In this document: positions 1 through 64,000 of the stretch, in pieces
Layout: each line of letters opens with the position of its first letter
Numbering within the stretch: position 1 is the first letter of the stretch
The notes under the pieces: generated by a model
Databases searched by the model: none
What the model was told of the DNA's origin: nothing
What the model saw: only the letters and a program-made list of their open reading frames with translations
Position numbers and translations under genes: made by a program
Source of the DNA: Paenibacillus sp. URB8-2
Lineage (GTDB): Bacteria; Bacillota; Bacilli; Paenibacillales; Paenibacillaceae
DNA length: 64,000 nucleotides
Reading direction: 5' to 3'
Assembly (NCBI RefSeq): GCF_013393385.1
Contig: NZ_AP023239.1
Span: forward strand, 2,790,001 to 2,854,000

Positions 1-2
1 CA

Positions 3-1811
3 GAAGAAGCGAGCCGCAAGGAGTTAGATGAGAAGTTCCGAATGATCATCACTTCTGTTGCCATTTGCACTTGGTACGGCCAAAAGGTGCCCTATGTTTT
101 TGCCCTCCGTATGATGGGGGGATTCGGCACAGGTAACCAAGCGTTGCGAGGTGCCATTTCTTCAGCGACGTTTCTTGCCTTCGAAAAAAATGAAGATGAC
201 AGTTGGGATAGTACGGTCAGCATTCGAACCGAATTGGAATCGAGGTTATTATTAGAGGGATTTGGGATAAGTCCATTCCAAAGAGACGGAAAGATCAAAA
301 TCCTAAACTATATCATTACCATTTTGTTAAAGCATGTTAATTGTCGGAATAGAGATGAATATGAGCTAATTCGCAATGTTATTCAATTGGTTGGTCCTAA
401 TAATCATACATTCAAGCAGAAGAAACTATGGGATGAAGCTTATAATTCATTCGATGAACTAATTGGTGCACTTAATGATTATAGAGAAAAGGAGAAGGAC
501 AATAGTCTAGTTTTGCAAGAAATTACACTTCGGAGAGAATATTGTTTAATGCCTAAGTGTCCGCTAACTGACAAAGAGAAGTTGGACGCTTATAAGGAAG
601 CACTCGAAATTGCCGAGAAGCAAATTCGGGAGCGGGAACAAATCATCTCTCATTCCGGAAATAATCATCGAAAAATGGATTTGACTCTTGCACAATTAAA
701 AATAGAGAAGGCGAATCTGAACAATCGGATTTTCCAGCTGCCCAAAATGGACGAAGCTTATCGAGGCATGTTGTTCGACGATGTTTACGATTCGCTGCAA
801 GACGTTTTGGTTGCTTATCCAACAAACGGCTATGCGTATTCGCCAATCCTCAATGCAGGATTAAATCAACTAAGGCATGCAAAAAAAGAAGAATTACAAT
901 ATATTTCACATACGTTGCGGCAAATGTACTCGGTGCTTGACTTTTTTCAAGCTTCTGAAGACAGTTTCACCATTGAAAGTCGAGATGAATTAAACAGACT
1001 TCGAGGTGAAATCGGTATGAGAATGGACGAATTATTAGATAGCGATGACTACTTCATTAAGTCCGTTGAACGTAAAGAACCGACAGGGATTTACTTAAAA
1101 GCCTGCAATATTATCAGGGAACTGGAAAAGAAAGTGCAAGGTAAGTTCAATTATAATGAACCTTTGTTTAAAAAGAGCCATATAAATACATGTGAAAAAA
1201 TTATTCAGCTTTTCAATCATTATGCAGAAATCTCTCACCATGATCCCGCCAGCTTATTTATGCTCATTAATATAAAATGGTTATATCATAATCGATTCCC
1301 ACTATTTGGAGAAAAAGAATGTCAGCCAACGCGCTTGAACCAAACAGAGTGGAAAGAGCTACTTTATTTGTGTGAACATTATTTTCAATGCAGTCGATTC
1401 ATTAGGGACCGAATCCGTTACTTGGCGGCGCTTTGCAGCGCACAACTTGGGGACTATTATTCTACACAAGAATACCTAAAACCCTTCAGAGATTCGAGAG
1501 AGTATGAGAAGCGAGCGTTACATTTAATTTGCGATAAGAATGGGGTTCCGCAAACTTTTACCGCTAAGTTTAAATACGATTATGACACAGCCAATCGTCG
1601 AGGATACATGGTCATTTACGATAATGCAGATAAAAAGCAGCACCGACCGCTTCTGGATCGTGTCATATACCGACTTGAAAATATTCACCACCGTGACGAG
1701 GTTCGACGAGGCGGTATCATTGAAAATGTACAACTCTCCCTCTCCTATACTGGTTTTCAGGCACATCGTCGACGCAAAAATTATAAAGAATTGGAGAGGG
1801 GTGATGCATGA
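3..1811 (+). CDS. Hypothetical protein, 5' end outside the window
   Basis: The frame is open from base 3, well before the first ATG at 42, so this is the C-terminal part (about 602 residues) of a longer protein. I do not recognise the family. The first visible part holds a Gly-rich stretch (MMGGFGTGNQ). The middle is charged and probably helical (EALEIAEKQIREREQ), and the end is a basic, beta-looking segment. There is no signal peptide or clear membrane segment. Its stop overlaps the start of the next gene (ATGATG at 1808), so the two are probably co-translated. The AT-rich composition and the neighbouring HEPN-like gene and insertion sequence suggest an accessory, perhaps defence-related, island. 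That role is inference. Confidence 0.6.
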   Translation, partial: EEASRKELDEKFRMIITSVAICTWYGQKVPYVFALRMMGGFGTGNQALRGAISSATFLAFEKNEDDSWDSTVSIRTELESRLLLEGFGISPFQRDGKIKILNYIITILLKHVNCRNRDEYELIRNVIQLVGPNNHTFKQKKLWDEAYNSFDELIGALNDYREKEKDNSLVLQEITLRREYCLMPKCPLTDKEKLDAYKEALEIAEKQIREREQIISHSGNNHRKMDLTLAQLKIEKANLNNRIFQLPKMDEAYRGMLFDDVYDSLQDVLVAYPTNGYAYSPILNAGLNQLRHAKKEELQYISHTLRQMYSVLDFFQASEDSFTIESRDELNRLRGEIGMRMDELLDSDDYFIKSVERKEPTGIYLKACNIIRELEKKVQGKFNYNEPLFKKSHINTCEKIIQLFNHYAEISHHDPASLFMLINIKWLYHNRFPLFGEKECQPTRLNQTEWKELLYLCEHYFQCSRFIRDRIRYLAALCSAQLGDYYSTQEYLKPFRDSREYEKRALHLICDKNGVPQTFTAKFKYDYDTANRRGYMVIYDNADKKQHRPLLDRVIYRLENIHHRDEVRRGGIIENVQLSLSYTGFQAHRRRKNYKELERGDA

Positions 1812-2407
1812 TGAAAGACAGCATTCTCTTTTCTCATGCACAGATAGACAGAATGAATGCGCTGGCGAAAAGTATACATCCCAACCTACTTGTTTCATAT
1901 TATTACAACCCAAAATTGTTTTGTGAACATAGCAGTGATAAAGAACGTTTTTGGACTGCATTGACCAACTTATATAGCTTGTTTTTTGATTGCAGCCCTT
2001 TTTTATTCAGGGGAATGCATAGAGGACTATTCCGATATCTTTCTTCATATTGGAGATGCAGCGACTCAGAATTGCGTACTCCGCAAAATTTGATCAGTTT
2101 CGTCTACGCTCTCCAAGAGCTTCGAAGTTGGTACTGCCATAACAAACACCAAAATCTAAATTATAAAATGGAACTCATAGGTGGATTAGGGCGAACGATA
2201 AGAACTGTATTTAATGCCGACCCGTTGAGGCTTCCAGCAAATGACTTCGATTATCATTTCGCTCTAGAGCAGTTGGAGAACAAAGCCCATAATATGTTCG
2301 TAAGTTTAGAAACAACTTTACAAGCTCTTAAAGGTGACGTCGAGAACGGAGTCGCTACCTCTTTAACTCTTGTTGATATATACCCGGCGAAAAATAAATT
2401 GAGTTGA
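1808..2407 (+). CDS. HEPN-like protein, 3' end at an IS630 insertion
   Basis: This 199-residue protein overlaps the end of the preceding gene. Residues 101-111 read ALQELRSWYCH, which fits the R-x4-H signature (Arg106, His111) of HEPN domains, many of which are RNases in toxin-antitoxin and antiphage systems. The surrounding predicted helices fit, but the domain call rests on this motif. The reading frame ends 11 bases inside the left end of the IS630 element, so the last few residues come from the element. With the element removed and one TA kept, the frame would end at a TAA a few codons on. The original C-terminus was therefore either close by or has been frameshifted away. The gene is AT-rich like its upstream partner. 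Confidence 0.5.
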   Translation: MMKDSILFSHAQIDRMNALAKSIHPNLLVSYYYNPKLFCEHSSDKERFWTALTNLYSLFFDCSPFLFRGMHRGLFRYLSSYWRCSDSELRTPQNLISFVYALQELRSWYCHNKHQNLNYKMELIGGLGRTIRTVFNADPLRLPANDFDYHFALEQLENKAHNMFVSLETTLQALKGDVENGVATSLTLVDIYPAKNKLS

Positions 2408-3544
2408 GCGATCATGCACAACCCACAAAGAAATAAATTCCAGTATAATAGTCTTCAATACGATGATTATTGGAGACGATACAAATGAGTGTACGAGTTG
2501 GTGTGGCAGAAGAACACAAAGCAGCAGCCATTCTGGAAATCAAAGCCGCGATGAAAATAAACAAAGATTTACGGATGCACGAAAGGTATCAGACGATCCT
2601 CCTGCTGTTACTTGGCGAATCCTACGAACGAATTTCCGAAGTGACAGGACGAACGGTTGCGACCTTATATAACTACAGCAAAGCTTACCGAGAGCAAGGG
2701 ATGCAGGGGCTACAAATCGGACGTCCTCCAGGACGACATCGCTTGTTAACTGCTGAACAAGAGCAACAAGTGTATGAAGTGATAACGAATCAAACGCCCG
2801 AGGATCAAGGATTTCCTTCCCAGATGAACTGGACTTCTCCACTCGTTCGGAAATGGATCGAACAAAAGTGGAATATTCGGTATTCGGATCGAGGGACACG
2901 AGACCTTTTGTACCGTTTGAAGCTTAGCTTTACGAAGCCGACCTACACACTGGCTAAAGCAGACCCACAGAAACAAGAAGAATTCAAAGAACACTTTCAG
3001 GAGTTAAAAAAAACTCCTCGCTGGGCGCATCGACCGGATTCTGTTTGAAGATGAGTCCATGATCCGGGATTACCAAGCGCTTTCTCGTACCTGGTTTCCC
3101 AAGGGGCAGCAAAAAATCATTCCCACCTACGGCAAGCATTGGGGAGCGAAGCTGATCGGGACGCTGGATTATGAATCCGGCGAAGTGTTTTGCGTACAAG
3201 AAGAACAGTATACCGCCAAAGAATTCTTGTCCTTTCTGGAACGCGTCTTGGAAAAGTATGAAGGCGACCGAATCGTGATGATTTTGGACAATGCACGAAT
3301 TCATCACGCAGACCTCATCCAGCCTTTTTTAAAAGAACATCAAGCCAAACTCACCTTGGTTTATTTGCCTCCGTATAGTCCGAATTTGAACATGATTGAA
3401 GAATTGTGGGGCTGGTTAAAATCATCCGTAATTCATAATGTCTTCTTCGACTCGGTACAAAAAATTCGCAAAGTTGTTCAAGGATTTATCCGTTTGATTA
3501 ATGAAACGCCCGCTGCCACAGTTGAACGCTTATGTCTTCAATTC
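2397..3544 (+). mobile_element. IS630-family insertion sequence
   Basis: About 1.15 kb, flanked by TA dinucleotides at 2395-2396 and 3545-3546, as expected for IS630/Tc1-type TA target duplication. The ends share a short inverted AATTGA (left end AATTGAGTTGAGCG, right end reversed GAATTGAAGACATAAGCG), so the terminal repeats are weak and the exact ends are provisional. The element carries one transposase gene and sits between a HEPN-like gene and a further open frame. Confidence 0.75.
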
Positions 3545-3547
3545 TAA
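2485..3547 (+). CDS. IS630-family transposase, interrupted by a +1 shift at an A8 run
   Basis: The N-terminal half (2485-3048) has a helix-turn-helix region (EVTGRTVATLYNYSKAY). The C-terminal half has the DDE-type catalytic signatures of the IS630 family: FEDES, then ILDNARIHH, then NMIEELWGWLK. The halves are in different frames, joined at eight A residues (3006-3013). One base fewer would give a continuous protein reading ELKKLLAGRIDRILFEDES. This may be slippage-dependent expression, common in IS transposases, or a disabling indel, or a homopolymer sequencing error. I chose ATG 2485 because GGAGA lies 8 bases upstream; a TTG at 2470 is also open. The stop TAA uses the right-hand target TA. 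Confidence 0.85.
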
Positions 3548-3903
3548 ATATTAAATGCCGAATATATAGATGGAATGAGGAGATCATTCATTGGTATGCT
3601 GGTCATGAAGAATTTCATAAGTTAACAATTGATAAGTACTATAGTTACCTTTATCGGGATCTTTTTCGGGGCTGGCCAAACCGAAGATTTCAAAAGCCTT
3701 TTTTCAATAAATGTTGCGAACTAATTGGCAAACCAAACCGTACACAAACTTATGAAAATGGTCGCTCCGAATTGGAAAGCACTCTATTAGAGCAAATGAA
3801 TTTGACCCGTCAAGCCATAAATCCCATTGCTTACTACATCCAAGTGTTAAACGATCATGAAAATGATTTGCGTCAGTTCCTTACAAGACTTGCAACAGCA
3901 TGA
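3532..3903 (+). CDS. Hypothetical protein fragment downstream of IS630
   Basis: This open frame encodes about 120 residues outside the element. Its first codons lie inside the right end of IS630, so its real N-terminus was probably lost or displaced by the insertion. The sequence is rich in Trp, Tyr and Arg early (YRDLFRGWPNRRFQKPFF) and helical later. I do not recognise it. If the element is removed, the frame continues upstream for only nine more codons to a stop. It also lies one base out of frame with the HEPN-like gene, so it is either a separate gene or the frameshifted tail of that gene. Confidence 0.4.
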   Translation: MSSILNIKCRIYRWNEEIIHWYAGHEEFHKLTIDKYYSYLYRDLFRGWPNRRFQKPFFNKCCELIGKPNRTQTYENGRSELESTLLEQMNLTRQAINPIAYYIQVLNDHENDLRQFLTRLATA

Positions 3904-3974
3904 ATCAGTCTTGAGTAAAATCATAGCTTAACAGTCAAGAAGTGTTTCTTATTTTTCACTGCCGATGAGTCGGA

Positions 3975-4010
3975 AAGGCCACCTTCAGTTCTCAATCTGA
4001 AGGTGGCCTT
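3975..4010. terminator. Strong hairpin, terminator-like
   Basis: A perfect 14-bp stem (AAGGCCACCTTCAG at 3975-3988 with its complement at 3997-4010) has an 8-base loop. It has no downstream T-run on the plus strand, but A/T-rich sequence lies upstream. It marks the boundary between the AT-rich island and the truncated chemoreceptor. Confidence 0.5.
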
Positions 4011-5532
4011 CCAAGCCGATTTGCTGCTGATTCCCATGTTTTCAAATTCACCTCGTAATAAACAGATCACCGGATTGAAATATTTATACACCTTGAACAG
4101 GACGGAGAACGGCGGCAGGACCTCTTACCTCTATATGGTGGATGCAGCGCCGGCGGATGCTGCGGAGGATGATTTTTCACCGCTTGGCTCGGTGGAGGAC
4201 AACGACTATCCCGAAATGGTGAAGGCTTTTGCGGGAACGGCCGAATATGGAGATTTGTCCCGGGATGAGTATGGGGCGACGGTATCCGCTTATGTCCCTT
4301 TTTATGACCGGGAGGGACGGTTGCTCGGCATAATGGGAGCTGATTTAGATGCGACGAATGTCTATGAATCGATGGCCGCTTCCCGGAGAATGATGCTGAT
4401 TGCCGGAGCCGCAATTCTGCTTGCAAGCCTCGCGCTCGTTTACGCGCTGGCCAAATTTTTAACCACTCCGCTGAAGAGGCTAGCGCGCGAGATGCTTCGG
4501 GTCGGAGATGGCGATCTAACCGTGGCCGTGCCCGTTACCCGCAGAGATGAAATCGGAAGACTGGCTTCCGCCTTTGACTCCCTGGTTAGCGGCACCCGGA
4601 CGGTGATCGAAGGGATTAAGGACGGAACGGAGCGGCTGCTCACGTCCTCCTCAGAGGTGAGCGAGTACTCGAAACGTACAGCGGCAGCCAGCACGGATAT
4701 ATCCGACCGGATGCGGGAAGCGGCGTCCGGAGCCCAGACGCAGGCGATGCAGACGGTGGAGATGTGCCGGGCGATGGAGGAAATGACTTCCGGCGTGCAG
4801 CGCATTGCCGAATCAGCCGCTGAGGCGGCGGAATTGTCGGCAAGCACAACGAGCGCGGCTCAAGAAGGCAGACTCTCAGTCGCAGGAAGCGTGGAGCAGA
4901 TGAACCGAATCACCGGCATGACGGAGGAAATGGCCGCCGCCGCCCGTAGGTTGGCGGTTCGTTCGGAAGAAATCGGCGGAATCTCCGCCTTCATGACGGA
5001 CATTGCCGGGCAAACTCAGCTGCTGGCTCTTAACGCTGCGATCGAAGCGGCCAGGGCGGGCGAGCACGGACGGGGTTTTGCCGTTGTCGCGGAGCAGGTG
5101 CGGAAGCTTGCTGATCAGTCGCAGATTTCGCTTGAGGCCGCGTCCCGGATTGCTGGGGAAATCCGGACGGGAACGGCTGAGCTGGCGGAAATCATGGAAC
5201 AGGGAGCGGCTGAAGCAAGGAGAGGCAGGACTCTGGTCAACGAAGCGGGCAGCGCCTTTGGAGAGATAGTGGCCGGGATCGCTCGCGTGTCAGACCGGCT
5301 TCAGGAGATTTCTTCCTCCTCGCAGGAAATGAGTGCGACCTCTGAGGAGCTTGCGGCATCGGTTGGCGAGCTGGAGGCAATATCACGGACGGCATCGGAA
5401 CATTTCCGCAATGTGGCGGCTTCCTCGGAAGATCAACTTGGATCGATGAAGGAGGTCAGCTTGGAGTCGGAAAGGATCAGCGTCATGGCGGCCGAACTCC
5501 GGATGCTGATCGGAAGGTTCATTACCTCATGA
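4003..5532 (+). CDS. Methyl-accepting chemotaxis protein, N-terminally truncated
   Basis: The visible protein begins inside what should be the extracellular cache sensor ([16 protein letters not shown]). It lacks the usual N-terminal membrane segment and first part of the sensor. It continues through the end of the sensor ([23 protein letters not shown] in pieces), a membrane segment near residues 128-150, a HAMP domain to about 205 and a full signalling domain. The hairpin tip ([15 protein letters not shown]) lies near residue 345. The GTG at 4003 lies within the upstream hairpin and has no ribosome binding site, so expression is doubtful. Without TM1 the protein should not insert normally. 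I read it as a remnant cut off at a rearrangement junction next to the IS-bearing island. Confidence 0.75.
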
Positions 5533-5566
5533 TTCAGCCCGGGCATTGGCTCTGACAGCGCCGAGT

Positions 5567-5598
5567 CAAGGCGCGCACTGCTCAAAGTGCGCGCCTTG
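5567..5598 (+). terminator. Hairpin after the chemoreceptor gene
   Basis: A perfect 12-bp GC-rich stem (CAAGGCGCGCAC with its complement) and an 8-base loop lie 34 bases after the stop. There is no T-run, so the terminator call is moderate. Confidence 0.5.
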
Positions 5599-5745
5599 CG
5601 GGCGTCGGGGCATACTGTCGTCCACTATGCGGTAGCAGGGATTCACGCCGTCTCCACTGTTAGTTCCCGCTTGCCAAAAATCTGGATTTCTTTTATGATC
5701 GCTTTAGTACAATCGTTCTATATCTAAGGGGAGCGGTGAGGAAGA

Positions 5746-6174
5746 GTGGCCAAGAGAAGCTATGACAGCGAGCGTGTCCGTCAGGATGTGCTGAGTGAAG
5801 CCGAAGGGCTGTTCTCCCGGAAAGGGTACACCGCCACTTCGATCGCCGATATTTCCAAGGTAACCGGGCACAGTAAGGGGCATATTTATTATCACTTCAA
5901 GAGCAAAGAGGAGCTGTTCGTTGCTTTGGCGCAGCAGACCATGCGGAAATGGGGGGAGCGCTGGCAGGAGCGCGCTTTGACTTGTTCCTCTCCTTCGGAG
6001 AAGCTGTACGCAATTGCTGATTTCGTCATGAACAACTATCAGCAGGATCTGCTGAAAGCGGGCCAGGAGCTGGCCTCGCTTCCCGGTGTACAGCCGTCGA
6101 CTGTACAGGCGCTCTATGGATTGGGGCTTAGCCTGCTGTTAAGCCCACCGAGCCATGCGCCCTTGATCATTTAA
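5746..6174 (+). CDS. TetR-family regulator, C-terminus replaced
   Basis: GTG start after GGGGAGCGGTGAGGAAGA. Residues 1-60 form a typical TetR DNA-binding domain (GYTATSIADISKVTGHSKGHIYYHFKSK in pieces), with the beginning of the ligand-binding domain after it. Homology-like sequence stops at about residue 125 (STVQALYGL, near base 6120), where TetR proteins normally run to about 190 residues. The last 16 residues are read out of frame from a glycosyltransferase fragment. The gene is therefore a fusion created by a deletion that removed the 3' part of one gene and the 5' part of another. DNA binding might survive but ligand response should not. Confidence 0.7.
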   Translation: MAKRSYDSERVRQDVLSEAEGLFSRKGYTATSIADISKVTGHSKGHIYYHFKSKEELFVALAQQTMRKWGERWQERALTCSSPSEKLYAIADFVMNNYQQDLLKAGQELASLPGVQPSTVQALYGLGLSLLLSPPSHAPLII

Positions 6175-6626
6175 CGCTGATACCGGACTTTCACGGCGGC
6201 CATTTGTTCTCCAAATGGTATGGCACCTTTATTTTCCTGAGCGCATCGTCCTTTGGCATGCTCTGGAGGGTGAAAAACCCTAAAGCGCCGCAATCGCTTG
6301 GCGTTGGAGCTTTTAATCTGGTCAAGCGCAGCGCGTACGAACAAATCGGAACACATGCAGCTTTCTCCTATAACACAACGGACGACGCGACGCTCGGCAA
6401 ACGGATCAAACAGGCGGGCTGCCACCAGGATGCCGCTTACGGAACCCGGATGATCGCCGTCTGGAACTGGTATGAGAGTCTGGGACAATTAATCGGAAGT
6501 GTAGAAAAATCGGTGTTCAGCTTTCGGAATGCCCTGCCCACTTCTTTATCCTGTATACTGACGATGCTGTATCCCTGGGCCGGTCTTCTTTATCGGTCCG
6601 GGGGTGCCCCTTTTTCAAATCTATGA
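6130..6626 (+). pseudogene. Family 2 glycosyltransferase fragment
   Basis: In the frame running from about 6132 to the stop at 6626, the translation reads like the middle of a membrane-associated GT2 enzyme. It includes HLTLIPDFHGGHLFSKWY, then GAFNLVKRSAYEQIG, then TDDATLGKRIKQAGC and a motif around VWNWYESLGQLI. The catalytic N-terminal half is missing and the C-terminal membrane region breaks off after PWAGLLYRSGG. Both ends are therefore lost, the upstream junction being with a TetR gene. The following 198 bases hold no gene I can support. Confidence 0.65.
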
Positions 6627-6824
6627 AGTCATTCGCGGTATATACTTCGACTTTTGTGCCATTCTGGACGGCATAATGATGTCCCGTCTTGCTCACGATT
6701 TTGTCCTGGGCAGCGGCTAGTATGACATGGATCACTCCCTTTTTATGAAATTTTTAAGAAAATCTAATGAAACCATGAAAAGTCATCGCAGAGGAGGCAT
6801 AACAAGTCTAAAGGAGGCAAAAAA

Positions 6825-8027
6825 TTGGGCGCGATCAGAACGTATTTGAAACTTGGCGAAGTGTTGGAACGCTATCCGGACAAAGAAGGTATGTTGAAGG
6901 ATTTTTTTGATGCGGACTCGTCTGGGGAACTGCTTCGCCGTTACGGGGCAGACTCTTACCTGAACCGGATGCTGAAAAGCGAAGGGAAACCGGCGGATAC
7001 CCTGCTGTCACTGCTGAATGAAGGGGAGGAAGACCGGACGCTGCCGGCTGCGGGAGAGGTGGATTTTCTGGGAATGACCATCTGTTTGATGCGCCAGCGG
7101 TTTCAGGCCTGTTTTGACGATTGGATGACGGATTACCGGGAAGAGACAGGCCAAAGCTTCAATTGTTACTTGCCCCGGAACTGCGGCAGCGGCAATCCGT
7201 ACCGGAATGTCTGGCAGGCGGAGAACGTCCGCGACTTCCCGGGAATTGTGAGCGGCTGCGGCTTCAGCGATTTCTTCCGTGCCGAGTTTAGGGACAATCT
7301 GCTGAAGAAGAACGTTTTTCAAGCCGTGGACATGCCGATCACTGCTTCGCTTTCCCGTGACTTGATCGATCCCTATGGCAGTTATACGCTGTATGGGATC
7401 TATCCTTATGTGATGATGATAGACGAAACCCGGATCGGTTCGCTGCCTCGTCCGCGGGAATGGGCTGATTTGATGAATCCCGTCTACGAGGATAATGTCA
7501 TTGTGATCGGCTCTCCCGAAAAAGTATCGGAGCTGCTGCTGATGTATACGCACAAAGAGCATGGAGATGAAGGCATCCGCCGGCTTGGCGTTACGATCAA
7601 GGACGGGTGGCACGGCTCCAGGATGGCCAAAACCGCGGGCAGCGGGTCTACAGAAGGCGCGGCGATTTATGTGCTTCCATGGGCTTTTGCCCGGTTCAGT
7701 CCAAGACCGGATAAAGTATCCGTCGTGTGGCCGGAGGACGGTGCGATTTCCAATCCGCTGTTTATGCTGGTCCGCAAGGACCGCTACCGCGATCTTGAGC
7801 CGATTGCGCGCTATATGACCGGCCCGCAGCTTGGCCGCGAGGTTGCCTCATGCTCCTTCCCGGCGCTGAATGCCGAAGTGGATAACGGATTGCCGACGCA
7901 GGCCAAGATGAAATGGCTGGGCTGGGATTATCTCCGTTCCATCGATCTTCAGCAGCTGAAGGGCCATACCCAATCGGTCTTTCAGCAAAATTGGAAGAGA
8001 AACTCCCGTGTGGGGACTTCCAAATAA
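6825..8027 (+). CDS. Cytoplasmic substrate-binding-protein-like protein with DUF1858-like N-terminus
   Basis: TTG start with an excellent AAGGAGG seven bases upstream. The first 45 residues (TYLKLGEVLERYPDKEGMLK) resemble the small DUF1858-type helical module. The rest (about 100-390) looks like a type 2 periplasmic binding fold with Trp/Gly-rich segments and a TGPQLGREV region typical of iron/polyamine-type binding proteins. There is no signal peptide or lipobox, so unlike a transporter subunit it should stay in the cytoplasm, and no permease or ATPase is adjacent. It is monocistronic, followed by a terminator. Ligand unknown. The alternative is a binding-protein fold used as a sensor or metal chaperone. 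Confidence 0.5.
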   Translation: MGAIRTYLKLGEVLERYPDKEGMLKDFFDADSSGELLRRYGADSYLNRMLKSEGKPADTLLSLLNEGEEDRTLPAAGEVDFLGMTICLMRQRFQACFDDWMTDYREETGQSFNCYLPRNCGSGNPYRNVWQAENVRDFPGIVSGCGFSDFFRAEFRDNLLKKNVFQAVDMPITASLSRDLIDPYGSYTLYGIYPYVMMIDETRIGSLPRPREWADLMNPVYEDNVIVIGSPEKVSELLLMYTHKEHGDEGIRRLGVTIKDGWHGSRMAKTAGSGSTEGAAIYVLPWAFARFSPRPDKVSVVWPEDGAISNPLFMLVRKDRYRDLEPIARYMTGPQLGREVASCSFPALNAEVDNGLPTQAKMKWLGWDYLRSIDLQQLKGHTQSVFQQNWKRNSRVGTSK

Positions 8028-8048
8028 AGAATATCCTGTTAAACTTAG

Positions 8049-8097
8049 AGAGGGTGTCGCAGCAGCCATGTGATGGCAGCTATGACACTCTTATTTT
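8049..8097 (+). terminator. Rho-independent terminator
   Basis: An imperfect stem (AGAGGGTGTC at 8049-8058 with GACACTCT at 8084-8091) is followed by TTATTTTT, directly after the binding-protein-like gene. Confidence 0.6.
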
Positions 8098-8129
8098 TCT
8101 GAATCAACTTAACATATAAGGAGCATGTA

Positions 8130-8675
8130 ATGAAAATTAACAATCAGGAATTTTATATTAATGGGATAAGCTATACGGTTAGATCTGCAATGGATAAAGA
8201 TGCAAAAGATCTGTCTGAAATAAGATTTCAGATTGATGGAGAGTCTGAAAATTTAGACAGAGAACAAGGTGAGGGATTCATAGATATATCGGGTTTTGAA
8301 CAGATAATTAAAACGGATACGGAAAATATCAGGAACCTATTTTTAGTTGCGGCAGTTAATGACAGGATCGTCGGATTTTCAAGATGCGAAGGGAATGCGT
8401 TGAAACGATTCTCTCATAAAGTAGAGTTTGGAATATGCGTATTAAAAGATTATTGGGGCAATGGTATTGGGGACAATCTTTTAAAACAATCCATTTCTTG
8501 GGCCGACTCTAACGGAATTAAAAAAATAACTTTAAACGTTTTAGATACAAATGTTAAAGCCATTGAACTTTATAAGAAGTTTGGCTTTGAGGTTGAAGGT
8601 GTTTTAAAAAATGATAAAATTCTTTCTGACGGAAAATACTATAACACCATTGTTATGGGGAGATTTCATGGCTGA
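8130..8675 (+). CDS. GNAT-family N-acetyltransferase
   Basis: A 181-residue protein with the GNAT core: the acetyl-CoA loop region GICVLKDYWGNGIGDNLL (about 109-126) fits the Q/RxxGxG/A pattern in the form YWGNGIG, followed by NVLDTNVKAIELYKKFGFEVEG near the end. It resembles the family of ribosomal-protein or small-molecule acetyltransferases, but the acceptor cannot be told. It is preceded by AAGGAGC. Its codon use is markedly AT-rich compared with neighbours, suggesting recent acquisition. Confidence 0.8.
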   Translation: MKINNQEFYINGISYTVRSAMDKDAKDLSEIRFQIDGESENLDREQGEGFIDISGFEQIIKTDTENIRNLFLVAAVNDRIVGFSRCEGNALKRFSHKVEFGICVLKDYWGNGIGDNLLKQSISWADSNGIKKITLNVLDTNVKAIELYKKFGFEVEGVLKNDKILSDGKYYNTIVMGRFHG

Positions 8676-8794
8676 TGTCGTCGCAGTACAATTCCCCTTA
8701 TATTAGCAATTGTCTCCACATCGGAATTTTGGGATTGGCGAAGAGTAATCTGTTTCATCAATTGCAGCAGCTCCTTATTCTTTTCAAGGCTCAC
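8666..8794 (-). CDS. Possible small ORF coupled to the GNAT gene
   Basis: On the minus strand a GTG overlaps the stop of the upstream acetyltransferase (GTGA) and opens 42 codons beginning VSLEKNKELLQLMKQITLRQ. The overlap suggests translational coupling, and the start looks helical. It resembles nothing I know, may be the remnant of a lost gene, and runs into the end of the convergent GNAT gene. Confidence 0.2.
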   Translation of the reverse strand: MSLEKNKELLQLMKQITLRQSQNSDVETIANIRGIVLRRHQP

Positions 8795-9210
8795 GGTTCC
8801 AATCTCATATAAACGCTTCTTTCCCTGAAGCCGAGCGACTTCCAAAATGAATAGGCTCGTTCATTCCAGTACATCACCTCGATATCCAGCCTGTCCGTCT
8901 CCAGAAACTCTGATAATTTTTTGAAAGCAGCCTGCCCGTAGCCTTGTCTTCTGCAGTGCCGGCAAACAAAAAACTGCCTCAAATACAGCGGGCTGCTGCC
9001 ATGACGGACAAGGGCGTAGCCTTTGACCTCTCCGGTCTCCGAGAACAGATACGCATTGTAATCCCCTTCCAAAAAGCTCCTCATCCGTTCCTTCAATTGC
9101 CCGGTATTCATCGTATTATCATGCTTCTCATCTTCAATAAGCTGCCGGTTCAATTCCGCTAACAGGTCCAAATCTGCTTCCGAACAGGTATTAATAGTCA
9201 GGTTGTTCAT
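8791..9210 (-). CDS. GNAT-family N-acetyltransferase
   Basis: This 139-residue protein has the acetyl-CoA binding motif FFVCRHCRRQGYGQAAF (about 88-104, containing RRQGYG) and the C-terminal NERAYSFWKSLGFRE segment typical of GNAT enzymes. ATG follows AGGAGGAAC. The acceptor is unknown. It stands alone on the minus strand between a convergent acetyltransferase and the divergent Fur-regulated uptake operon. Confidence 0.8.
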   Translation of the reverse strand: MNNLTINTCSEADLDLLAELNRQLIEDEKHDNTMNTGQLKERMRSFLEGDYNAYLFSETGEVKGYALVRHGSSPLYLRQFFVCRHCRRQGYGQAAFKKLSEFLETDRLDIEVMYWNERAYSFWKSLGFRERSVYMRLEP

Positions 9211-9400
9211 GAAATGTTCCTCCTAAAACCAGCATCCTGTACATTCCAAATATCAGCTTGCTTTCCAGCTATAAGTTATCACGGGAGCGGCGCTAGCTTC
9301 AAGTATATGGAGGGGCCAACGCATACCGCAGTAAATTTGCGAAAAATATCGGTTGCTTATTGACAGGCAGAAGCAAAGAATTTAAAGTATATATCAATGA

Positions 9401-9421
9401 TAGTGATAATCATTATCACTA
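9401..9421. promoter_or_regulatory. Fur box
   Basis: A perfect 21-bp palindrome whose central 19 bases are AGTGATAATCATTATCACT. This matches the classical GATAATGATAATCATTATC Fur operator. It lies 38 bp upstream of the siderophore-binding lipoprotein start, so the uptake operon should be repressed by Fur-Fe(II). Confidence 0.9.
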
Positions 9422-9459
9422 ATACATAACTATTGTTCAACCATAGGGGGAAAAAAGAA

Positions 9460-10452
9460 ATGAAGAAATTATGGTTTCCGGTTCTGATCCTGCTGGCGCT
9501 TGTCGTCAGCGCATGCGGCAATGGCGGCGGCAGCAATTCCGGCGGCGTAGCCGCCAGCAGCAGTCCGGCTGCCGGCAATACATCGGCTACGGCAGCGCCC
9601 GAAAGCACGTCAACAGCAGAAGCCAGCCCGGCAGCTGCGTCCGGCACCATCAATTACCAGTCCGAGAGCGGACCCGTTGAAGTGCCGGTGAATCCGCAGC
9701 GCGTCATCGTACTGTCGTCATTTGCGGGCAATGTGATGGCGCTGGGCGTCAATCTGGTCGGCGTCGATTCCTGGAGCAAGATGAATCCCAACTTCGAGGA
9801 TAAACTGAAAAATGTTGAAGCGGTTTCCGATGAGGACCTGGAGAAGATTATCGAGCTGAAACCCGATCTGATCATCGGGCTTGATAATGTCAAGAATGTG
9901 GACAAGCTGAAGCAAATTGCTCCAACTGTAGTCTTCACTTATGCCAAGGTCGATTATTTGACGCAGCATCTGGAAATCGGCAAGCTGCTGAATAAGGAGA
10001 AAGAAGCTCAGGCATGGGTCGACGACTTCAAGGCGCGCATGGAACAAGCCGGGGAAGAAATCAGAGCCAAGATCGGCGATAAGACCATATCGGTCATTGA
10101 AAACGACGCCAAGCAGTTTTACGTATTCGGCGATCATTGGGGCCGCGGCACCGAAATACTGTATCAGGGCATGAAGCTGAATATGCCGCCAAAAGTGAAG
10201 GACGCGGTAGCAAAGGACGGATGGTACGCACTTTCGCTGGAAGTGATGCCGGAGTATATGGGCGACTATGTGATCTTTAGCCGCAGCTCCGCAATGGATA
10301 ACGCCTTCCAGCAAACGGATACTTACAAAAATATTCCCGCAGTCAAAAATAAACAGGTCTACGAAGTCGATGCCAAGGCATTCTATTTCAACGATCCGCT
10401 TACGCTGGATTATCAGCTGAATTTCATCAACAAGAGTATTCTGGGCAAGTAA
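9460..10452 (+). CDS. Iron-siderophore ABC transporter substrate-binding lipoprotein
   Basis: The mature part is a FecB/FepB/FhuD-type (TroA-like) binding protein: ESGPVEVPVNPQRVIVLSS, then IIELKPDLIIGL and a long helix linking two lobes. Residues 1-19 form a lipoprotein signal ending in lipobox VVSAC with Cys19, followed by a Gly/Ser/Ala/Thr-rich tether of about 45 residues. ATG 9460 is chosen because AGGGGG lies 10 bases upstream; an upstream TTG at 9433 is open but has no binding site. The gene sits behind a perfect Fur box and ahead of two permeases. It captures ferric siderophore outside the membrane. The exact siderophore is not visible. Confidence 0.9.
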   Translation: MKKLWFPVLILLALVVSACGNGGGSNSGGVAASSSPAAGNTSATAAPESTSTAEASPAAASGTINYQSESGPVEVPVNPQRVIVLSSFAGNVMALGVNLVGVDSWSKMNPNFEDKLKNVEAVSDEDLEKIIELKPDLIIGLDNVKNVDKLKQIAPTVVFTYAKVDYLTQHLEIGKLLNKEKEAQAWVDDFKARMEQAGEEIRAKIGDKTISVIENDAKQFYVFGDHWGRGTEILYQGMKLNMPPKVKDAVAKDGWYALSLEVMPEYMGDYVIFSRSSAMDNAFQQTDTYKNIPAVKNKQVYEVDAKAFYFNDPLTLDYQLNFINKSILGK

Positions 10453-10463
10453 GCGGAGCGGAG

Positions 10464-11474
10464 ATGAGAGCTGAATCTGCACATGCAAGAGTACGATGGG
10501 GAAAGCTGCTGGCCGTCTTAGTTCTTCTTATTCTCTCTTTTTCGGTCTCGCTGGTTGTGGGAGCGAAGAGCACCACGCTCCATGAAGCCTGGCTTGCCCT
10601 GACCTCGAATGTTTCCGGAGACGATATAACACTGATTCGGGAAATCCGCCTGCCGCGCATAGCGGCAGGCATTCTGGTTGGCGCGGCTCTCGCCGTTGCT
10701 GGAGCGATCATGCAGGGACTGACGCGGAATCCGCTGGCCGACCCCGGACTGCTCGGCATCACTTCAGGCGGCAATGCCGCATTGGCATGCGCACTGGCGT
10801 TTATTCCTTCGCTGAACTACTTCGGCATTATGCTGGCCTGCTTCGCAGGCGCGGCAGCCGGAGCGCTCATGGTGTTCGGACTTGGGGCCGCATCGAAGAG
10901 CGGATTGTCTTCCATACAGCTGGTGCTTGCCGGAGCAGCCATTTCAGCGCTGTTGACCGCTGTAGCCGAAGGCGTAGCCCTGTATTTTAAGCTTTCAAAA
11001 GACGTATCCATGTGGACCGCAGCCGGACTCGTCGGCACCAGTTGGGTACAGGTTCGGAGTATTGCGCCCTTTGTCATTGGCGGAATACTCATTTCAATAA
11101 GTCTTGCCCGTCCGCTGACCATATTAAGCCTGAACGAAACGGCGGCGACCGGCCTCGGTTTGAAGACGGGACAAATCAAGGCGGCGCTCTATGCGATGGT
11201 TATTATTTTGGCAGGGTCTTCTGTCGCGCTTGTGGGGAATATGGTGTTTCTCGGGCTTATGGTTCCACATATCGTCAGGACGTTTGCCGGAACCGATTAC
11301 CGGAGTATTCTACCTCTCTCGGCGCTTGGAGGAGCTGCGTTCATGCTGCTGGCCGACACAATGGGACGGATGGTCAACGCGCCTTTTGAGACGCCCGTGG
11401 CCGCCATCATAGCCATGCTGGGATTTCCTTTCTTTCTTATTATTGTTCGCAAAGGGGCGAAATTTCTGTCATGA
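10464..11474 (+). CDS. FecCD-family iron-siderophore permease
   Basis: A 336-residue integral membrane protein with about nine or ten hydrophobic segments. It has the FecCD hallmarks RLPRIAAGILVGAALAVAG (ATPase-side and core helix) and GLMVPHIVRTFAGTDYR near the C-terminus. It follows the binding protein by 11 bases and overlaps the next permease by four bases (ATGA). It should form the heterodimeric channel with that permease. Confidence 0.9.
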   Translation: MRAESAHARVRWGKLLAVLVLLILSFSVSLVVGAKSTTLHEAWLALTSNVSGDDITLIREIRLPRIAAGILVGAALAVAGAIMQGLTRNPLADPGLLGITSGGNAALACALAFIPSLNYFGIMLACFAGAAAGALMVFGLGAASKSGLSSIQLVLAGAAISALLTAVAEGVALYFKLSKDVSMWTAAGLVGTSWVQVRSIAPFVIGGILISISLARPLTILSLNETAATGLGLKTGQIKAALYAMVIILAGSSVALVGNMVFLGLMVPHIVRTFAGTDYRSILPLSALGGAAFMLLADTMGRMVNAPFETPVAAIIAMLGFPFFLIIVRKGAKFLS

Positions 11475-12478
11475 TTCAGTCTGAACTTGTTGCCCGGCAG
11501 AGAAGAATCCTTATTGCGCTCGTTCTGCTGCTAATCGCCACCATCTTTGCAGGCATGGGGATCGGAAGTGCTTCCGTCTCTTACGACCGTATTTTCCCAA
11601 CGCTTCTTGGGCACGGTTCGTTCAAGGACGAATTTGTGCTCTTCTCCATACGCCTTCCCCGTATGCTGGTTACCTTGCTGTCCGGGATGGCTCTGGCGCT
11701 GTCCGGTTCCATCCTTCAGGCCGTTACCCGGAACGATTTGGCCGATCCCGGCATAATCGGCATCAATTCAGGCGCGGGAGTGGCGGTTGCCGTCTTCTTC
11801 TTGCATTTTCCGCTCGATGCCGGTTCGTTCGCGTATTTGCTGCCATTGGTCGGATTTGCCGGCGGTTTCTTGGCAGCCGCCTTGATTTATATCCTGTCCA
11901 ACAGCAGAAGCGAAGGGCTTCAGCCGATCAAACTGGTGCTGACGGGCATCGGCTGTTCGATGGCCTTGTCGGGACTTATGATCTTCATTATTTCATCATC
12001 CGACCGCCAGAAGTACGAATTTATTGCCAAATGGCTGGCGGGCAATATTTGGGGAACAGATTGGCCGTTCATATCCGCACTGGCTCCGTGGCTGGTCATC
12101 CTGATTCCTTACGTCTTGTACAAATCGGGCGTGCTGAATTTGCTGGCGCTCAGCGATCATGTGGCTGTCGGCATCGGAGTGCGGCTTCAGCGTGAACGGC
12201 TGGGGCTGCTTCTTGCCGCTGTCGCGCTGGCTTCGGCTGCCGTTTCCGTAACGGGCGCTATCGCCTTTATCGGTCTGATGGCGCCGCATATCGCCAAATC
12301 GATGGTTGGCCCCCGGCATCAGATGTATATCCCTGTATCGCTGCTGCTCGGAGGATGGCTGCTGATGGTCGCCGATGTCATAGGCCATAATATTGTCGGT
12401 CCCGAAGGGGTTCCGGCAGGAATCATGGTCGCTTTGATCGGAGCGCCGTACTTTGCCTATTTACTATTGAAAAAATAA
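11471..12478 (+). CDS. FecCD-family iron-siderophore permease, second subunit
   Basis: 335 residues, same family as the preceding gene: RLPRMLVTLLSGMALALSG and GLMAPHIAKSMVGPRHQ mark the conserved cytoplasmic loops. The start overlaps the upstream stop. No ATPase follows and a terminator comes right after, so the pair must borrow an ATPase encoded elsewhere, a common arrangement in Bacillales where one FhuC/YusV-type ATPase serves several importers. Confidence 0.9.
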   Translation: MIQSELVARQRRILIALVLLLIATIFAGMGIGSASVSYDRIFPTLLGHGSFKDEFVLFSIRLPRMLVTLLSGMALALSGSILQAVTRNDLADPGIIGINSGAGVAVAVFFLHFPLDAGSFAYLLPLVGFAGGFLAAALIYILSNSRSEGLQPIKLVLTGIGCSMALSGLMIFIISSSDRQKYEFIAKWLAGNIWGTDWPFISALAPWLVILIPYVLYKSGVLNLLALSDHVAVGIGVRLQRERLGLLLAAVALASAAVSVTGAIAFIGLMAPHIAKSMVGPRHQMYIPVSLLLGGWLLMVADVIGHNIVGPEGVPAGIMVALIGAPYFAYLLLKK

Positions 12479-12528
12479 CTTCCCTGCGGAAGTCAGGGAC
12501 GGTTGCCATTGAAAAAATGGAATTACAA

Positions 12529-12577
12529 AAAGGCTGTGCCGGCAGATCATCATCTCTGCACGGTACAGCCTTTTTTT
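12529..12577 (+). terminator. Rho-independent terminator of the siderophore operon
   Basis: AAAGGCTGTGCCG at 12529 pairs with CGGTACAGCCTTT at 12561-12573 and is followed by a run of T. Confidence 0.85.
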
Positions 12578-12613
12578 GGCTTATTACAGCTTAACGGAAG
12601 AGGAAACGGGGGA

Positions 12614-14299
12614 TCAGACTTTAAATCGTGAGATCAGAGACTGGAGGTTTCCTGCCATGTCATTAAGAGATTCGGCTGCAAAACGCATTTCTTCACCGGA
12701 TGCCAATTGCTGCTGGGTGGCCGCGGCAATCTCTTGTGTACCGGCAGAAATGTCGCTTGTTACCTTTCCAACAGTTTCCATGGATTGCGATACGACAGTG
12801 AACTCTCTGCAGACAAGCTGCGCCGAGTCGGAGATTTCCGACGTTTTGCCGGAAACCTCGCTGATTGATTGCAGGATCTCCCGGAACTGATTCACGCTAT
12901 GGCTCATGATTTCGTTTCCTTCCGTGGTTCTGGCTTTGACATCCGTCATGCTAGTGAGCGCCATATTTGCGTTCTCCCGAATATTCCCGATCAATTCGCG
13001 AATCTCTTTGGCCGATTTGGCTGAATGTCCGGCTAGTTTTTTCACTTCTTCGGCTACGACGTGAAATCCGCGGCCCGCTTCGCCCGCTCTTGCCGCTTCG
13101 ATTGATGCGTTGAGCGCTAGCAAATGGGTCTGCTCGGAAATTTCGTTGATCAGCGAAGTGATCTCGGCGATTTTCACCGTCTGTTCGGAGAGAAGGGTTA
13201 ATCTCGAATCGGCTTCGTCAACGGCTTGCTTGATATCATTCATTTTTTCACCCGTCTGCGCAATTGTTCGCTCTCCAAGATCCGCTTGGTCATGCATACT
13301 GAGCGAAGCGGAAGCCATATCCGAGGAGTGATGGGAAATGGACTCAATCCTTTCCAATGATTCGCGCGTCTGCTTTGCATTAAGGGTAGCAAGTCTGTTT
13401 TGTTCGGAAGCTCTGTCGGCAATGGTTTGCATGGATTCGGCGATTAGCTGCGATGTGGACTGGGACTGCTCGACGCTTGCGAAGAATTGCTGAGAAACGG
13501 AAGCGAGATGATCGGTGGACTCGCCAACTTTTCGGACGATATATCTTAACGATGCGACAAATGCATTAAAACTTCCCGCCAGCATGCCAAATTCATCTTT
13601 TTGGGCAATCTGAATCGCTTTTGTAAGGTCGGCTTCACCCGCTGCGATTTCAATCATCTGTTCATTGAGTAGTCTTAAAGGTTTCAAAATGATTCGCAGA
13701 AGCAGAAAGGAGGCGGCCGATCCGAGTATTACGCTTAGAATGGAGACCGTCAGCAAGATCGTTTGAGAGCGGGTGGAATTTTCTTTAATATGTTTCTCAA
13801 CCGGAGCAGCCTCCTCTGCAAGAAGCTTGACCACATTTTCGACTGCAGGATTTACCTTTTGTTTGCGCAGACTTCGCTCTTGCTCGAAATGTACGGTTTC
13901 CGCTTCCTGTACGGAGCCGCTGCTGCGCAGGCGCACCATTTCACCGTTCAATTGGAACAGATTCGACACTGAGCCCTCGATCTCTTGCATCGCGGAACCG
14001 TACTTGTCCTTAAGGGCCGGAGCCATCGTTTGGAGCAGTTTGTTAAGATTGCCCATCTTCGTTTGCATTTCCTCGGTGAATTCCATCTCTCCAGTAAGCA
14101 AATATCCCCTTTCGTCATTTGCCAGCCCGGCAAGCAGATATTGAACCTGCTTCATGTCCCGCTGCAGTTCATTCAGTTTGCGCAGCTCCTGCGCCTGGTC
14201 TGCAATTTCACGAATAGATGTTACAGCTAAAATACTGCTGCCGGTGAGAGCTGCAATCAGCAGCGCTACCAACACAATTAATTTAATTCTGATATTCAT
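12614..14299 (-). CDS. Methyl-accepting chemotaxis protein with four-helix sensor
   Basis: A full-length receptor of 561 residues: TM1 about 7-29, an extracellular helical bundle (about 30-180, of the CHASE3/5-helix type with [18 protein letters not shown]), TM2 about 183-205, HAMP and a complete cytoplasmic signalling domain. The tip contains [20 protein letters not shown]. The sensor fold is usual for small-molecule or helical-bundle sensing; the ligand is unknown. The start is preceded by GGGAGGAATGTAA. It is monocistronic and convergent with the siderophore operon. It works with CheA/CheW encoded elsewhere. Confidence 0.9.
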
Positions 14300-14445
14300 T
14301 TACATTCCTCCCGGGCTTAATGCTCTTATTTATATCGGGAGGTGTTACTTGCTTTGTTACACTAATGTTGGAAAGCATCATAATACTCCATTCCGAAGAC
14401 CTTTTTACTACGTAACCTCTCAGTTCCGTGGTCTTGGAATGTACT

Positions 14446-14997
14446 CTAAGTCAGCTTCCAATCTTCCTGCTCTTCGGTATATACGGCGATCAGCACCACG
14501 GCGGTATCTTCGCCTATATTTTGGACCTTGTGGGGGGTACAGGCGTTCCAACTGAAGGCGTCTCCTTCTTCCAGCATGGCTTCATCTTCGCCTTGTTCCA
14601 CGCGGATCTTGCCCCGGATGACCAGATGTGTCTCCTCGCCTTCGTGGGCATGGGGGTGTTCGCCGGTTGATGACCCGGGTGGAAACTCGACGAGCACCAT
14701 CCGCATATTTTTCGTCCTCCCAAGATGGGACACTTTCAAATGTTCGGGGCCGCTGGTCGTCTGCATGCGCTCAGGAGCCCGCACAATCTGAATTCTTTCC
14801 TCTTTGCGCAGCAGCAGGTAGGCGATCGGCACCTTAAGCGCACCGGCAATGCTTTCCAGCGTTGCGATGGAAGGAGAGGTTTTGTTGGTTTCGACCTGGC
14901 TCATGAACCCTTGGGAAAGACCGGTCTGTTCGCAAATTTGGGCGATCGTAATATTTTTGCGCTTGCGTATGGCACGAATTGTGGAACCGATATCCAC
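14446..14997 (-). CDS. XRE-family regulator with C-terminal cupin domain
   Basis: 183 residues: helix-turn-helix at about 6-60 (ITIAQICEQTGLSQGFMSQVE), then a cupin barrel at about 100-180 with the metal-binding pattern EHPHAHEGEETHLVI and a closing HKVQNI. Regulators of this type (PuuR/SutR-like) sense a small ligand through the cupin and control a nearby gene. It is divergent from the DoxX gene, which may be its target. Confidence 0.85.
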   Translation of the reverse strand: MDIGSTIRAIRKRKNITIAQICEQTGLSQGFMSQVETNKTSPSIATLESIAGALKVPIAYLLLRKEERIQIVRAPERMQTTSGPEHLKVSHLGRTKNMRMVLVEFPPGSSTGEHPHAHEGEETHLVIRGKIRVEQGEDEAMLEEGDAFSWNACTPHKVQNIGEDTAVVLIAVYTEEQEDWKLT

Positions 14998-15151
14998 CGG
15001 CGGTCACCTCGTTTGAAGGAATTAATGTAGTCATTCAAATATCTTATCATTTTCGGCGGCGGTGCGGCCATTCAGATCGAATAAACTCGCATCGAATAAA
15101 CACGAGAAAATCAGTTAATAGATTACAATTAGTCAGTAACTATATTTAATA

Positions 15152-15180
15152 TTGACAAACCTCATTATTTTGTTTATGTT
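15152..15180 (+). promoter_or_regulatory. Sigma-A-type promoter for the DoxX gene
   Basis: TTGACA at 15152-15157 and TATGTT at 15175-15180 with a 17-base spacer, in a very AT-rich region 56 bases before the DoxX start. Confidence 0.6.
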
Positions 15181-15235
15181 TATTTACATAAAAAAATAAT
15201 ATATATTACTTATAGTTTGAAAGGAGAAATGAATA

Positions 15236-15637
15236 ATGAAAAACACGGTGACGATTTTGATGAGAGTGGTACTCGGGGGGTTATTTCTCGCTCACGGGAT
15301 CAGCAAGCTGCAAATGGGGCTCGGCAACGTTGCGGGATGGTTCGAAAGCATCGGTGTTCCCGGATTCTTGGCCTATGTGGTGGCGGCGGTTGAACTCATC
15401 GGCGGCGTTATGTTGATATTGGGCCTGTTCACGCGATATGTGTCGGTCGTGCTGATTGCGGTGCTTGTCGGAGCGGTATTTACCGCCAAACTGTCGGCCG
15501 GTCTTCTCGGTAACGGGCAGTCCGCCGGATATGAACTGGACCTGGCCTTTATTCTGATTGCCCTGTATCTGGCCGTAGCAGGACGAACTGGTCTGTCGCT
15601 GGACAGCGCGCTGTTCGATAAAGGGAACCGTAGCTGA
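15236..15637 (+). CDS. DoxX-family membrane protein
   Basis: A 133-residue protein with four hydrophobic segments and the DoxX start RVVLGGLFLAHGISKLQMG followed by the GVPGFLAYVVAAVELIGG signature. DoxX-like proteins are linked to redox or thiol homeostasis in the membrane. The neighbours downstream are an esterase remnant and a LigB-type dioxygenase, a combination often seen with electrophile/quinone response genes in Bacillales. AAAGGAG lies nine bases upstream. Confidence 0.85.
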   Translation: MKNTVTILMRVVLGGLFLAHGISKLQMGLGNVAGWFESIGVPGFLAYVVAAVELIGGVMLILGLFTRYVSVVLIAVLVGAVFTAKLSAGLLGNGQSAGYELDLAFILIALYLAVAGRTGLSLDSALFDKGNRS

Positions 15638-15653
15638 TGGACGCGCCGTATGA

Positions 15654-15854
15654 ATACACGGGGGTCAGGGCTATCAATATTATAAGCTGAAGAGTCTCGG
15701 GAATCCGGTCCGTGAAATGTTCGACCGCGCGGTTGGCCTGCTGGAACAATTTATTGAATTTGCTTCGGAAAAATATGCGGTTGATCCCGCGCGGCGTTAT
15801 GTCATGGGCTTCAGCCAGGGCGCGATTCTCGCGATGACTCTTGCGTTTAAGTAA
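15654..15854 (+). pseudogene. Carboxylesterase/phospholipase remnant
   Basis: A 66-codon open stretch ending at TAA 15852 contains YVMGFSQGAILAMTLAF, the GFSQGA nucleophile elbow of phospholipase/carboxylesterase-type alpha/beta hydrolases, preceded by FDRAVGLLEQFIEFA. The N-terminal strands with the oxyanion hole and the C-terminal Asp/His part are absent and there is no start codon or ribosome binding site. It is a leftover of a gene that usually sits between doxX and the dioxygenase. Confidence 0.7.
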
Positions 15855-15931
15855 CAGGGACGAACCGCCGGGATCTGCTCAGCTTTTTGCTGGAAGACAG
15901 TCTAATCTCAGAGAAGAAGGAGTGAAACGCC

Positions 15932-16711
15932 ATGTTGCCATCATACTTTTTTGCGCACGGCGCGCCGTCGCTTGTTATTGAAGACCACGAGTATACCGCT
16001 TTTTTGAAAAATCTTGCCGCCTCGCTGCCCCGTAAGCCAAAGGCAATTGTAATCTTTTCCGCCCATTGGGAGCATAAGGTCCAGCAGGTCAGTGCGGTCC
16101 AAACCCATGGGACTATCTATGATTTCTCCGGTTTTCCGGATGAATTGTACCGGATGACGTATCCGGCTTCCGGAGACGCCGCGCTTAGCGAACAAGTCTT
16201 GTCGCTGCTGAATGGGACAGGAATCCCGGTCGTACCCGACACAAGCCGGGGGCTCGACCACGGCTCCTGGGCGGTGCTGAAGCTCATCTACCCGGACGCG
16301 GACATTCCCGTCGTAGCGCTGTCGGTGAACCGGTACTTGAGCAATGCGGAGCAGTACGAGATTGGAAAAGCGCTGGGTGAGCTGCGCGAGCAGGATGTAC
16401 TCATCATCGGGAGCGGCGGAATCGTCCACAATCTGCGGCAGATCAAGTGGGGCGCCGGAGCAGAAGACGTAGATCCATGGGCGCTGGAATTCGATACCTG
16501 GATTGAGAAGCGTCTGGAGGACTGGAATTTGGATGAGTTGTTCCGCTACCGGGAGCTGGCTCCTTACGCAGATCGCGCTGTTCCCACAAGTGAGCATTTC
16601 ATTCCGCTGTTGCTGGCGATGGGTAGCGGGGATGCGGTCCGCAATGCGGAGCTTCTTCACCGCAGCTATCAGTGGGGAAGCCTGAGCCTGACGGCCTGGC
16701 AGTTCAACTGA
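15932..16711 (+). CDS. LigB-family extradiol dioxygenase (YgiD/DODA type)
   Basis: 259 residues with the class III dioxygenase features: PSYFFAHGAPSL at the start (His9), SAHWEHKV (His45), GLDHGSWAVLKLIYP (His near 111) and GSGGIVHNLRQIKW (His near 168), which supply metal ligands and catalytic histidines. Family members open catecholic rings such as DOPA in vitro. In Bacillales the gene commonly accompanies doxX in catechol/quinone stress regulons. Start ATG follows AAGAAGGAGTG. The physiological substrate is unknown. Confidence 0.85.
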   Translation: MLPSYFFAHGAPSLVIEDHEYTAFLKNLAASLPRKPKAIVIFSAHWEHKVQQVSAVQTHGTIYDFSGFPDELYRMTYPASGDAALSEQVLSLLNGTGIPVVPDTSRGLDHGSWAVLKLIYPDADIPVVALSVNRYLSNAEQYEIGKALGELREQDVLIIGSGGIVHNLRQIKWGAGAEDVDPWALEFDTWIEKRLEDWNLDELFRYRELAPYADRAVPTSEHFIPLLLAMGSGDAVRNAELLHRSYQWGSLSLTAWQFN

Positions 16712-16880
16712 ATAAAGACGAAGACGGAGGACGTCTCCACATACACCCCTGGCAGAACAGGCAGCGTTCCACTGCTGGGGGATTACTCCAACCAATTCCG
16801 GGCATCCCCGGTTCGATTCTACCCTTATACAAGGAGCCTCAACGAACAAGACTTGAGAAAAATGAAAAATCACCATTGAA

Positions 16881-16924
16881 AAACTAATCGTATTAGTTTA
16901 TTATAAAACTAATACGATTAGTTT
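16881..16924. promoter_or_regulatory. Double palindromic operator
   Basis: Two 19-bp arms, AAACTAATCGTATTAGTTT (16881-16899) and its exact reverse complement (16906-16924), are separated by ATTATA. Each arm is itself a palindrome around CTAAT-CGT-ATTAG. Two identical regulator sites 25 bp apart, ahead of yrdB, suggest a MarR- or HxlR-type repressor binding as two dimers. The sequence could also form a long RNA hairpin. Confidence 0.6.
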
Positions 16925-16977
16925 ATGTTTTTTCACGGAAAGCCAAATTTAATTACAGGATGGGAGAGGAATGGAAC

Positions 16978-17319
16978 ATGATCGGAATATTGCAAATGCT
17001 TAACCTTTCGCTTCGTTTTTTGCTGGAGATCGTTGTCCTGATCGTTTACGGGTTTTGGGGTTACCGGTTGGGAGGCAGTGGCTGGAGCAGAACATTGCTC
17101 TGCCTGGGTTTGCCGCTGATCGCGGCCGTAGTTTGGGCAATCCTGGGCGCTCCCGGAGCCTCCTACGCTCTGCCCGCCCCGCTGCATCTGCTGCTAGAGA
17201 TTCTGATGTTCGGAACGCCGATCGTTCTGCTGATCCTGATGAACCGGCCCGGACAGGCAGCGGTGTATGGGATCGCGGTTCTGGTCAATAAGCTGCTGAT
17301 GGTTATCTGGAACCAGTAG
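16978..17319 (+). CDS. yrdB: YrdB-family (DUF2568) membrane protein
   Basis: 113 residues with four membrane helices: LNLSLRFLLEIVVLIVYGFWG, then PLIAAVVWAILGAPGAS, then LHLLLEILMFGTPIVLLI and a C-terminal segment. This matches the small YrdB family of unknown function. ATG 16978 is preferred over 16960 because GGGAGAGGA lies seven bases upstream of it. It is probably controlled by the double operator just upstream. Confidence 0.75.
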   Translation: MIGILQMLNLSLRFLLEIVVLIVYGFWGYRLGGSGWSRTLLCLGLPLIAAVVWAILGAPGASYALPAPLHLLLEILMFGTPIVLLILMNRPGQAAVYGIAVLVNKLLMVIWNQ

Positions 17320-17492
17320 TCTCATAAAGAATCGGCAGAGCAGTTGTGAAGATAATTTAACAATTTGTCCTGGGACTTTATGCGGAAAAATAATTATTCA
17401 TTTTCTGTTTACTTATGCATGATAATGAAAAAGTCAATAGGTTGAATTGTTTTTGCTAAGCGTAATTCAGATCGTTTGTTTTACTTATTAAA

Positions 17493-17515
17493 TCGCCTGT
17501 ATAGGCGGTTTTTTT
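17493..17515 (+). terminator. Rho-independent terminator
   Basis: TCGCCT-GTAT-AGGCGG followed by seven T residues, 175 bases after yrdB. The distance leaves room for a short independent transcript, but I see no convincing RNA gene there. Confidence 0.65.
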
Positions 17516-17521
17516 GTTTAT

Positions 17522-17603
17522 TTCGGATCGGTTAACTGTGATTTTTTGTGAGTGAACCTTGACCGAAAGCCGAAGGGATGTATTGAGAATCGGAGGTTTT
17601 TTT
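17522..17603 (+). promoter_or_regulatory. Attenuator-like region with mutually exclusive pairings
   Basis: The segment AACCttgaCCGA (17555-17566) can pair with TTCGGatcGGTT upstream (17522-17533) or with TCGGaGGTT downstream (17590-17598). The latter pairing is followed by a run of T and would act as a terminator. This is the geometry of an antiterminator/terminator switch. It lies before the apparent metQ promoter, so it may instead block read-through from upstream. It matches no S-box or T-box consensus I know. Confidence 0.4.
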
Positions 17604-17668
17604 CACTTTTATGCAGAAAAAACTGCTTGGTAGATCGTATAATCCGAAAAAAAAGGCGTTCCATGTCA

Positions 17669-17698
17669 TTGACAAATTTTTCGAGAAAGCTTTAAAGT
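17669..17698 (+). promoter_or_regulatory. Promoter of the met transport/oxidoreductase operon
   Basis: TTGACA at 17669 and TAAAGT at 17693 with an 18-base spacer, 110 bases upstream of metQ. The remainder of the 489-base gap between yrdB and metQ holds the two hairpins described separately and AT-rich sequence without a gene. Confidence 0.5.
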
Positions 17699-17808
17699 GT
17701 TAAAGTACATTAATCTTATAGGAATAATAATTAAAAATTAGGGAAAGGAGGATTTTAGGAAAAACTTGGAAAGCTCCAAACCATATTGATTAAAAAGGGG
17801 AAATCAAA

Positions 17809-18687
17809 ATGACTAAATCCAGAAAAATCATTATTGCCGCTATTTCTTTGATCGTCGTAATTCTTATTGCCGGAGGCGCGTGGCTGCAGGTCAGCGGCTC
17901 TTCAAAAAATGAAACTCTGGTGTTCGGGGTCGCGCCTGGGCCTTACGGGGATATGATCCGCAAAGCGATTCAGCCTGAGCTGGAGAAGAAAGGCTACAAA
18001 GTGGAGATCAAGGAGTTTACGGATTATGTTCAGCCGGATCTGGCGCTCGGCAACAAGGAAATCACAGCTAATCTGTTCCAGCATGAACGCTATCTGAAGA
18101 AATTTTCTGCCGATCACAGTCTTGAACTGTCTTCGATTACCAATGTGCCTACTGCAGCGCTGGGTGTATATTCCAAGACGCTCACAGCCGGAAGTCTGGA
18201 AGAATTGAAGAGCAAGCTGAAGCCAGGCGATATTGTTTCGGTGCCGAATGATCCTACGAATCAGGCAAGAGCGCTGCAGGTGCTGGTTAAATCGGGCCTG
18301 ATTACGATCAAGAATGAAATTGACCCTACGAAAGCTTCCGAAAAAGATATTGATCAAAACCCGTACGGGCTTGTATTCCAGCCGGTTGAAGCCGCCCAGC
18401 TTCCCCGTTCGCTCGACAGCGTCACCTTGTCCGCCATTAATGGCAACTATGCCATCGCCGCCGGCATTCCGCTGGGAACGGCTGTGATTAAGGAAGAGCT
18501 GTCCGAGGATCTGAAGAACGTGATCGCCATCAGAACGGAAGATAAGGACAAAGATTTTGCCAAAGCTATTGTGGAGGTTGTGAATTCTGAAGCCTTCAAG
18601 AATGAAATCGAGAGCGATCAGCATGAATTCAAAGATTTCCAAAGACCTCAGTGGTATTCGGAGAAATGGAACATTGCCAACAAATAG
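17809..18687 (+). CDS. metQ: MetQ/NlpA-family substrate-binding protein
   Basis: 292 residues. The mature part follows the NlpA family: TLVFGVAPGPYGDMIRKAIQP, then NLFQHERYLKKF and GVYSKTLTAGSLEELK, with the C-terminal pocket region. These proteins bind methionine or related amino acids and deliver them to MetNI. Oddly, the signal segment (residues 7-28, ending AGGAWLQVSG) has no lipobox cysteine, so the protein is probably held by an uncleaved N-terminal anchor or released rather than lipidated. It opens a nine-gene unit running to 25895. The ligand could be methionine or a related thioether; sequence alone does not decide. Confidence 0.85.
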   Translation: MTKSRKIIIAAISLIVVILIAGGAWLQVSGSSKNETLVFGVAPGPYGDMIRKAIQPELEKKGYKVEIKEFTDYVQPDLALGNKEITANLFQHERYLKKFSADHSLELSSITNVPTAALGVYSKTLTAGSLEELKSKLKPGDIVSVPNDPTNQARALQVLVKSGLITIKNEIDPTKASEKDIDQNPYGLVFQPVEAAQLPRSLDSVTLSAINGNYAIAAGIPLGTAVIKEELSEDLKNVIAIRTEDKDKDFAKAIVEVVNSEAFKNEIESDQHEFKDFQRPQWYSEKWNIANK

Positions 18688-18720
18688 CTCTTCTAACAAC
18701 GCATAAGGGGTGTGGGGGTC

Positions 18721-19731
18721 ATGATCCGGTTTGAGAATATCTCTGTGAAATATACATTGAAGAGCAAGCAGGAGGTAGAGGCTGTTCGCGGTGTAACGCT
18801 GGAGATTGGGGAAGGGGAAATTTTCGGGATCGTTGGCACTAGCGGAGCGGGAAAAAGCACGCTGCTGCGGACAATCAATCTGCTGCAAAGACCTACGGAC
18901 GGAAGAATTCTGATTGGTGGGAACGATATTACCCACTTAAAGGGAGAAGCGCTGAGACAGCTGCGTTTAAAGACGGGAATGATCTTTCAGCATTTCAACC
19001 TGATTCATAATAAAACGGTCTTTGATAATATTGCCTTCGCCATGAGATCGGCGGGAAAATCTAAGAGCGAGATCGAGCGGAGAGTGCCGGAAGTGCTTGA
19101 ACTGGTCGGTCTGCTCGACAAGGCAAAGAGCTATCCGTCTAACTTAAGCGGCGGCCAGAAGCAGCGGGTGGGGATCGCAAGATCGATTGCCAACGATCCG
19201 CAGATTCTGCTGTGCGACGAACCGACTTCCGCTCTCGATATGGAGACGACCCAATCCATACTTGATCTGCTTAAGGAGATTAACAATCGTCTTAAGATTA
19301 CGACGGTCATTATTTCGCATGAAATGGACGTTATCAAAAAAATATGCGATAAGGTAGCGGTCATGAGCAAAGGCGAGGTCGTGGAGACAGGAGATGTATT
19401 CCGGATTTTTGCGGTTCCCGAACATCCATTCACCAAACAATTGGTCAACAGCACGCTGGATTTGGAATTGCCGCGGAAATTGAACGAGAATCGCACGAAA
19501 CGGCTCTTTAAGCTGGTGTACAGGGGCGAAAGGGCCGAAGAACCGGTGATTAGCGAAACGGTCAGAAAGTTCCCCGTCGATATGAATATTCTCCATGGCA
19601 AAATTGAATACATCGCGGAACAGCCGATAGGAGTTCTCATTCTGAATTTGGAAGGCGCCAAGGAAAGTGTGGATTCCGCTGTTTCCTATTTAAGAACCAG
19701 AGTGGCGGAGGTGGAGGAGCTGCATGCTTAG
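18721..19731 (+). CDS. metN: Methionine-type ABC transporter ATP-binding protein
   Basis: 336 residues from ATG 18721 (AAGGGG ten bases upstream; a GTG at 18712 is also open). Walker A GTSGAGKST is at 39-47, signature LSGGQKQR begins at 142, Walker B ILLCDEPTSALD is near 162-173 and the switch His is in IISHEMD. The C-terminal 75 residues form a NIL (ferredoxin-like) domain, which in MetN binds methionine and shuts transport when the amino acid is abundant. It overlaps the permease gene by eight bases. Confidence 0.92.
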   Translation: MIRFENISVKYTLKSKQEVEAVRGVTLEIGEGEIFGIVGTSGAGKSTLLRTINLLQRPTDGRILIGGNDITHLKGEALRQLRLKTGMIFQHFNLIHNKTVFDNIAFAMRSAGKSKSEIERRVPEVLELVGLLDKAKSYPSNLSGGQKQRVGIARSIANDPQILLCDEPTSALDMETTQSILDLLKEINNRLKITTVIISHEMDVIKKICDKVAVMSKGEVVETGDVFRIFAVPEHPFTKQLVNSTLDLELPRKLNENRTKRLFKLVYRGERAEEPVISETVRKFPVDMNILHGKIEYIAEQPIGVLILNLEGAKESVDSAVSYLRTRVAEVEELHA

Positions 19732-20389
19732 TCTAAGCGTTACAGGACTGATAACGGATTTGATCAAGGCCTTTATGGAGACTTTTTTAATGTGCGGCAT
19801 CTCGATATTCATTTCCATTGTACTCGGACTGCCGCTTGGCCTGTTCATTTATATTACCCGGGAGGGTCTGTTCTGGCAGAACCGGATTCTCCATTTAATC
19901 GGCGGACTGCTTGTAAATATTGTTCGTTCGACGCCTTTTGTAATCTTGCTCGTTCTTTTAATTCCGGTCACTCATATGCTTACCGGAACAACGATCGGTC
20001 CGCTCGCCGCATCGGTTCCGCTTTCGGTCGCTGCCGTCGCTTTTTATGCGCGGCTTGTAGAGGGATCGCTTGTTGAAGTCGACAAAGGCGTGCTTGAAGC
20101 CGCAACCGCAATGGGCGCGACGAACGGTCGGATCATCCGGGAGGTCCTGCTGGTTGAAGCGCTGCCCGGACTGCTGCGGGGATTGACGGTCACGGTTGTC
20201 AGCCTGGTCGGTTATACGGCGATGGCGGGAATTGTGGGCGGAGGCGGCGTCGGAGATTTGGCCATCCGGTTCGGTTATTACCGTTACGAAACGAATGTCA
20301 TGATTATAACCGTTGTGTTGCTGATTGTTCTCGTACAGGTGATTCAGAGTCTTGGAGAACTGATTGCGGGAGAGACGGACAAAAGGTAA
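19724..20389 (+). CDS. metP: Methionine-type ABC transporter permease
   Basis: 221 residues, five hydrophobic segments and the EAA loop EAATAMGATNGRIIREVLL at about 125-143, typical of MetI/MetP. It completes the importer with metQ and metN. A 61-base gap with GGAGGAGGGC separates it from the ligase gene, with no terminator, so the catabolic genes probably share the transcript. Confidence 0.9.
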   Translation: MLSLSVTGLITDLIKAFMETFLMCGISIFISIVLGLPLGLFIYITREGLFWQNRILHLIGGLLVNIVRSTPFVILLVLLIPVTHMLTGTTIGPLAASVPLSVAAVAFYARLVEGSLVEVDKGVLEAATAMGATNGRIIREVLLVEALPGLLRGLTVTVVSLVGYTAMAGIVGGGGVGDLAIRFGYYRYETNVMIITVVLLIVLVQVIQSLGELIAGETDKR

Positions 20390-20450
20390 ATCGTCAACAA
20401 ATGCCGCGATGTGCGGGCGTGAAAATCAATTGGAGGAGGGCACTTGAATA

Positions 20451-21803
20451 ATGGGCGATAAGTACTGGAACCGGGAACTGGAGACATTGCCGCATGACGA
20501 GCTTGAGGCGTATCAATTGGTTCAGCTCCGCGAGCATTTGCAATTTGCCTACAGCCGCTCGGGTTATTATAAAGAGGCGTTTGACCTGCACGGAGTCAAG
20601 CCTGTCGATTTGAACCGACTTGAGGATATCCGCAAATTTCCTTTCGTGAACAAACAGATTGAGCGGGAAAGACAGCTGAAAAAGCCGCTGCTCGGCGATA
20701 TGGCAGCCGTTGATGAAGAAGATGTCGTGTTCGTGTCCGCCTCAAGCGGCTCGACGGGGATTCCAACGGTGAGTCCTTTTACCAAAACGGATTTTGATGA
20801 ATACCAGGATGTGCAGAGCCGGTTGTTCTGGGCAGCAGGCATGAGACCGAAAGACCGGTATGTGCATGCCTTGAATTTCACCCTGTTCGTTGGCGGACCG
20901 GATGTAATCGGCGCGCAAAATCTGGGAGCCTTGTGCATTTGGGCAGGGACGGTTCCATCCGAACGGCTGCTATTTATCTTGAAAGAATTTCAGCCTACGA
21001 TCATCTGGACGACGCCGTCCTATGCCTGGTATCTGGGGGAGACGGCAAGGAAGCAGGGGATTGATCCGGCCAAGGATCTTGCCATCCGTACGATTATTGT
21101 AGCCGGAGAGCCTGGGGGTTCCATAGAAGCCACCCGTGAAGCGATCGAACGTCTGTGGGACGCGAAGATCGTTGACTTCTACGGCATTTCGGATATATTC
21201 GGGGCCTGCGCGGGCATGTGCGAGGAGCGGAACGGCCTCCATATCGCTGAAGACCATATTTTGGTTGAAGTCATCAATCCGGCTACTCTGGAACCGGTGG
21301 CGGACGGCGAACGCGGAGAACTGGTTCTGACGACCCTGCGCAAGTCGGCACGCCCGATGATCCGGTTCCGCACAGGGGATATTGGAACCTTTGACCGGCA
21401 GCCGTGCAGCTGCGGCCGGACGCACGGACGGATTCATATCGCTGGGCGGCTGGACGATATGTTTATCGTCTCCGGCGTTAATGTTTTTCCAAGCGATATT
21501 GAATTTGTGGTCCGGAATATGCCGGAACTGACCGGGGAATATCAGGTAACTCTTTCTAATGAAAATTATGCCACAAAGTATAAAGTTTCAGTGGAACGCG
21601 CGGAAGGAAATGAAGAATCAAGCGAGGCGATTGCCGTCAAAGTATCCGAGAAGTTAAAGACCCGGCTCGGTGTCCGGCCGTCCGAAGTATCCGTGCTGGA
21701 AGCGAATGTGCTGCCAAGAGCGACGCACAAGGCGAAGCGCATCGTCGATCTGAGAGAGCAAAATACACAAAGGGAAGCGAGTGTTGATCATGCCAGAGCT
21801 TAG
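20451..21803 (+). CDS. Phenylacetate-CoA ligase-like acyl-CoA synthetase
   Basis: 450 residues of the PaaK branch of adenylate-forming enzymes. The ATP/AMP motif SASSGSTGIPT is at 96-106, DFYGISDIFG near 243, MIRFRTGDIG near 304 and GRLDDMFIVSGVNVFPSDIE marks the mobile C-terminal domain. It also keeps the CSCGRTHGRI zinc-type loop. It joins an aryl or acyl carboxylate to CoA, or may run in reverse to make ATP from the acyl-CoA formed by the adjacent oxidoreductase. The stop overlaps the aminotransferase start by 23 bases. Confidence 0.8.
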   Translation: MGDKYWNRELETLPHDELEAYQLVQLREHLQFAYSRSGYYKEAFDLHGVKPVDLNRLEDIRKFPFVNKQIERERQLKKPLLGDMAAVDEEDVVFVSASSGSTGIPTVSPFTKTDFDEYQDVQSRLFWAAGMRPKDRYVHALNFTLFVGGPDVIGAQNLGALCIWAGTVPSERLLFILKEFQPTIIWTTPSYAWYLGETARKQGIDPAKDLAIRTIIVAGEPGGSIEATREAIERLWDAKIVDFYGISDIFGACAGMCEERNGLHIAEDHILVEVINPATLEPVADGERGELVLTTLRKSARPMIRFRTGDIGTFDRQPCSCGRTHGRIHIAGRLDDMFIVSGVNVFPSDIEFVVRNMPELTGEYQVTLSNENYATKYKVSVERAEGNEESSEAIAVKVSEKLKTRLGVRPSEVSVLEANVLPRATHKAKRIVDLREQNTQREASVDHARA

Positions 21804-22962
21804 CAGAAGGCTGGAGGTATTCTCCGAATCGGTCATCCGCCGGATGACCCGGATTGCCAACGCGCACGGTGCGGTAAATTTATCACAGGGATTTCCCGAT
21901 TTTGACCCGCCCGAAGAACTGAAACGGGCGCTGGTGAATACAGCGGAAGGCTCGATTCACCAATATGCCGTCACTTGGGGCGCGCCGAATTTCCGTGAAG
22001 CGCTGGCGGTGAAGCAGTCCAAGCTTCTCGGAATTCCGATCAATCCGGACACCGAGATTGTCGTCACCTGCGGAAGCACGGAAGCCATGATGGCGGCCAT
22101 GATGACGGTCTGCAATCCGGGAGACAAGGTGATCGTCTTTTCCCCGTTCTATGAGAACTATGCGGCGGACGCTATCTTGTCGGGGGCCGAGCCGATTTAT
22201 GTGGCGCTGAAACCGCCAGCCTTCGGCTTTGACGCCGATGAGCTGGAGGCGGCATTCCGCCAGAAGCCCAAGGCGCTTATTCTCTGCAATCCCTCGAATC
22301 CGACAGGGAAAGTGTTCAGCCGGGAAGAGCTGCTGATTATCGCCGGTCTGGCGGAGAAATACGATACGTTTGTCATTACTGATGAAGTGTACGAGCATAT
22401 TGTATACGAGCCATTTGAACATACGTACTTCGCCTCGCTTCCCGGAATGTTCGAGCGGACACTGTCGTGCAGCTCGCTGTCCAAAACCTATTCCATAACC
22501 GGCTGGAGACTCGGCTACCTGATCGCTCCTGCCGCGATTGCCGAGGGCGCGCGCAAAATTCACGATTTCCTTACCGTCGGCGCGGCCGCTCCGCTGCAGG
22601 AGGCGGCGGTGACCGCACTGCATTTTCCGGAGAGCTATTACACGGATTTGACCAGGCTGTACAGTGAGAAGCGCAATCTGTTTCTGGATGGATTGGAGAG
22701 CCTGGGGCTGAAGTATACCGTGCCGCAGGGCGCGTATTATGTCATGGTGGATATTTCGGAATTTGGCGCAAGCGACGATGTGTCATTCTGCGAATGGATG
22801 GCAAGGGAAGTCGGCGTAGCCGCCGTTCCCGGCTCCAGCTTCTTCCGTGAACCGATCAGTCATCTGATCCGTTTCCATTTTGCCAAACGGCAGGAGACCC
22901 TGCATGATGCGCTGAACCGTCTGGAACTGCTGCGTCAAAAAGCGGCCAAGGTGGCCTTATGA
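21781..22962 (+). CDS. Class I aminotransferase, methionine/aromatic type
   Basis: 393 residues from GTG 21781 (AAGGGA upstream; ATG 21790 is an alternative). Features are NLSQGFPDFDPP at 33-44, NPSNPTG at 170-176, DEVYEH at 201-206 and the PLP lysine Lys235 in SSLSKTYSITGWRLGY. The NLSQGFPDFDPP start resembles the YbdL/MtnE-like group that transaminates methionine, phenylalanine and tryptophan. Coupled by overlap to the ligase before and the oxidoreductase after, it most likely makes the 2-oxo acid consumed by that oxidoreductase. Which amino acid is inference. Confidence 0.85.
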   Translation: MLIMPELSRRLEVFSESVIRRMTRIANAHGAVNLSQGFPDFDPPEELKRALVNTAEGSIHQYAVTWGAPNFREALAVKQSKLLGIPINPDTEIVVTCGSTEAMMAAMMTVCNPGDKVIVFSPFYENYAADAILSGAEPIYVALKPPAFGFDADELEAAFRQKPKALILCNPSNPTGKVFSREELLIIAGLAEKYDTFVITDEVYEHIVYEPFEHTYFASLPGMFERTLSCSSLSKTYSITGWRLGYLIAPAAIAEGARKIHDFLTVGAAAPLQEAAVTALHFPESYYTDLTRLYSEKRNLFLDGLESLGLKYTVPQGAYYVMVDISEFGASDDVSFCEWMAREVGVAAVPGSSFFREPISHLIRFHFAKRQETLHDALNRLELLRQKAAKVAL

Positions 22963-23531
22963 TCGAGATCAGATGGCACGGCCGCGGCGGTCAAGGCAGC
23001 TTCACCGCCTCTAAGCTGCTTGGCTCGGCGGTCACTTTGTACGGCAGCAAGCATGCGCTTGCGTTCCCTTCTTTCGGACCGGAGCGGCGCGGCGCGCCGA
23101 TGCAGGCTTTTACGAAGATTGATGATGTCCGGATTCGGGACCGCAGCGAAATCACCCGGTGTGACTATATTGTCGTGCTGGATGAAACGCTGTATCGGCA
23201 GGAACTGTTGTCCGATTTGAAGGAGGATGGCAAGCTGATTCTGAATGCGTCCAGACCGGAAAAATATCAAGAACAAGGAGGCAGCCGGATTATCGCGCTC
23301 GATGCTACTTCGGTTGCCCTGGAAATACTGAACAGACCGATTACAAATACGGCCATGCTGGGCGCACTGATCGGAGTTTCCGGCATTACGGGCGTAGAAT
23401 CCGTACTTGAGGGCATGTCCCATTTTCTCAAAGGAAGCCTACTGGATAAGAACCGCCAGGTTGTGTCCCGGATTTATGACGAAGCAAGGAGGCTGCAGGA
23501 TGAACCGACCCGCATTGCGCAAATACGTTAA
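22959..23531 (+). CDS. 2-oxoacid:ferredoxin oxidoreductase, gamma subunit
   Basis: 190 residues beginning EIRWHGRGGQGSFTASKLLG, the family's gamma signature, with FPSFGPERRGAPMQAF after it. This subunit contributes to CoA binding. It overlaps the aminotransferase by four bases and the delta subunit by 32. The order gamma-delta-alpha-beta is that of four-subunit pyruvate/ketoisovalerate-type enzymes. Confidence 0.9.
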   Translation: MIEIRWHGRGGQGSFTASKLLGSAVTLYGSKHALAFPSFGPERRGAPMQAFTKIDDVRIRDRSEITRCDYIVVLDETLYRQELLSDLKEDGKLILNASRPEKYQEQGGSRIIALDATSVALEILNRPITNTAMLGALIGVSGITGVESVLEGMSHFLKGSLLDKNRQVVSRIYDEARRLQDEPTRIAQIR

Positions 23532-23802
23532 TCCCCAATTTTTGTCCGACCTGCCGGAAGGTCCGTGCTATGATGCCGGTCATTTGGTCACTGTGAATGC
23601 GGGTTGGCGGACCCGTAAGCCGGTTCTGGACTCCGAGGCGTGTACAGGCTGTTATATCTGTTATATGAACTGTCCGGAAGGCGTAATCTTCAAATCGGAC
23701 GACAAAGTTGATATTGATTATGATTTCTGCAAAGGCTGCGGAATCTGCGCGAACGGCTGTCCCAAGGATGCCATAGTGATGATCAGAGAGGGGGAGGCGT
23801 AG
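23500..23802 (+). CDS. 2-oxoacid:ferredoxin oxidoreductase, delta subunit (2x[4Fe-4S] ferredoxin)
   Basis: 100 residues from ATG 23500, with AAGGAGG ten bases upstream. Two clusters are visible: Cys48, 51, 54 and 58 in CTGCYICYMNC, and Cys77, 80, 83 and 87 in CKGCGICANGC. It carries electrons from the TPP-bound intermediate to external ferredoxin. An open frame extends upstream into the gamma gene but without a better start. Confidence 0.92.
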   Translation: MNRPALRKYVNPQFLSDLPEGPCYDAGHLVTVNAGWRTRKPVLDSEACTGCYICYMNCPEGVIFKSDDKVDIDYDFCKGCGICANGCPKDAIVMIREGEA

Positions 23803-23803
23803 C

Positions 23804-24997
23804 ATGGGACAACGGGCTTTTTTGTGCGGAAATGAGGCGGTTGCCGAAGGCGTAAGGCTGTCGGCGCCGCATGTTATCGCCGCTTATCCGATTACACCGC
23901 AGACGGTTGTGGTGGAACGTCTGGCGGAAATGGTGGAGGATGGCAGCGTCAAAGCGGAGTTCATGCACGTTGAATCCGAGCATTCGGCGCTGTCCGCCTC
24001 GATGGGCGCAAGCGCGGTCGGAGCCAGAACCTTCTCCTCGACCTCTTCGCAAGGACTGGTCTATATGGCCGAATGTCTGCATTACGCCAGCGGCGGCCGC
24101 TTCCCGATCGTAATGATGAATGCGAACCGGTCGCTTGCGCTGCCCTGGAGCATTTACGGCGACCACCGGGACTCCATGTCACTGCTGGACTGCGGATGGA
24201 TTCAGGTGTATACGGAGGATGCTCAGGAGTCGCTGGATATGGTTCTCCAGGCGTATGCCATTGCGGAGCACCCGGAGGTGCTGACACCCGTGATGATCAA
24301 TCTGGACGGATTTGTGCTGACCCACACCTATGAGCTGGTGGATATTCCCGCCTGGGAACAAGCGCGCGAATTTCTACCTCCTTATGAGACGGTTAATAAA
24401 CTGGATTTTGACGCGCCCAAAAATATGGCCTTCAGCTCAAATCCGGGGAACAACCTGGAGTTCAAGCTCCGCCAGCACCGCGGAATGCTCCGCGCCAAAG
24501 AGCTTATTGCGGAGACGGATGGACGGTTTCAGGCGATCTTTGGCCGCAGCTATGGCGGGCTGACGGAAGCCTACCGCTGCGACGACGCGGAGCTGATCGT
24601 AGTCAGTGTAGGCAGCGTAACCGGCACCTGCAGAACAGTCGCGGATGAACTGCGGAATGAAGGCTGGAAAGTGGGAGTCCTGAAGATCCGGTTTATGCGC
24701 CCTTTTCCCGAAGAAGAAATCATTGCCGCCCTGCGGAACGCCAAAGCTGTAGCCGTGCTGGATAAGGATATTTCCTTTGGCTACGAAGGTACGGTATTTA
24801 CGAACGTCAACTCCGCGCTGTCCAAAGCGGGGGCGGAAATACTCAAGCTAAACTTCATCGGCGGGCTTGGCGGCAGAGATATTTCCAAAGATCATATCCG
24901 GGAAATGTATCGGCGCCTGCAGGACGGATTGGACGGGATCGCACAGGAGAATGTGCAGTATTTGGGTCTGGGGGTCGCGATTGATGAGCGTGGTTAA
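23804..24997 (+). CDS. 2-oxoacid:ferredoxin oxidoreductase, alpha subunit
   Basis: 397 residues: FLCGNEAVAEGVRLSAPHVIAAYPITPQT in pieces, then MHVESEHSALSASMGAS with the catalytic-site Glu, and a C-terminal domain II (VVSVGSVTGTCRTVADEL). The start is one base after the delta stop and the end overlaps the beta start by 14 bases. Together the four subunits decarboxylate a 2-oxo acid to acyl-CoA, CO2 and reduced ferredoxin. Confidence 0.92.
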   Translation: MGQRAFLCGNEAVAEGVRLSAPHVIAAYPITPQTVVVERLAEMVEDGSVKAEFMHVESEHSALSASMGASAVGARTFSSTSSQGLVYMAECLHYASGGRFPIVMMNANRSLALPWSIYGDHRDSMSLLDCGWIQVYTEDAQESLDMVLQAYAIAEHPEVLTPVMINLDGFVLTHTYELVDIPAWEQAREFLPPYETVNKLDFDAPKNMAFSSNPGNNLEFKLRQHRGMLRAKELIAETDGRFQAIFGRSYGGLTEAYRCDDAELIVVSVGSVTGTCRTVADELRNEGWKVGVLKIRFMRPFPEEEIIAALRNAKAVAVLDKDISFGYEGTVFTNVNSALSKAGAEILKLNFIGGLGGRDISKDHIREMYRRLQDGLDGIAQENVQYLGLGVAIDERG

Positions 24998-25895
24998 CAA
25001 AGTCAGAATTAACGCGAGAACGATTACGGACAAAGAATTTTTCTACGGGCATAAAGCGTGCGCGGGCTGCGGAGGAAGCCTTGCCGTAAGGCATATTCTC
25101 AAGGTGCTCGGCGAACGGACGTTTACCGTGCTTCCAGCAGGCTGTATGTCCGCGGTTGGGTTCAACTTTCCTCAGCTGTGCTTCGACAGCAACGCCATTA
25201 TCTCCACTTTTGCCGGAACGGCATCGATGATGTCGGGCATTGCGGCGGGCGCCCGGGCGCTCGGATTGAAGGATTATCACGTTGTCGGCATCGCCGGCGA
25301 CGGGGGAACCGCGGATATCGGCCTGCAGGCGCTGTCCGGCGCCATCGACCGGCGGGAGAAAGTCATCTATATTTGCTATGACAACGAAGCCTATATGAAC
25401 ACCGGCATTCAAAAGAGCGGTCTGACGCCTTTCGGCGCCCGGACGACGACGACGCCTGCCGGAGAGAATATTAAAGGCACGGTCACAACCAAGAAGAATA
25501 TGTTCGAGATTGTTGCCGCACACGGAATCGACTATGCCGCGACGGCCAGCGTAGGCTATATCCAGGATTTTATCAATAAAATCCAGAAGGCTTCCGAGGT
25601 GGACGGCACATCGTACATCCATGTCTATGCACCTTGCCCGACGGGCTGGGGAACCGAAACCGATGTCACCATTGATCTGGCGAAAGAGGTGGTGGATACA
25701 GGTCTCTGGGTGCTTGCTGAATACGAGAATGGTGAGTTCCGCCTTAACCGCAATCCAAAATCTTTTGCTCCCGTGGAGAATTATGTTCGCAGACAGGGGC
25801 GCTTTAAGCATCTGGAAGACGAAGATATCACAGCCATCATGCAGGCGCGGGACGCGAAATGGGAGCAGATACGCACTTCCTGGAAGCTGAAATAA
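24984..25895 (+). CDS. 2-oxoacid:ferredoxin oxidoreductase, beta subunit
   Basis: 303 residues from ATG 24984. The TPP motif begins GDGG at 106-109 and ends near DNEAYMNTG. Cys26 and Cys29 (CAGC), Cys54 (PAGC) and a Cys near 217 (APCPTGW) are placed as the usual [4Fe-4S] ligands. The substrate class (pyruvate, branched-chain, aromatic or methylthio-oxobutyrate) cannot be fixed by eye. The aminotransferase and PaaK-like ligase in the same operon favour a bulky amino-acid-derived oxo acid. Confidence 0.92.
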   Translation: MSVVNKVRINARTITDKEFFYGHKACAGCGGSLAVRHILKVLGERTFTVLPAGCMSAVGFNFPQLCFDSNAIISTFAGTASMMSGIAAGARALGLKDYHVVGIAGDGGTADIGLQALSGAIDRREKVIYICYDNEAYMNTGIQKSGLTPFGARTTTTPAGENIKGTVTTKKNMFEIVAAHGIDYAATASVGYIQDFINKIQKASEVDGTSYIHVYAPCPTGWGTETDVTIDLAKEVVDTGLWVLAEYENGEFRLNRNPKSFAPVENYVRRQGRFKHLEDEDITAIMQARDAKWEQIRTSWKLK

Positions 25896-25938
25896 AGATA
25901 ATAAATATTGAAAATTTCCTGTGTTTACTGAAACCTCA

Positions 25939-25967
25939 TTGACAGAGTAAATGATCTATTCTATAAT
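25939..25967 (+). promoter_or_regulatory. Consensus sigma-A promoter of the nitrogenase-like cluster
   Basis: TTGACA at 25939-25944, a 17-base spacer and TATAAT at 25962-25967: a perfect consensus promoter 262 bases before the first cysK. Such a strong promoter followed by two terminators implies control by termination rather than by initiation alone. Confidence 0.85.
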
Positions 25968-26013
25968 CCATGTTATCCATTAATTCACATGGAAATAATA
26001 TGAATTAAGCAAT

Positions 26014-26189
26014 CTGGCTGACCGGTTACCCGGAAGCTGAGCCCCCAATAGATTTGGGATGCTTGGCTTCCTTTTTTATAGGATATTTTGTGATTATTAT
26101 CACAATTGCAATCTTATAGTCTCTCTTAGCCAACCAGTTCACTGGAGGCTTGACATGACCATTTAGGGTCGGGTCAAGTCTCTTTTTAT
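26014..26189 (+). promoter_or_regulatory. Leader with two tandem hairpin-terminator modules
   Basis: Module 1: CCGG-TTAC-CCGG hairpin (26022-26033) whose 3' GG also starts a terminator stem (GGAAGC at 26032 with GCTTCC at 26066-26071) followed by six T. Module 2: CCAG-TTCA-CTGG hairpin (26134-26145) whose last G starts the stem GAGGCTTGAC (26145-26154) with GTCAAGTCTC (26173-26182) followed by five T. The modules align (GGCTGACCGGTTACCCGGAA against AGCCAACCAGTTCACTGGAG) with compensating stem changes, which points to conserved RNA structure. I infer a tandem attenuator or riboswitch of unknown ligand controlling the operon. Confidence 0.6.
26088..26105. promoter_or_regulatory. Fnr/Crp-type palindrome
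   Basis: TTGTGAT-TATT-ATCACAA, containing TGTGA-N6-TCACA, the Bacillus Fnr consensus. It lies between the two terminator modules. A possible TATAGT -10 sits at 26115. Anaerobic control is likely, but whether by activation of a second promoter or by blocking is not visible. Confidence 0.6.
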
Positions 26190-26228
26190 TAGCAAGCCCT
26201 AGCAAATTTAAGATGGAGGAACGTAAAC

Positions 26229-27185
26229 ATGACGAAAATCGCAAGTAAACTGACGGATCTCATTGGTAACACACCACTTTTGGAACTCAAGGGCTTCAAC
26301 GGGGAAAAGCAGCTTGGCGCATCGGTGATAGCTAAACTGGAATACTTCAATCCGGCTGGAAGCGTAAAAGACCGGATCGGCTACGCCATGATCAAGGAGG
26401 CCGAGGAGCAGGGCCTGATCGGGCCGGGAACCGTTCTTATAGAGCCTACCAGCGGCAATACCGGAATCGCCCTTGCCTTTGTAGCTGCATCCCGCGGATA
26501 TCGACTGATCCTGACTATGCCGGACACAATGAGCGTGGAACGCCGCAATCTGCTGAAGGCACTGGGCGCCGAGCTGGTGCTGACACCCGGAGCGGAGGGC
26601 ATCAAGGGCTCTGTCCGCAAGGCGGAAGCGCTGGCGGCAATTACACCGAACTCCTTCGTTCTGCAGCAGTTCAACAATTCGGCCAATCCCAAAATTCACC
26701 GCCAGACGACCGCCGAGGAAATCTGGCGGGATACGGACGGCAAAGTAGATATCTTTGTCAGCGGAGTCGGAACCGGGGGGACGATAACCGGAGTGGGAGA
26801 AGTCCTGAAAGAACGGAATTCGGATGTGAAGATTGTGGCTGTGGAGCCGTTTAATTCTCCGGTACTCTCGGGCGGAAATCCCGGACCGCACCAAATTCAA
26901 GGGCTTGGCGCCGGATTTGTTCCGCTTATTCTGAACCGGGAAGTCATTGATGAGGTGTTCAAGGTTCGAAATGAGGAAGCGCTGGATACGGCGCGGGATT
27001 TGGCTCGCACGGAAGGGCTGCTCGTGGGTATTTCTTCGGGCGCCGCCGTTTTTGCAGCTTCTCAGCTGGCCAAACGGAAAGAGAACAGAGGCAAAAATAT
27101 TGTCGTCCTGCTGCCGGATACAGGCGAACGCTACTTATCCACCGTATTGTTTCAGGAACCGGCGCAGACAGGAGGATTGTCATGA
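26229..27185 (+). CDS. cysK: Cysteine synthase (O-acetylserine sulfhydrylase), first copy
   Basis: 318 residues, fold-type II PLP enzyme: Lys47 in NPAGSVKDR binds PLP, TSGNTG at 74-79 binds the substrate carboxylate and GTGGT at 181-185 binds the phosphate. It joins sulfide to O-acetylserine to give cysteine; relatives can use methanethiol or other nucleophiles. The ribosome binding site GGAGGA is eight bases upstream and the stop overlaps the NifK-like start by four bases. That tight coupling says its job is tied to the reductase, probably capturing a reduced sulfur product. Confidence 0.92.
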
Positions 27186-28522
27186 GTAAAGTAATTGAAA
27201 GACCGCGTTATGTATGCGCCCTTGGCGGCGCGATTGGCACCATCCAGTCACTGCCCCGGGCCATTCCGATTCTTCATTCCTCTTCCGGCTGCGGCGGAAA
27301 TCTGGCTGGAGCGTTAAGCGGAGCTTCGGGGTATAACGGCGGCAATTATTGCGGCGGCCAGGCGCTCCCAAGCTCGAACGTATCCGAGAGGGACATTGTG
27401 TTCGGCGGCGAAGGCCGGCTTCAGGAACAGATCGAGAACACGCTGAAGGTAATGGATGGGGATTTGTATTTTGTAGTAACCGGCTGCATGGTCGAAATGA
27501 TCGGCGACAATGTTCATGCGGTAACCAAACGTTTCAAGGGTGAAAAATTACCTGTTCTGGCAGCGGAAACGGTCAGCTTTAAAGGGAATTCCTATTACGG
27601 TTACGAGCTGGTGCTGGAAACCTTATTCCGCGACTTTGTGGAACCGGCTCCGGTCAAAGATGCCGGGACAGTGAATTTATGGGGAGTCGTTCCCATGCAG
27701 GATGTGTTCTGGAAAGGCAACCTCGGCGTATTGAAAAGTTTGTTGAAGAAATTAGGTTATGAGACCAATACCTTCTTTGGCCAGGGCGAGACTTTGGAGA
27801 ACCTGAAAAATTCCGGAAAAGCCAGCCTGAATATCGTCGTTTCGGATGCGTACGGAATCGAAGCAGCCAAAGTATTTGAAGAAGTGCACGGCGTCCCCTA
27901 TATTACGGTTCCTTTGCCGATCGGGGATCACGGGACTTCGCGGTTCCTTCGTACCGTAGGTAAAGCTCTCGGCGTCGATGATATCAAGGTCGAGAAATTG
28001 ATCCAGGAAGAAAGAAAAGCTTATTATCCTTACCTAGAGCGTCTGGCGGATGTTTACAATGATCTCGATTTCCAGAGATACGCCACCGTGGTCGGCGATC
28101 CCAATTATACGCAGGCCGTGACGCGGTTCCTCTCAGACGATCTGGGCTGGCTGCCTGAACTGATTGTGGTCACCGATATTCTGGGCGAAGAGCAGAAGGA
28201 ACGGGTCCTGGCATCATTCGGTGAATATGAATCCGGGCTTCGTCCGGAAATTGTGTTCGATGAGGATGCCTCAAGTGTCGGAGGCTATATCAACCGCCAC
28301 TGGCCGCAGAATCAAGGTCAAAAATATTACAAAGGCTTCGCCCCGGGAGTCATTATCGGAAGCGTTATGGAACGCGATACGGCGGAACAGTTCAAGGTGC
28401 CGCTGCTGCCGGTCACTTATCCCATCTCCAACCGGGTGGTGCTGAACCGGGCATATGCCGGTTATTCCGGCGGGCTTACTCTTGCCGAGGACATTCTCAG
28501 TCTGGTTGTAGCTCATCGTTAA
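27182..28522 (+). CDS. Nitrogenase-like component 1, NifK-like (beta) subunit
   Basis: 446 residues, shorter than NifK (about 520). Cys12, Cys37 and Cys102 line up with the three P-cluster cysteines of NifK (70, 95, 153): the 12-37 spacing of 25 is identical, and Cys102 sits in [13 protein letters not shown], matching Nif[24 protein letters not shown] matches the NifK FGG segment and [13 protein letters not shown] the later one. Cys57 is extra. It should pair with the NifD-like protein and hold the electron-transfer cluster. Family alternatives (BchB, CfbD, NifN) fit the context less well; methylthio-alkane reductase MarK is the closest functional analogue by context. Confidence 0.8.
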
Positions 28523-28564
28523 TGAAACTCATCATTGTTCGTATAAAACAAGGAGGCTTGTTCA

Positions 28565-30103
28565 ATGGATTACATTAAACATAAAGTACCACCGGTGCGT
28601 GAAGACCGCTTGATGGCTTGCCAGGCCTACGGAGGAACCTGCGGAGATCTGTCCACAGAATCAAAGAAAGGCTGTCTCTACGCCAGCAAGCGCACCTTCT
28701 CTCAAACCCAGGGCTGCCAGCTTAATCTCAGTCTGGGTATGATCAGCTCGATGCGCGACGCGGTTATGGTGATTCACAGCCCGATCGGCTGCGGAGGCAA
28801 CCTGATCCAGAACGCCGGGATTAATAAAGTATTTCAGAAGCTGCGCCAGGAATCGGCGGTCGGCCTGCGGTGGATTAACACCAACCTTAGCGAGGTGGAT
28901 GTGATCAGCGGAGGCGAAGCCAAGCTGCGGCAGGCCGTACTCAAAGCCGAGCGTGAATTTAGGCCAAGCGCTATTCTTGTTTTTAACAGCTGTGTTCCTG
29001 CCTTGATTGGCGACGATATTGACGGGATACTGGATGATTTGCAAAAGCAGGTATCGGCCAAGATCGTACCGATCCACTGCGAAGGCTTCAAGACCAAAAT
29101 TCAGGCAACCGCCTATGACTCCGTTTATCACGGTCTGATCCGCAATTTAGTGGGCGAGGACAATACCGCGACACCTGCGGTCATCCGTACACCGGAGGAA
29201 GAGATCGAACATCAGGCCAAAATCAGCAAAACGGTCAATTTGCTCAATGTTGGTTCTATGAGCCGTATCGATGAGGAAGAACTGGTGCGATTGCTCAAGG
29301 CGCTTGATCTCAACGTTCGGATTTTGCCCTCGTATTCGCACCCCGATGACTTTACCTATGCGCATGAAGCGGCTCTCAATGTCAGTATCTGCGCAACGCA
29401 TGACGATTATTTTGTAGAGCATTTCAAGCAAATGTACGGTATACCTTATGTGCTGCGGACCATTCCGATCGGCATCGCCAATACCAACAAATGGCTGCGC
29501 GATATCGCTTCCTTCTTCGGGATCGAGGAGCAGACCGAGAAGCTGATTGCAGCCGAGACGGCGGAGCTGAAACAGGCGATTGAACCGTTTAAAGCCCAAT
29601 TCAAAGGGAAGACCGCGTTTCTCACCGGCGGCGAGGTGCGGATTCTGACTACTGCGGAGCTGCTGCATAATCTCGGATTTGAGATCCTGGGCTTGCGGGG
29701 CTATCACTTCGACAAATACGGCGAGATTCTCCTGGATGAATATTTGGAGGATGTTCCTAATTCGGAAAAAGCGATCTTTAATATCGGTTCGGGCCAAGTG
29801 TTCGAACAGGCCAATTTGCTCAGCAAAATCACTCCCGACTTATTCGTTGGTCATATCGGCGTTAACGGCTCAGCAGCCAAGCAGGGATATCCGATCTTCC
29901 CGTTGTTCGGACAAAGCGACGACTACTTGGGATACAAAGGTGTGTTTGAAGTGGCAACGCGGGTCAGCCGTATTTTGAAAAATGCGTCATTTAACAAAAA
30001 CCTGGGCAAAAATACGAGACTGCCTTACCGGGATAGCTGGTACGAGCAGGACCCGTTCACGTATATTGACGATTCGGCCAGTGTAGCTGCCCGCATTGGA
30101 TAG
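28565..30103 (+). CDS. Nitrogenase-like component 1, NifD-like (alpha) subunit
   Basis: 512 residues. Cys51, Cys76 and Cys143 match the NifD P-cluster cysteines (62, 88, 154). HCEGFKTKIQ aligns with NifD RCEGFRGVSQ, so Gln191 is kept (Gln180) but His195 becomes Tyr184. Cys276 (NVSICATHDDYF) matches cofactor ligand Cys275. The position of cofactor ligand His442 is Phe448 (YPIFPLFGQ). It therefore probably holds a cofactor-like cluster bound differently, and should not fix N2. Four extra N-terminal cysteines (19, 26, 37 and neighbours) precede the core. ATG follows AAGGAGGCTTGTTCA. By context it resembles methylthio-alkane reductase MarD. Confidence 0.82.
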   Translation: MDYIKHKVPPVREDRLMACQAYGGTCGDLSTESKKGCLYASKRTFSQTQGCQLNLSLGMISSMRDAVMVIHSPIGCGGNLIQNAGINKVFQKLRQESAVGLRWINTNLSEVDVISGGEAKLRQAVLKAEREFRPSAILVFNSCVPALIGDDIDGILDDLQKQVSAKIVPIHCEGFKTKIQATAYDSVYHGLIRNLVGEDNTATPAVIRTPEEEIEHQAKISKTVNLLNVGSMSRIDEEELVRLLKALDLNVRILPSYSHPDDFTYAHEAALNVSICATHDDYFVEHFKQMYGIPYVLRTIPIGIANTNKWLRDIASFFGIEEQTEKLIAAETAELKQAIEPFKAQFKGKTAFLTGGEVRILTTAELLHNLGFEILGLRGYHFDKYGEILLDEYLEDVPNSEKAIFNIGSGQVFEQANLLSKITPDLFVGHIGVNGSAAKQGYPIFPLFGQSDDYLGYKGVFEVATRVSRILKNASFNKNLGKNTRLPYRDSWYEQDPFTYIDDSASVAARIG

Positions 30104-30144
30104 CTTGCGATTAATTGAACAATTAAATGGGAGGGGAAATGGAG

Positions 30145-31020
30145 ATGTCTGAAACTGAAGCGAAAATTAAAGTAAGCGGGGTAACCCGCAAGTATTCGAT
30201 CCGGCGGAATACGGAAGAGGAGAAGAAAGAATTTACCGCTTTGCAGGATGTGGATCTGAATGTAAGACCCGGTGAGTTCCTGACCATAGTAGGACCGAGC
30301 GGCTGCGGGAAATCGACATTGCTGGATCTTTTGGCCGGGCTTGCCGTGCCAACAGAAGGCGAGTTGTTCATTGATGGTAAGAAAATCACGGGTCCTGCGC
30401 TGGATAGAGGGATCGTCATGCAAGGATATGCTTTGTTTCCCTGGCGAACGGTTCGCCGCAATGTGGAATTTGGTCTGGAAATCAAAAAGGTTCCTAAAAA
30501 AGATCGAAAAGCCATCAGCGACCGGTATCTGGAGCTTGTCGGATTAAGCGGCTACGGCGACCGTTATCCTTATGAACTGTCAGGCGGGATGAAGCAGCGG
30601 GTGGCCATTGCCCGGGCATTAGCGTATGACCCTGAGGTTCTGCTCATGGACGAACCGTTTGCGGCGGTGGATGCCCAGACCCGGGAGACTCTTCAGGATG
30701 AGCTGCTGCAAATCTGGGAGCGGACCGGAAAGACGATTGTGTTTGTTACCCACAGCATTGATGAAGCCGTCGCTCTTGCCGATCGGGTCGTTGTCATGTC
30801 GCCCAATCCGGGCAGAGTCCGCGAAATTGTTCCTGTTTCCCTGCCCCGTCCCAGACGTGTAGGGGATGTGCAATCCACGGCCGACTTCAGTTGGATCCGT
30901 CACAGGGTATGGGAACTTTTGCAAGGCGAGACAGCCACGGTCAAACCGGCACCCCAGCAGGCTCCGGTTCAAGCGCCGCTTGAGCTGGCCGAGCAGCTAT
31001 CCTCATCGGCAGCGTTATAA
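30145..31020 (+). CDS. SsuB/TauB-type ABC transporter ATP-binding protein
   Basis: 291 residues from ATG 30145, chosen because GGGAGGGG lies eight bases upstream (in-frame ATGs at 30127 and 30139 are poorer). Walker A GPSGCGKST at 50-58, signature LSGGMKQR at 145-152, Walker B VLLMDEP at 165-171. It belongs to the nitrate/sulfonate/taurine/NMT1 importer ATPases. It lies inside the nitrogenase-like block, apart from its permeases (33178-35959), which ties transport and reduction together. A Pro/Gln/Ala-rich tail of about 25 residues is unusual. Confidence 0.88.
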   Translation: MSETEAKIKVSGVTRKYSIRRNTEEEKKEFTALQDVDLNVRPGEFLTIVGPSGCGKSTLLDLLAGLAVPTEGELFIDGKKITGPALDRGIVMQGYALFPWRTVRRNVEFGLEIKKVPKKDRKAISDRYLELVGLSGYGDRYPYELSGGMKQRVAIARALAYDPEVLLMDEPFAAVDAQTRETLQDELLQIWERTGKTIVFVTHSIDEAVALADRVVVMSPNPGRVREIVPVSLPRPRRVGDVQSTADFSWIRHRVWELLQGETATVKPAPQQAPVQAPLELAEQLSSSAAL

Positions 31021-31099
31021 TCTTCCCCGGGGATAATGGTATGGCGGTGTCTCCATTCAAATCTTAAAAATGTGTATAACAGAGAAGGAGTGCAGATTA

Positions 31100-31978
31100 A
31101 TGGCTAAAAAAATAAAACAAATTGCAATCTACGGCAAGGGGGGAATAGGGAAGTCAACAACAACCTCTAACATTAGCGCGGCTCTGTCCGTGGCGGGCTA
31201 CAAGGTGATGCAGTTCGGCTGCGATCCGAAGAGCGATTCGACCAATACGCTGCGCGGCGGCGAGTATATTCCCACTGTGCTGGATACGTTGAGGGATAAA
31301 CAGATTGTAAGAGCGCATGATGTTATATTTGAAGGCTTTAACGGCATTTATTGTGTCGAAGCGGGAGGACCGGCTCCCGGAGTCGGCTGCGCTGGACGGG
31401 GAATTATTACATCCGTATCTTTGCTGAAGCAGCAGAAGGTATTTGAAGAATTAGATCTGGATTATGTCATTTACGACGTTCTCGGCGATGTAGTTTGCGG
31501 TGGGTTCGCCGTTCCTGTTCGGGAAGGCATTGCAGAACATGTATTTACAGTTACCTCTGCCGATTTCATGGCAATTTATGCGGCCAACAACCTGTTTAAA
31601 GGTATTCATAAATATTCTACCGAAGGCGGCGCACTTTTGGGCGGGGTCATAGCCAATTCCATTAACGCTCCTTATGCCAAAGACATCGTGGATGATTTCG
31701 TTGCCCGCACCCATACCCAGGTGATGGAATATGTTCCGCGCTCGGTTTCGGTGACCCAAGCTGAACTGCAGGGCAAGACAACCATCGAAGCGGATCCCGA
31801 TTCCAATCAGGCAAAGGTGTATAAATCACTCGCCCAAAAAATTATTAACCATACCGAGTCCAAGGTGCCGGCCCCTATGGAGACCAGCGAGTTAAGACAG
31901 TGGGCGGCCGAGTGGGGGAAACAACTGGTGGCGCTGGAATCCGGCCTGATCGCCCCGGCCGCAGCAGGCAATCTATAA
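31100..31978 (+). CDS. NifH-like reductase (nitrogenase-like component 2)
   Basis: 292 residues from ATG 31100 (AAGGAG upstream). P-loop GKGGIGKST at 12-20, FGCDPKSDST at 39-48, cluster ligands Cys97 (PGVGCAGRG) and Cys133 (DVVCGGF), and Arg100 in place of the ADP-ribosylated arginine of NifH. As a homodimer with one [4Fe-4S] cluster it should pass electrons to the NifDK-like complex with ATP hydrolysis. All catalytic features are intact. Close relatives include NifH, CfbC, BchL and MarH; context points to the last type of system. Confidence 0.92.
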   Translation: MAKKIKQIAIYGKGGIGKSTTTSNISAALSVAGYKVMQFGCDPKSDSTNTLRGGEYIPTVLDTLRDKQIVRAHDVIFEGFNGIYCVEAGGPAPGVGCAGRGIITSVSLLKQQKVFEELDLDYVIYDVLGDVVCGGFAVPVREGIAEHVFTVTSADFMAIYAANNLFKGIHKYSTEGGALLGGVIANSINAPYAKDIVDDFVARTHTQVMEYVPRSVSVTQAELQGKTTIEADPDSNQAKVYKSLAQKIINHTESKVPAPMETSELRQWAAEWGKQLVALESGLIAPAAAGNL

Positions 31979-32062
31979 TTCCGTATGCATAGCGGGGCTC
32001 CATATCAGGAGAATTTTCCATTGTCGGCGTCTGAAGCGGTCTTTAACAAGAAGGAGCATCGG

Positions 32063-32986
32063 ATGGCAAGAGCGCATGTTGTGAACAGCATTACGGATCT
32101 GATCGGGAATACACCGGTGGTGAGATTGCAGCGAATGGCCAGAAAAAATGTTGCGGAGGTTCTCGTTAAACTGGAATCTTTCAATCCTTCCGGAAGTGTT
32201 AAGGATCGGGCGGCTTACAACATGATTCTGAGAGCGGAACAAACGGGAAAACTTCGGCCGGGGAGCACGATTATCGAACCGACAAGCGGCAATACGGGAA
32301 TTGGAATCGCAATGAACGCCGCTGCCAGGGGATACTCGGCGATTATTGTCATGACGGACAATATGACGAACGAACGAGTCAGTATATTGAAAGCCTACGG
32401 TGCGAAGGTGGTGCTTACGCCGGTTGCCGAAGGTATGAAGGGGGCCATTGCCCGGGCCATCAGGCTGAATGAAGAAATTCCCGGAAGTCTCATGCTTCAT
32501 CAATTCGAGAACAGCGCTAACCCCGACAGCCACCGGACGACAACGGCGCTGGAAATCGCGGAGCAGACAGAAGGCAGGCTAGACGCCTTCGTAGCGTGCG
32601 CCGGTACCGGGGGAACGATTACAGGAGTCGGAGAAACGCTGAGACGTTTGATTCCCGGAATTTCTATTTACGTAGTCGAGCCAAAGGGCTCTCCTGTACT
32701 CTCTGGCGGGAAGGCAGGGCCTAACAAGCTTGTCGGAACTGGTCCAGGCTTTATTCCTACCGTGCTGAATACCAGTGTATACGACGAGATTGTTCAGGTA
32801 TCGGATGATGACGCGCTCGTGGCCATGAGGGATCTTGCCCGCAGGGAAGGTCTGCTTGTAGGCCCTTCATCCGGTGCGGCGGTGTGGGCCGGATTGCAGG
32901 TTGCGGACAGGCTCGGCCCCGGCAAGAGGGTGTTGTGCATGGCGCCCGACACAGGCGAGCGGTATTTGAGCATGGATGTTTTTTGA
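32063..32986 (+). CDS. cysK: Cysteine synthase, second copy
   Basis: 307 residues from ATG 32063 with AAGGAG eight bases upstream. Lys47 in NPSGSVKDR, TSGNTG at 74-79 and the GTGGT phosphate loop are all present. It is clearly diverged from the first cysK of this cluster, so it is not a recent duplication. Two cysteine synthases bracketing the nitrogenase-like genes suggest either two nucleophiles (sulfide and an alkyl thiol) or two acceptors (O-acetylserine and O-acetylhomoserine or phosphoserine-like). A terminator-like hairpin follows. Confidence 0.9.
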   Translation: MARAHVVNSITDLIGNTPVVRLQRMARKNVAEVLVKLESFNPSGSVKDRAAYNMILRAEQTGKLRPGSTIIEPTSGNTGIGIAMNAAARGYSAIIVMTDNMTNERVSILKAYGAKVVLTPVAEGMKGAIARAIRLNEEIPGSLMLHQFENSANPDSHRTTTALEIAEQTEGRLDAFVACAGTGGTITGVGETLRRLIPGISIYVVEPKGSPVLSGGKAGPNKLVGTGPGFIPTVLNTSVYDEIVQVSDDDALVAMRDLARREGLLVGPSSGAAVWAGLQVADRLGPGKRVLCMAPDTGERYLSMDVF

Positions 32987-33103
32987 CCGTATATGGTTCA
33001 AACTTGATTTGCTATGTCTATAATTGCGCCTTAAAACTGACTAATAAGATAAGATTACTGAGTAAAGAGTGCAGTTATTTCCTGCAGCCCACTTTTCCAA
33101 AAG

Positions 33104-33145
33104 AGGTCAAGCAGCCGATCTCCATCCGGCGAGCTTGACCTTTTT
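33104..33145 (+). terminator. Terminator or attenuator between cysK2 and the permease
   Basis: Perfect 9-bp stem AGGTCAAGC (33104-33112) with GCTTGACCT (33133-33141), an inner GCCG/CGGC pairing and five T, 37 bases before the next start. A weak TTCAAA-16-TATAAT promoter ends at 33024, so this may be a leader attenuator for the transport genes rather than the end of the first transcript. Confidence 0.7.
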
Positions 33146-33177
33146 AATAAATACAAAATGAAAGGAAGTGAAAGTAA

Positions 33178-34032
33178 ATGCCCGAGATCGACAATGAAAT
33201 CCTGCTCCGGACGTATCCGATTAACCGGATTCATCCAAAACCCAAAGGCAAAAAAGTGCCTGTCCTCCCCATACTGAAGGCCGCTGTCGAGAAATCCGCC
33301 GTTATGCTGTTCATTCTCTCGGCTTGGGAGGCGCTGCCGCGTCTCGGACTTGTCGATCCGTTCCTGCTGCCGCCGTTCAGCGACGCCGTCGTAAGTCTGC
33401 TGCGCCTGTTTCAGTCGGGCGAGATGTTCCGGCATATCGCCAAAAGCCTGGAACGTTCGGGGCTGGGATTCCTGGCAGCAGTGGCCTTCTCTATCCCCGT
33501 CGGCACCTTCATGGGCTGGAACAAACGGATCGATCGCATCGCCGATCCGCTGCTGCAGGTATGCCGTAACACTTCGACGCTTGCCCTGTATCCGGTATTC
33601 ATTCTGTTTTTCGGATTGGGCGAGACATCGAAGATTGCCATCATTCTGTGGGGAACCGTATGGCCGATTCTGCTGAACACCATATCGGGGGTGAGGGAGG
33701 CGGACCCGCTGCTGATTAAATCGGCGAGATCCATGGGCATCTCCAGAATCGGGCTGTTTACCAAGGTTGTCTGGCCGATGGCGATGCCTTCCATTCTGAC
33801 CGGACTCCGCCTCAGCGCCTCGACCGCGATTCTGATGCTGGTGGCCGCAGAAATGTTAGGCGCCGACCGGGGACTCGGGTTCATGATTTTCTATTATCAG
33901 GAAAGATACGCCATCCCCGAAATGTTCGGGGGCATTATCTTTATTGCTGTCCTGGGCGTCTTGATCAACTTTCTATTAGTCCGTTTGGAACGCCGGATGA
34001 CCCGCTGGAAGGAGCGCATCGTCAAAGGCTAG
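33178..34032 (+). CDS. SsuC/TauC-type ABC transporter permease
   Basis: 284 residues, an N-terminal cytoplasmic tail of about 35 residues then six hydrophobic segments. The permease signature SARSMGISRIGLFTKVVWPMAMP (in pieces, near 180-203) is the EAA loop that contacts the ATPase. It belongs to the sulfonate/taurine/NMT1 family. It is similar to the second permease at 35177, so the channel is probably a heterodimer. Confidence 0.88.
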   Translation: MPEIDNEILLRTYPINRIHPKPKGKKVPVLPILKAAVEKSAVMLFILSAWEALPRLGLVDPFLLPPFSDAVVSLLRLFQSGEMFRHIAKSLERSGLGFLAAVAFSIPVGTFMGWNKRIDRIADPLLQVCRNTSTLALYPVFILFFGLGETSKIAIILWGTVWPILLNTISGVREADPLLIKSARSMGISRIGLFTKVVWPMAMPSILTGLRLSASTAILMLVAAEMLGADRGLGFMIFYYQERYAIPEMFGGIIFIAVLGVLINFLLVRLERRMTRWKERIVKG

Positions 34033-34101
34033 AAATCAAGGCCTGCCAAAGCTCGTTGAAGCAGGATCTATTCTGTAACAGGAAAAGAGGAATAGGAAGA
34101 C

Positions 34102-35127
34102 ATGGGAAACAAGAGAATGAGGATCAAACCGGCGCGGCCGATCATGCTGAGGGCGCTGCTCCTGCTGGCTGCGGCATCCACACTGCTCGCAGGCTGCGGC
34201 AAAGACGCGGGTACCGCGGAAGCGGGAAGCTCGGTAAAAGGACCGGATATTATCCGGCTGCCGACCCCGACCAATTTGACCGGCATCTCCATTTATTATG
34301 TGGCCGAAGAGCTCGGCTACGTGAAGGAAGCCGGACTTCAGTTCGATTATGTCGGCGCCGTTGAGTCCGGACAGCTCGTGGCGTCAGTCGTTGCGGGCAA
34401 GATCGATGTGGGCGGCGCGCACATCAACCGCACCATCGCCGGCATCAGCGCGGGAGCCAAAATCAAGGCGGTTGTGGCTCAAACCGAGACGACCGAAGAA
34501 ATCCCGCATATGAGCTTCGTAACGACCAAAGACAGCCCGATCAAGTCTGCGGCGGACATCGTCGGCAAGAAAGTGGGTATTCCCGCCTTTGGAGGCTGCA
34601 ACGAGTATACGCCTTACGCTTATCTCCTAAAGAACGGAATTGCCGATCCCAAAGGCAAATTTGAAATTGTCACCGCCCCCGAAATCAAGCTGGAACAGGC
34701 GCTGCTGCAGGGCGAGGTCGACCTGATCGGTCTGCATGAGAATCCGTCCACCATTATCAAGCGCGGCAATCTAAAAGTCGTTTTCACGGATTATGATATC
34801 TGGAAGAGCATCGGCGGCGCCACCCCCCTCTATTTCTCCAATAAATTCATCAAGGAAAAGCCCGATGTGGTCAGACGCTTCGTCGATGTGATCAGCAAGA
34901 CCAATGATTTTGTCAATGCGAATCCGGAGAAAGCGATTGAGATTACAGCGAAGAGAGGCGATATGGATCCGGCCAAAATCAGGGCAAACCATTACGCAGC
35001 CCATGGCGAAATCAACCCGGAATCCGTGGAGGTCTGGATCGATCTTCTGAGCCAATTCAACGAAATCAAGAAGGATGTCAAGCCCGAGGACATTTTCACC
35101 AACGAATTCAACGATACGTTGAAATGA
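34102..35127 (+). CDS. NMT1/SsuA-family substrate-binding lipoprotein
   Basis: 341 residues with a lipoprotein signal ending in LLAGC (Cys32). The mature part has the NMT1/THI5-like pattern: IRLPTPTNLTGISIYYVAEELGY, then SVVAGKIDVGGAHINRT and VGIPAFGGCNEYTPYAYLL. The family binds sulfonates, taurine, aromatic acids or pyrimidines. Here the context of two cysteine synthases argues for an organosulfur compound. It lies between the two permeases and likely delivers the substrate of the reductases downstream and upstream. Confidence 0.88.
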   Translation: MGNKRMRIKPARPIMLRALLLLAAASTLLAGCGKDAGTAEAGSSVKGPDIIRLPTPTNLTGISIYYVAEELGYVKEAGLQFDYVGAVESGQLVASVVAGKIDVGGAHINRTIAGISAGAKIKAVVAQTETTEEIPHMSFVTTKDSPIKSAADIVGKKVGIPAFGGCNEYTPYAYLLKNGIADPKGKFEIVTAPEIKLEQALLQGEVDLIGLHENPSTIIKRGNLKVVFTDYDIWKSIGGATPLYFSNKFIKEKPDVVRRFVDVISKTNDFVNANPEKAIEITAKRGDMDPAKIRANHYAAHGEINPESVEVWIDLLSQFNEIKKDVKPEDIFTNEFNDTLK

Positions 35128-35176
35128 TCCCGCAGCGTTTGCCTTGATAAGCTGATGAGGTAAGGAGGGGGCAATT

Positions 35177-35959
35177 ATGAGGAAAAAAGCCTGGGTAAGG
35201 TTGAGGTCCGCTCCCGAAAGATGGGCGGCGATCATCGCGGTATGCGTAGCCTGGGAGGCCGTTTCGCGGAGTGGTCTGGTCAAAGATTTCATCCTGCCTC
35301 CATTTACCAGGGTCATATATAAGTTGGTTCAACTGCTCGTCACCGGTCAGATGTGGCCCGACATCGGAGCCAGTATGCAACGGGCCGCCTCCGGCTTCGC
35401 AATCTCGGTTCTGATCGCCATCCCGTTAGGATTCCTGATGGCCTGGTCGACAAGAATCGAGCGGGTGCTGGACCCTGTCATGCAGTTCATGCGCAATACG
35501 CCAACCTTGGCGCTATATCCCTTTTTTATTCTGGTTTTCGGGCTGGGCGAGCTGTCGAAGGTGGCGATTATTTTCTGGGGTGCAGTATGGCCTGTTCTTA
35601 TGAATACGGTGGAGGGGGTCAACCGGACAGACACTCTGTTGGTCAAATCCGGCCGGTCCATGGGCGCTTCGCCGCTGACGTTGTTCTTCCGGATCATCCT
35701 GCCGTCGGCCCTGCCTTCAATTTTTACCGGTATCCGTCTCAGTGCTTCGCGCTCGATTATCATACTGGTCGCGGCCGAAATGCTCGGGGCTGACAAGGGA
35801 CTCGGATTCCTGATCTTCTCCTCCGAACAGAACTACAAGGTGGAACAGATGTATGCCGGCATAATTGTCCTGATCCTTCTGGGCATGCTGGTCAACTTTC
35901 TGCTGGTCCGTTGGGAGAAACATATAACGCGCTGGAAACAAGACATCACCGGGTCGTGA
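35177..35959 (+). CDS. SsuC/TauC-type ABC transporter permease, second subunit
   Basis: 260 residues, six hydrophobic segments and EAA loop SGRSMGASPLTLFFRIILPSALP. It begins with a short basic stretch after AAGGAGGGGG. It is homologous to the permease at 33178 but lacks that protein's N-terminal extension. Together with 30145 and 34102 it makes a complete importer with split genes. Confidence 0.88.
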   Translation: MRKKAWVRLRSAPERWAAIIAVCVAWEAVSRSGLVKDFILPPFTRVIYKLVQLLVTGQMWPDIGASMQRAASGFAISVLIAIPLGFLMAWSTRIERVLDPVMQFMRNTPTLALYPFFILVFGLGELSKVAIIFWGAVWPVLMNTVEGVNRTDTLLVKSGRSMGASPLTLFFRIILPSALPSIFTGIRLSASRSIIILVAAEMLGADKGLGFLIFSSEQNYKVEQMYAGIIVLILLGMLVNFLLVRWEKHITRWKQDITGS

Positions 35960-36037
35960 AAACATACCTCCGGTTAGGCGCATCCGTAAAACGCGGTGGT
36001 AGGCTGTATTCCAATTCCAAAATACGAGGTGTTACTC

Positions 36038-38068
36038 ATGTTGATTCAAGAAGTGGTAGATGTAAGACTGCTGGATAAGATAACCGGCGGCAGCGTAATT
36101 GGCATCGACATCGGGTCGAGAACCGGCAAAGCGGTGCTGCTGTCCAGGGGACAGGTATATACGAGCTCGGTCTATACCGGCATCAATATGCAGGAAACGG
36201 CCGATGAGCTGCTTGAGGATTTGCTGGATCAATCGGCCCTCAAACGTTCGGACATCGATTATATCGTCGGCACCGGATATGGACGCATTGCCCTTCAGTA
36301 TAGCGATATTTCATCCCAGATTGTAACGGAAATTTCCTGCCATGCCATGGGCGCCCACTATTTGAACGCCGACGTCCGAACCATTGTGGATATCGGGGGC
36401 CAGGACTCCAAAGCGATTAGGGTGGACCCTTTGACCGGCGGTGTTGTCGAGTTCGTCATGAACGACAAATGCGCTGCCGGCACCGGCCGATTTCTCGAGA
36501 AGGTCGCCGAAATCCTGGAGCTGACCATCGATGAACTTGGTCAAGAGGCTGTGAAGTCAGGTTCGCCTTCCGAAATCAGCAGCCAATGCGTCGTGTTCGC
36601 CGAGTCGGAGGTCATTTCGCTCCGGGCCAAAGGCGAGACGCGGCAGGATATCGCCGCCGGCATTCACTTTGCTTCGGCCAAGCGGGTCCGCAATTTGCTC
36701 AAACGGGTCGGCATCGAGCCGGGCCTGATATTCTCCGGCGGCGTTTCCAACAATATCGGGATGAGGAAGGCGCTTGAGGATCTGTCCGGGCATCCCTTGA
36801 TCGAGGCCAAAATCGACACGATCTTCGCCGGTGCTCTTGGAGCGGCCATTCATGCCCTGAATTATTCAAAGGCGGCCATCACCTCGACTCAAGAAGCGGA
36901 GGACGTGTTCCGATTGGATCTTACAGGATTGGAGAACCGTATCGCCGAGCGTCAGGATCAGCTTATCGTAAATGCAGAAGATCGCAAAAAAGTCGGCTAC
37001 CTATGCTCATATACGCCGCTCGAAATGATCAGCGCCGCCGGCGTTTCCCATATTCGGTTGTTCAAGGCTGGCGATACCCATACGGTGGCAAGCGGCGAAC
37101 AGATCACGCAGAGCGTATTCTGCGATTTCACCAAGAGTATTCTCGGCGCCTTCAAAGAGAAAGACCCGCTCTATACTTCTCTGGATAAAATCTATACCTT
37201 CTATACCTGCGACTGCATCAAGACCGTAGGAGAGGCAATCGGTGAGTTCTTTACGCCAGCCGACATTTATACGCTTCCTCGGATTAAGGACAAGCCGTCA
37301 TCTCGCGATTTCTACAGCTCCCAAATCCTGAGCTTCAAGGCCGATCTTGAGCAGCTGTCCGGCAATATCATAACCGACGGTGAGCTGCGTTTGCAGATTC
37401 GGCAGTACAACGAGGTGCGCAAGCTGCTGACCCAAATCTCCGAGCTGCGCAAGCGTCCCAATCCGCCGCTTTCAGGCAAAGATTACCTGGACTTGGTCAA
37501 AGCCTTCTATTATTTGCCCGCCGAAGAGCTTCTTCCGCTGTACCAGGGCATCTATGACAAGCTGGCCGCGGTGCCTGTCCGTGAAGACCGCACGATCCGT
37601 CTGTTCATGGCCGGGGGCATTATCGCGGATGGCGACCGTAAGCTGCTTGAGCTGATCGAGGACGAGCTCGGAGCCAGAATTGTCGCCGAGGATCATTGCA
37701 CCGGGCTGAAAATAGCCTCAGGCTATATCGATGAGGAAGGCGATCCGTACCGGGCTCTGGCCGAAGGATATATTGATCAGACTCCCTGCGCACGGATGAA
37801 ACCGCTCCAGGAACGCGTGGAAATTTCAGGCGGACTTGCAACCGAATATCAGGCGGACGGTGTGCTGTATGCTTATCTTAAATTCTGCCCGTGCTATGGA
37901 CAAATCAAGAACGAATTCTTCCGTCATTATCAGCAGCTGGGCATTCCGGTTCTTGAACTGCCGATCGACTACTCCAAGAGCGATCAGGGTCAGCTCAAAA
38001 CACGGCTGGAAGCTTTTATCGAAGTATTGAGGGAACGCAAGGGGCTGACCGCCGTCGGAACGGCTTGA
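36038..38068 (+). CDS. Fusion of BadF/HgdC-type ATPase and HgdB-like iron-sulfur protein
   Basis: 676 residues from ATG 36038 (a GTG at 35996 is open but poorer). Residues 20-275 form an activator ATPase: DIGSRTGK at 24-31, DIGGQDSK at 118-125, and Cys145 (NDKCAAGTG) and Cys184 (SSQCVVFAE), 39 apart as in HgdC, to bind a [4Fe-4S] cluster between subunits. Residues 320-670 resemble the dehydratase/double-cubane side (DUF2229/HgdB-like): LCSYTPLEM with Cys323, FCDFTKS (Cys362), TCDC (391, 393) and FCPCYGQ near 640. Reductase and acceptor are thus in one chain. It should use ATP to deliver very low potential electrons. Confidence 0.85.
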   Translation: MLIQEVVDVRLLDKITGGSVIGIDIGSRTGKAVLLSRGQVYTSSVYTGINMQETADELLEDLLDQSALKRSDIDYIVGTGYGRIALQYSDISSQIVTEISCHAMGAHYLNADVRTIVDIGGQDSKAIRVDPLTGGVVEFVMNDKCAAGTGRFLEKVAEILELTIDELGQEAVKSGSPSEISSQCVVFAESEVISLRAKGETRQDIAAGIHFASAKRVRNLLKRVGIEPGLIFSGGVSNNIGMRKALEDLSGHPLIEAKIDTIFAGALGAAIHALNYSKAAITSTQEAEDVFRLDLTGLENRIAERQDQLIVNAEDRKKVGYLCSYTPLEMISAAGVSHIRLFKAGDTHTVASGEQITQSVFCDFTKSILGAFKEKDPLYTSLDKIYTFYTCDCIKTVGEAIGEFFTPADIYTLPRIKDKPSSRDFYSSQILSFKADLEQLSGNIITDGELRLQIRQYNEVRKLLTQISELRKRPNPPLSGKDYLDLVKAFYYLPAEELLPLYQGIYDKLAAVPVREDRTIRLFMAGGIIADGDRKLLELIEDELGARIVAEDHCTGLKIASGYIDEEGDPYRALAEGYIDQTPCARMKPLQERVEISGGLATEYQADGVLYAYLKFCPCYGQIKNEFFRHYQQLGIPVLELPIDYSKSDQGQLKTRLEAFIEVLRERKGLTAVGTA

Positions 38069-38124
38069 AGAACAGGCCGACCCGAACAATTAAATTACAA
38101 TTTCTTTAAGGGGGATGAACTTGT

Positions 38125-39009
38125 ATGAGCGATTGGAAGGAAATCATTGACCCTGATCTGCTGTCCAAAGTGACCGGCGATATTGCGGTCGGGCTTGATC
38201 TGGGTTCCAGAACGGGAAAAGGGGTGCTTTTGGCTGGCGGCAAGCTGTATACGGCGATTACGCCTACGGGCGTGTTCATGCAGGAGACGGCCGATAAGCT
38301 GCTGGACAAGCTGCTGAAGCAGTCGAAGGTGGCGCGGGAAGACATTGCCTATATTGTCGGCACGGGGTATGGCCGCATTGCACTGAACTTTGGTGGAATC
38401 GGGCACAAGATCGTGACTGAAATATCCTGCCACGCTATGGGCTCACATTATCTGAACGCCAAGGTCCGGTCGATCGTGGATATCGGCGGCCAGGATTCCA
38501 AAGCGATCAGAGTGGACCCAGCTACGGGCAAGGTTGTTGAATTTATCATGAACGACAAGTGTGCGGCCGGCACCGGACGGTTTCTGGAGAAAGTCGCACA
38601 TCTGCTGGATTTGACGCTGGAGCAGCTCGGCACCGAAGCGCTGAACGCGGATGCTCCCGCAGATGTCAGCAGCCAATGTGTCGTATTCGCCGAATCCGAG
38701 GTAATCTCCCTGAAAGCGAAAGGCGTATCCGCTGCGAACATTGCCGCCGGCATCCATCTGGCCACAGCGCGCCGCGTCCGTAATCTCGTCAACCGGATCG
38801 GACTTGAACCGGACCTCGTCTTTTCGGGAGGAGTTTCGAATAACCCGGGCATGACCAAAGCGCTCGAGGAACTGCTCGGACATCCGATCAGCAGGGTCAA
38901 GCTCGACACGATCTATGCGGGAGCGTTGGGCGCAGCCGTGTTCGCACAGAAGGCTGCTTCCAGCAGCGAGGCGGAGTTGGCCGATTTTGCTCTTTTGAAG
39001 GCGAAATGA
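38125..39009 (+). CDS. BadF/HgdC-type activator ATPase with [4Fe-4S] cluster
   Basis: 294 residues, strongly similar to the first part of the preceding fusion: DLGSRTGK at 25-32, DIGGQDSK, NDKCAAGTG with a Cys near 146 and SSQCVVFAE with a Cys near 185. As a homodimer it hydrolyses ATP to inject one electron at a time into a double-cubane or 2-hydroxyacyl-CoA dehydratase-type partner, most likely the next gene. The gene follows the fusion after 56 bases with GGGGGATG upstream of the start. Confidence 0.9.
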   Translation: MSDWKEIIDPDLLSKVTGDIAVGLDLGSRTGKGVLLAGGKLYTAITPTGVFMQETADKLLDKLLKQSKVAREDIAYIVGTGYGRIALNFGGIGHKIVTEISCHAMGSHYLNAKVRSIVDIGGQDSKAIRVDPATGKVVEFIMNDKCAAGTGRFLEKVAHLLDLTLEQLGTEALNADAPADVSSQCVVFAESEVISLKAKGVSAANIAAGIHLATARRVRNLVNRIGLEPDLVFSGGVSNNPGMTKALEELLGHPISRVKLDTIYAGALGAAVFAQKAASSSEAELADFALLKAK

Positions 39010-39160
39010 TGAAAATAGTTAAGCATCCTAATGAAAAAAAGCACCTTCTGTATACTGGGAAACGCTCCGACCAAAGAACAGTTCCAGCACAGCAGGCACT
39101 CTATCATGAGTATAAGTAATTATAGAAACAGAATCAATTTATAGTGGGAGGAATATGTTA

Positions 39161-40381
39161 ATGTCGACGGTGCTGACAAGCGAGGCGCAGGAACAGCTCA
39201 ACCATATCCGTTACAGCCGGGATACGGTTCATGCCCATTCGCCCGCGATCCAAAAGTTGTTCAATCTAGTAATCGATTATGTGGACGATGCGGAGAAAGC
39301 CGGAAAAAGCGGCACAAAGGTCATTTGGGCCGGAGTGCCCTGGGCGATGCCGCTGATCTATTCTACCGGAGCCATACCGGTCGCTTTTTCGGAGATGGGC
39401 CGCATCAGTGGACAAGAGGCCATTACCGTCTCTGAGGATTATTATCAAATGCCCGCCGAAACCTGCTCCATGGTGAAAGCGACAGCGGGCGAATGGCATT
39501 TGCGGAAGCAGGCCGGTACCTCGATCACCCGCATTTTCGGTTCGTCCTCCGGTTGTGAACCGTATAACCTGGCGTGGGAAGTGATGAAGAAGGAAGGCTT
39601 CGACGTATATACCAGCGACATCGTTTACCGGGCTCCTGGCGTCGAGGGCGAGCGTTATGAAGAACTGGTTCATTATTTTATTGATGAAATTCATGACTTC
39701 AATGAATGGCTGACTGGAAGCAGAGAGATTGACAAGGACAGCCTGCATCGTGAGATTGTCCGCAAGAACCATCTCATGCGCAGGATGCGGGAGATCATGA
39801 ATCTGCGCCTGCTGCATCCATTCCATGTTAAAAGTCTGGGAATCATGTACCTGATGAACGGGCTTACCCATTATTTCGGCAAACCCGAGGAATATACCGA
39901 GGTATTGGATGCACTGGTGGAGGAATTGTCTAGTCTTGAAACCGATGAGGCTGAGCGCAGACGAGCTATTCCGCTGATCTGGACGGGCGGCAATGGGCAG
40001 GAATTCGGTATTTATGAAACGATCGACAGTGCCGGGGGTTCGCTGCTCGGATTTGTAAGCTCTCCTTACGCCAAGGATTTTCGCGAAGATATCGATCCGG
40101 TCGAATCAGTCGCCCGCTTCCAGCTAGAGAGTCAGATGGCCGGGGCCTCGATTTACCGGCGCCACGTCATCGAGCAGCAGGTTGACCGGATTCAGGCGCG
40201 CGGCCTTATTTTGTACGGATACCTGGGCTGCTCGTTCGGAAGCGTCACGCGCGAGATGTACAGGGATTATTTCCATAACAAAGGCATTCCGAGCATTAAT
40301 CTGGAAGGAACATTCCAGGTCGGAGCCCCCAGCGGACAGCTTCTTACCCGGATTAAAGCTTTTATCGAAATGTTGTCCTGA
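39161..40381 (+). CDS. HgdB/double-cubane-cluster-like protein
   Basis: 406 residues from ATG 39161 (GGGAGG nine bases upstream; ATG 39155 is too close). Cys102 (AETCSMVK), Cys132 (SSGCEPYN) and Cys357 (YLGCSFGS) fit the three iron-sulfur ligand positions of the 2-hydroxyglutaryl-CoA dehydratase D/BcrBC/DCCP superfamily. The early cysteine found in many members is replaced (WAGVPWAMP). No second, unfused HgdA-like subunit is present, which favours a homodimeric double-cubane type protein or pairing with the fusion protein. It is the last gene of the cluster before a strong terminator. Confidence 0.8.
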   Translation: MSTVLTSEAQEQLNHIRYSRDTVHAHSPAIQKLFNLVIDYVDDAEKAGKSGTKVIWAGVPWAMPLIYSTGAIPVAFSEMGRISGQEAITVSEDYYQMPAETCSMVKATAGEWHLRKQAGTSITRIFGSSSGCEPYNLAWEVMKKEGFDVYTSDIVYRAPGVEGERYEELVHYFIDEIHDFNEWLTGSREIDKDSLHREIVRKNHLMRRMREIMNLRLLHPFHVKSLGIMYLMNGLTHYFGKPEEYTEVLDALVEELSSLETDEAERRRAIPLIWTGGNGQEFGIYETIDSAGGSLLGFVSSPYAKDFREDIDPVESVARFQLESQMAGASIYRRHVIEQQVDRIQARGLILYGYLGCSFGSVTREMYRDYFHNKGIPSINLEGTFQVGAPSGQLLTRIKAFIEMLS

Positions 40382-40451
40382 TCAAAAAAGAGGTACGGAC
40401 CACGGGTATGTGATTAGCGAGGGTATGCGGTTCGATATGCCAGTGTAAGAG

Positions 40452-40487
40452 AAAAGGGACGGCCCGGATCGGGTGCGTCCCTTTTGC
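40452..40487 (+). terminator. Rho-independent terminator closing the reductase cluster
   Basis: Perfect 10-bp stem AAAAGGGACG with CGTCCCTTTT around a GC-rich loop, usable on both strands. It separates the cluster from the MFS gene on the opposite strand. Confidence 0.85.
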
Positions 40488-40525
40488 ATATCCGCTTTAT
40501 AAGATTGGCCGAGTGTCTGATGCTC

Positions 40526-41731
40526 TTACTTTAATTGCAAACGCCGCAGACGGATGGCTTCTCCCGCAAGCGAGGTGATGACTACAGCGGCAGCCAGAAG
40601 AACAAACGCATAATAAATAAGACCGCTCCAACCCAAACGGTGGAGAAACAGACCGCCCGACCATCCGACCAAGCTGGAACCCCCGTAATAGAAGAGCAAA
40701 TAAAGAGAGGAGGCCTGTGCTTTGTGTTCGGAATCCGCCACCAATCCAACCCACCCGCTTGCAACCGAATGCCCGGCAAAAAATCCAAAGGCAACCAAAG
40801 CGACTCCTAATATTTTGACTGCCAAAATAGGAATCAGGGTTAGCATTGCCCCTGCCGCAAAGAGTGCGATCGCTATGGCGATGACCTGCGGGCGCGGATG
40901 GTGATCCGCGAGCTTGCCGAACCAGACGGAGCTCCATGTTCCGACCAAATTGACGACAAACAGAAATCCGAAGACGGTTTGGCTTAAGTAATAGGGCTTG
41001 GCTGTCAGCGGATAGCCGATATAATCCAGAATCATGATATAGACGCCCATCAGCAAAAATCCGGTGATGAACAGCAAGAGCAGCCGCTTGTTTAGCAGGT
41101 TGCCGATCATCCCTGCCTGCCACTGCTTGAAAGACCGCCGGTGAGGATGGAAATTGCGCGACGCTGGAAGGTATCTCCAGAAATAAAGACTAAGCAGCAA
41201 ATTGATCATTCCCAGAATCATCAGCGCGGTTTGCCAATTCAATAGGTCGGTTAATGCTCCGATCACGATCCGCCCGGTAAATCCGCCGATAGCCGTTCCC
41301 GCAATGTAACTCCCCATGACTCTCCCGATGTCTTTTCGATGGAACTCTTCATTAATATAGGCCATCGCAATCGAAGGAAACCCCGAAATACAGATGCCTT
41401 CCAAGAACCGGATGACCAGAAATATGGAAAATTGATGGCAAAAAGCGGATGCCACCGCAAGGATGGAGGTTAGCAGCAGGGATAGGCTCATTAATTTTTT
41501 TCTTTCCAGAGAGCTGGATAGCGCAGAAATCAGGATCAGGCCGATACCCAGACCGATTGTGGCGAGGGAAATGGAGGCTCCCGCCGTTGCCGGTGAAATG
41601 TGATATTCCTTGGAAAAAAGGCTGATCAAAGGCTGCGGGCTGTACAAAACAGCGAAAACGACTATACTTCCCATCAACATGCCTGCCGAAGCCCTGCGAT
41701 GGTCTGAGCTTCCGATTTCGATTACGTTCAT
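40526..41731 (-). CDS. MFS transporter, YnfM/inner-membrane exporter type
   Basis: About 401 residues with twelve hydrophobic segments. ATG at 41731 is favoured because GGGAGAG lies eight bases upstream; an in-frame ATG at 41758 lies further out. Motif-A-like loop SSLERKKLM is weak, and the central loop is basic. It is divergent from the LysR gene, an arrangement in which the regulator usually controls the transporter in response to its substrate. Substrate unknown; there is no clear link to the reductase cluster beyond proximity. Confidence 0.85.
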   Translation of the reverse strand: MNVIEIGSSDHRRASAGMLMGSIVVFAVLYSPQPLISLFSKEYHISPATAGASISLATIGLGIGLILISALSSSLERKKLMSLSLLLTSILAVASAFCHQFSIFLVIRFLEGICISGFPSIAMAYINEEFHRKDIGRVMGSYIAGTAIGGFTGRIVIGALTDLLNWQTALMILGMINLLLSLYFWRYLPASRNFHPHRRSFKQWQAGMIGNLLNKRLLLLFITGFLLMGVYIMILDYIGYPLTAKPYYLSQTVFGFLFVVNLVGTWSSVWFGKLADHHPRPQVIAIAIALFAAGAMLTLIPILAVKILGVALVAFGFFAGHSVASGWVGLVADSEHKAQASSLYLLFYYGGSSLVGWSGGLFLHRLGWSGLIYYAFVLLAAAVVITSLAGEAIRLRRLQLK

Positions 41732-41882
41732 GCTTATTTCTCTCCCGTTCATCAACATGCTGGCTGAATTGTGTCTTTCTTCTTAGCCAAAGCAAGTATA
41801 AAATGAAGAGGACCTGAAAGTATAATGCATTATTTTCATTGTTTTCATATATTCTGTGTAATCGAAGTGAGGGAAACAGGCT

Positions 41883-42764
41883 TTGGAATGGCAGCAGCTC
41901 GAATACTTTGAAGCAACCGCGCGTTTGCAGCATATGACACTGGCGGCTCAGACGCTTAACATTACGCAGCCGGCTCTAAGCCGGTCTATCGCCAGATTGG
42001 AGTCGGAGTTGGGGATTCCGCTTTTTGAACGGGAAGGAAGGTCAATCCGTCTTAACCGCTACGGCCAGCTTTTTCTCAGCCATGTTGAACATATTCTTGA
42101 AGAATACCGGATGGCCAAACGGGAGATTGACGATCTGCTAAATCCGTCGCAAGGGGAGGTCTCGCTGGGGTTTCTGCATACGCTCGGCATTCACCATATT
42201 CCCGATCTGATCGGCAGGTTCCGCAGAGCGCATCCCCACACCCGGTTTCAGCTTAATCAGAGCAGCACCCAGCGTCTGTTGGAACAGCTGGTCTCAGGTG
42301 AAATTGATCTGTGCATGGCTTCGCCCCAGGATGCCGACATGCGCATTCGCTGGGCCAAATTGTGGTCGGAGGAGCTGTTCATAGCGGTGCCATCCGGACA
42401 TCGGCTTGCCGGTTCATCACTGGCGGAATTGTGCGAGATTGGACAGGAACCCTTGATCTCCTTTAAAGAAGGCTACGGGCTCCGAATCATTACCGATAAA
42501 CTGCTGCAAGAGTCGGGGATATCTCCGAGCATTGTTTTCGAGGGGGAAGATGTCGATACCGTCGCCGGGCTGGTCGCCGCCGGACTCGGTGTTGCCATTC
42601 TGCCCAAATACAGCGGACTGGACCAGGAAGAGGTAAGCTGGGTGTCCATCGCAAACCGGTCCTGCCGCAGAGAAATCGGAATCGCTTGGATGGAAGACCG
42701 GTTTCTGTCCCCCGCGGCGGAACGGTTCAGACAGTTTGTGTTGGATTTTTATTTGAAGGAATAA
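41883..42764 (+). CDS. LysR-family transcriptional regulator
   Basis: 293 residues from TTG 41883. Winged helix at 1-60 (AAQTLNITQPALSRSIARLE) and a two-lobed effector domain (EVSLGFLHTLGIHHIPDLI, then DTVAGLVAAGLGVAILP). It is transcribed divergently from the MFS gene, 151 bases apart, and probably regulates it. A role in sulfur control of the upstream cluster cannot be excluded. Confidence 0.88.
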   Translation: MEWQQLEYFEATARLQHMTLAAQTLNITQPALSRSIARLESELGIPLFEREGRSIRLNRYGQLFLSHVEHILEEYRMAKREIDDLLNPSQGEVSLGFLHTLGIHHIPDLIGRFRRAHPHTRFQLNQSSTQRLLEQLVSGEIDLCMASPQDADMRIRWAKLWSEELFIAVPSGHRLAGSSLAELCEIGQEPLISFKEGYGLRIITDKLLQESGISPSIVFEGEDVDTVAGLVAAGLGVAILPKYSGLDQEEVSWVSIANRSCRREIGIAWMEDRFLSPAAERFRQFVLDFYLKE

Positions 42765-42806
42765 TGAAAAAAATGCGAACTAATGCGGATATTATTGGAT
42801 GAAGCC

Positions 42807-43243
42807 CTAGCCCCGAAAGCCACCGTCCGAATGGATAATTTGCCCGGTGATCCACTGTGCGTCGTCACTTGCAAGAAAAGCGATCAGCTTCGCCGCATCC
42901 CCGGGCTCTCCGACTCTGCCCATCGGAAACTTCGGAAGCAGAATTTGCTTTAAGTCATCGTCCATCCACCCCGTATCTGTCGGTCCGGGATCAACGGCAT
43001 TCACTGTAATATTCAATCCAGTTCCATTGATTCCGCGCGAACCCCATAGGAAGAAAGTTCCTCCGAGAATACAGCCGGCCACTGATACTCGGCGCCATAG
43101 GACTGCCGCCCGTCATAGGTACTCCAATGTGTAAAAAAGATATCCGCTCCTTCACCGACAAGAGCACGGGCGACAGCGCTTCCAATTCCTTTGCTTCTGC
43201 TTACTCCGGTAATAATCGCGAGTTTCCCTTGTAGTCGTTTCAT
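42807..43243 (-). pseudogene. Short-chain dehydrogenase pseudogene with internal deletion
   Basis: Reading from ATG 43243, the N-terminal part is a normal SDR (KRLQGKLAIITGVSRSKGIGSAV, the TGxxxGxG cofactor site). It runs to about residue 76 and stops. A different frame then gives the C-terminal end ([17 protein letters not shown] to [15 protein letters not shown]). About 130 codons carrying the catalytic Ser-Tyr-Lys are missing. A start GGAGGAAAAACA is still in place. Clearly inactive. Confidence 0.85.
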
Positions 43244-43386
43244 TGTTTTTCCTCCCTGAAGTAAGAATTGAAAAATAGGCGAAATTCGAATGAAAAGAGG
43301 GTAATTCGACACTTGTGTAGAATTGCTATTTCATAATACCAAAATTATGAATGTACATATCACAAAAAAACTCTGGAGATTGAATT

Positions 43387-46300
43387 ATGAAATGGAAATT
43401 GAAATTGCCCGAAGGGCTCGCTGGTTTGGAACGGTTGCTTCAAAGCCGGAATTCCTATAATCAACTTGCTGCCTCCATCAGGGAGATCAAGGAAGATGCC
43501 GATTCGCCCACACTGCTGCTGATTGCCGGTGAATTTAATGCCGGGAAATCCACTTTTATTAATGCGCTGCTGGGAGAACCGCTCCTGACGGTTGATATTA
43601 CCCCGGCCACCGCTGTCTTGACCAAACTTACATACGGGACTGAGAAGAAAATTATCGCTCATTTTATAGATGGGACTTCCCGCATATACGGTATGGATTG
43701 GTTGGAAGGCTTGTCCGCCGAGAGAACTGGCGAAGGAGAGAACATCAGGAGGCTGCTCGATCATGTTGAGGTGCAAGTGCCGAATGAACTGCTGAAGCGG
43801 GTTCATATTGTAGACTCCCCTGGTTTCAATTCCAATCATGCACATCATACGAAGACGGTACGTTCTTATCTGCGGCGTGCGGATTTCGCCTTCTGGCTCT
43901 TTTTTTACCGCAATGTTGGCACAGCTTCCGAACTGCAGGAGATCGAAGAGTTGAAGAGTCAGGGCGCTCAAATCTATGGAATCGTAAACGCCGTTGATCT
44001 GCATGATGAAGAGGAAGATTCTTTGCAGCAATTTCTCAGCAATAATCTGCGGCGCAGCCGGATGAGTGAATTCTTCCGGACTTTGATCGGCGTCTCCGCC
44101 AAGGAAGCTCTTGAGGCTAAGCTGGAAATGGACCCTTTGAAGAAGGAATATAGCAACTGGGCCGAGATTGAGCATTTAATGGAAGAAATTTCTGCTGATG
44201 ATACTTGGAAAGCCAAACGGGTATTTCAGAAACTGAATGAATTGCTGAAGCAGCTTAATGACAGGCTTATGGAGGAACGGAGCAGTAGAGATTTTTTTCT
44301 GTATGAAGAGCTTGTTGAAGGTCTTACTGCCGGAGTTTACCCCGAACTCGTCCAAATGAAAGAAGATTTACTCGCCCGTCAGATGCATGCAGAAACAGAG
44401 GTTATGACATGGAAGAGCCTCTTTGATCGGAAGATTACATCATTGAAGCAGGCCGGAAAGATGTGGGAAGAAATTGATGACTTCAGCCGTCAGATGAACC
44501 AACCGGTCAACGCAGCCAGGGAGTGGCGGTTGTCATGCATGACGGAGTATGAACGTATTTTGGAAAGTTCGGCCGATTTATCTGCCGACTGTATGAAATT
44601 ATTGGAAACCCAGATTAGACTTGAAAAAGAGTGGGAGACACTCGACCGATACGGCATCTTTAAACAAAAGCGGATTCTCGGGTTTACGCTGGAGCAAAAG
44701 AAATACAATAATGCGCGAAACGGGCTTTTAGACCGGCAGGATCAAGTGTTGAACCGGATCAACCATCTTAAGAAATCGGTTAAACAAGTCGAGGTGAATC
44801 TTAAGAATGAACTGAGCGAGAAGATCTCGAAAGTTTTGGAGGCGGTTGTCAGGGCAGAGAAGGTATTCTTGACAAGACTGGATATGGCCAAAGAAAAATA
44901 CGGTAAGCTTAATCACGGTATTGTAAGCGATCTGGACAATTGGCATGGTTTTCTTCTGGCCATTAAGAAGCAGCTTGATCCTATTTTCGCTGAATCCGAC
45001 GATGAGCTTAGACCCCTGGAAGACTATCAGGCTTGCCGCTATTTATATGAGAACATTGCAGGGATATGCAAGGAACTCGATACCGAGACCAATCGGGCGG
45101 CAGTGGATCTGCTGCGGGGCAGTTTATTACCTATGAAATTCGGCGAACTCACCATTAAAGGGACCTTTGGAAAAGGTCTGATTGATACCCGCATTCCGGT
45201 TGTGCCCGATCCTCTTCCTTTCCATTCGGAGCAGCGGCTTCTTCAAGTTCAAACCTTACGTAAAGTCATAAGAAACCGTTTGATCGCATTAACCGCAATC
45301 GCCGGAATTATTGCTTTTTTATGGTGGCATAACGAAAACGGGCCCGAAAGCCGGGAGGAATCGGCAGCGGTCTTTCCGGATACGGCGGATGTTGCCGCCG
45401 ATGCACAAACGGATGAACATTCCGTGATCCCGGAAACGCCGCTGCCGTCAGAAACGCCTGCCCGCAAGGATATGCATAAGTTTATGAATCAAGTATTCTC
45501 AGCCATCGACGAAGGGAACGGACAGGAATACTTTACGGCAGAAGGTTGGAACGGGCAGCAAGCCTTTTATACGACTAAGCCTGACGCCATCCGGACGCGG
45601 ACGTCCGTGGAAAAGGTCACCGGTCCCTCGGGTAACGAATTCCGAATCCAGACCCTTGAGAGTTACCAAGGAGCAGATGCTCTTACCGAATACCAAGTAA
45701 CTTATGGCGTCGTTGAATTTAACGGCTCTTACCTCATTGAATCGGTGCTTGCCAAGAAGATTAGTGAGACCGAAACTGCGATTGACGCGGACGGGAGCGT
45801 GCTTCGTTCTTTTCTCAAAGATTTCCGGGTTTCTTACTTTGACGCCCTCCAAGCAGGCGACTTCTCCTTGGTTGCGTCTTACCTGACGCCGGACGGAGAA
45901 GCTCACAAGGAATTAGCCAAATACATTGGGGATATCGCGGGGCGGGGCTACCTTTTTGAACACGAAGACTTTGACATAGCGGGAGTCAAAAAGACGGGGC
46001 CGAGAGAATACCGGATGGATACATACGAGAAATTCAAGTTCACCGATGACCTGGGCGAGCAGACAGACTATGACCGATCCAAACAGTATTTTATTCATGC
46101 GTTGGACCGCGAGCATTTTTCGATAGATCGAATTGCTATTAGTAAAACAATCAAGACGCCGATCACATTGCCTACGGCAGGCTTGGTCTCTTCCGCGGAT
46201 GTGGCGGCATTTGTCCAGCAATACTATTCGGATTTTGCCTCGGCGTTTAATGGGGGCGGATTTAACTCGATTGCGGCGTATTACGACCCGAAAGGCAAGG

Positions 46301-46569
46301 AATTCAAGAACGAGAAGTCCTATTTGGATATGGCAATTGAAAAACAAATGCAGATGGAGAACCTTTCGATTGATGTGGTTGATGTGCACCAGCATAACGA
46401 TAACCAGTATCTGGCCACGCTTGCACTCCAGGACCGTTATTATTACAGAGACGGAACCGGCGACGAGAAGAAGCTGAATGTTGTTTACCGCATTGTGATA
46501 ACGCCGGAAGGACAACCATTGATCAATGAGATGATGTCGTTAAATATTTTGGGAAAGACGAAATTTTGA
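43387..46569 (+). CDS. Dynamin-like GTPase fused to three extracytoplasmic repeat domains
   Basis: 1060 residues. GTPase: P-loop GEFNAGKS (48-55), TPATAV (switch Thr), DSPGF (143-147) and NAVD (201-204). A long helical stalk with coiled-coil character follows (about 280-600). A single membrane segment at about 631-650 (ALTAIAGIIAFLWW) comes next, then an acidic linker and about 390 residues with three similar units (start near 690, 800 and 940, each like FMNQVFSAIDEGN, FRVSYFDALQAGD, VQQYYSDFASAFN). These resemble NTF2-like/TcaA-type domains and should face outside. It is the first gene of a three-dynamin operon. Function is probably membrane remodelling or protection; the outward domains are unusual. 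Confidence 0.8.
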   Translation: MKWKLKLPEGLAGLERLLQSRNSYNQLAASIREIKEDADSPTLLLIAGEFNAGKSTFINALLGEPLLTVDITPATAVLTKLTYGTEKKIIAHFIDGTSRIYGMDWLEGLSAERTGEGENIRRLLDHVEVQVPNELLKRVHIVDSPGFNSNHAHHTKTVRSYLRRADFAFWLFFYRNVGTASELQEIEELKSQGAQIYGIVNAVDLHDEEEDSLQQFLSNNLRRSRMSEFFRTLIGVSAKEALEAKLEMDPLKKEYSNWAEIEHLMEEISADDTWKAKRVFQKLNELLKQLNDRLMEERSSRDFFLYEELVEGLTAGVYPELVQMKEDLLARQMHAETEVMTWKSLFDRKITSLKQAGKMWEEIDDFSRQMNQPVNAAREWRLSCMTEYERILESSADLSADCMKLLETQIRLEKEWETLDRYGIFKQKRILGFTLEQKKYNNARNGLLDRQDQVLNRINHLKKSVKQVEVNLKNELSEKISKVLEAVVRAEKVFLTRLDMAKEKYGKLNHGIVSDLDNWHGFLLAIKKQLDPIFAESDDELRPLEDYQACRYLYENIAGICKELDTETNRAAVDLLRGSLLPMKFGELTIKGTFGKGLIDTRIPVVPDPLPFHSEQRLLQVQTLRKVIRNRLIALTAIAGIIAFLWWHNENGPESREESAAVFPDTADVAADAQTDEHSVIPETPLPSETPARKDMHKFMNQVFSAIDEGNGQEYFTAEGWNGQQAFYTTKPDAIRTRTSVEKVTGPSGNEFRIQTLESYQGADALTEYQVTYGVVEFNGSYLIESVLAKKISETETAIDADGSVLRSFLKDFRVSYFDALQAGDFSLVASYLTPDGEAHKELAKYIGDIAGRGYLFEHEDFDIAGVKKTGPREYRMDTYEKFKFTDDLGEQTDYDRSKQYFIHALDREHFSIDRIAISKTIKTPITLPTAGLVSSADVAAFVQQYYSDFASAFNGGGFNSIAAYYDPKGKEFKNEKSYLDMAIEKQMQMENLSIDVVDVHQHNDNQYLATLALQDRYYYRDGTGDEKKLNVVYRIVITPEGQPLINEMMSLNILGKTKF

Positions 46570-46618
46570 AAGCACAGATACAGAACATGATGAGGGTGCG
46601 GCGGGAGGCAGTTTTACA

Positions 46619-48562
46619 ATGACATTTACTTTGGAAAGTTTCGATCGGAACAAGCGCGAGGCCATTGAGCAGTTTGACCAACTGCTGCTTACCTTTCAAG
46701 ATATGGGCATGGCGGCGGAAGTTGCCGCTATCAGTGAAATCAAAAAGCAGCTTCTGGAGGAGCGCTTCCTGATTACTGTCGTCGGCGAATTTTCACGGGG
46801 GAAATCCATGTTCATCAACGCACTTCTTGGAAAGAAGGTGCTTCCCTCAAATGCGGTGCCTACAACCACAGTACTGAATATCATAGAATACGCAAAGGAT
46901 CCATACTACCGGCTTCATTATCTGGACCCGGCAAGGCCATCCGAGATAATTAGTGAGAAGAGCTTTTTGGAGCTGGTGGCGCCTATGGAGTCAATCAAAG
47001 GAAATACCGACAGCGAACTGGAGTATGAACGTGCCCTCGGCAAAATCAAAAGCATTCGGCATGCGGAGATCGGTTATCCGTTAGAATTCTGCCGACACGG
47101 CGTTCAGCTTTTGGACACTCCGGGAACGAATGAGCTTGATCCGGTCCGCGAGCAGATTACGAACCGGATCATTCCACAGTCCGATGCGGCTATTCTGATA
47201 TTGTCAGCTGTAAAAATTCTCTCCGATTCGGAGATGAGCTTTATAAGAGACCGGCTTTTGGCCAGCGATATCCAAAAAGTATTTATCGTCATCAACTTTA
47301 AGGATCAACTTGGCTCAAAAGAAAATGAAGAGAAAATATTGGCTTATGCCCGAACACATCTGGAAAGTGTCTTGGGAAATCCACGACTTTACATGGTGAG
47401 CGCTAAGGAAGCGCTGAACGCCAAGCGCGCAGCTGCAGGCGAAAAGCTGGTCAGCCGAGGGAGACCGATGGCGACCTGGCCGATGAATGAAACCGGATTG
47501 CCCGAGCTGGAGATGGAACTGTCGGATTTTCTTCAGTACGACCGCGGCGCGGTCAAGCTTGGCAAGCCGGTCCGGCAAGCTCTGCGGAGCATTGCAGAGA
47601 TTTCCGACAGGCAGCTTAAAGTTGAAAAGCTGGCGCTTACCCGAAATATAGCGAACTTGAAGGAAAAGGTTCAGGCATTCCGCCCTAATCTTTCCAAGGC
47701 GGTCGACTCCGGGAACGCGGCATTGCGAAAGTTCGAACAGGAGATGAAGAAAGAAGAAGAGTCGATTTTCCGGTGGTATGAGCAAGAGCTTCAGGCACTT
47801 TATGCTGGAGGAATGGCCATATTCGATGTCAACCGCCACAGAAATACCGATTTCATAAACCGAGCGGTTGAGAGTGGAATTGCTCCGCGGGAGCGAGAAC
47901 TCCATCTGGAGCGTAAACAGCGGATAGCCGATAGTGTTAAAGCTGCGTTGGAGCGTTCAGGCGGAGAATTAATTCAGATGATGCAGGGGCTGCAGACCGA
48001 GCTTGAAGAGATTGTCGGCCAGGAAGAAACCCCGTCTGCTGGCAAACAGGAGCTGGCACTGCTTGGGAATAACAGCCCACAAGAAAGCAGCTTCTTTGAA
48101 GATATATTTAATGAACTGGAAACAGCCTGGGAAAGTCGGACAAGTGTGATCGCTAAAGCTATAATCGGAACAGGTATGGTGCTGACTGCCGTTGCCGGTT
48201 CGTTGGCATTCCTGTTCAATAAGCTGTTTGGACAGGAAGATCCTAAAGAGAAGCTGAAAAAGCAGCTTGCCGAGCAGTTCAATCAGTCGCGAAAAGCCAA
48301 GATATCCGGGTTTGACATGGAATGGAAAGGTGTCCATCAAGCCGTTCGCGAATCGATTAGGAAGAACGTTAACCATAAGGTGCGGCAGATCGAAGACCAG
48401 CTTCGGAAGTTGGAGACAAGCGCCGGTCTTGAACAGCATGAGATTGAAAGCAAGCTGGATCTGCTCGGCCGTCAGGAACGGAAACTTCAACAAATTCGCA
48501 CGAATCTTGAGAAACTGGTTGGCGGATTATCCGACAGCAGCAGAGTGGGGGCGAAAGTGTGA
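46619..48562 (+). CDS. Dynamin-like GTPase
   Basis: 647 residues. P-loop GEFSRGKS at 56-63, PTTTVL (81-86) as switch I, LLDTPGTNE (about 162-170) as G3 and NFKD as G4, then long helical stalk segments. A hydrophobic paddle or membrane segment lies at about 515-540 (IIGTGMVLTAVAGSLAFLF) and a coiled coil ends the protein. This is the bacterial dynamin pattern. It overlaps the next GTPase gene by four bases (GTGA). Heteromeric assembly with its neighbours is likely, as in other tandem bacterial dynamins. Confidence 0.85.
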   Translation: MTFTLESFDRNKREAIEQFDQLLLTFQDMGMAAEVAAISEIKKQLLEERFLITVVGEFSRGKSMFINALLGKKVLPSNAVPTTTVLNIIEYAKDPYYRLHYLDPARPSEIISEKSFLELVAPMESIKGNTDSELEYERALGKIKSIRHAEIGYPLEFCRHGVQLLDTPGTNELDPVREQITNRIIPQSDAAILILSAVKILSDSEMSFIRDRLLASDIQKVFIVINFKDQLGSKENEEKILAYARTHLESVLGNPRLYMVSAKEALNAKRAAAGEKLVSRGRPMATWPMNETGLPELEMELSDFLQYDRGAVKLGKPVRQALRSIAEISDRQLKVEKLALTRNIANLKEKVQAFRPNLSKAVDSGNAALRKFEQEMKKEEESIFRWYEQELQALYAGGMAIFDVNRHRNTDFINRAVESGIAPRERELHLERKQRIADSVKAALERSGGELIQMMQGLQTELEEIVGQEETPSAGKQELALLGNNSPQESSFFEDIFNELETAWESRTSVIAKAIIGTGMVLTAVAGSLAFLFNKLFGQEDPKEKLKKQLAEQFNQSRKAKISGFDMEWKGVHQAVRESIRKNVNHKVRQIEDQLRKLETSAGLEQHEIESKLDLLGRQERKLQQIRTNLEKLVGGLSDSSRVGAKV

Positions 48563-50367
48563 GTGCAGCATGGACAAAAGATAAGTTGGCAGATCGGTCC
48601 GTCGAACTCATTAATAAGGCATCTTCGCTTCTGACAGAGAGCGCCGGCCTTGAGGCCCTGGCCGAACTCCGGCAGGATCTGCGAGAGGACTGCAATTCCG
48701 TTGTCGTGGTAGGCGAATTTAAACACGGCAAGTCGACGTTCATTAACGCGCTGCTCGGCCGCGAGATCATGCCCGCTGACGTCGCTCCGACGACGGCGAC
48801 GATCAACACGGTGATCTACGACAGCATTGAACGGGTTGAGGTGCTGAACAATGATGGAAGCACGGAGACCTATCCGCTTACTGCCGGAATTCTTAATCGT
48901 TATACCGCTTCCGCCGAATTCGATCCCGGTACGATTCAGTTCCTGCGAATTTATTGCAACGCTCCGTTTATGAATGAAGATGTTATGCTGGTCGATACTC
49001 CGGGTGTCGGCGATCTTAACAAGCACAGGGCTGAAATAACATACCGTTTCATTCCCCGGGCGGACGTTCTCATATTTATGCTGGATATGACGGCTCCGTT
49101 CCGCAGGTCGGAGCAGGAATTTATTGAACAGCATCTGCTGAATAAGGGCACCGACCATATCCTATACGTTGCCAATTTCGCCGACCGGATTGATGAGGAA
49201 GAAATGGATTCAGTTATTCAGCGGCTGGAACGGCGCCTTGCTGCAGTGACCGGCCATACAGGCCGTGTTCTTCCTATTTCCGCCAAGGAAGCTCTGCTCG
49301 GCACTCTGCGGCAGGATGAAGAATTGCTGAATCAGTCGGGCTTGCGGAGCGTGGAACTAGCGATCCGGGAAATTGCCGGGACTAGCGGCAAGGCGGAGAA
49401 CAAGCTGAGGAACTATTTGAAACGTTATGGAAACGCGCTTCGTCTTCTGCATGCAGAGGCTTCGGCGGCATGTGAAATGACGGGCAAGGACATCGAAACG
49501 CTGTTGGGCGAGACGCAAAGAGTGGAAGCCTTTCTTTCACGGCGCGAAATGTGGGAGAGCCAGATTGCGGATTACCTCTCCGAGCAAGAGGAAGAGATCG
49601 CTTATATGGCGGTGAAATCATTCGATTATTTTGCGGAACGTCTTCGCAAGGACATTGGTCAGCGGATACAGCATTTTCAAGGCGGCGATATAAAAATATT
49701 GGCGGAATCGCAGCTCCCGCTTCACATCGGCCTGCAGTTCTCTCAATGGACCGACCAGTATGCCGGGTCTTTGCATACTCTTTTTTACCGTCTGGAACAG
49801 GAGGTCGGACAGGGCCTGATGAATGTCTTCGAACAGTCGGTGAACATCAAGGCATACAAGGAAGACAGGCTTGAGTTGAATGCAGAAGGCGCGATCCGAA
49901 TACAGCGGTCAGTAAGCGCGCCGGTTAAGGCAGGGCTGCTCATAGGCGGTGTTGGCGCCGCGGCTTTGCTAGTCGGAGCGCCTTTTATCATACCGGTGGT
50001 AGGGATGGCAGGGCTTCCGTTCATTTCGCAAAAGCTGGCCGAGAAACAACTGGAAAGGGCCAAGCCGGAATTATTGGCGGCGGCTGAAATTCACTTGAGT
50101 TCTCTATTTGACGAGTCCCGGGCGCTGCTGCGGAATTATGTACAGGATTCCGTTAACATAATTGGAACGCAAACCATTCGGGAATTTAGCCGCCTGGTTG
50201 AGGGAGCCAAAGCATCCTTGGAAATGGAGATTACCGTAAAAAAAGAAACGGCTGTCAGCAAGCAAGTCCGGCGTGACGAGCTGCTTGGACTTGTTGACCT
50301 TATTTCTTCAAATGATTCACAGGTCAGGGAAGGAGAAGTTACAAATGGACAATTACAGCGGTCATGA
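48559..50367 (+). CDS. Dynamin-like GTPase
   Basis: 602 residues, GTG start overlapping the previous stop. GEFKHGKST (52-60), APTTATIN as switch I, DTPGVGD (148-154), NFAD (about 205-208), helical stalk and a double hydrophobic hairpin at about 455-490 (AGLLIGGVGAAALLVG, then IIPVVGMAGLPF). The P-loop Phe-Lys-His and G3 are intact, so GTP hydrolysis is expected. Its end overlaps the start of the small His-rich protein by 23 bases. Confidence 0.87.
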   Translation: MSAAWTKDKLADRSVELINKASSLLTESAGLEALAELRQDLREDCNSVVVVGEFKHGKSTFINALLGREIMPADVAPTTATINTVIYDSIERVEVLNNDGSTETYPLTAGILNRYTASAEFDPGTIQFLRIYCNAPFMNEDVMLVDTPGVGDLNKHRAEITYRFIPRADVLIFMLDMTAPFRRSEQEFIEQHLLNKGTDHILYVANFADRIDEEEMDSVIQRLERRLAAVTGHTGRVLPISAKEALLGTLRQDEELLNQSGLRSVELAIREIAGTSGKAENKLRNYLKRYGNALRLLHAEASAACEMTGKDIETLLGETQRVEAFLSRREMWESQIADYLSEQEEEIAYMAVKSFDYFAERLRKDIGQRIQHFQGGDIKILAESQLPLHIGLQFSQWTDQYAGSLHTLFYRLEQEVGQGLMNVFEQSVNIKAYKEDRLELNAEGAIRIQRSVSAPVKAGLLIGGVGAAALLVGAPFIIPVVGMAGLPFISQKLAEKQLERAKPELLAAAEIHLSSLFDESRALLRNYVQDSVNIIGTQTIREFSRLVEGAKASLEMEITVKKETAVSKQVRRDELLGLVDLISSNDSQVREGEVTNGQLQRS

Positions 50368-50731
50368 TCACACATTCAATCACATGCATATGCACGATAC
50401 AAGCAGTTCCCATGAAGTTGCATCCCATCATTCAAATGACGGAATAGGATGGACCGACCCGCATGTGCATACGCATATCGTTTCAAACGAGCATATTTAT
50501 TCAGCTAACGATCCGCTCAAATACTGTAATGGGTATACGTTTAAAGCAATGACCCTCGATCTCGGCGACATGCATTTTGTTCAGCCTCATTATGTACATG
50601 ATTATATTAAAGCGGATGGAACCGTAGTAAAGGGCTACTTCCGCGACGGTGACGGGAATACCTCAATCGACAGACCGCTTGGAATGGGCGGCGGATACTT
50701 TCAAAATAATCCCGGAAGCTCGGATATTTAG
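50345..50731 (+). CDS. Histidine-rich small protein
   Basis: 128 residues from ATG 50345 with AAGGAG nine bases upstream. At least 14 histidines lie in the first 60 residues (for example GHDHTFNHMHMHD and DPHVHTHIVSNEH), followed by a beta-like tail ending RPLGMGGGYFQNNPGSSDI. There is no signal peptide. A metal-binding or YmaF-like role is possible but unproven. It is translationally coupled to the dynamin operon. The HVxGYxRxDG-like tail (IKADGTVVKGYFRDGDG) resembles repeats in some spore-coat or surface proteins. Confidence 0.6.
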   Translation: MDNYSGHDHTFNHMHMHDTSSSHEVASHHSNDGIGWTDPHVHTHIVSNEHIYSANDPLKYCNGYTFKAMTLDLGDMHFVQPHYVHDYIKADGTVVKGYFRDGDGNTSIDRPLGMGGGYFQNNPGSSDI

Positions 50732-50804
50732 GATTTGAACGAGAGGAACGACAGGTCCGAAGCGTGCCGTCAATCCGGTCCAGATAAGGCGTCGCTGTCG
50801 GGAG

Positions 50805-50831
50805 TCCGCCGCTGCAAATTGCAGCGGCGGA
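50805..50831. terminator. Perfect hairpin after the dynamin operon
   Basis: 13-bp arms (TCCGCCGCTGCAA and complement) around one base. There is no T-run. The 327-base gap to the next gene otherwise holds only this hairpin and the terminator at 51005; I see no gene in it. Confidence 0.5.
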
Positions 50832-51004
50832 AAGCTCAGGCTGTCGGCCATAAGACCTGAAATGCAGAAAATGATCAGCTTGCATTGCGGAAGCTACTTG
50901 GTACAGATATAGCTCGTCCAATCTTTTCAGCGTTACCGGGGAGCAGAATCCACGCCGATTGACATGAAAAACTGATTTGCCTGCATCCGGCTTGGCCGAT
51001 CATT

Positions 51005-51027
51005 GCCGCCAGAGTTTTGGCGGCTTT
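51005..51027 (+). terminator. Rho-independent terminator
   Basis: GCCGCCA-GAGTTT-TGGCGGC followed by TTTG, just upstream of the acyltransferase gene. Confidence 0.65.
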
Positions 51028-51058
51028 GTTATTTTAGCTGCTGAAAATAGGAGGCTTT

Positions 51059-52180
51059 ATGTTAAAAAGATTGTATTATCTCGATAATCTTCGTGTTTTT
51101 CTGACTATGCTGGTCATTGTCTTTCATACGTCTATTGCGTATGGGGGAGCGGGATCTTGGTACTTTAAGGATGCTGATACATCCCAAATGAATGTGACGA
51201 TCGTCGTCCTGACTATTTTTACTGCGGTTTGCCAAGCTTTCTTTATGGCGCTTTTCTTTTTTATATCTGGTTACTTTACTCCAAAATCGTATGACCGAAA
51301 AGGGCCTCTCCGGTTTTTGTCCGACCGCTTTCTGCGGTTAGGAATTCCCATGGTTGTTTATATGCTATGGCTAGGTCCAACAGCTATCTATCTTGCCGAG
51401 TACCGGAAGGAGCAAACGTATGCTGAATTCTTCAGGGAATCTATTTTGCACATTAAAAGGATCAATTTCGGGCCCCTCTGGTTCGCGGAGGCGTTGATTT
51501 ATTTTGCTCTTTTCTATGTGCTTTACAGAATGATTTTCAAAAAAAGTAAAGATACCTGGACTCGTCCCATCGCTTTCCCGACAGGAGCAAGGCTTCTCGG
51601 TTTCGCGCTCGGAAGCGGGCTCGCCGCTTTCCTTACTCGGTTTGTAGTTCCGTTGGGCACGGGCCCCCTGGAACTCCAGCTGGGTTATTTCCCATTATAC
51701 ATACTGCTGTTCATTGCCGGCATCTTGGCCTATCGCCATAACTGGCTTGAACAAATTCCGCCCTTGCTCAGCAAAGGTTGGCTGCGTACGGCTCTCATTC
51801 TGATTCCGGTTTTCCCTTTGCTGCTCATTATGACGGGAGCGTTGAGCGGGAATCTCACCTACAGCGGCGGGCTTCATCTTCAAGCTTTTCTTTATGCGAT
51901 GTGGGAACCGTTTATTTGCTTCGGCATCTGCCTGGGGCTGCTCCGTTTGTTTCAGCGCCGGATGAACAAGGCCTCCAAACTCATGAAGAGGTTATCGAAT
52001 TTGGCCTTCACGGCCTATATCATTCATCCTCTTGTCGTCGTAAGTTGTACGCTGCTTATGCATCAGGTGAACTTGGCTCCTCTGCTGAAATTAATTATTG
52101 TGGCCCCTGTTTCCGTCGTTCTCACCTTTGCCGCCGCGCAGGTTATTTACAAGATTCCTTATGCGAGCAGGATTTTATAA
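51059..52180 (+). CDS. Acyltransferase 3-family membrane protein
   Basis: 373 residues with about ten membrane segments and the family start RLYYLDNLRVFLTMLVIVFHTSIAYGG, in which the histidine of VFHTS is the conserved catalytic residue. It has SNLAFTAYIIHPLV near the C-terminus. Such enzymes O-acylate cell-surface glycans or exported molecules. AGGAGG lies six bases upstream. Monocistronic; substrate unknown. Confidence 0.85.
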   Translation: MLKRLYYLDNLRVFLTMLVIVFHTSIAYGGAGSWYFKDADTSQMNVTIVVLTIFTAVCQAFFMALFFFISGYFTPKSYDRKGPLRFLSDRFLRLGIPMVVYMLWLGPTAIYLAEYRKEQTYAEFFRESILHIKRINFGPLWFAEALIYFALFYVLYRMIFKKSKDTWTRPIAFPTGARLLGFALGSGLAAFLTRFVVPLGTGPLELQLGYFPLYILLFIAGILAYRHNWLEQIPPLLSKGWLRTALILIPVFPLLLIMTGALSGNLTYSGGLHLQAFLYAMWEPFICFGICLGLLRLFQRRMNKASKLMKRLSNLAFTAYIIHPLVVVSCTLLMHQVNLAPLLKLIIVAPVSVVLTFAAAQVIYKIPYASRIL

Positions 52181-52426
52181 CGGAGTGAAGCTTGATGCAG
52201 GCCGGAAACGCCGATACATGTGCCTGACGTACAAAACGACCGACCATTACAGCCTCCCCGATTCCAACAGAAAGCCGCCGGTTTATTGTTTTATAGGCCT
52301 CACCAATTACTTCTATACGATTTATATATTTCACTTATAAGAAGGCGGCATTGTAAAATATACATGAAGAACGGACCTGCTGCGATAATGACCGGATGTT
52401 TCGGAAATAAGAAGGGGAGTGCTGCG

Positions 52427-53185
52427 ATGAAACAGCAATGGAATACCGGTACCTATGACGCGGATATGTCGTTTGTTTCCCGTTTTGGGGAGTCTTTAAT
52501 TGGGCTGTTAAAGCCGCAGCCGGGAGAACGGATAATCGATTGGGGCTGCGGGACAGGAGACCTGGCCGCAGCCATTGCCGGATACGGTGCTGCTGTAACA
52601 GGGATCGACGCCTCCGCCGAGATGATTCAGACCGCCCGCGCCAAATATCCTGATCTTAGCTTTATCCTCGCGGACGGTCAAACCTATGTAGCGGAGCAGC
52701 CGGTTGATGCTGTATTCAGCAACGCTGCGCTGCACTGGCTGAAGAATGCGGACGGGGCTGCCGCCTCCATCGCAGCCAGTCTGCGTACGGGCGGACGTTT
52801 AATCGCCGAATTCGGCGCGCTCGGCAATATCGCTTCGGTCGTTGCCGGGCTGCCGCGCGCTTTTGCCGCGATAGGTGCCAGTGATAAGCTCCAGCTGCCT
52901 TGGTATTTCCCCAGCACGGGGCAGTATGCAACACTGCTGGAGCGGCATGGATTGACGGTAGACCTCGTCCTCTGCTTTGACCGTCCGACACCGCTGGAGG
53001 GTGGGGAGCAGGGCTTCCGGCAGTGGTTGAACACTTTTGCCAATGGAGTCTTAAGTGTGCTTTCTCCTTCGGAGCGAGAGGCGGTACTGGGTCATGTGGA
53101 GCAAGACCTGAAGCCTACACTTTTTCAAAAGGATCGCTGGGAGATGGATTACCGCAGAATTCGAGTGGTGGCCCGCAAGCGGTGA
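52427..53185 (+). CDS. Class I SAM-dependent methyltransferase
   Basis: 252 residues from ATG 52427 (AAGGGGAG upstream). Motif I is RIIDWGCGTGDLAAAI (40-55), then GIDASAEMI and PVDAVFSNAALHWLKNADG (motif IV-like). It resembles trans-aconitate methyltransferase-like enzymes. The acceptor is unknown. A longer open frame starting at 52220 exists but carries no ribosome binding site. Confidence 0.85.
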   Translation: MKQQWNTGTYDADMSFVSRFGESLIGLLKPQPGERIIDWGCGTGDLAAAIAGYGAAVTGIDASAEMIQTARAKYPDLSFILADGQTYVAEQPVDAVFSNAALHWLKNADGAAASIAASLRTGGRLIAEFGALGNIASVVAGLPRAFAAIGASDKLQLPWYFPSTGQYATLLERHGLTVDLVLCFDRPTPLEGGEQGFRQWLNTFANGVLSVLSPSEREAVLGHVEQDLKPTLFQKDRWEMDYRRIRVVARKR

Positions 53186-53206
53186 TTAACTGTATGCAGG
53201 ATATGC

Positions 53207-53234
53207 AAAGAGGCTGCACACTGGCAGCCTCTTT
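53207..53234. terminator. Bidirectional terminator
   Basis: AAAGAGGCTGC (53207-53217) with GCAGCCTCTTT (53224-53234), between convergent methyltransferase and mtlD genes. Confidence 0.85.
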
Positions 53235-53304
53235 CTGATCCCAATTTGATTGTTATAGGAAACAACGGTCAAAACACTTTGCGAGACTCATCGTATGTCA
53301 ACTC

Positions 53305-54498
53305 CTATGTCCGGCTTAAAAGGTCGGGCTGAGCATCGGAACGGTAAGATGAGAAACTTTCATCGTATTTGTCAGCAATACGGCTGTGCAGTGGATGGGT
53401 GTCCGGAATTCCCAAATGATGTTCGATTACATAGCCGATTCCATGCTCACGAATGGAGTTTTGGAGTTTTACGGCTTCCGGATCTTTCACGTGATCGAAT
53501 ACCAGGGCTGCGGCAATCGCAGCGACCAGATGGTTCGTTTCGAGTCCCATCTTATGAGCCTGGAGAGCGGGACGAACGAGTCGATCGTTCGGAGACAGTT
53601 TGCGAAGCGGAGATCTGGCCACACGGGTGATTTTGTCAATAAAATGGGGATTTGTAAAACGGTGTAGCATTTTTTCGATATACTGTTCATGCTTCTTACT
53701 GTCCAGATTGTGTTTAAGCGTCAGCATTGCGCCGGTTTCATGCAGCACCCCGCGAACCTGTTCCAGCACCTTCGGATTGGCAATGGCCTCTTGAATTGTA
53801 GAGTACCCGTCAAGGTATCCAAAATAAGCTGCGGCGCAGTGTCCGGTATTCACGGTGAACAATTTACGTTCGATATAGGGGTCCAATGAATCGACATAAC
53901 GGACGCCTTTGATCTTGGTGAAACCCTCCAGCATTCCGGTCTTGTGGATTACCCACTCGCAGAACGGCTCAACCATAACCTTAAGCGGGTCTTTATGCTG
54001 CTGGATCGGTACGATCCGGTCAACCATGGTATTCGGAAATGCGACAAATTCATCGGCACGCTTACGTTCAGAAGGTTTCAGAAGAGGATAGACGAGCTTT
54101 TTCAATCGCTGGCTGCCTCCAATGCCATTCTCGCATGCGATGATATGGAGCGGCTCAGGATGCTTTGTCTTTTTAAACCTCAGTTCGATACCTCTGGCAA
54201 TGGATTCCGCAATGTCACGAAGCGCCGACATTCCAATGGCAGTAGTGACAAGATCGGCTTCGGCAATGGACTCCGCTACTTCATCCATATCACTGATGTT
54301 AACGGCAGTGACATTTTTAACTAGCTCGGTGTCGCGAGTTTCGTTGGCGAGAGTTACGGGGTATTGTCCACGTTCCTGAAGCTGGGAAATCTTCTTCTCA
54401 TTACGGGCGACAAAACATATCTCATAGTCGGATTCAGATAAAATCGGTCCAATAAAGCCTCTCCCGATATTACCAGCTCCGAAATGTACGGCTTTCAA
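53305..54498 (-). CDS. mtlD: Mannitol-1-phosphate 5-dehydrogenase
   Basis: 397 residues with the N-terminal NAD motif HFGAGNIGRGFIG (5-17), ADLVTTAIGMSAL and the catalytic-domain pattern EPFCEWVIHK and NTGHCAAAYFGYLDG, which carries the histidine and lysine-type active site of long-chain polyol dehydrogenases. It interconverts mannitol-1-phosphate and fructose-6-phosphate. No mannitol PTS gene is nearby; a HAD phosphatase lies 100 bases upstream in the same direction. Confidence 0.9.
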   Translation of the reverse strand: MKAVHFGAGNIGRGFIGPILSESDYEICFVARNEKKISQLQERGQYPVTLANETRDTELVKNVTAVNISDMDEVAESIAEADLVTTAIGMSALRDIAESIARGIELRFKKTKHPEPLHIIACENGIGGSQRLKKLVYPLLKPSERKRADEFVAFPNTMVDRIVPIQQHKDPLKVMVEPFCEWVIHKTGMLEGFTKIKGVRYVDSLDPYIERKLFTVNTGHCAAAYFGYLDGYSTIQEAIANPKVLEQVRGVLHETGAMLTLKHNLDSKKHEQYIEKMLHRFTNPHFIDKITRVARSPLRKLSPNDRLVRPALQAHKMGLETNHLVAAIAAALVFDHVKDPEAVKLQNSIREHGIGYVIEHHLGIPDTHPLHSRIADKYDESFSSYRSDAQPDLLSRT

Positions 54499-54601
54499 AA
54501 GGGCATTCCTCCTTAATTTATCTGTCGGCTATCCATTCCTGTGGTTCTCTGCCGGCAAGGTATTTGGGGACGGACTCAGGCGATTAGACAGCCTGTTTGG
54601 T

Positions 54602-55276
54602 TCAGCTTATTTGAGTGGCTTCAAAAAGACGGGTAGTCAGATGTTCAAAATCGAGGTCGGTAAAGCACTCTAATTTATGAAGCGAAGGGTCGAAGGCCAA
54701 AAGACTTGTGATTTGGTTCGGACTGACGACGCAGTGCATACCAGCTGCCAATGCGGCTTTAGAACCGTTCGGCGAGTCCTCGATTGCGATAGCTTCATCC
54801 GGCTTAACACCCAGACATTCCAACGCCTGCAAGTACAATTCAGGGTCGGGCTTTACGTTTTTCACATGATCGGCTGTACGAATGCAATCGAAATATTCAC
54901 GAAGCTCCAATTGATTCAAGTATTTTTCAACCCATGCCGTGGAAGAACTTGTCGCAAGTCCAATCTTGAGGCCAGCTGCTTTGGCTGAATCCAGATAATG
55001 CTTGATGCCCAGCCGCATCTCTTCGGCTTCCATAAGCTCGGAATGACGGAGCTGGACGGCTTTTCGGAATTCCTCCCGGTCAATGGGAAGGTTTAAATCA
55101 GTCATCAAATACTCATACGGGTTAAAATTACATAAGCTGGTTCCGATACATTGGGAGTACTGCTTGACGGTAAGCTCTACGCCGTGCTGCTCGTAAGCTT
55201 CCCGAAAAGCTGTATACCATGCAGATTCTGTGTCAATAATCGTGCCGTCAAAATCAAATACCAATGCTTTAATCAT
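54602..55276 (-). CDS. HAD-superfamily hydrolase, beta-phosphoglucomutase-like
   Basis: 224 residues: motif I FDFDGTIIDTES (nucleophile Asp8, Asp10), a helical cap, SSSTAWV (motif II), KPDPELYLQALE (motif III) and IEDSPNGSKAALAAGM (motif IV). Most like YhcW/beta-phosphoglucomutase subgroup phosphatases. It probably shares a transcript with mtlD downstream, suggesting a sugar phosphate substrate such as mannitol-1-phosphate, which is inference. Confidence 0.85.
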   Translation of the reverse strand: MIKALVFDFDGTIIDTESAWYTAFREAYEQHGVELTVKQYSQCIGTSLCNFNPYEYLMTDLNLPIDREEFRKAVQLRHSELMEAEEMRLGIKHYLDSAKAAGLKIGLATSSSTAWVEKYLNQLELREYFDCIRTADHVKNVKPDPELYLQALECLGVKPDEAIAIEDSPNGSKAALAAGMHCVVSPNQITSLLAFDPSLHKLECFTDLDFEHLTTRLFEATQIS

Positions 55277-56195
55277 GAATGTTCGCTCTCCCTTCAGTCA
55301 GATAAATTTACATGCTTGAGTCTGAAATATTCATGAAAACGAATGAAAGCTCTGCGCTTTTCACTGAAAAAATCGTAACATAACTCAAAAGCCAGGGTCA
55401 AACCGGGAAGGCCGTAAAACTCCAAAAAACGGGCAATGGCAGCGGTTTCTTTTGAAAGGAAAATGAAAGTAAAAAGTTGTGGTCCGTGGGCTGAATTTTC
55501 CAAAAAGATAGCGTTATCATTCACGGGATACGAAGAGGAAGGAGACGGTTCAAAGCCATGGGGGAAGCGGAGTTCAAGCGGATAAAGGCTTCGCGGCTGC
55601 GGAGATGATCGCCGAAGCACATTACGCCGGAAGAAGCCGTTCGGAATTCTGAATATGTAAAGATTTCGCCCATTTTTAATAATTTTTTTTTGAAAAGCAT
55701 AAATTCACTCAAAAATCATGTGGAAATAACGCGAATATGTAAGGTTTATCGCAGGTTTCAGTGCGTACTTGTTCGCACATAATGGAGGTTTTATAATCAA
55801 AGAGTTTAGAAAATGAGGATAAATCGAATCCATTTTATTATGCGGATTTACCGAAAGGGTGGAATAAATGGTAAAAACAAAAAGCAGAAAGCAAGTCTAT
55901 ACTGCATTACACTTCTACGATATTTACAACAGCAAAATTCTTCTAAGCAAATCGGCGGCCTCGTACTCGTATCCGGGTTTGAAAAATCACTGCCAACCTT
56001 GCCAACGAAGGCTGAAATAACATGCCTATCATCCACCTGTGGCTGAACCAAGCCGAACGCAACGCCAACAAAATGCCAAGTGAAGCAAGGTAGCCCCCCA
56101 AAGGGTGGAGGGGGTGGGGAACAGGCTGCAACGGTGTTGTTTGCAATCTATCCCCGTTGAACTATTGTGTTCCAATAGTTGAATGGACAGGCAAA
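55277..56195. other. Gap without a recognisable gene
   Basis: About 0.9 kb in which I cannot support a known gene. On the minus strand a 108-codon frame (55294-55620) ends 17 bases before the HAD start but looks unlike any family. On the plus strand a 50-codon frame (55868-56020) begins MVKTKSRKQVYTALHF after GGGTGG. There is a poly-T run at 55683 and a G-rich tract at 56103-56119. Probably degraded sequence. Confidence 0.4.
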
Positions 56196-56630
56196 TCAGA
56201 TTGGCAATACGGTTATTGATTCGTTGTTGAATACTTCACCACTGTCACGAAAGCCGAAGCTTTCATAAAGATTTTTGGCAGGGATGTTCTCCGATTTATA
56301 AGGGATCCAGCAGTAATGTGCTGGCCCTGCCGGAAAGATGCGAATAAATTCCAAGATCTTTTTCATGGCTTCTCGACCGTAACCTCGGTTCTGGTATTGC
56401 TTGTCAATCATCAGTCGCATGATGCAATATTTATCTTCTGCGATTGACGGTTCTTCGTATCCGGTGGTTCCATAAGCCAACATAACAAACCCGACAGGCT
56501 GCTCATCCACGTAAATGATAAATGGGAATGGATGTCCCCCATTGGTTGCAAGAACATAACAAGACGCCACGCTTGACAAATTAGACGCAACAAATTGCAG
56601 TTGGTCCTCTGAAACTTCCAAATTAAACAT
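56196..56630 (-). CDS. GNAT-family acetyltransferase, N-terminally clipped
   Basis: 144 residues with NLEVSEDQLQFVASNLSSVA, MRLMIDKQYQNRGYGREAMKK (acetyl-CoA loop) and NLYESFGFRDSGE, matching spermidine-type diamine acetyltransferase relatives. In-frame codons before the ATG still read GTLENRRA, the usual continuation of the first strand, but a stop blocks anything further up. The normal N-terminal strand is therefore missing, and activity is doubtful. Confidence 0.7.
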   Translation of the reverse strand: MFNLEVSEDQLQFVASNLSSVASCYVLATNGGHPFPFIIYVDEQPVGFVMLAYGTTGYEEPSIAEDKYCIMRLMIDKQYQNRGYGREAMKKILEFIRIFPAGPAHYCWIPYKSENIPAKNLYESFGFRDSGEVFNNESITVLPI

Positions 56631-56732
56631 GGCACGTCGGTTTTCCAGAGTGCCTTTTTTAGGGATTAACTATAAATGCCTTGTCCGCTCGAATCCCCAA
56701 ACTTTATAATTATTTTGAATAAATCAGTCGTT

Positions 56733-56757
56733 GCCGCCAAACTTTGGCGGCTTTTTT
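56733..56757 (+). terminator. Rho-independent terminator
   Basis: GCCGCCAAA-C-TTTGGCGGC with six T. It precedes a short open frame and has no obvious plus-strand gene before it. Confidence 0.75.
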
Positions 56758-56784
56758 GCATCCATTTTGAAGGGAGCGATTCAA

Positions 56785-56952
56785 ATGCCAACGGCAACAG
56801 CAACACGCGAACGATTAACTTCTGCTGCGGTCACCTTAAATCGCCATTCTGTTGACTCCTTGTTGACTTCGAGCTTATTGGAATACATCATTCAAGGTCT
56901 TGCTTCCAGTGGCGTTGTAGACAACAACCGCACACTGTGCTGCCATTCATAA
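56785..56952 (+). CDS. Hypothetical small protein
   Basis: 55 residues starting MPTATATRERLTSAAVTLNR, with AAGGGAG nine bases upstream. There are two cysteines at the end (CCHS). No family recognised. It may be the remnant of a longer gene. Confidence 0.3.
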   Translation: MPTATATRERLTSAAVTLNRHSVDSLLTSSLLEYIIQGLASSGVVDNNRTLCCHS

Positions 56953-57044
56953 TAAGGCCTTTTATACGACATCGACGCAAACGTTATCCGGCATTCCATT
57001 TATGATCCTTTAACAGCATGTACCGATATATATTTGAATGGAAA

Positions 57045-57073
57045 CTGACAAAAAAGTATCCCAACATTATAAT
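57045..57073 (+). promoter_or_regulatory. Promoter of the LytTR/ABC operon
   Basis: CTGACA at 57045-57050, 17-base spacer, TATAAT at 57068-57073, followed by GGGAGG before the ATG at 57115. Confidence 0.7.
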
Positions 57074-57114
57074 TGTTATATATATCCTATAGCGGCACTG
57101 ACCGGGAGGACGGT

Positions 57115-58050
57115 ATGCAATTTCAACCAATGTATTATGATGGGGAATTATTTCTACCGAAGATTGAATTTAATATGACATCGAACCAATCGGTTGGCAT
57201 TATAACGGACTTGAAGCGAAAGCAGCTTTTAATGAATCAATTAGTGGATCATTCCCGATATTATTTATTTCAGGCTGGGCAAAGCGAGTATATGCGTTTA
57301 ACGGTAGAAGAGCTGATCACTTTTCTAATCAGAGTATCGGTGAGAGATGGGCGTGCCGCTTTGTTGATGGAGTATTTTGCTTTAAAAGAAGAACAGAAGG
57401 TAAAAATCAAGGATCTAAGCTCATCGAAAAGGATGTATGTAACATTGCTGCGTGTCTTTTTTGCGCACCAGCCTACACTTGTACTGGAGGAACCCTATTT
57501 TTACTTGGAAGAACAAGATCGTCGTCATTTTAAACGGATTCTGGATGACCTTTCGAAAGAAAAGCAGATTTTAATTTTAACTTCCAATTTAGAGGATGCC
57601 CTTATTTCCTGTGATGCGATTTATCGGTTGAACGAGTCCGGATTCCATCCACTCGATATTCGGGACTCCGAAGAGGATAAGCAGGAAGTACAGAAACAAG
57701 ATGAGGTCAATATAACCTTGCAGAAGATATCTACAAAAAGAAATGACAAAGTGATTTTATTTAATCCGCCTGAAATTGATTTTATAGAAAGTGTAGAGGG
57801 TTCGATCCTTGTTCATGTGGGCGGGGAAAATTATGACTGTGCTTTGACGCTAACCGAGCTCGAGCAGAGATTGTTGAATTTCGGGTTTTATAGGTGTCAT
57901 CGCTCCTACATCGTTAATCTGCAAAAAGTAAGAGAGATTATTACTTGGACGAAGAACAGCTACAGCTTGCGATTAAATACAGGTAAAGATGCCGTGGTTC
58001 CGTTATCCCGTTCCAAATTGCAGGAATTAAAAGCACTTCTTAACATTTAA
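57115..58050 (+). CDS. LytTR-domain regulator with N-terminal ABC-ATPase-like domain
   Basis: 311 residues from ATG 57115. The first 190 residues have an ABC-type outline (SSKRMYVTLLRVFFAHQPTLVLEEPYFYLEEQDRRHF resembles signature-to-Walker-B, in pieces) but no P-loop lysine motif, so it should not hydrolyse ATP. The C-terminal 100 residues are a LytTR DNA-binding domain (FIESVEGSILVHVGGENYDC, then GFYRCHRSYIVNLQKVREI). It heads an operon with an ABC exporter and probably regulates it, perhaps by mimicking or contacting the ATPase. Confidence 0.75.
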   Translation: MQFQPMYYDGELFLPKIEFNMTSNQSVGIITDLKRKQLLMNQLVDHSRYYLFQAGQSEYMRLTVEELITFLIRVSVRDGRAALLMEYFALKEEQKVKIKDLSSSKRMYVTLLRVFFAHQPTLVLEEPYFYLEEQDRRHFKRILDDLSKEKQILILTSNLEDALISCDAIYRLNESGFHPLDIRDSEEDKQEVQKQDEVNITLQKISTKRNDKVILFNPPEIDFIESVEGSILVHVGGENYDCALTLTELEQRLLNFGFYRCHRSYIVNLQKVREIITWTKNSYSLRLNTGKDAVVPLSRSKLQELKALLNI

Positions 58051-58154
58051 ATGGTACCATTCAGGCGCTAATAGCTACATTTCGGTGGGTTTTGATGGCT
58101 GCAAGTATGCAATCTTTATATATTTAAGCCATCAATGCTAAGGAAGTGGTGTTT

Positions 58155-59000
58155 ATGGATGTCATCCATGTAGAACGTGTTAGAAAGAGATTTGGAAATA
58201 AGGATGCGTTAACAGATGTGTCTTTTTCAATTCCGAAAGGGGAAATTTTTGGTTTCCTGGGTCCGAGTGGTTCGGGAAAAACAACATTAATAAAGATTTT
58301 AACGGCGCAATTAAATCCGACAAGCGGACAGGCAAGTGTATTTAATCAGCCAGCGGAGATGATGCAGCAGTCTTCACAGAAGATGCGTTTTGGCATTTTG
58401 ACGGATAACAGTGGTCTATATGAGAGATTATCGATTGAGGAGAATCTGGAGCTGTATCGTAAGTTATATGATCTTCCCAGATCTTCGGTCGATAAGGTGC
58501 TGCAGTTTGTAAACTTAAGCGGAGAGCGCAAAAAGAAAGTCAATCTCTTATCGAAAGGGATGCGTCAGCGTGTCCTTCTCGCCTGCGCAATTATCCATGA
58601 GCCGGAGCTATTATTCTTAGATGAACCTACTTCGGCCTTGGATCCGGTAAACTCAGTACATATTTATAAGGGCTTACGCTACTTAAATGAGAAGGGGACA
58701 ACGATCTTTTTAACTACGCATGATATGGCTGAGGCCGAATTAATATGTAATCGTGTAGCAATTCTGTACCAGGGACAAATTCAAACCATCGGCTCACCGA
58801 AGGAACTTAAACGGCAGCACCGGGAAAACGTAGTTTGTGTTGACTTAATCAATGGGGAATCTTGCGAGCTTCCGATCGGTGAGGAAACGGCTGATCAAAT
58901 CGCGGATTGGATGAAACAGGGGTTAATTGGCCGATTGGAAACGAAAGAGCCCAGTCTGGGTGATATCTTTATTAAAATGACAGGAAGTGAGTTACTATGA
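58155..59000 (+). CDS. ABC transporter ATP-binding protein
   Basis: 281 residues from ATG 58155 (AAGGAAGTG upstream). Walker A GPSGSGKTT, signature LLSKGMRQRV (with SKG replacing SGG), Walker B ELLFLDEPTSALD and switch THDMAEAE. It belongs to the drug/antibiotic exporter type with the ABC-2 permease that overlaps it by four bases. Confidence 0.88.
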   Translation: MDVIHVERVRKRFGNKDALTDVSFSIPKGEIFGFLGPSGSGKTTLIKILTAQLNPTSGQASVFNQPAEMMQQSSQKMRFGILTDNSGLYERLSIEENLELYRKLYDLPRSSVDKVLQFVNLSGERKKKVNLLSKGMRQRVLLACAIIHEPELLFLDEPTSALDPVNSVHIYKGLRYLNEKGTTIFLTTHDMAEAELICNRVAILYQGQIQTIGSPKELKRQHRENVVCVDLINGESCELPIGEETADQIADWMKQGLIGRLETKEPSLGDIFIKMTGSELL

Positions 59001-59707
59001 GTATCTCATTCAAACGTGCCCGGGCGATATTTGTGAAGGATTACAAAGAGTTTTCACGCAATTATGCGATCTCCATTATTCTAATTATTCCAATACTCTT
59101 TGCATTTCTCTTTCGGATTGCAGGTTCGTCGTTACCTGGAGCTATCGGTTTTCTTCTAAACACTTCGTTTGTGATACTAACGAGTTTAGCACAAGCATGC
59201 TTGATTGCAGAAGAAAAGGAGCGTAACACGTTAAGATCATTAATGTTGACTCCGGCCACAGCCATGGATGTTCTAATTGGTAAAAGCACTTTAGTCTTCG
59301 TAATGTCTGCGGTCGTTCTGACTATTGCTACGTTTGTATTTGGATATGAGCCAGCCAATATATGGGTGTTTGTGGCTGTAATCATTCTTTCGATTATTCT
59401 ATACACAGCAGCCGGGACGATATGTGGTTTATTCTCCAAGACATTGCTTGATGCATCATTAACTATAATTCCTGTGGCGATCGTATTCACTGGGGCACCC
59501 GGGGGAGCGTTACTAGTGAAGGATTATCCAGTCTTCAAAGTGCTGGATTACGTACCAAGCAGTCAGCTTGTGCATTTGCTAGGCATAAGCAATACAGGTT
59601 ATACGACGGGAGATGTATTAAACCCTCTCCTCATTACTTTGGCATGGACGGTTGTATTAACGATTGTGTCTGTTGTTTTGTATCAACGACGGTTAAAGGA
59701 TGAGTAG
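58997..59707 (+). CDS. ABC-2 type transporter permease
   Basis: 236 residues with six hydrophobic segments and the ABC-2 loop EEKERNTLRSLMLTPA, as in the family contacting the ATPase. Partner of the ATPase upstream. Substrate unknown; candidates are lipids, peptides or drugs. Confidence 0.85.
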   Translation: MSISFKRARAIFVKDYKEFSRNYAISIILIIPILFAFLFRIAGSSLPGAIGFLLNTSFVILTSLAQACLIAEEKERNTLRSLMLTPATAMDVLIGKSTLVFVMSAVVLTIATFVFGYEPANIWVFVAVIILSIILYTAAGTICGLFSKTLLDASLTIIPVAIVFTGAPGGALLVKDYPVFKVLDYVPSSQLVHLLGISNTGYTTGDVLNPLLITLAWTVVLTIVSVVLYQRRLKDE

Positions 59708-59828
59708 GGGGAAATCACAAGAGAACGGCCCACCTGCTTATGGAATCGTCGATAAGCTTTCCGACGCCGAGAAGCTCCAGCCCTATAGAATCGCGTATTT
59801 CTACCGAGGAGGAATCAAATTCCTATGA
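59700..59828 (+). CDS. Possible 42-residue ORF linking permease and SecA2
   Basis: ATG at 59700 lies in the permease stop region and the stop TGA overlaps the secA start (ATGA at 59825). It encodes MSRGKSQENGPPAYGIVDKL and continues to YFYRGGIKFL. No family is recognised. The exact overlaps at both ends suggest translational coupling or a relic of a lost gene. Confidence 0.3.
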   Translation: MSRGKSQENGPPAYGIVDKLSDAEKLQPYRIAYFYRGGIKFL

Positions 59829-62101
59829 ATATAGCCGTCAAGTTGATGCATAAATTTAAAGACCGCGATAATCAGAATAAGCTGAAAGTCTATCAGGACA
59901 AAGCGGAGTTCATCAGGAAACGGAATTTGGAAGCATGGGACGATGGGCAGCTTCAAGCGGAATCCCTCCGGCTGCAAAAAGAAGCAAAATCGGGCACGCC
60001 TTTGGATGAGCTGCTTGTTGATGCTTATGCATTAGTCTGCGAGACAGTGAAGAGAAAGCTCGGACTACATCCTTACAATGTCCAGATCATGGCTGCCATC
60101 GCTCTGCACGAGAGATATTTAATTGAGCAGCATACCGGTGAAGGAAAAACGCTCTCTGCGGTTATGCCTGCTTATCTAAATGCGCTGACCGGCAAAGGCG
60201 TTCATGTGCTGACTTTTAACGATTATTTGGCAAACCGGGATGCGAAGTGGATGGGCCCGGTCTATCGGTTCCTCGGGTTAACGGTAAACTCGGTTCAAGC
60301 GGGCATGAGCCTGCTTCAGAAACGGGAAGCTTACGCCAGTGATATAACTTATGTTACAGCCAAAGAAGCGGGATTTGATTATTTGCGCGACACAATCGCA
60401 TTAAATGAAGCCGATACTGTGCATCGTCCTTTCCACTACGTCATCGTCGACGAAGCGGATTCACTGCTTCTCGACGAAGCGCGGGTGCCGCTAGTCATCA
60501 GCGGCGAGTCGGGTTCCTCCAAGAGCGACGGCATTTGTTTCGCAGAAGTGGCTCGGCAGCTCAATCAAGCAGAGCATTACGACTTCGACCAGTTCCAGCG
60601 GAACGTTTACTTAAATGAAGCAGGCGCTGCGGAAGCGGAGTCGCTGCTGGGATGCGGCAATTTGTACGATAGCCATAATAGTCATTTGCTAACGTCATTA
60701 AACTGCGCACTGCATGTGGAAACGTTATTTAAAAAAGACGTCGATTACATCGTCCGGGACGGTAAAATCGAGTTGATCGAAGAATATACCGGCCGCGTGG
60801 CGGAGAACAGGTATTTGCCGGACGGGCTGCAAGCCGCGCTTGCGGCCAAAGAAGGGCTGCAGTGGACAGCCGGCGGGAAAATTCTCGGGACGATTACCCT
60901 TCAACACTTCATTAGCCTGTATCCGAGGATTTGCGGAATGACGGCTACCGCGCATGCTTCCGCAATGGATTTCGAAGATATTTATAGGCTGCAGGTCGTG
61001 CAAATCCCGCCGAACCGGCCAAACATACGGATCGACCATCCGCACCGGATTTATACCCATAAAGAAGCTAAATTTAAGGCGCTTGTACAAGAAATCTTGT
61101 CCGTTCATAGGGCGGGACGGCCCATTCTGATTGGTACGTCAAGCGTCGAGGAGTCTGACAAGCTGGCGGAGGCGCTGGCGGTTGCCGGCGTACCTTGCCA
61201 TGTTCTGAATGCGAAGAACGACGCAGAAGAAGCCGGAATCGTGGCCAAAGCGGGAGAAATCGGCGCCGTGACGGTGTCTACGAATATGGCGGGACGCGGC
61301 GTCGACATCCGGCTCGGCGGCGGCGACCCCGCGCAAGCAGAGGTAGTCGCCAAGCTGGGCGGGTTGTACGTGATTGGCACCCATGTGAACGAAAGCGTGC
61401 GGATCGACGACCAGCTGCGCGGGCGTTCCGGCCGCCAAGGCGACCCGGGAGCTTCCGTTTTTTATGTAAGCTTGGAGGACGAGTTGCTGCTTCGCTTCGG
61501 CATCCATAAAGCGGTTCGCGCTCCCAGGCAGGATGAGGCGCTCGAAGAGCCGGTGCTCAGCAGCAAAATCACGCGTATTCAACGTATTGTTATGGGCCAA
61601 AACTTCGATATCCACCAGGAACTGAACTGTTATTCGGATATGATGGAGGATCAGAGGCGAATTCTATACGAGGAGCGGCTCGGAATATTGAAAGGGGAGC
61701 AGCCGATGAGCCTTTCGGAGCAGCGGGTACGGCTTTTTTATATCGACGAGTTCTGGGCTGACCATCTGGCATACGTTTCTTACCTTCGCGAAAGCATCCA
61801 CTTGGAGAGCCTTGCCCGCCGCAATCCGATCGACGAATTTCATGCGCAAATCACCCAAGCCTACGAGCAAATTCCGGCTAAAATCAATAGGGAGTCGGCG
61901 AATATGCTTGTAAGGCTCGGAGGTTCGAATGATCCGGCGGAGTGGGAAAAGCTCGGTCTGAAGAGTCCTGCTTCCACCCGGACTTATATTATCAATGATC
62001 AATACATCCAGAACAAGCGCAGCTCATGGACCGGAACGACTGAATTTGCTTATTGGCTTCGCACGATTGCGAGGCCAATATTCAGGCTGTCAAAATATTG
62101 A
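59825..62101 (+). CDS. secA2: SecA2-like protein translocase ATPase
   Basis: 758 residues, shorter than canonical SecA (about 835). Walker A GEGKT near residue 104, DEAD-like VDEADSLLLDEA near 207, preprotein cross-linking domain and NMAGRGVDIRLGGGD, GGLYVIGTHVNES and QLRGRSGRQGD in the second motor domain. The C-terminal zinc motif (CxCxSG) is absent. No SecY2 or accessory glycosylation genes are adjacent. It is probably an accessory export ATPase for a restricted client set, near an ABC exporter. The true housekeeping secA is expected elsewhere. Confidence 0.82.
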   Translation: MNIAVKLMHKFKDRDNQNKLKVYQDKAEFIRKRNLEAWDDGQLQAESLRLQKEAKSGTPLDELLVDAYALVCETVKRKLGLHPYNVQIMAAIALHERYLIEQHTGEGKTLSAVMPAYLNALTGKGVHVLTFNDYLANRDAKWMGPVYRFLGLTVNSVQAGMSLLQKREAYASDITYVTAKEAGFDYLRDTIALNEADTVHRPFHYVIVDEADSLLLDEARVPLVISGESGSSKSDGICFAEVARQLNQAEHYDFDQFQRNVYLNEAGAAEAESLLGCGNLYDSHNSHLLTSLNCALHVETLFKKDVDYIVRDGKIELIEEYTGRVAENRYLPDGLQAALAAKEGLQWTAGGKILGTITLQHFISLYPRICGMTATAHASAMDFEDIYRLQVVQIPPNRPNIRIDHPHRIYTHKEAKFKALVQEILSVHRAGRPILIGTSSVEESDKLAEALAVAGVPCHVLNAKNDAEEAGIVAKAGEIGAVTVSTNMAGRGVDIRLGGGDPAQAEVVAKLGGLYVIGTHVNESVRIDDQLRGRSGRQGDPGASVFYVSLEDELLLRFGIHKAVRAPRQDEALEEPVLSSKITRIQRIVMGQNFDIHQELNCYSDMMEDQRRILYEERLGILKGEQPMSLSEQRVRLFYIDEFWADHLAYVSYLRESIHLESLARRNPIDEFHAQITQAYEQIPAKINRESANMLVRLGGSNDPAEWEKLGLKSPASTRTYIINDQYIQNKRSSWTGTTEFAYWLRTIARPIFRLSKY

Positions 62102-62376
62102 TGCAGCGTAGCTCTTTCAAGGATAATCGCGTTGTCGCCCATTTGAATAATATCAATTGAATACTCTTCAATGACAAGTATTCCAGAATAGATAGTTCAT
62201 TATCTGGTTTGACCTCTCGAATTCGACATAGTTAGTGAGAAGCAGCACTTGTATTTTATTCTAAAAACTTAATGGTTTCCCTCTTTTTAAGAACCTTGTT
62301 CGCTACACTGCGTTGACTTTATGTTGACAGCCATCTTCTTAGTCTGAGTTTGTTAATTTCAATATTCGTTCTCCCA

Positions 62377-62751
62377 TATGACCTGGAAGGCATGAATACA
62401 GCGAAAGAATTTGACTTTATGCTGGATACGCTTGGAGGTTCATCTTATGGAGACACCCTGAAATTCATGAAAAAAATGCCATAGTGGCCACCATTATTAG
62501 CGAGCGGGATGCCGTGTGCCCCCCGTTATATAGATGCAATGGAGGAAGAGCGTCAGTTGAAAGTAGTGTTTGTCTTTACCCGTCCGGATGGAAGGAATAT
62601 GAATCATATTCGCGAGCTTGTGGAAGCAAAAAAGATAAAGCCAGTTGTAACCGCGGTTTTTCCGCTAACCGTTGAGGGAGCGCAAGAAGCCCAACTCTTA
62701 AGTCAGATAGGCCGGACACGGGGAAAGATCGTGTTAAGCCATGGCAACTGA
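62377..62751 (+). pseudogene. Zinc-type alcohol dehydrogenase/quinone oxidoreductase remnant
   Basis: Two in-phase pieces of an MDR enzyme: YDLEGMNTAKEFDFMLDTLGG ending at a TAG at 62482, then from about 62485 MEEERQLKVVFVFTRPDGRN to GRTRGKIVLSHGN. The N-terminal substrate domain and the start of the cofactor domain are missing. No start signal is present. Inactive. Confidence 0.75.
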
Positions 62752-62800
62752 TTATCCGTATGCGATTCGGCCATATTTTAAAAATCGGCAGAAATACGAG

Positions 62801-62831
62801 AAAGCCGCGTTCCCGCCGGGGATGCGGCTTT
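62801..62831 (-). terminator. Terminator of the Crp/Fnr gene
   Basis: AAAGCCGC with GCGGCTTT around a GC-rich loop, 32 bases past the regulator stop. Confidence 0.65.
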
Positions 62832-62862
62832 CCGCGCGTTGTGCCGCGATATCGTTACAACT

Positions 62863-63540
62863 CTAATCCAATATCTCTTCAACCGCCCGGCGGTCCACAA
62901 GCGTAATCCGGTTCCCGGAGAATGAAATGATTCCCTGATCCCGCATGCTGCCGATCTCCCGCGACAGCGAGGGCCGGGTAACATTCAAATGCTCGGCCCA
63001 GACCCGTTTGCTGTAAGGAAGCGTGACTGTGTCGGTTTGCTGCTTGTCCGCCATCTTTAGCAGCTCGAAGGCAATCTGCCGCCGCAGCGAACCAAGCGAA
63101 AGAATTTCAATCTTTCGGTTGAGCATGATCAGCCTGTCCGACATATTTTCCATGTAGCTTAGCAGGATGTCCGGATCGGAAGCGAACAGCTTCAGCATTT
63201 CCCGCTTGCCGATATACAGCACCTTGGAGGGGATGGATGCCAGAATGGTGGCGGGATACAACGGCTCCCGGCTGAACAGAACGGCCTCCCCGAAAGGCTG
63301 GCCTTCGTCGATGCGGGCAATCGTCATATTTTTTCCATTGGGATAAATTTTTTGGACTTCCACCTGGCCCTGAAGGACAATGCCAAGCTGCTCCGCGCTC
63401 TCTCCCTGGGCCGCGATCAGTTCATTCTTGCCATAGTCCTTTACCCGGTAGAGCAGATTTTCCAGCAAGCGGGAGATATCTTCCTGATTTTTGTCCTTGA
63501 AGCAAAAGACGTTTTGAAGAATCTGGGCAGTGTTCCCCAT
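62863..63540 (-). CDS. Crp/Fnr-family transcriptional regulator
   Basis: 225 residues: cyclic-nucleotide-type beta barrel (about 30-120, GQPFGEAVLF), dimer helix and winged helix (RVWAEHLNVTRPSLSREIGSM near 177-197). Cysteines are few (Cys13 only), so a [4Fe-4S] oxygen sensor of the Fnr kind is unlikely from this sequence. It is divergent from a ferredoxin-like gene, a pairing seen near hybrid cluster protein or NO-response genes. It might bind TGTGA-N6-TCACA sites such as that at 26088. Confidence 0.85.
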   Translation of the reverse strand: MGNTAQILQNVFCFKDKNQEDISRLLENLLYRVKDYGKNELIAAQGESAEQLGIVLQGQVEVQKIYPNGKNMTIARIDEGQPFGEAVLFSREPLYPATILASIPSKVLYIGKREMLKLFASDPDILLSYMENMSDRLIMLNRKIEILSLGSLRRQIAFELLKMADKQQTDTVTLPYSKRVWAEHLNVTRPSLSREIGSMRDQGIISFSGNRITLVDRRAVEEILD

Positions 63541-63649
63541 ACTTGATCCTCCTTCCCGGAAGCAAACCGTAACATCCGGTACCGATTGTTTGCAGCCAGT
63601 CTACTATACTCACAGTAACCTGTAAAGTGAACGCGAGGAGCTGAAAAGA

Positions 63650-64000
63650 ATGAAAAGGAAGATTATTGTCATTCATGAGGAACTGTGCAACGGCTGCGGA
63701 TTATGTGTGGATACTTGCCATGAAGGGGCGATTGAGCTGGTGGACGGCAGAGCCAGGCTGGTGAGTGACATCTACTGCGACGGTCTGGGGGACTGTCTGA
63801 CTGGCTGTCCGACCGGCGCGATTGAGATGATTCAGCGCGAGGCCGCTCCATACGACGATGAGGCGGTCCAGCTGCGTATGGCCGAGCGGAAACAGGCGCT
63901 TGAACCCGCCGGATCGGTACTCAACGCCGCCGGATTGACCGGTGGGGGCGCGGCCACGCAAGAGGACCATGGCCATGGACCGCTGCATGGTCGCGGGGCG
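63650..64000 (+). CDS. 4Fe-4S ferredoxin-like protein, 3' end outside the window
   Basis: 117 codons are visible from ATG 63650, with GAGGAG nine bases upstream. Cluster 1 is [11 protein letters not shown] (about 14-24) followed by a second set ([11 protein letters not shown], about 45-55), an unusual spacing in which the first interval is longer than CxxC. Then comes an acidic, Ala/Gly/His-rich linker. In anaerobic Firmicutes such a protein precedes hybrid cluster protein genes. Transcribed away from the Crp/Fnr gene. Confidence 0.75.

Follow-up and report, generated by a model that had tools for sequence, protein, structure and literature searches.

In Paenibacillus sp. URB8-2, an operon of twelve genes brings together importers, enzymes that make cysteine and two distinct ATP-driven reductases with metal clusters. 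On balance, we favour the view that it is an anaerobic organosulfur-scavenging island that uses both reductases. A wider proposal is possible, but we hold it only tentatively. A sulfur-starvation anti-terminator RNA, as yet undescribed, may govern a cross-phylum regulon in which an unassigned nitrogenase-like carbon-sulfur reductase supplies sulfide directly to a dedicated CysK, together with a reductase of fused double-cubane/single-cubane type that acts on organosulfur compounds taken up by the cell.

Gene content of the operon

The operon occupies positions 26229-40381 of the window, the 64,000-nucleotide stretch that was analysed (Table 1). A preliminary description had listed twelve genes on one strand. 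All are indeed complete and co-directional on the + strand, with intergenic gaps of -4 to 191 bp, and family scans agree with the list. The genes are grouped here as module A (cysK1-nflK-nflD-ssuB-nflH-cysK2) and module B (ssuC-SBP-ssuC, BadF-HGD fusion, BadF, HgdB2).

Table 1. Genes and upstream elements of the operon (positions in the window)
Feature	Position	Strand	Basis
Sigma-A-like promoter, TTGACA-N17-TATAAT	25939-25967	+	sequence
Leader element A: hairpin 26017-26037 overlapping terminator 26032-26077	26017-26077	+	
FNR-like palindrome 26088-26105 and -10-like TATAGT 26115-26120	26088-26120	+	inferred
Leader element B: hairpin 26129-26149 overlapping terminator 26144-26187	26129-26187	+	
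cysK1, cysteine synthase A	26229-27185	+	family profiles
nflK, MarK-related; P-cluster Cys12/37/102	27182-28522	+	profiles, alignment
nflD, MarD-related; P-cluster Cys51/76/143, cluster ligands Cys276/His430	28565-30103	+	
SsuB-like ABC ATPase	30127-31020	+	family profiles
nflH, NifH-type ATP-dependent reductase	31070-31978	+	family profiles
cysK2	31985-32986	+	family profiles
SsuC-like permease 1	33178-34032	+	family profiles
NMT1-type substrate-binding lipoprotein (SBP)	34102-35127	+	family profiles
SsuC-like permease 2	35177-35959	+	family profiles
BadF activase-HGD fusion, six-Cys (double-cubane type) HGD subunit	35996-38068	+	
Second BadF-type activase	38125-39009	+	family profiles
HgdB2, three-Cys (single [4Fe-4S] type) HGD subunit	39155-40381	+	

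Both CysK proteins exceed the TIGR01139 cut-off (469.5 and 423.6 vs 351 bits), and the motifs of cysteine synthase A that we take to bind PLP and substrate are present. The NifK-like and NifD-like proteins match PF00148 and lie far below all NCBIfam equivalog cut-offs among the matches listed, and the NifH-like protein scores 426 with TIGR01287 (cut-off 394). SsuB, SsuC and the SBP are generic parts of a sulfonate/nitrate/taurine-type importer, below the equivalog cut-offs among the matches listed; those for SsuA, SsuC and TauC are not reached, and the general family alone is clear. The fusion consists of PF01869 and PF06050, the second activase of PF01869 and the HgdB-like protein of PF06050.

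NflDK is related to, but distinct from, known nitrogenase-like enzymes

MarD and MarK are the best solved relatives of NflDK by a wide margin. Judged by residues and tree, NflDK appears to be related to MarDK but to fall outside its membership. Like MarBHDK of Rhodospirillum rubrum (PMC12552129, in excerpt), it has nitrogenase-like H, D and K proteins, P-cluster Cys, both the Cys and the His ligand of the [Fe8S9C]-cluster and a proposed sulfur role. Three P-cluster Cys are kept in NflD and three in NflK, as for MarDK, and the MarD cluster ligands Cys270/His429 correspond to C276/H430. However, compared with the excerpted account of MarBHDK (PMC12552129), identity is 30%/35%, cysK and the importer lie inside the operon, NflD has its own clade, and Arg428, Trp195 and Phe199 are absent. 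The proposed hallmark Arg428, beside His429, is replaced in NflD by a gap and Gly, while the Arg-His pair occurs in 16/16 rows of the MarD clade. At the active site, Gln180 and Tyr184 stand where MarD has Trp195 and Phe199. In the wider clade, two basal rows (L080 and L087) do have the Trp. NflD falls outside the MarD clade in a clade of its own, with members from several phyla. An identification as methylthio-alkane reductase is not supported, as both hallmark residues and tree placement fail. The broader idea of the preliminary description, that CysK, an importer and a Mar-type nitrogenase-like enzyme cooperate to scavenge sulfur, fares well: among solved proteins MarD/MarK come closest, cysK often lies nearby, and the leader element is common to these genes, sat-cysC-aprA and metK.

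Other assignments were considered. A nitrogenase (Nif/Vnf/Anf) does not fit because NflDK is below the NCBIfam NifD/NifK-type cut-offs and the NifH-like protein alone passes TIGR01287. CfbD and BchNB/YZ do not fit either by profile score; a place of NflDK inside CfbD or the chlorophyll enzymes, which would have spoken against the preliminary description, is thus not seen as far as these scores go (the tree was built without CfbD, Bch or NfaD rows). IsrBHDK of Rhodobacter capsulatus is likewise a nitrogenase-like sulfur-assimilation enzyme with an Ssu importer, but in IsrD two of the P-cluster Cys and the two cofactor ligands are missing, whereas NflD has them all (PMC11423573, in excerpt). An isethionate reductase (IsrDK) would be expected to have a single P-cluster-type Cys and no cofactor ligands in D. 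The predicted NflD fold (mean pLDDT 69.8) is too weak for pocket comparison.

Group IV-A nfl genes have been described near type I mlp clusters, with UroD-type methyltransferase, corrinoid and CysK genes (PMC10418091, in excerpt). These are probably the same clade as NflDK. The excerpted text names no substrate for group IV-A and mentions neither the fusion reductase nor the leader RNA.

Elsewhere the genome encodes a true MarDK ortholog (72%/67% identity), two Mar-like pairs, an Isr-like pair, a nif set, an anf set and four nifB genes above cut-off. Other NIR_SIR-family genes are also present, so the island is not the sole possible sulfur route of the genome.

The second reductase has a two-subunit design

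All six double-cubane Cys are found in the HGD half of the fusion in 12/12 sequences, whereas the HgdB-like protein has three conserved Cys only. The double-cubane candidate is therefore the fusion and not, as had been suggested, the HgdB-like protein. The spacing of the six and three Cys resembles BzdN/BzdO. The second reductase thus appears to pair a six-Cys, activase-fused subunit with a three-Cys subunit, in a class I benzoyl-CoA reductase-like design. To our knowledge, the known chemistry of the double-cubane/single-cubane design is that of aryl- and hydroxyacyl-CoA. The six Cys are shared with DCCP, which, however, forms homodimers and has its activase as a protein of its own. A DCCP identity is not supported, since the NF040772 scores are 224.6 and 79.4 vs 350 bits and the design is one of two subunits, HgdB2 having three Cys.

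Class I BzdNOPQ (PMC11971306, in excerpt) likewise has a double-cubane subunit, a [4Fe-4S] subunit and two activase-type proteins. As far as that excerpt goes, the present system differs in that an activase is fused to the double-cubane subunit and importer and sulfur genes adjoin. A class I benzoyl-CoA reductase itself was rejected. The catalytic BzdO His131, three residues past the second Cys, is Tyr137 in HgdB2 and Phe in some relatives, and scores are far below the NCBIfam BzdN/BzdQ cut-offs (89.9 vs 453.8 and 206.3 vs 380.2).

The two reductases recur together

NflD with at least 81% identity is present in 12/100 genomes of the genus (own included). Eleven genus loci were fetched, two of them cut by contig ends, and the BadF-HgdB/HgdB2 block adjoins nflD in six of the nine others with enough flank. 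The cluster is therefore not a chance arrangement. NflDK and module B are also neighbours in five loci outside Paenibacillus, so the earlier suggestions that the two reductases belong together and that the modules co-occur in relatives hold. Nevertheless, module B is missing in 3/9 genus loci and lies near only 6/80 named NflD-clade loci, which makes it accessory. In the 38 fully flanked named loci of the clade, cysK is nearby in 33, OAHS in 9 and SsuB with SsuC in 28. HgdB2-type genes occur without an NflD match in two genomes (G377 and G406; G377 is the only one of 46 genomes in its class with HgdB2). This weakly favours separate reactions for the two reductases over the joint action on one imported compound proposed in the preliminary description.

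A leader RNA element links the operon to sulfur genes

Two tandem hairpin/terminator elements precede cysK1, near FNR-like and -10-like sites called against what we take to be the consensus. The hairpin follows GYY-RA-CCRG-N4-CYGG-A-RRC and overlaps the terminator. In other genomes, some of which supplied training instances for the search model, it lies ahead of nfl, nifB-like, ssu, metK and sat-cysC-aprA genes, and in distant bacteria it stands before ordinary sulfur genes; in assigning genes to hits, the closest labelled gene up to 800 bases away took precedence over unlabelled ones. Because it is common to sulfur genes including sat-cysC-aprA and metK, it ties the cluster to sulfur assimilation. 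Some copies precede pdxS, iron-ADH or MmgE/PrpD, with no evident sulfur role. One locus (L118) has one element before cysK1-nflKD and another before SBP-fusion-HgdB2.

The 80 loci contain 33 instances, in 17 loci, whereas 20 shuffles that kept composition in 100-base blocks, not dinucleotides, averaged 0.3. A terminator-like fold is found in 50/60 examined hits. In a filter-free count of 42 instances, unrelated matches included, outer pairs form in 91/126 cases vs a shuffled mean of 75.9 (2/2000 as high) and the inner pair in 32/42 vs 24.8 (1/2000 as high). Of five pair measures resting on instances picked with a pairing filter, two are not above shuffles, 393 and 401 of 500 of which reach values as high. 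An Rfam search with the leader gave no match at gathering score or at E <= 5, and a further one gave two unrelated weak matches only (E 0.2 and 0.94), both well short of the gathering score. ANTAR-type sites do not fit in a by-eye comparison with their general features. No description was found in the searchable literature, and the element is apparently undescribed so far.

Proposed mechanism and alternatives

Beyond the observed gene content, cluster ligands, clade, co-occurrence and shared leader element, we infer the following reactions, substrates and control by oxygen and sulfur, along with series or parallel operation and an agent acting on the RNA. NflH would pass electrons with ATP to the P-cluster of NflDK and to its [Fe8S9C]-type cluster, made with one of the NifB copies. 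NflDK would reductively cleave a carbon-sulfur bond, and the sulfide or small thiol released would be fixed by CysK onto O-acetylserine. The activase pair, one half within the double-cubane subunit, may load low-potential electrons into the [8Fe-9S] cluster, and the open-site [4Fe-4S] cluster of HgdB2 may reduce or desulfurate an imported compound. Both modules would be switched on without oxygen via the FNR-like promoter and at sulfur shortage via the tandem anti-terminator/terminator elements.

What if NflDK were a divergent methylthio-alkane reductase releasing methanethiol, with CysK making S-methylcysteine or being incidental? The kinship with MarD/MarK and the common metallocluster ligands would fit. 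However, the lack of Arg428 and Trp195, the separate clade, the MarDK ortholog elsewhere and a usual neighbour that is CysK rather than OAHS (33 vs 9 of 38) make this unlikely. It is highly improbable that NflDK fixes N2 as an unusual Nfa-type enzyme: although nitrogenase-type clusters are predicted and NfaDK of Paenibacillus riograndensis is mentioned as a likely nitrogenase (PMC9147875, in excerpt), the neighbours are cysK and an importer, the leader is sulfur-linked and the genome is already equipped with nif and anf sets.

Rather than being a sulfur enzyme, module B could supply NflDK with additional electrons, driven by ATP, as both involve low-potential electrons and the genes adjoin. 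This is very unlikely given that NflH is already there, that importer genes adjoin module B and that G377 and G406 have HgdB2-type genes without NflD. It is quite unlikely that the leader elements merely end transcription of the genes before them and play no part in regulation. The terminator-like folds agree with this, as does the start of element A 121 bp past an upstream POR-like gene, but a sequence-conserved hairpin overlaps each terminator, the copies are tandem, downstream of promoter-like sequence and upstream of sulfur genes, and the count far exceeds that in shuffles.

Implications

If the wider proposal is true, the role of the fused double-cubane/single-cubane reductase would lie beyond aryl-/hydroxyacyl-CoA chemistry. 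The double-cubane reductase design gains a testable sulfur role. A large clade of nitrogenase-like enzymes that has no assigned function likewise gains a testable job and a partner, CysK. With MarDK, two Mar-like pairs, an Isr-like pair and the NflDK clade in one genome, Paenibacillus sp. URB8-2 is a good test organism. The two tandem leader elements before cysK1 are new here, and the element is a means by which sulfur-limited anaerobes may turn on nitrogenase-like enzymes.

The gene island and its neighborhood

Family scans gave the same assignments as the preliminary description, which had listed twelve genes here. Each is complete and they lie nearly end to end (Table). Module A is cysK1-nflK-nflD-ssuB-nflH-cysK2, whereas module B consists of ssuC-SBP-ssuC, a BadF-HGD fusion, a second BadF and HgdB2. 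The genome is a single contig of 5.58 Mb.

Table. Locations of the features discussed.
Feature	Location	Position	Strand	Remark
Aminotransferase and 2-oxoacid:ferredoxin oxidoreductase gamma/alpha/beta-like genes	window, upstream of island	21781-25895		oxidoreductase-like set by family scan; retained in L049/L069
Leader element A	window, 5' of cysK1	26017-26077
Leader element B	window, 5' of cysK1	26129-26187
Twelve-gene island	window	26229-40381	+
HgdB2	window	39155-40381	+	three-Cys HGD subunit
MFS gene	window, downstream of island		-	family scan
LysR-family gene	window, downstream of island		+	family scan
1060-aa protein	window	43387-46569		dynamin-type GTPase match at N-terminus, TcaA-type NTF2-like domain
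MarDK ortholog	L062, own genome	4586-4589 kb
Isr-like nflHDK	L064, own genome	4900-4906 kb		no cofactor ligands; Ssu-type genes; MetK-like gene and leader element 5'
Second NflDK subtype	L080	4233-7220
Second NflDK subtype	L087	3854-6687
nflD-type genes, two in tandem	L144, Geobacteraceae MAG	10001-13058
Two more HGD-type genes	L181, genome G406	10773-13244		after fusion and HgdB2; 28-31% to fusion's HGD half
Leader copy, then sat-cysC-aprA	L251, genome G230 (Moorella)	272-4383		outside nfl cluster

NflDK and its relatives

The best solved relatives of NflD and NflK, by a wide margin, are MarD and MarK of the Rhodospirillum rubrum methylthio-alkane reductase (Mar; 30 and 35% identity). According to PMC12552129, MarD Cys270 and His429 hold the [Fe8S9C]-cluster and Arg428 is a proposed hallmark. 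NflDK retains all P-cluster cysteines and a Cys/His pair matching Cys270/His429. However, Arg428 is absent from NflD, and Trp195 and Phe199 are replaced by Gln and Tyr. NflD relatives have Gln, Met or Val at the Trp195 position, seldom others, and two basal members of the clade retain Trp. Of the 104 D-type rows, 71 went into a maximum-likelihood tree, which places the window NflD in a 49-row clade (support 99/97) and MarD in a separate 16-row clade (100/99); its deep order is unsure because of long branches (an Isr-like row at 4902k, AnfD and NifD).

The same genome encodes 20 NifDK-family proteins (21 matches, one protein being split in two) and has six strong NifH-type matches. One pair (L062) shares 72%/67% identity with MarD/MarK of R. 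rubrum, two others are Mar-like (L060, L061), and one resembling isethionate reductase (Isr) is without cluster ligands (L064). Retained ligands, missing Mar hallmarks, a separate clade and the genome's own Mar pairs together indicate, at the sequence level, that the window NflDK also belongs on the Mar side of the superfamily. Its clade is perhaps the 'group IV-A' nitrogenase-like genes, reported near mlp clusters with sulfur genes (PMC10418091). The closest NflD among the best 80 of 567 relatives in named species genomes is that of Paenibacillus rhizophilus (99%). A second NflDK subtype (L080, L087), 39-47% identical and with Trp at the Trp195 position, is basal to the window clade and adjoins the fusion reductase in Pelotomaculum (L080).

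Those best 80 loci include rows from Bacillota, Spirochaetota, Synergistota, Fusobacteriota, Thermodesulfobacteriota and Myxococcota, and six are from genomes also in the genus set. Neighbors were counted in the 38 with at least 8 kb on either side. nflK is present in all 38, SsuB-type ATPase in 34 (with SsuC in 28), cysK in 33, a NifB-like radical-SAM gene in 23 and a close nflH in 17. Where present, cysK is nearly always on the same strand (32/33) and often no more than 200 bases from D or K (19/33). In the full set of 80, where many loci are truncated, cysK is found in 62. These linked CysKs (median 70% to CysK1) are nearer to CysK1 than the genome's copies at 69 kb (55%) and 2557 kb (52%), and the copy at 1371 kb (70%) is equally close. 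A cysteine synthase has also been reported within a Pillotina nifDK operon (PMC13067680). Corrinoid, UroD-type methyltransferase and RamA-like genes occur in or near eight nfl loci (L083, L085, L088, L090, L092, L094, L182, L187).

The second reductase

Six cysteines of the fusion's HGD half are conserved in all 12 sequences, the window's included, spaced 39, 29, 163, 30 and 33. According to PMC11971306, the [8Fe-9S] ligands of BzdN are Cys36/73/100/263/293/327, spaced 37, 27, 163, 30 and 34. HgdB2 has only three conserved cysteines, resembling BzdO Cys95/128/380 of the same source. Its predicted structure (mean pLDDT 85.4) matched double-cubane cluster protein (DCCP), HAD and BzdNO/MbdON chains only (20 matches, E <= 0.001). 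The six- plus three-Cys pattern and these model matches suggest a design resembling class I benzoyl-CoA reductase. However, one activase is fused on, and the position equivalent to BzdO His131 is not His; the likeness is one of design and membership is not claimed. TudS, a desulfidase, gives a precedent for sulfur chemistry in this superfamily.

The genome's two HGD genes both lie within the window's island. Among the nine Paenibacillus loci with enough flank (L054 and L055 are cut), the BadF-HgdB/HgdB2 block adjoins nflD in six (L049, L050, L052, L053, L056, L057) and is absent from L051, L058 and L059. Outside the genus it adjoins nflDK in Pelotomaculum (L080), Syntrophomonadaceae (L098) and a 'Deltaproteobacteria' MAG (L118). 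In a Family XIII MAG (L143), nflDK adjoins the fusion, and the contig ends after a partial BadF. Across the 398-genome phylum sample, HgdB2 (E <= 1e-40) occurs in four genomes, NflD (E <= 1e-60) in 14 and both in two, one being the window's own. In G245, a further case outside Paenibacillus, HgdB2 and NflD are 14 kb apart, and their island also carries MetA, a gene of the NIR_SIR family and one that resembles MetK by its start sequence. Genomes G377 and G406 gave no NflD match at that threshold. In the former, HgdB2 adjoins an SBP that shares 53% identity with that of the window, and no fusion gene was found in the surrounding 20 kb; the latter has the fusion and a looser HgdB2 (37%).

A shared leader

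The cysK1 5' leader is conserved in 11 aligned Paenibacillus leaders (window, L049-L058), as far as each extends. Element A follows a sigma-A-like promoter, and between it and element B lies an FNR-like palindrome with a -10-like box. FNR control is presumed from the likeness of the palindrome to the FNR consensus. In each element the 3' arm of a hairpin doubles as the 5' arm of a terminator, and four examples gave folding z of -3.1 to -4.9. When the 80 named loci were scanned with a pairing filter, 17 of them gave 33 instances in all, whereas 20 block shuffles averaged 0.3. A covariance model (27 positions) gave 111 matches at E <= 1 from 89 sources, and 50 of 60 examined had a terminator-like fold. 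Sorted by nearest labeled gene, these 60 lie by ssuB/ssuC (11), nflK (10), cysK1 (7), nflB (6), OAHS (4), SBP (3), nflH (2), nflD, UroD-type and aminotransferase genes (1 each), an unlabeled gene only (10) or no gene (4). The leader had no Rfam match at gathering score and none of note at E <= 5. No description of it was found in the searchable literature, which takes in few subscription papers, or in passages of PMC11109978 and PMC545781.

Is the leader confined to genomes with NflD? In 22 whole genomes, some of which supplied training instances, all 16 with NflD-type genes had 4-18 matches each (best E 4.1e-4 or lower). Four of the six without an NflD match (G039, G203, G377, G406) had none, and the other two had one and two weak matches (best E 0.0135 and 0.066).

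Leader copies also precede genes outside nfl clusters, including metK (L244, L248) and the sat-cysC-aprA set, whose products are all above the main cut-offs. In the window's own genome, copies lie 5' of the MetK-like gene that precedes the Isr-like pair, the L061 Mar-like set with an OAHS-like gene (493.7 versus 495.1 bits), a nifB copy, an SBP/nifH set (L243) and a MetN-like ATPase below cut-off (L240). Another precedes a PNPOx-like gene and then an MTA/SAH-nucleosidase-like gene (L242; 145.8 versus 169 bits). Copies also precede pdxS, an iron-ADH and an MmgE/PrpD gene, which have no evident sulfur role. The leader is common to sulfur genes and to module A or, in L118, both modules. This sharing links the modules concerned to sulfur assimilation and is the strongest functional evidence in this analysis.
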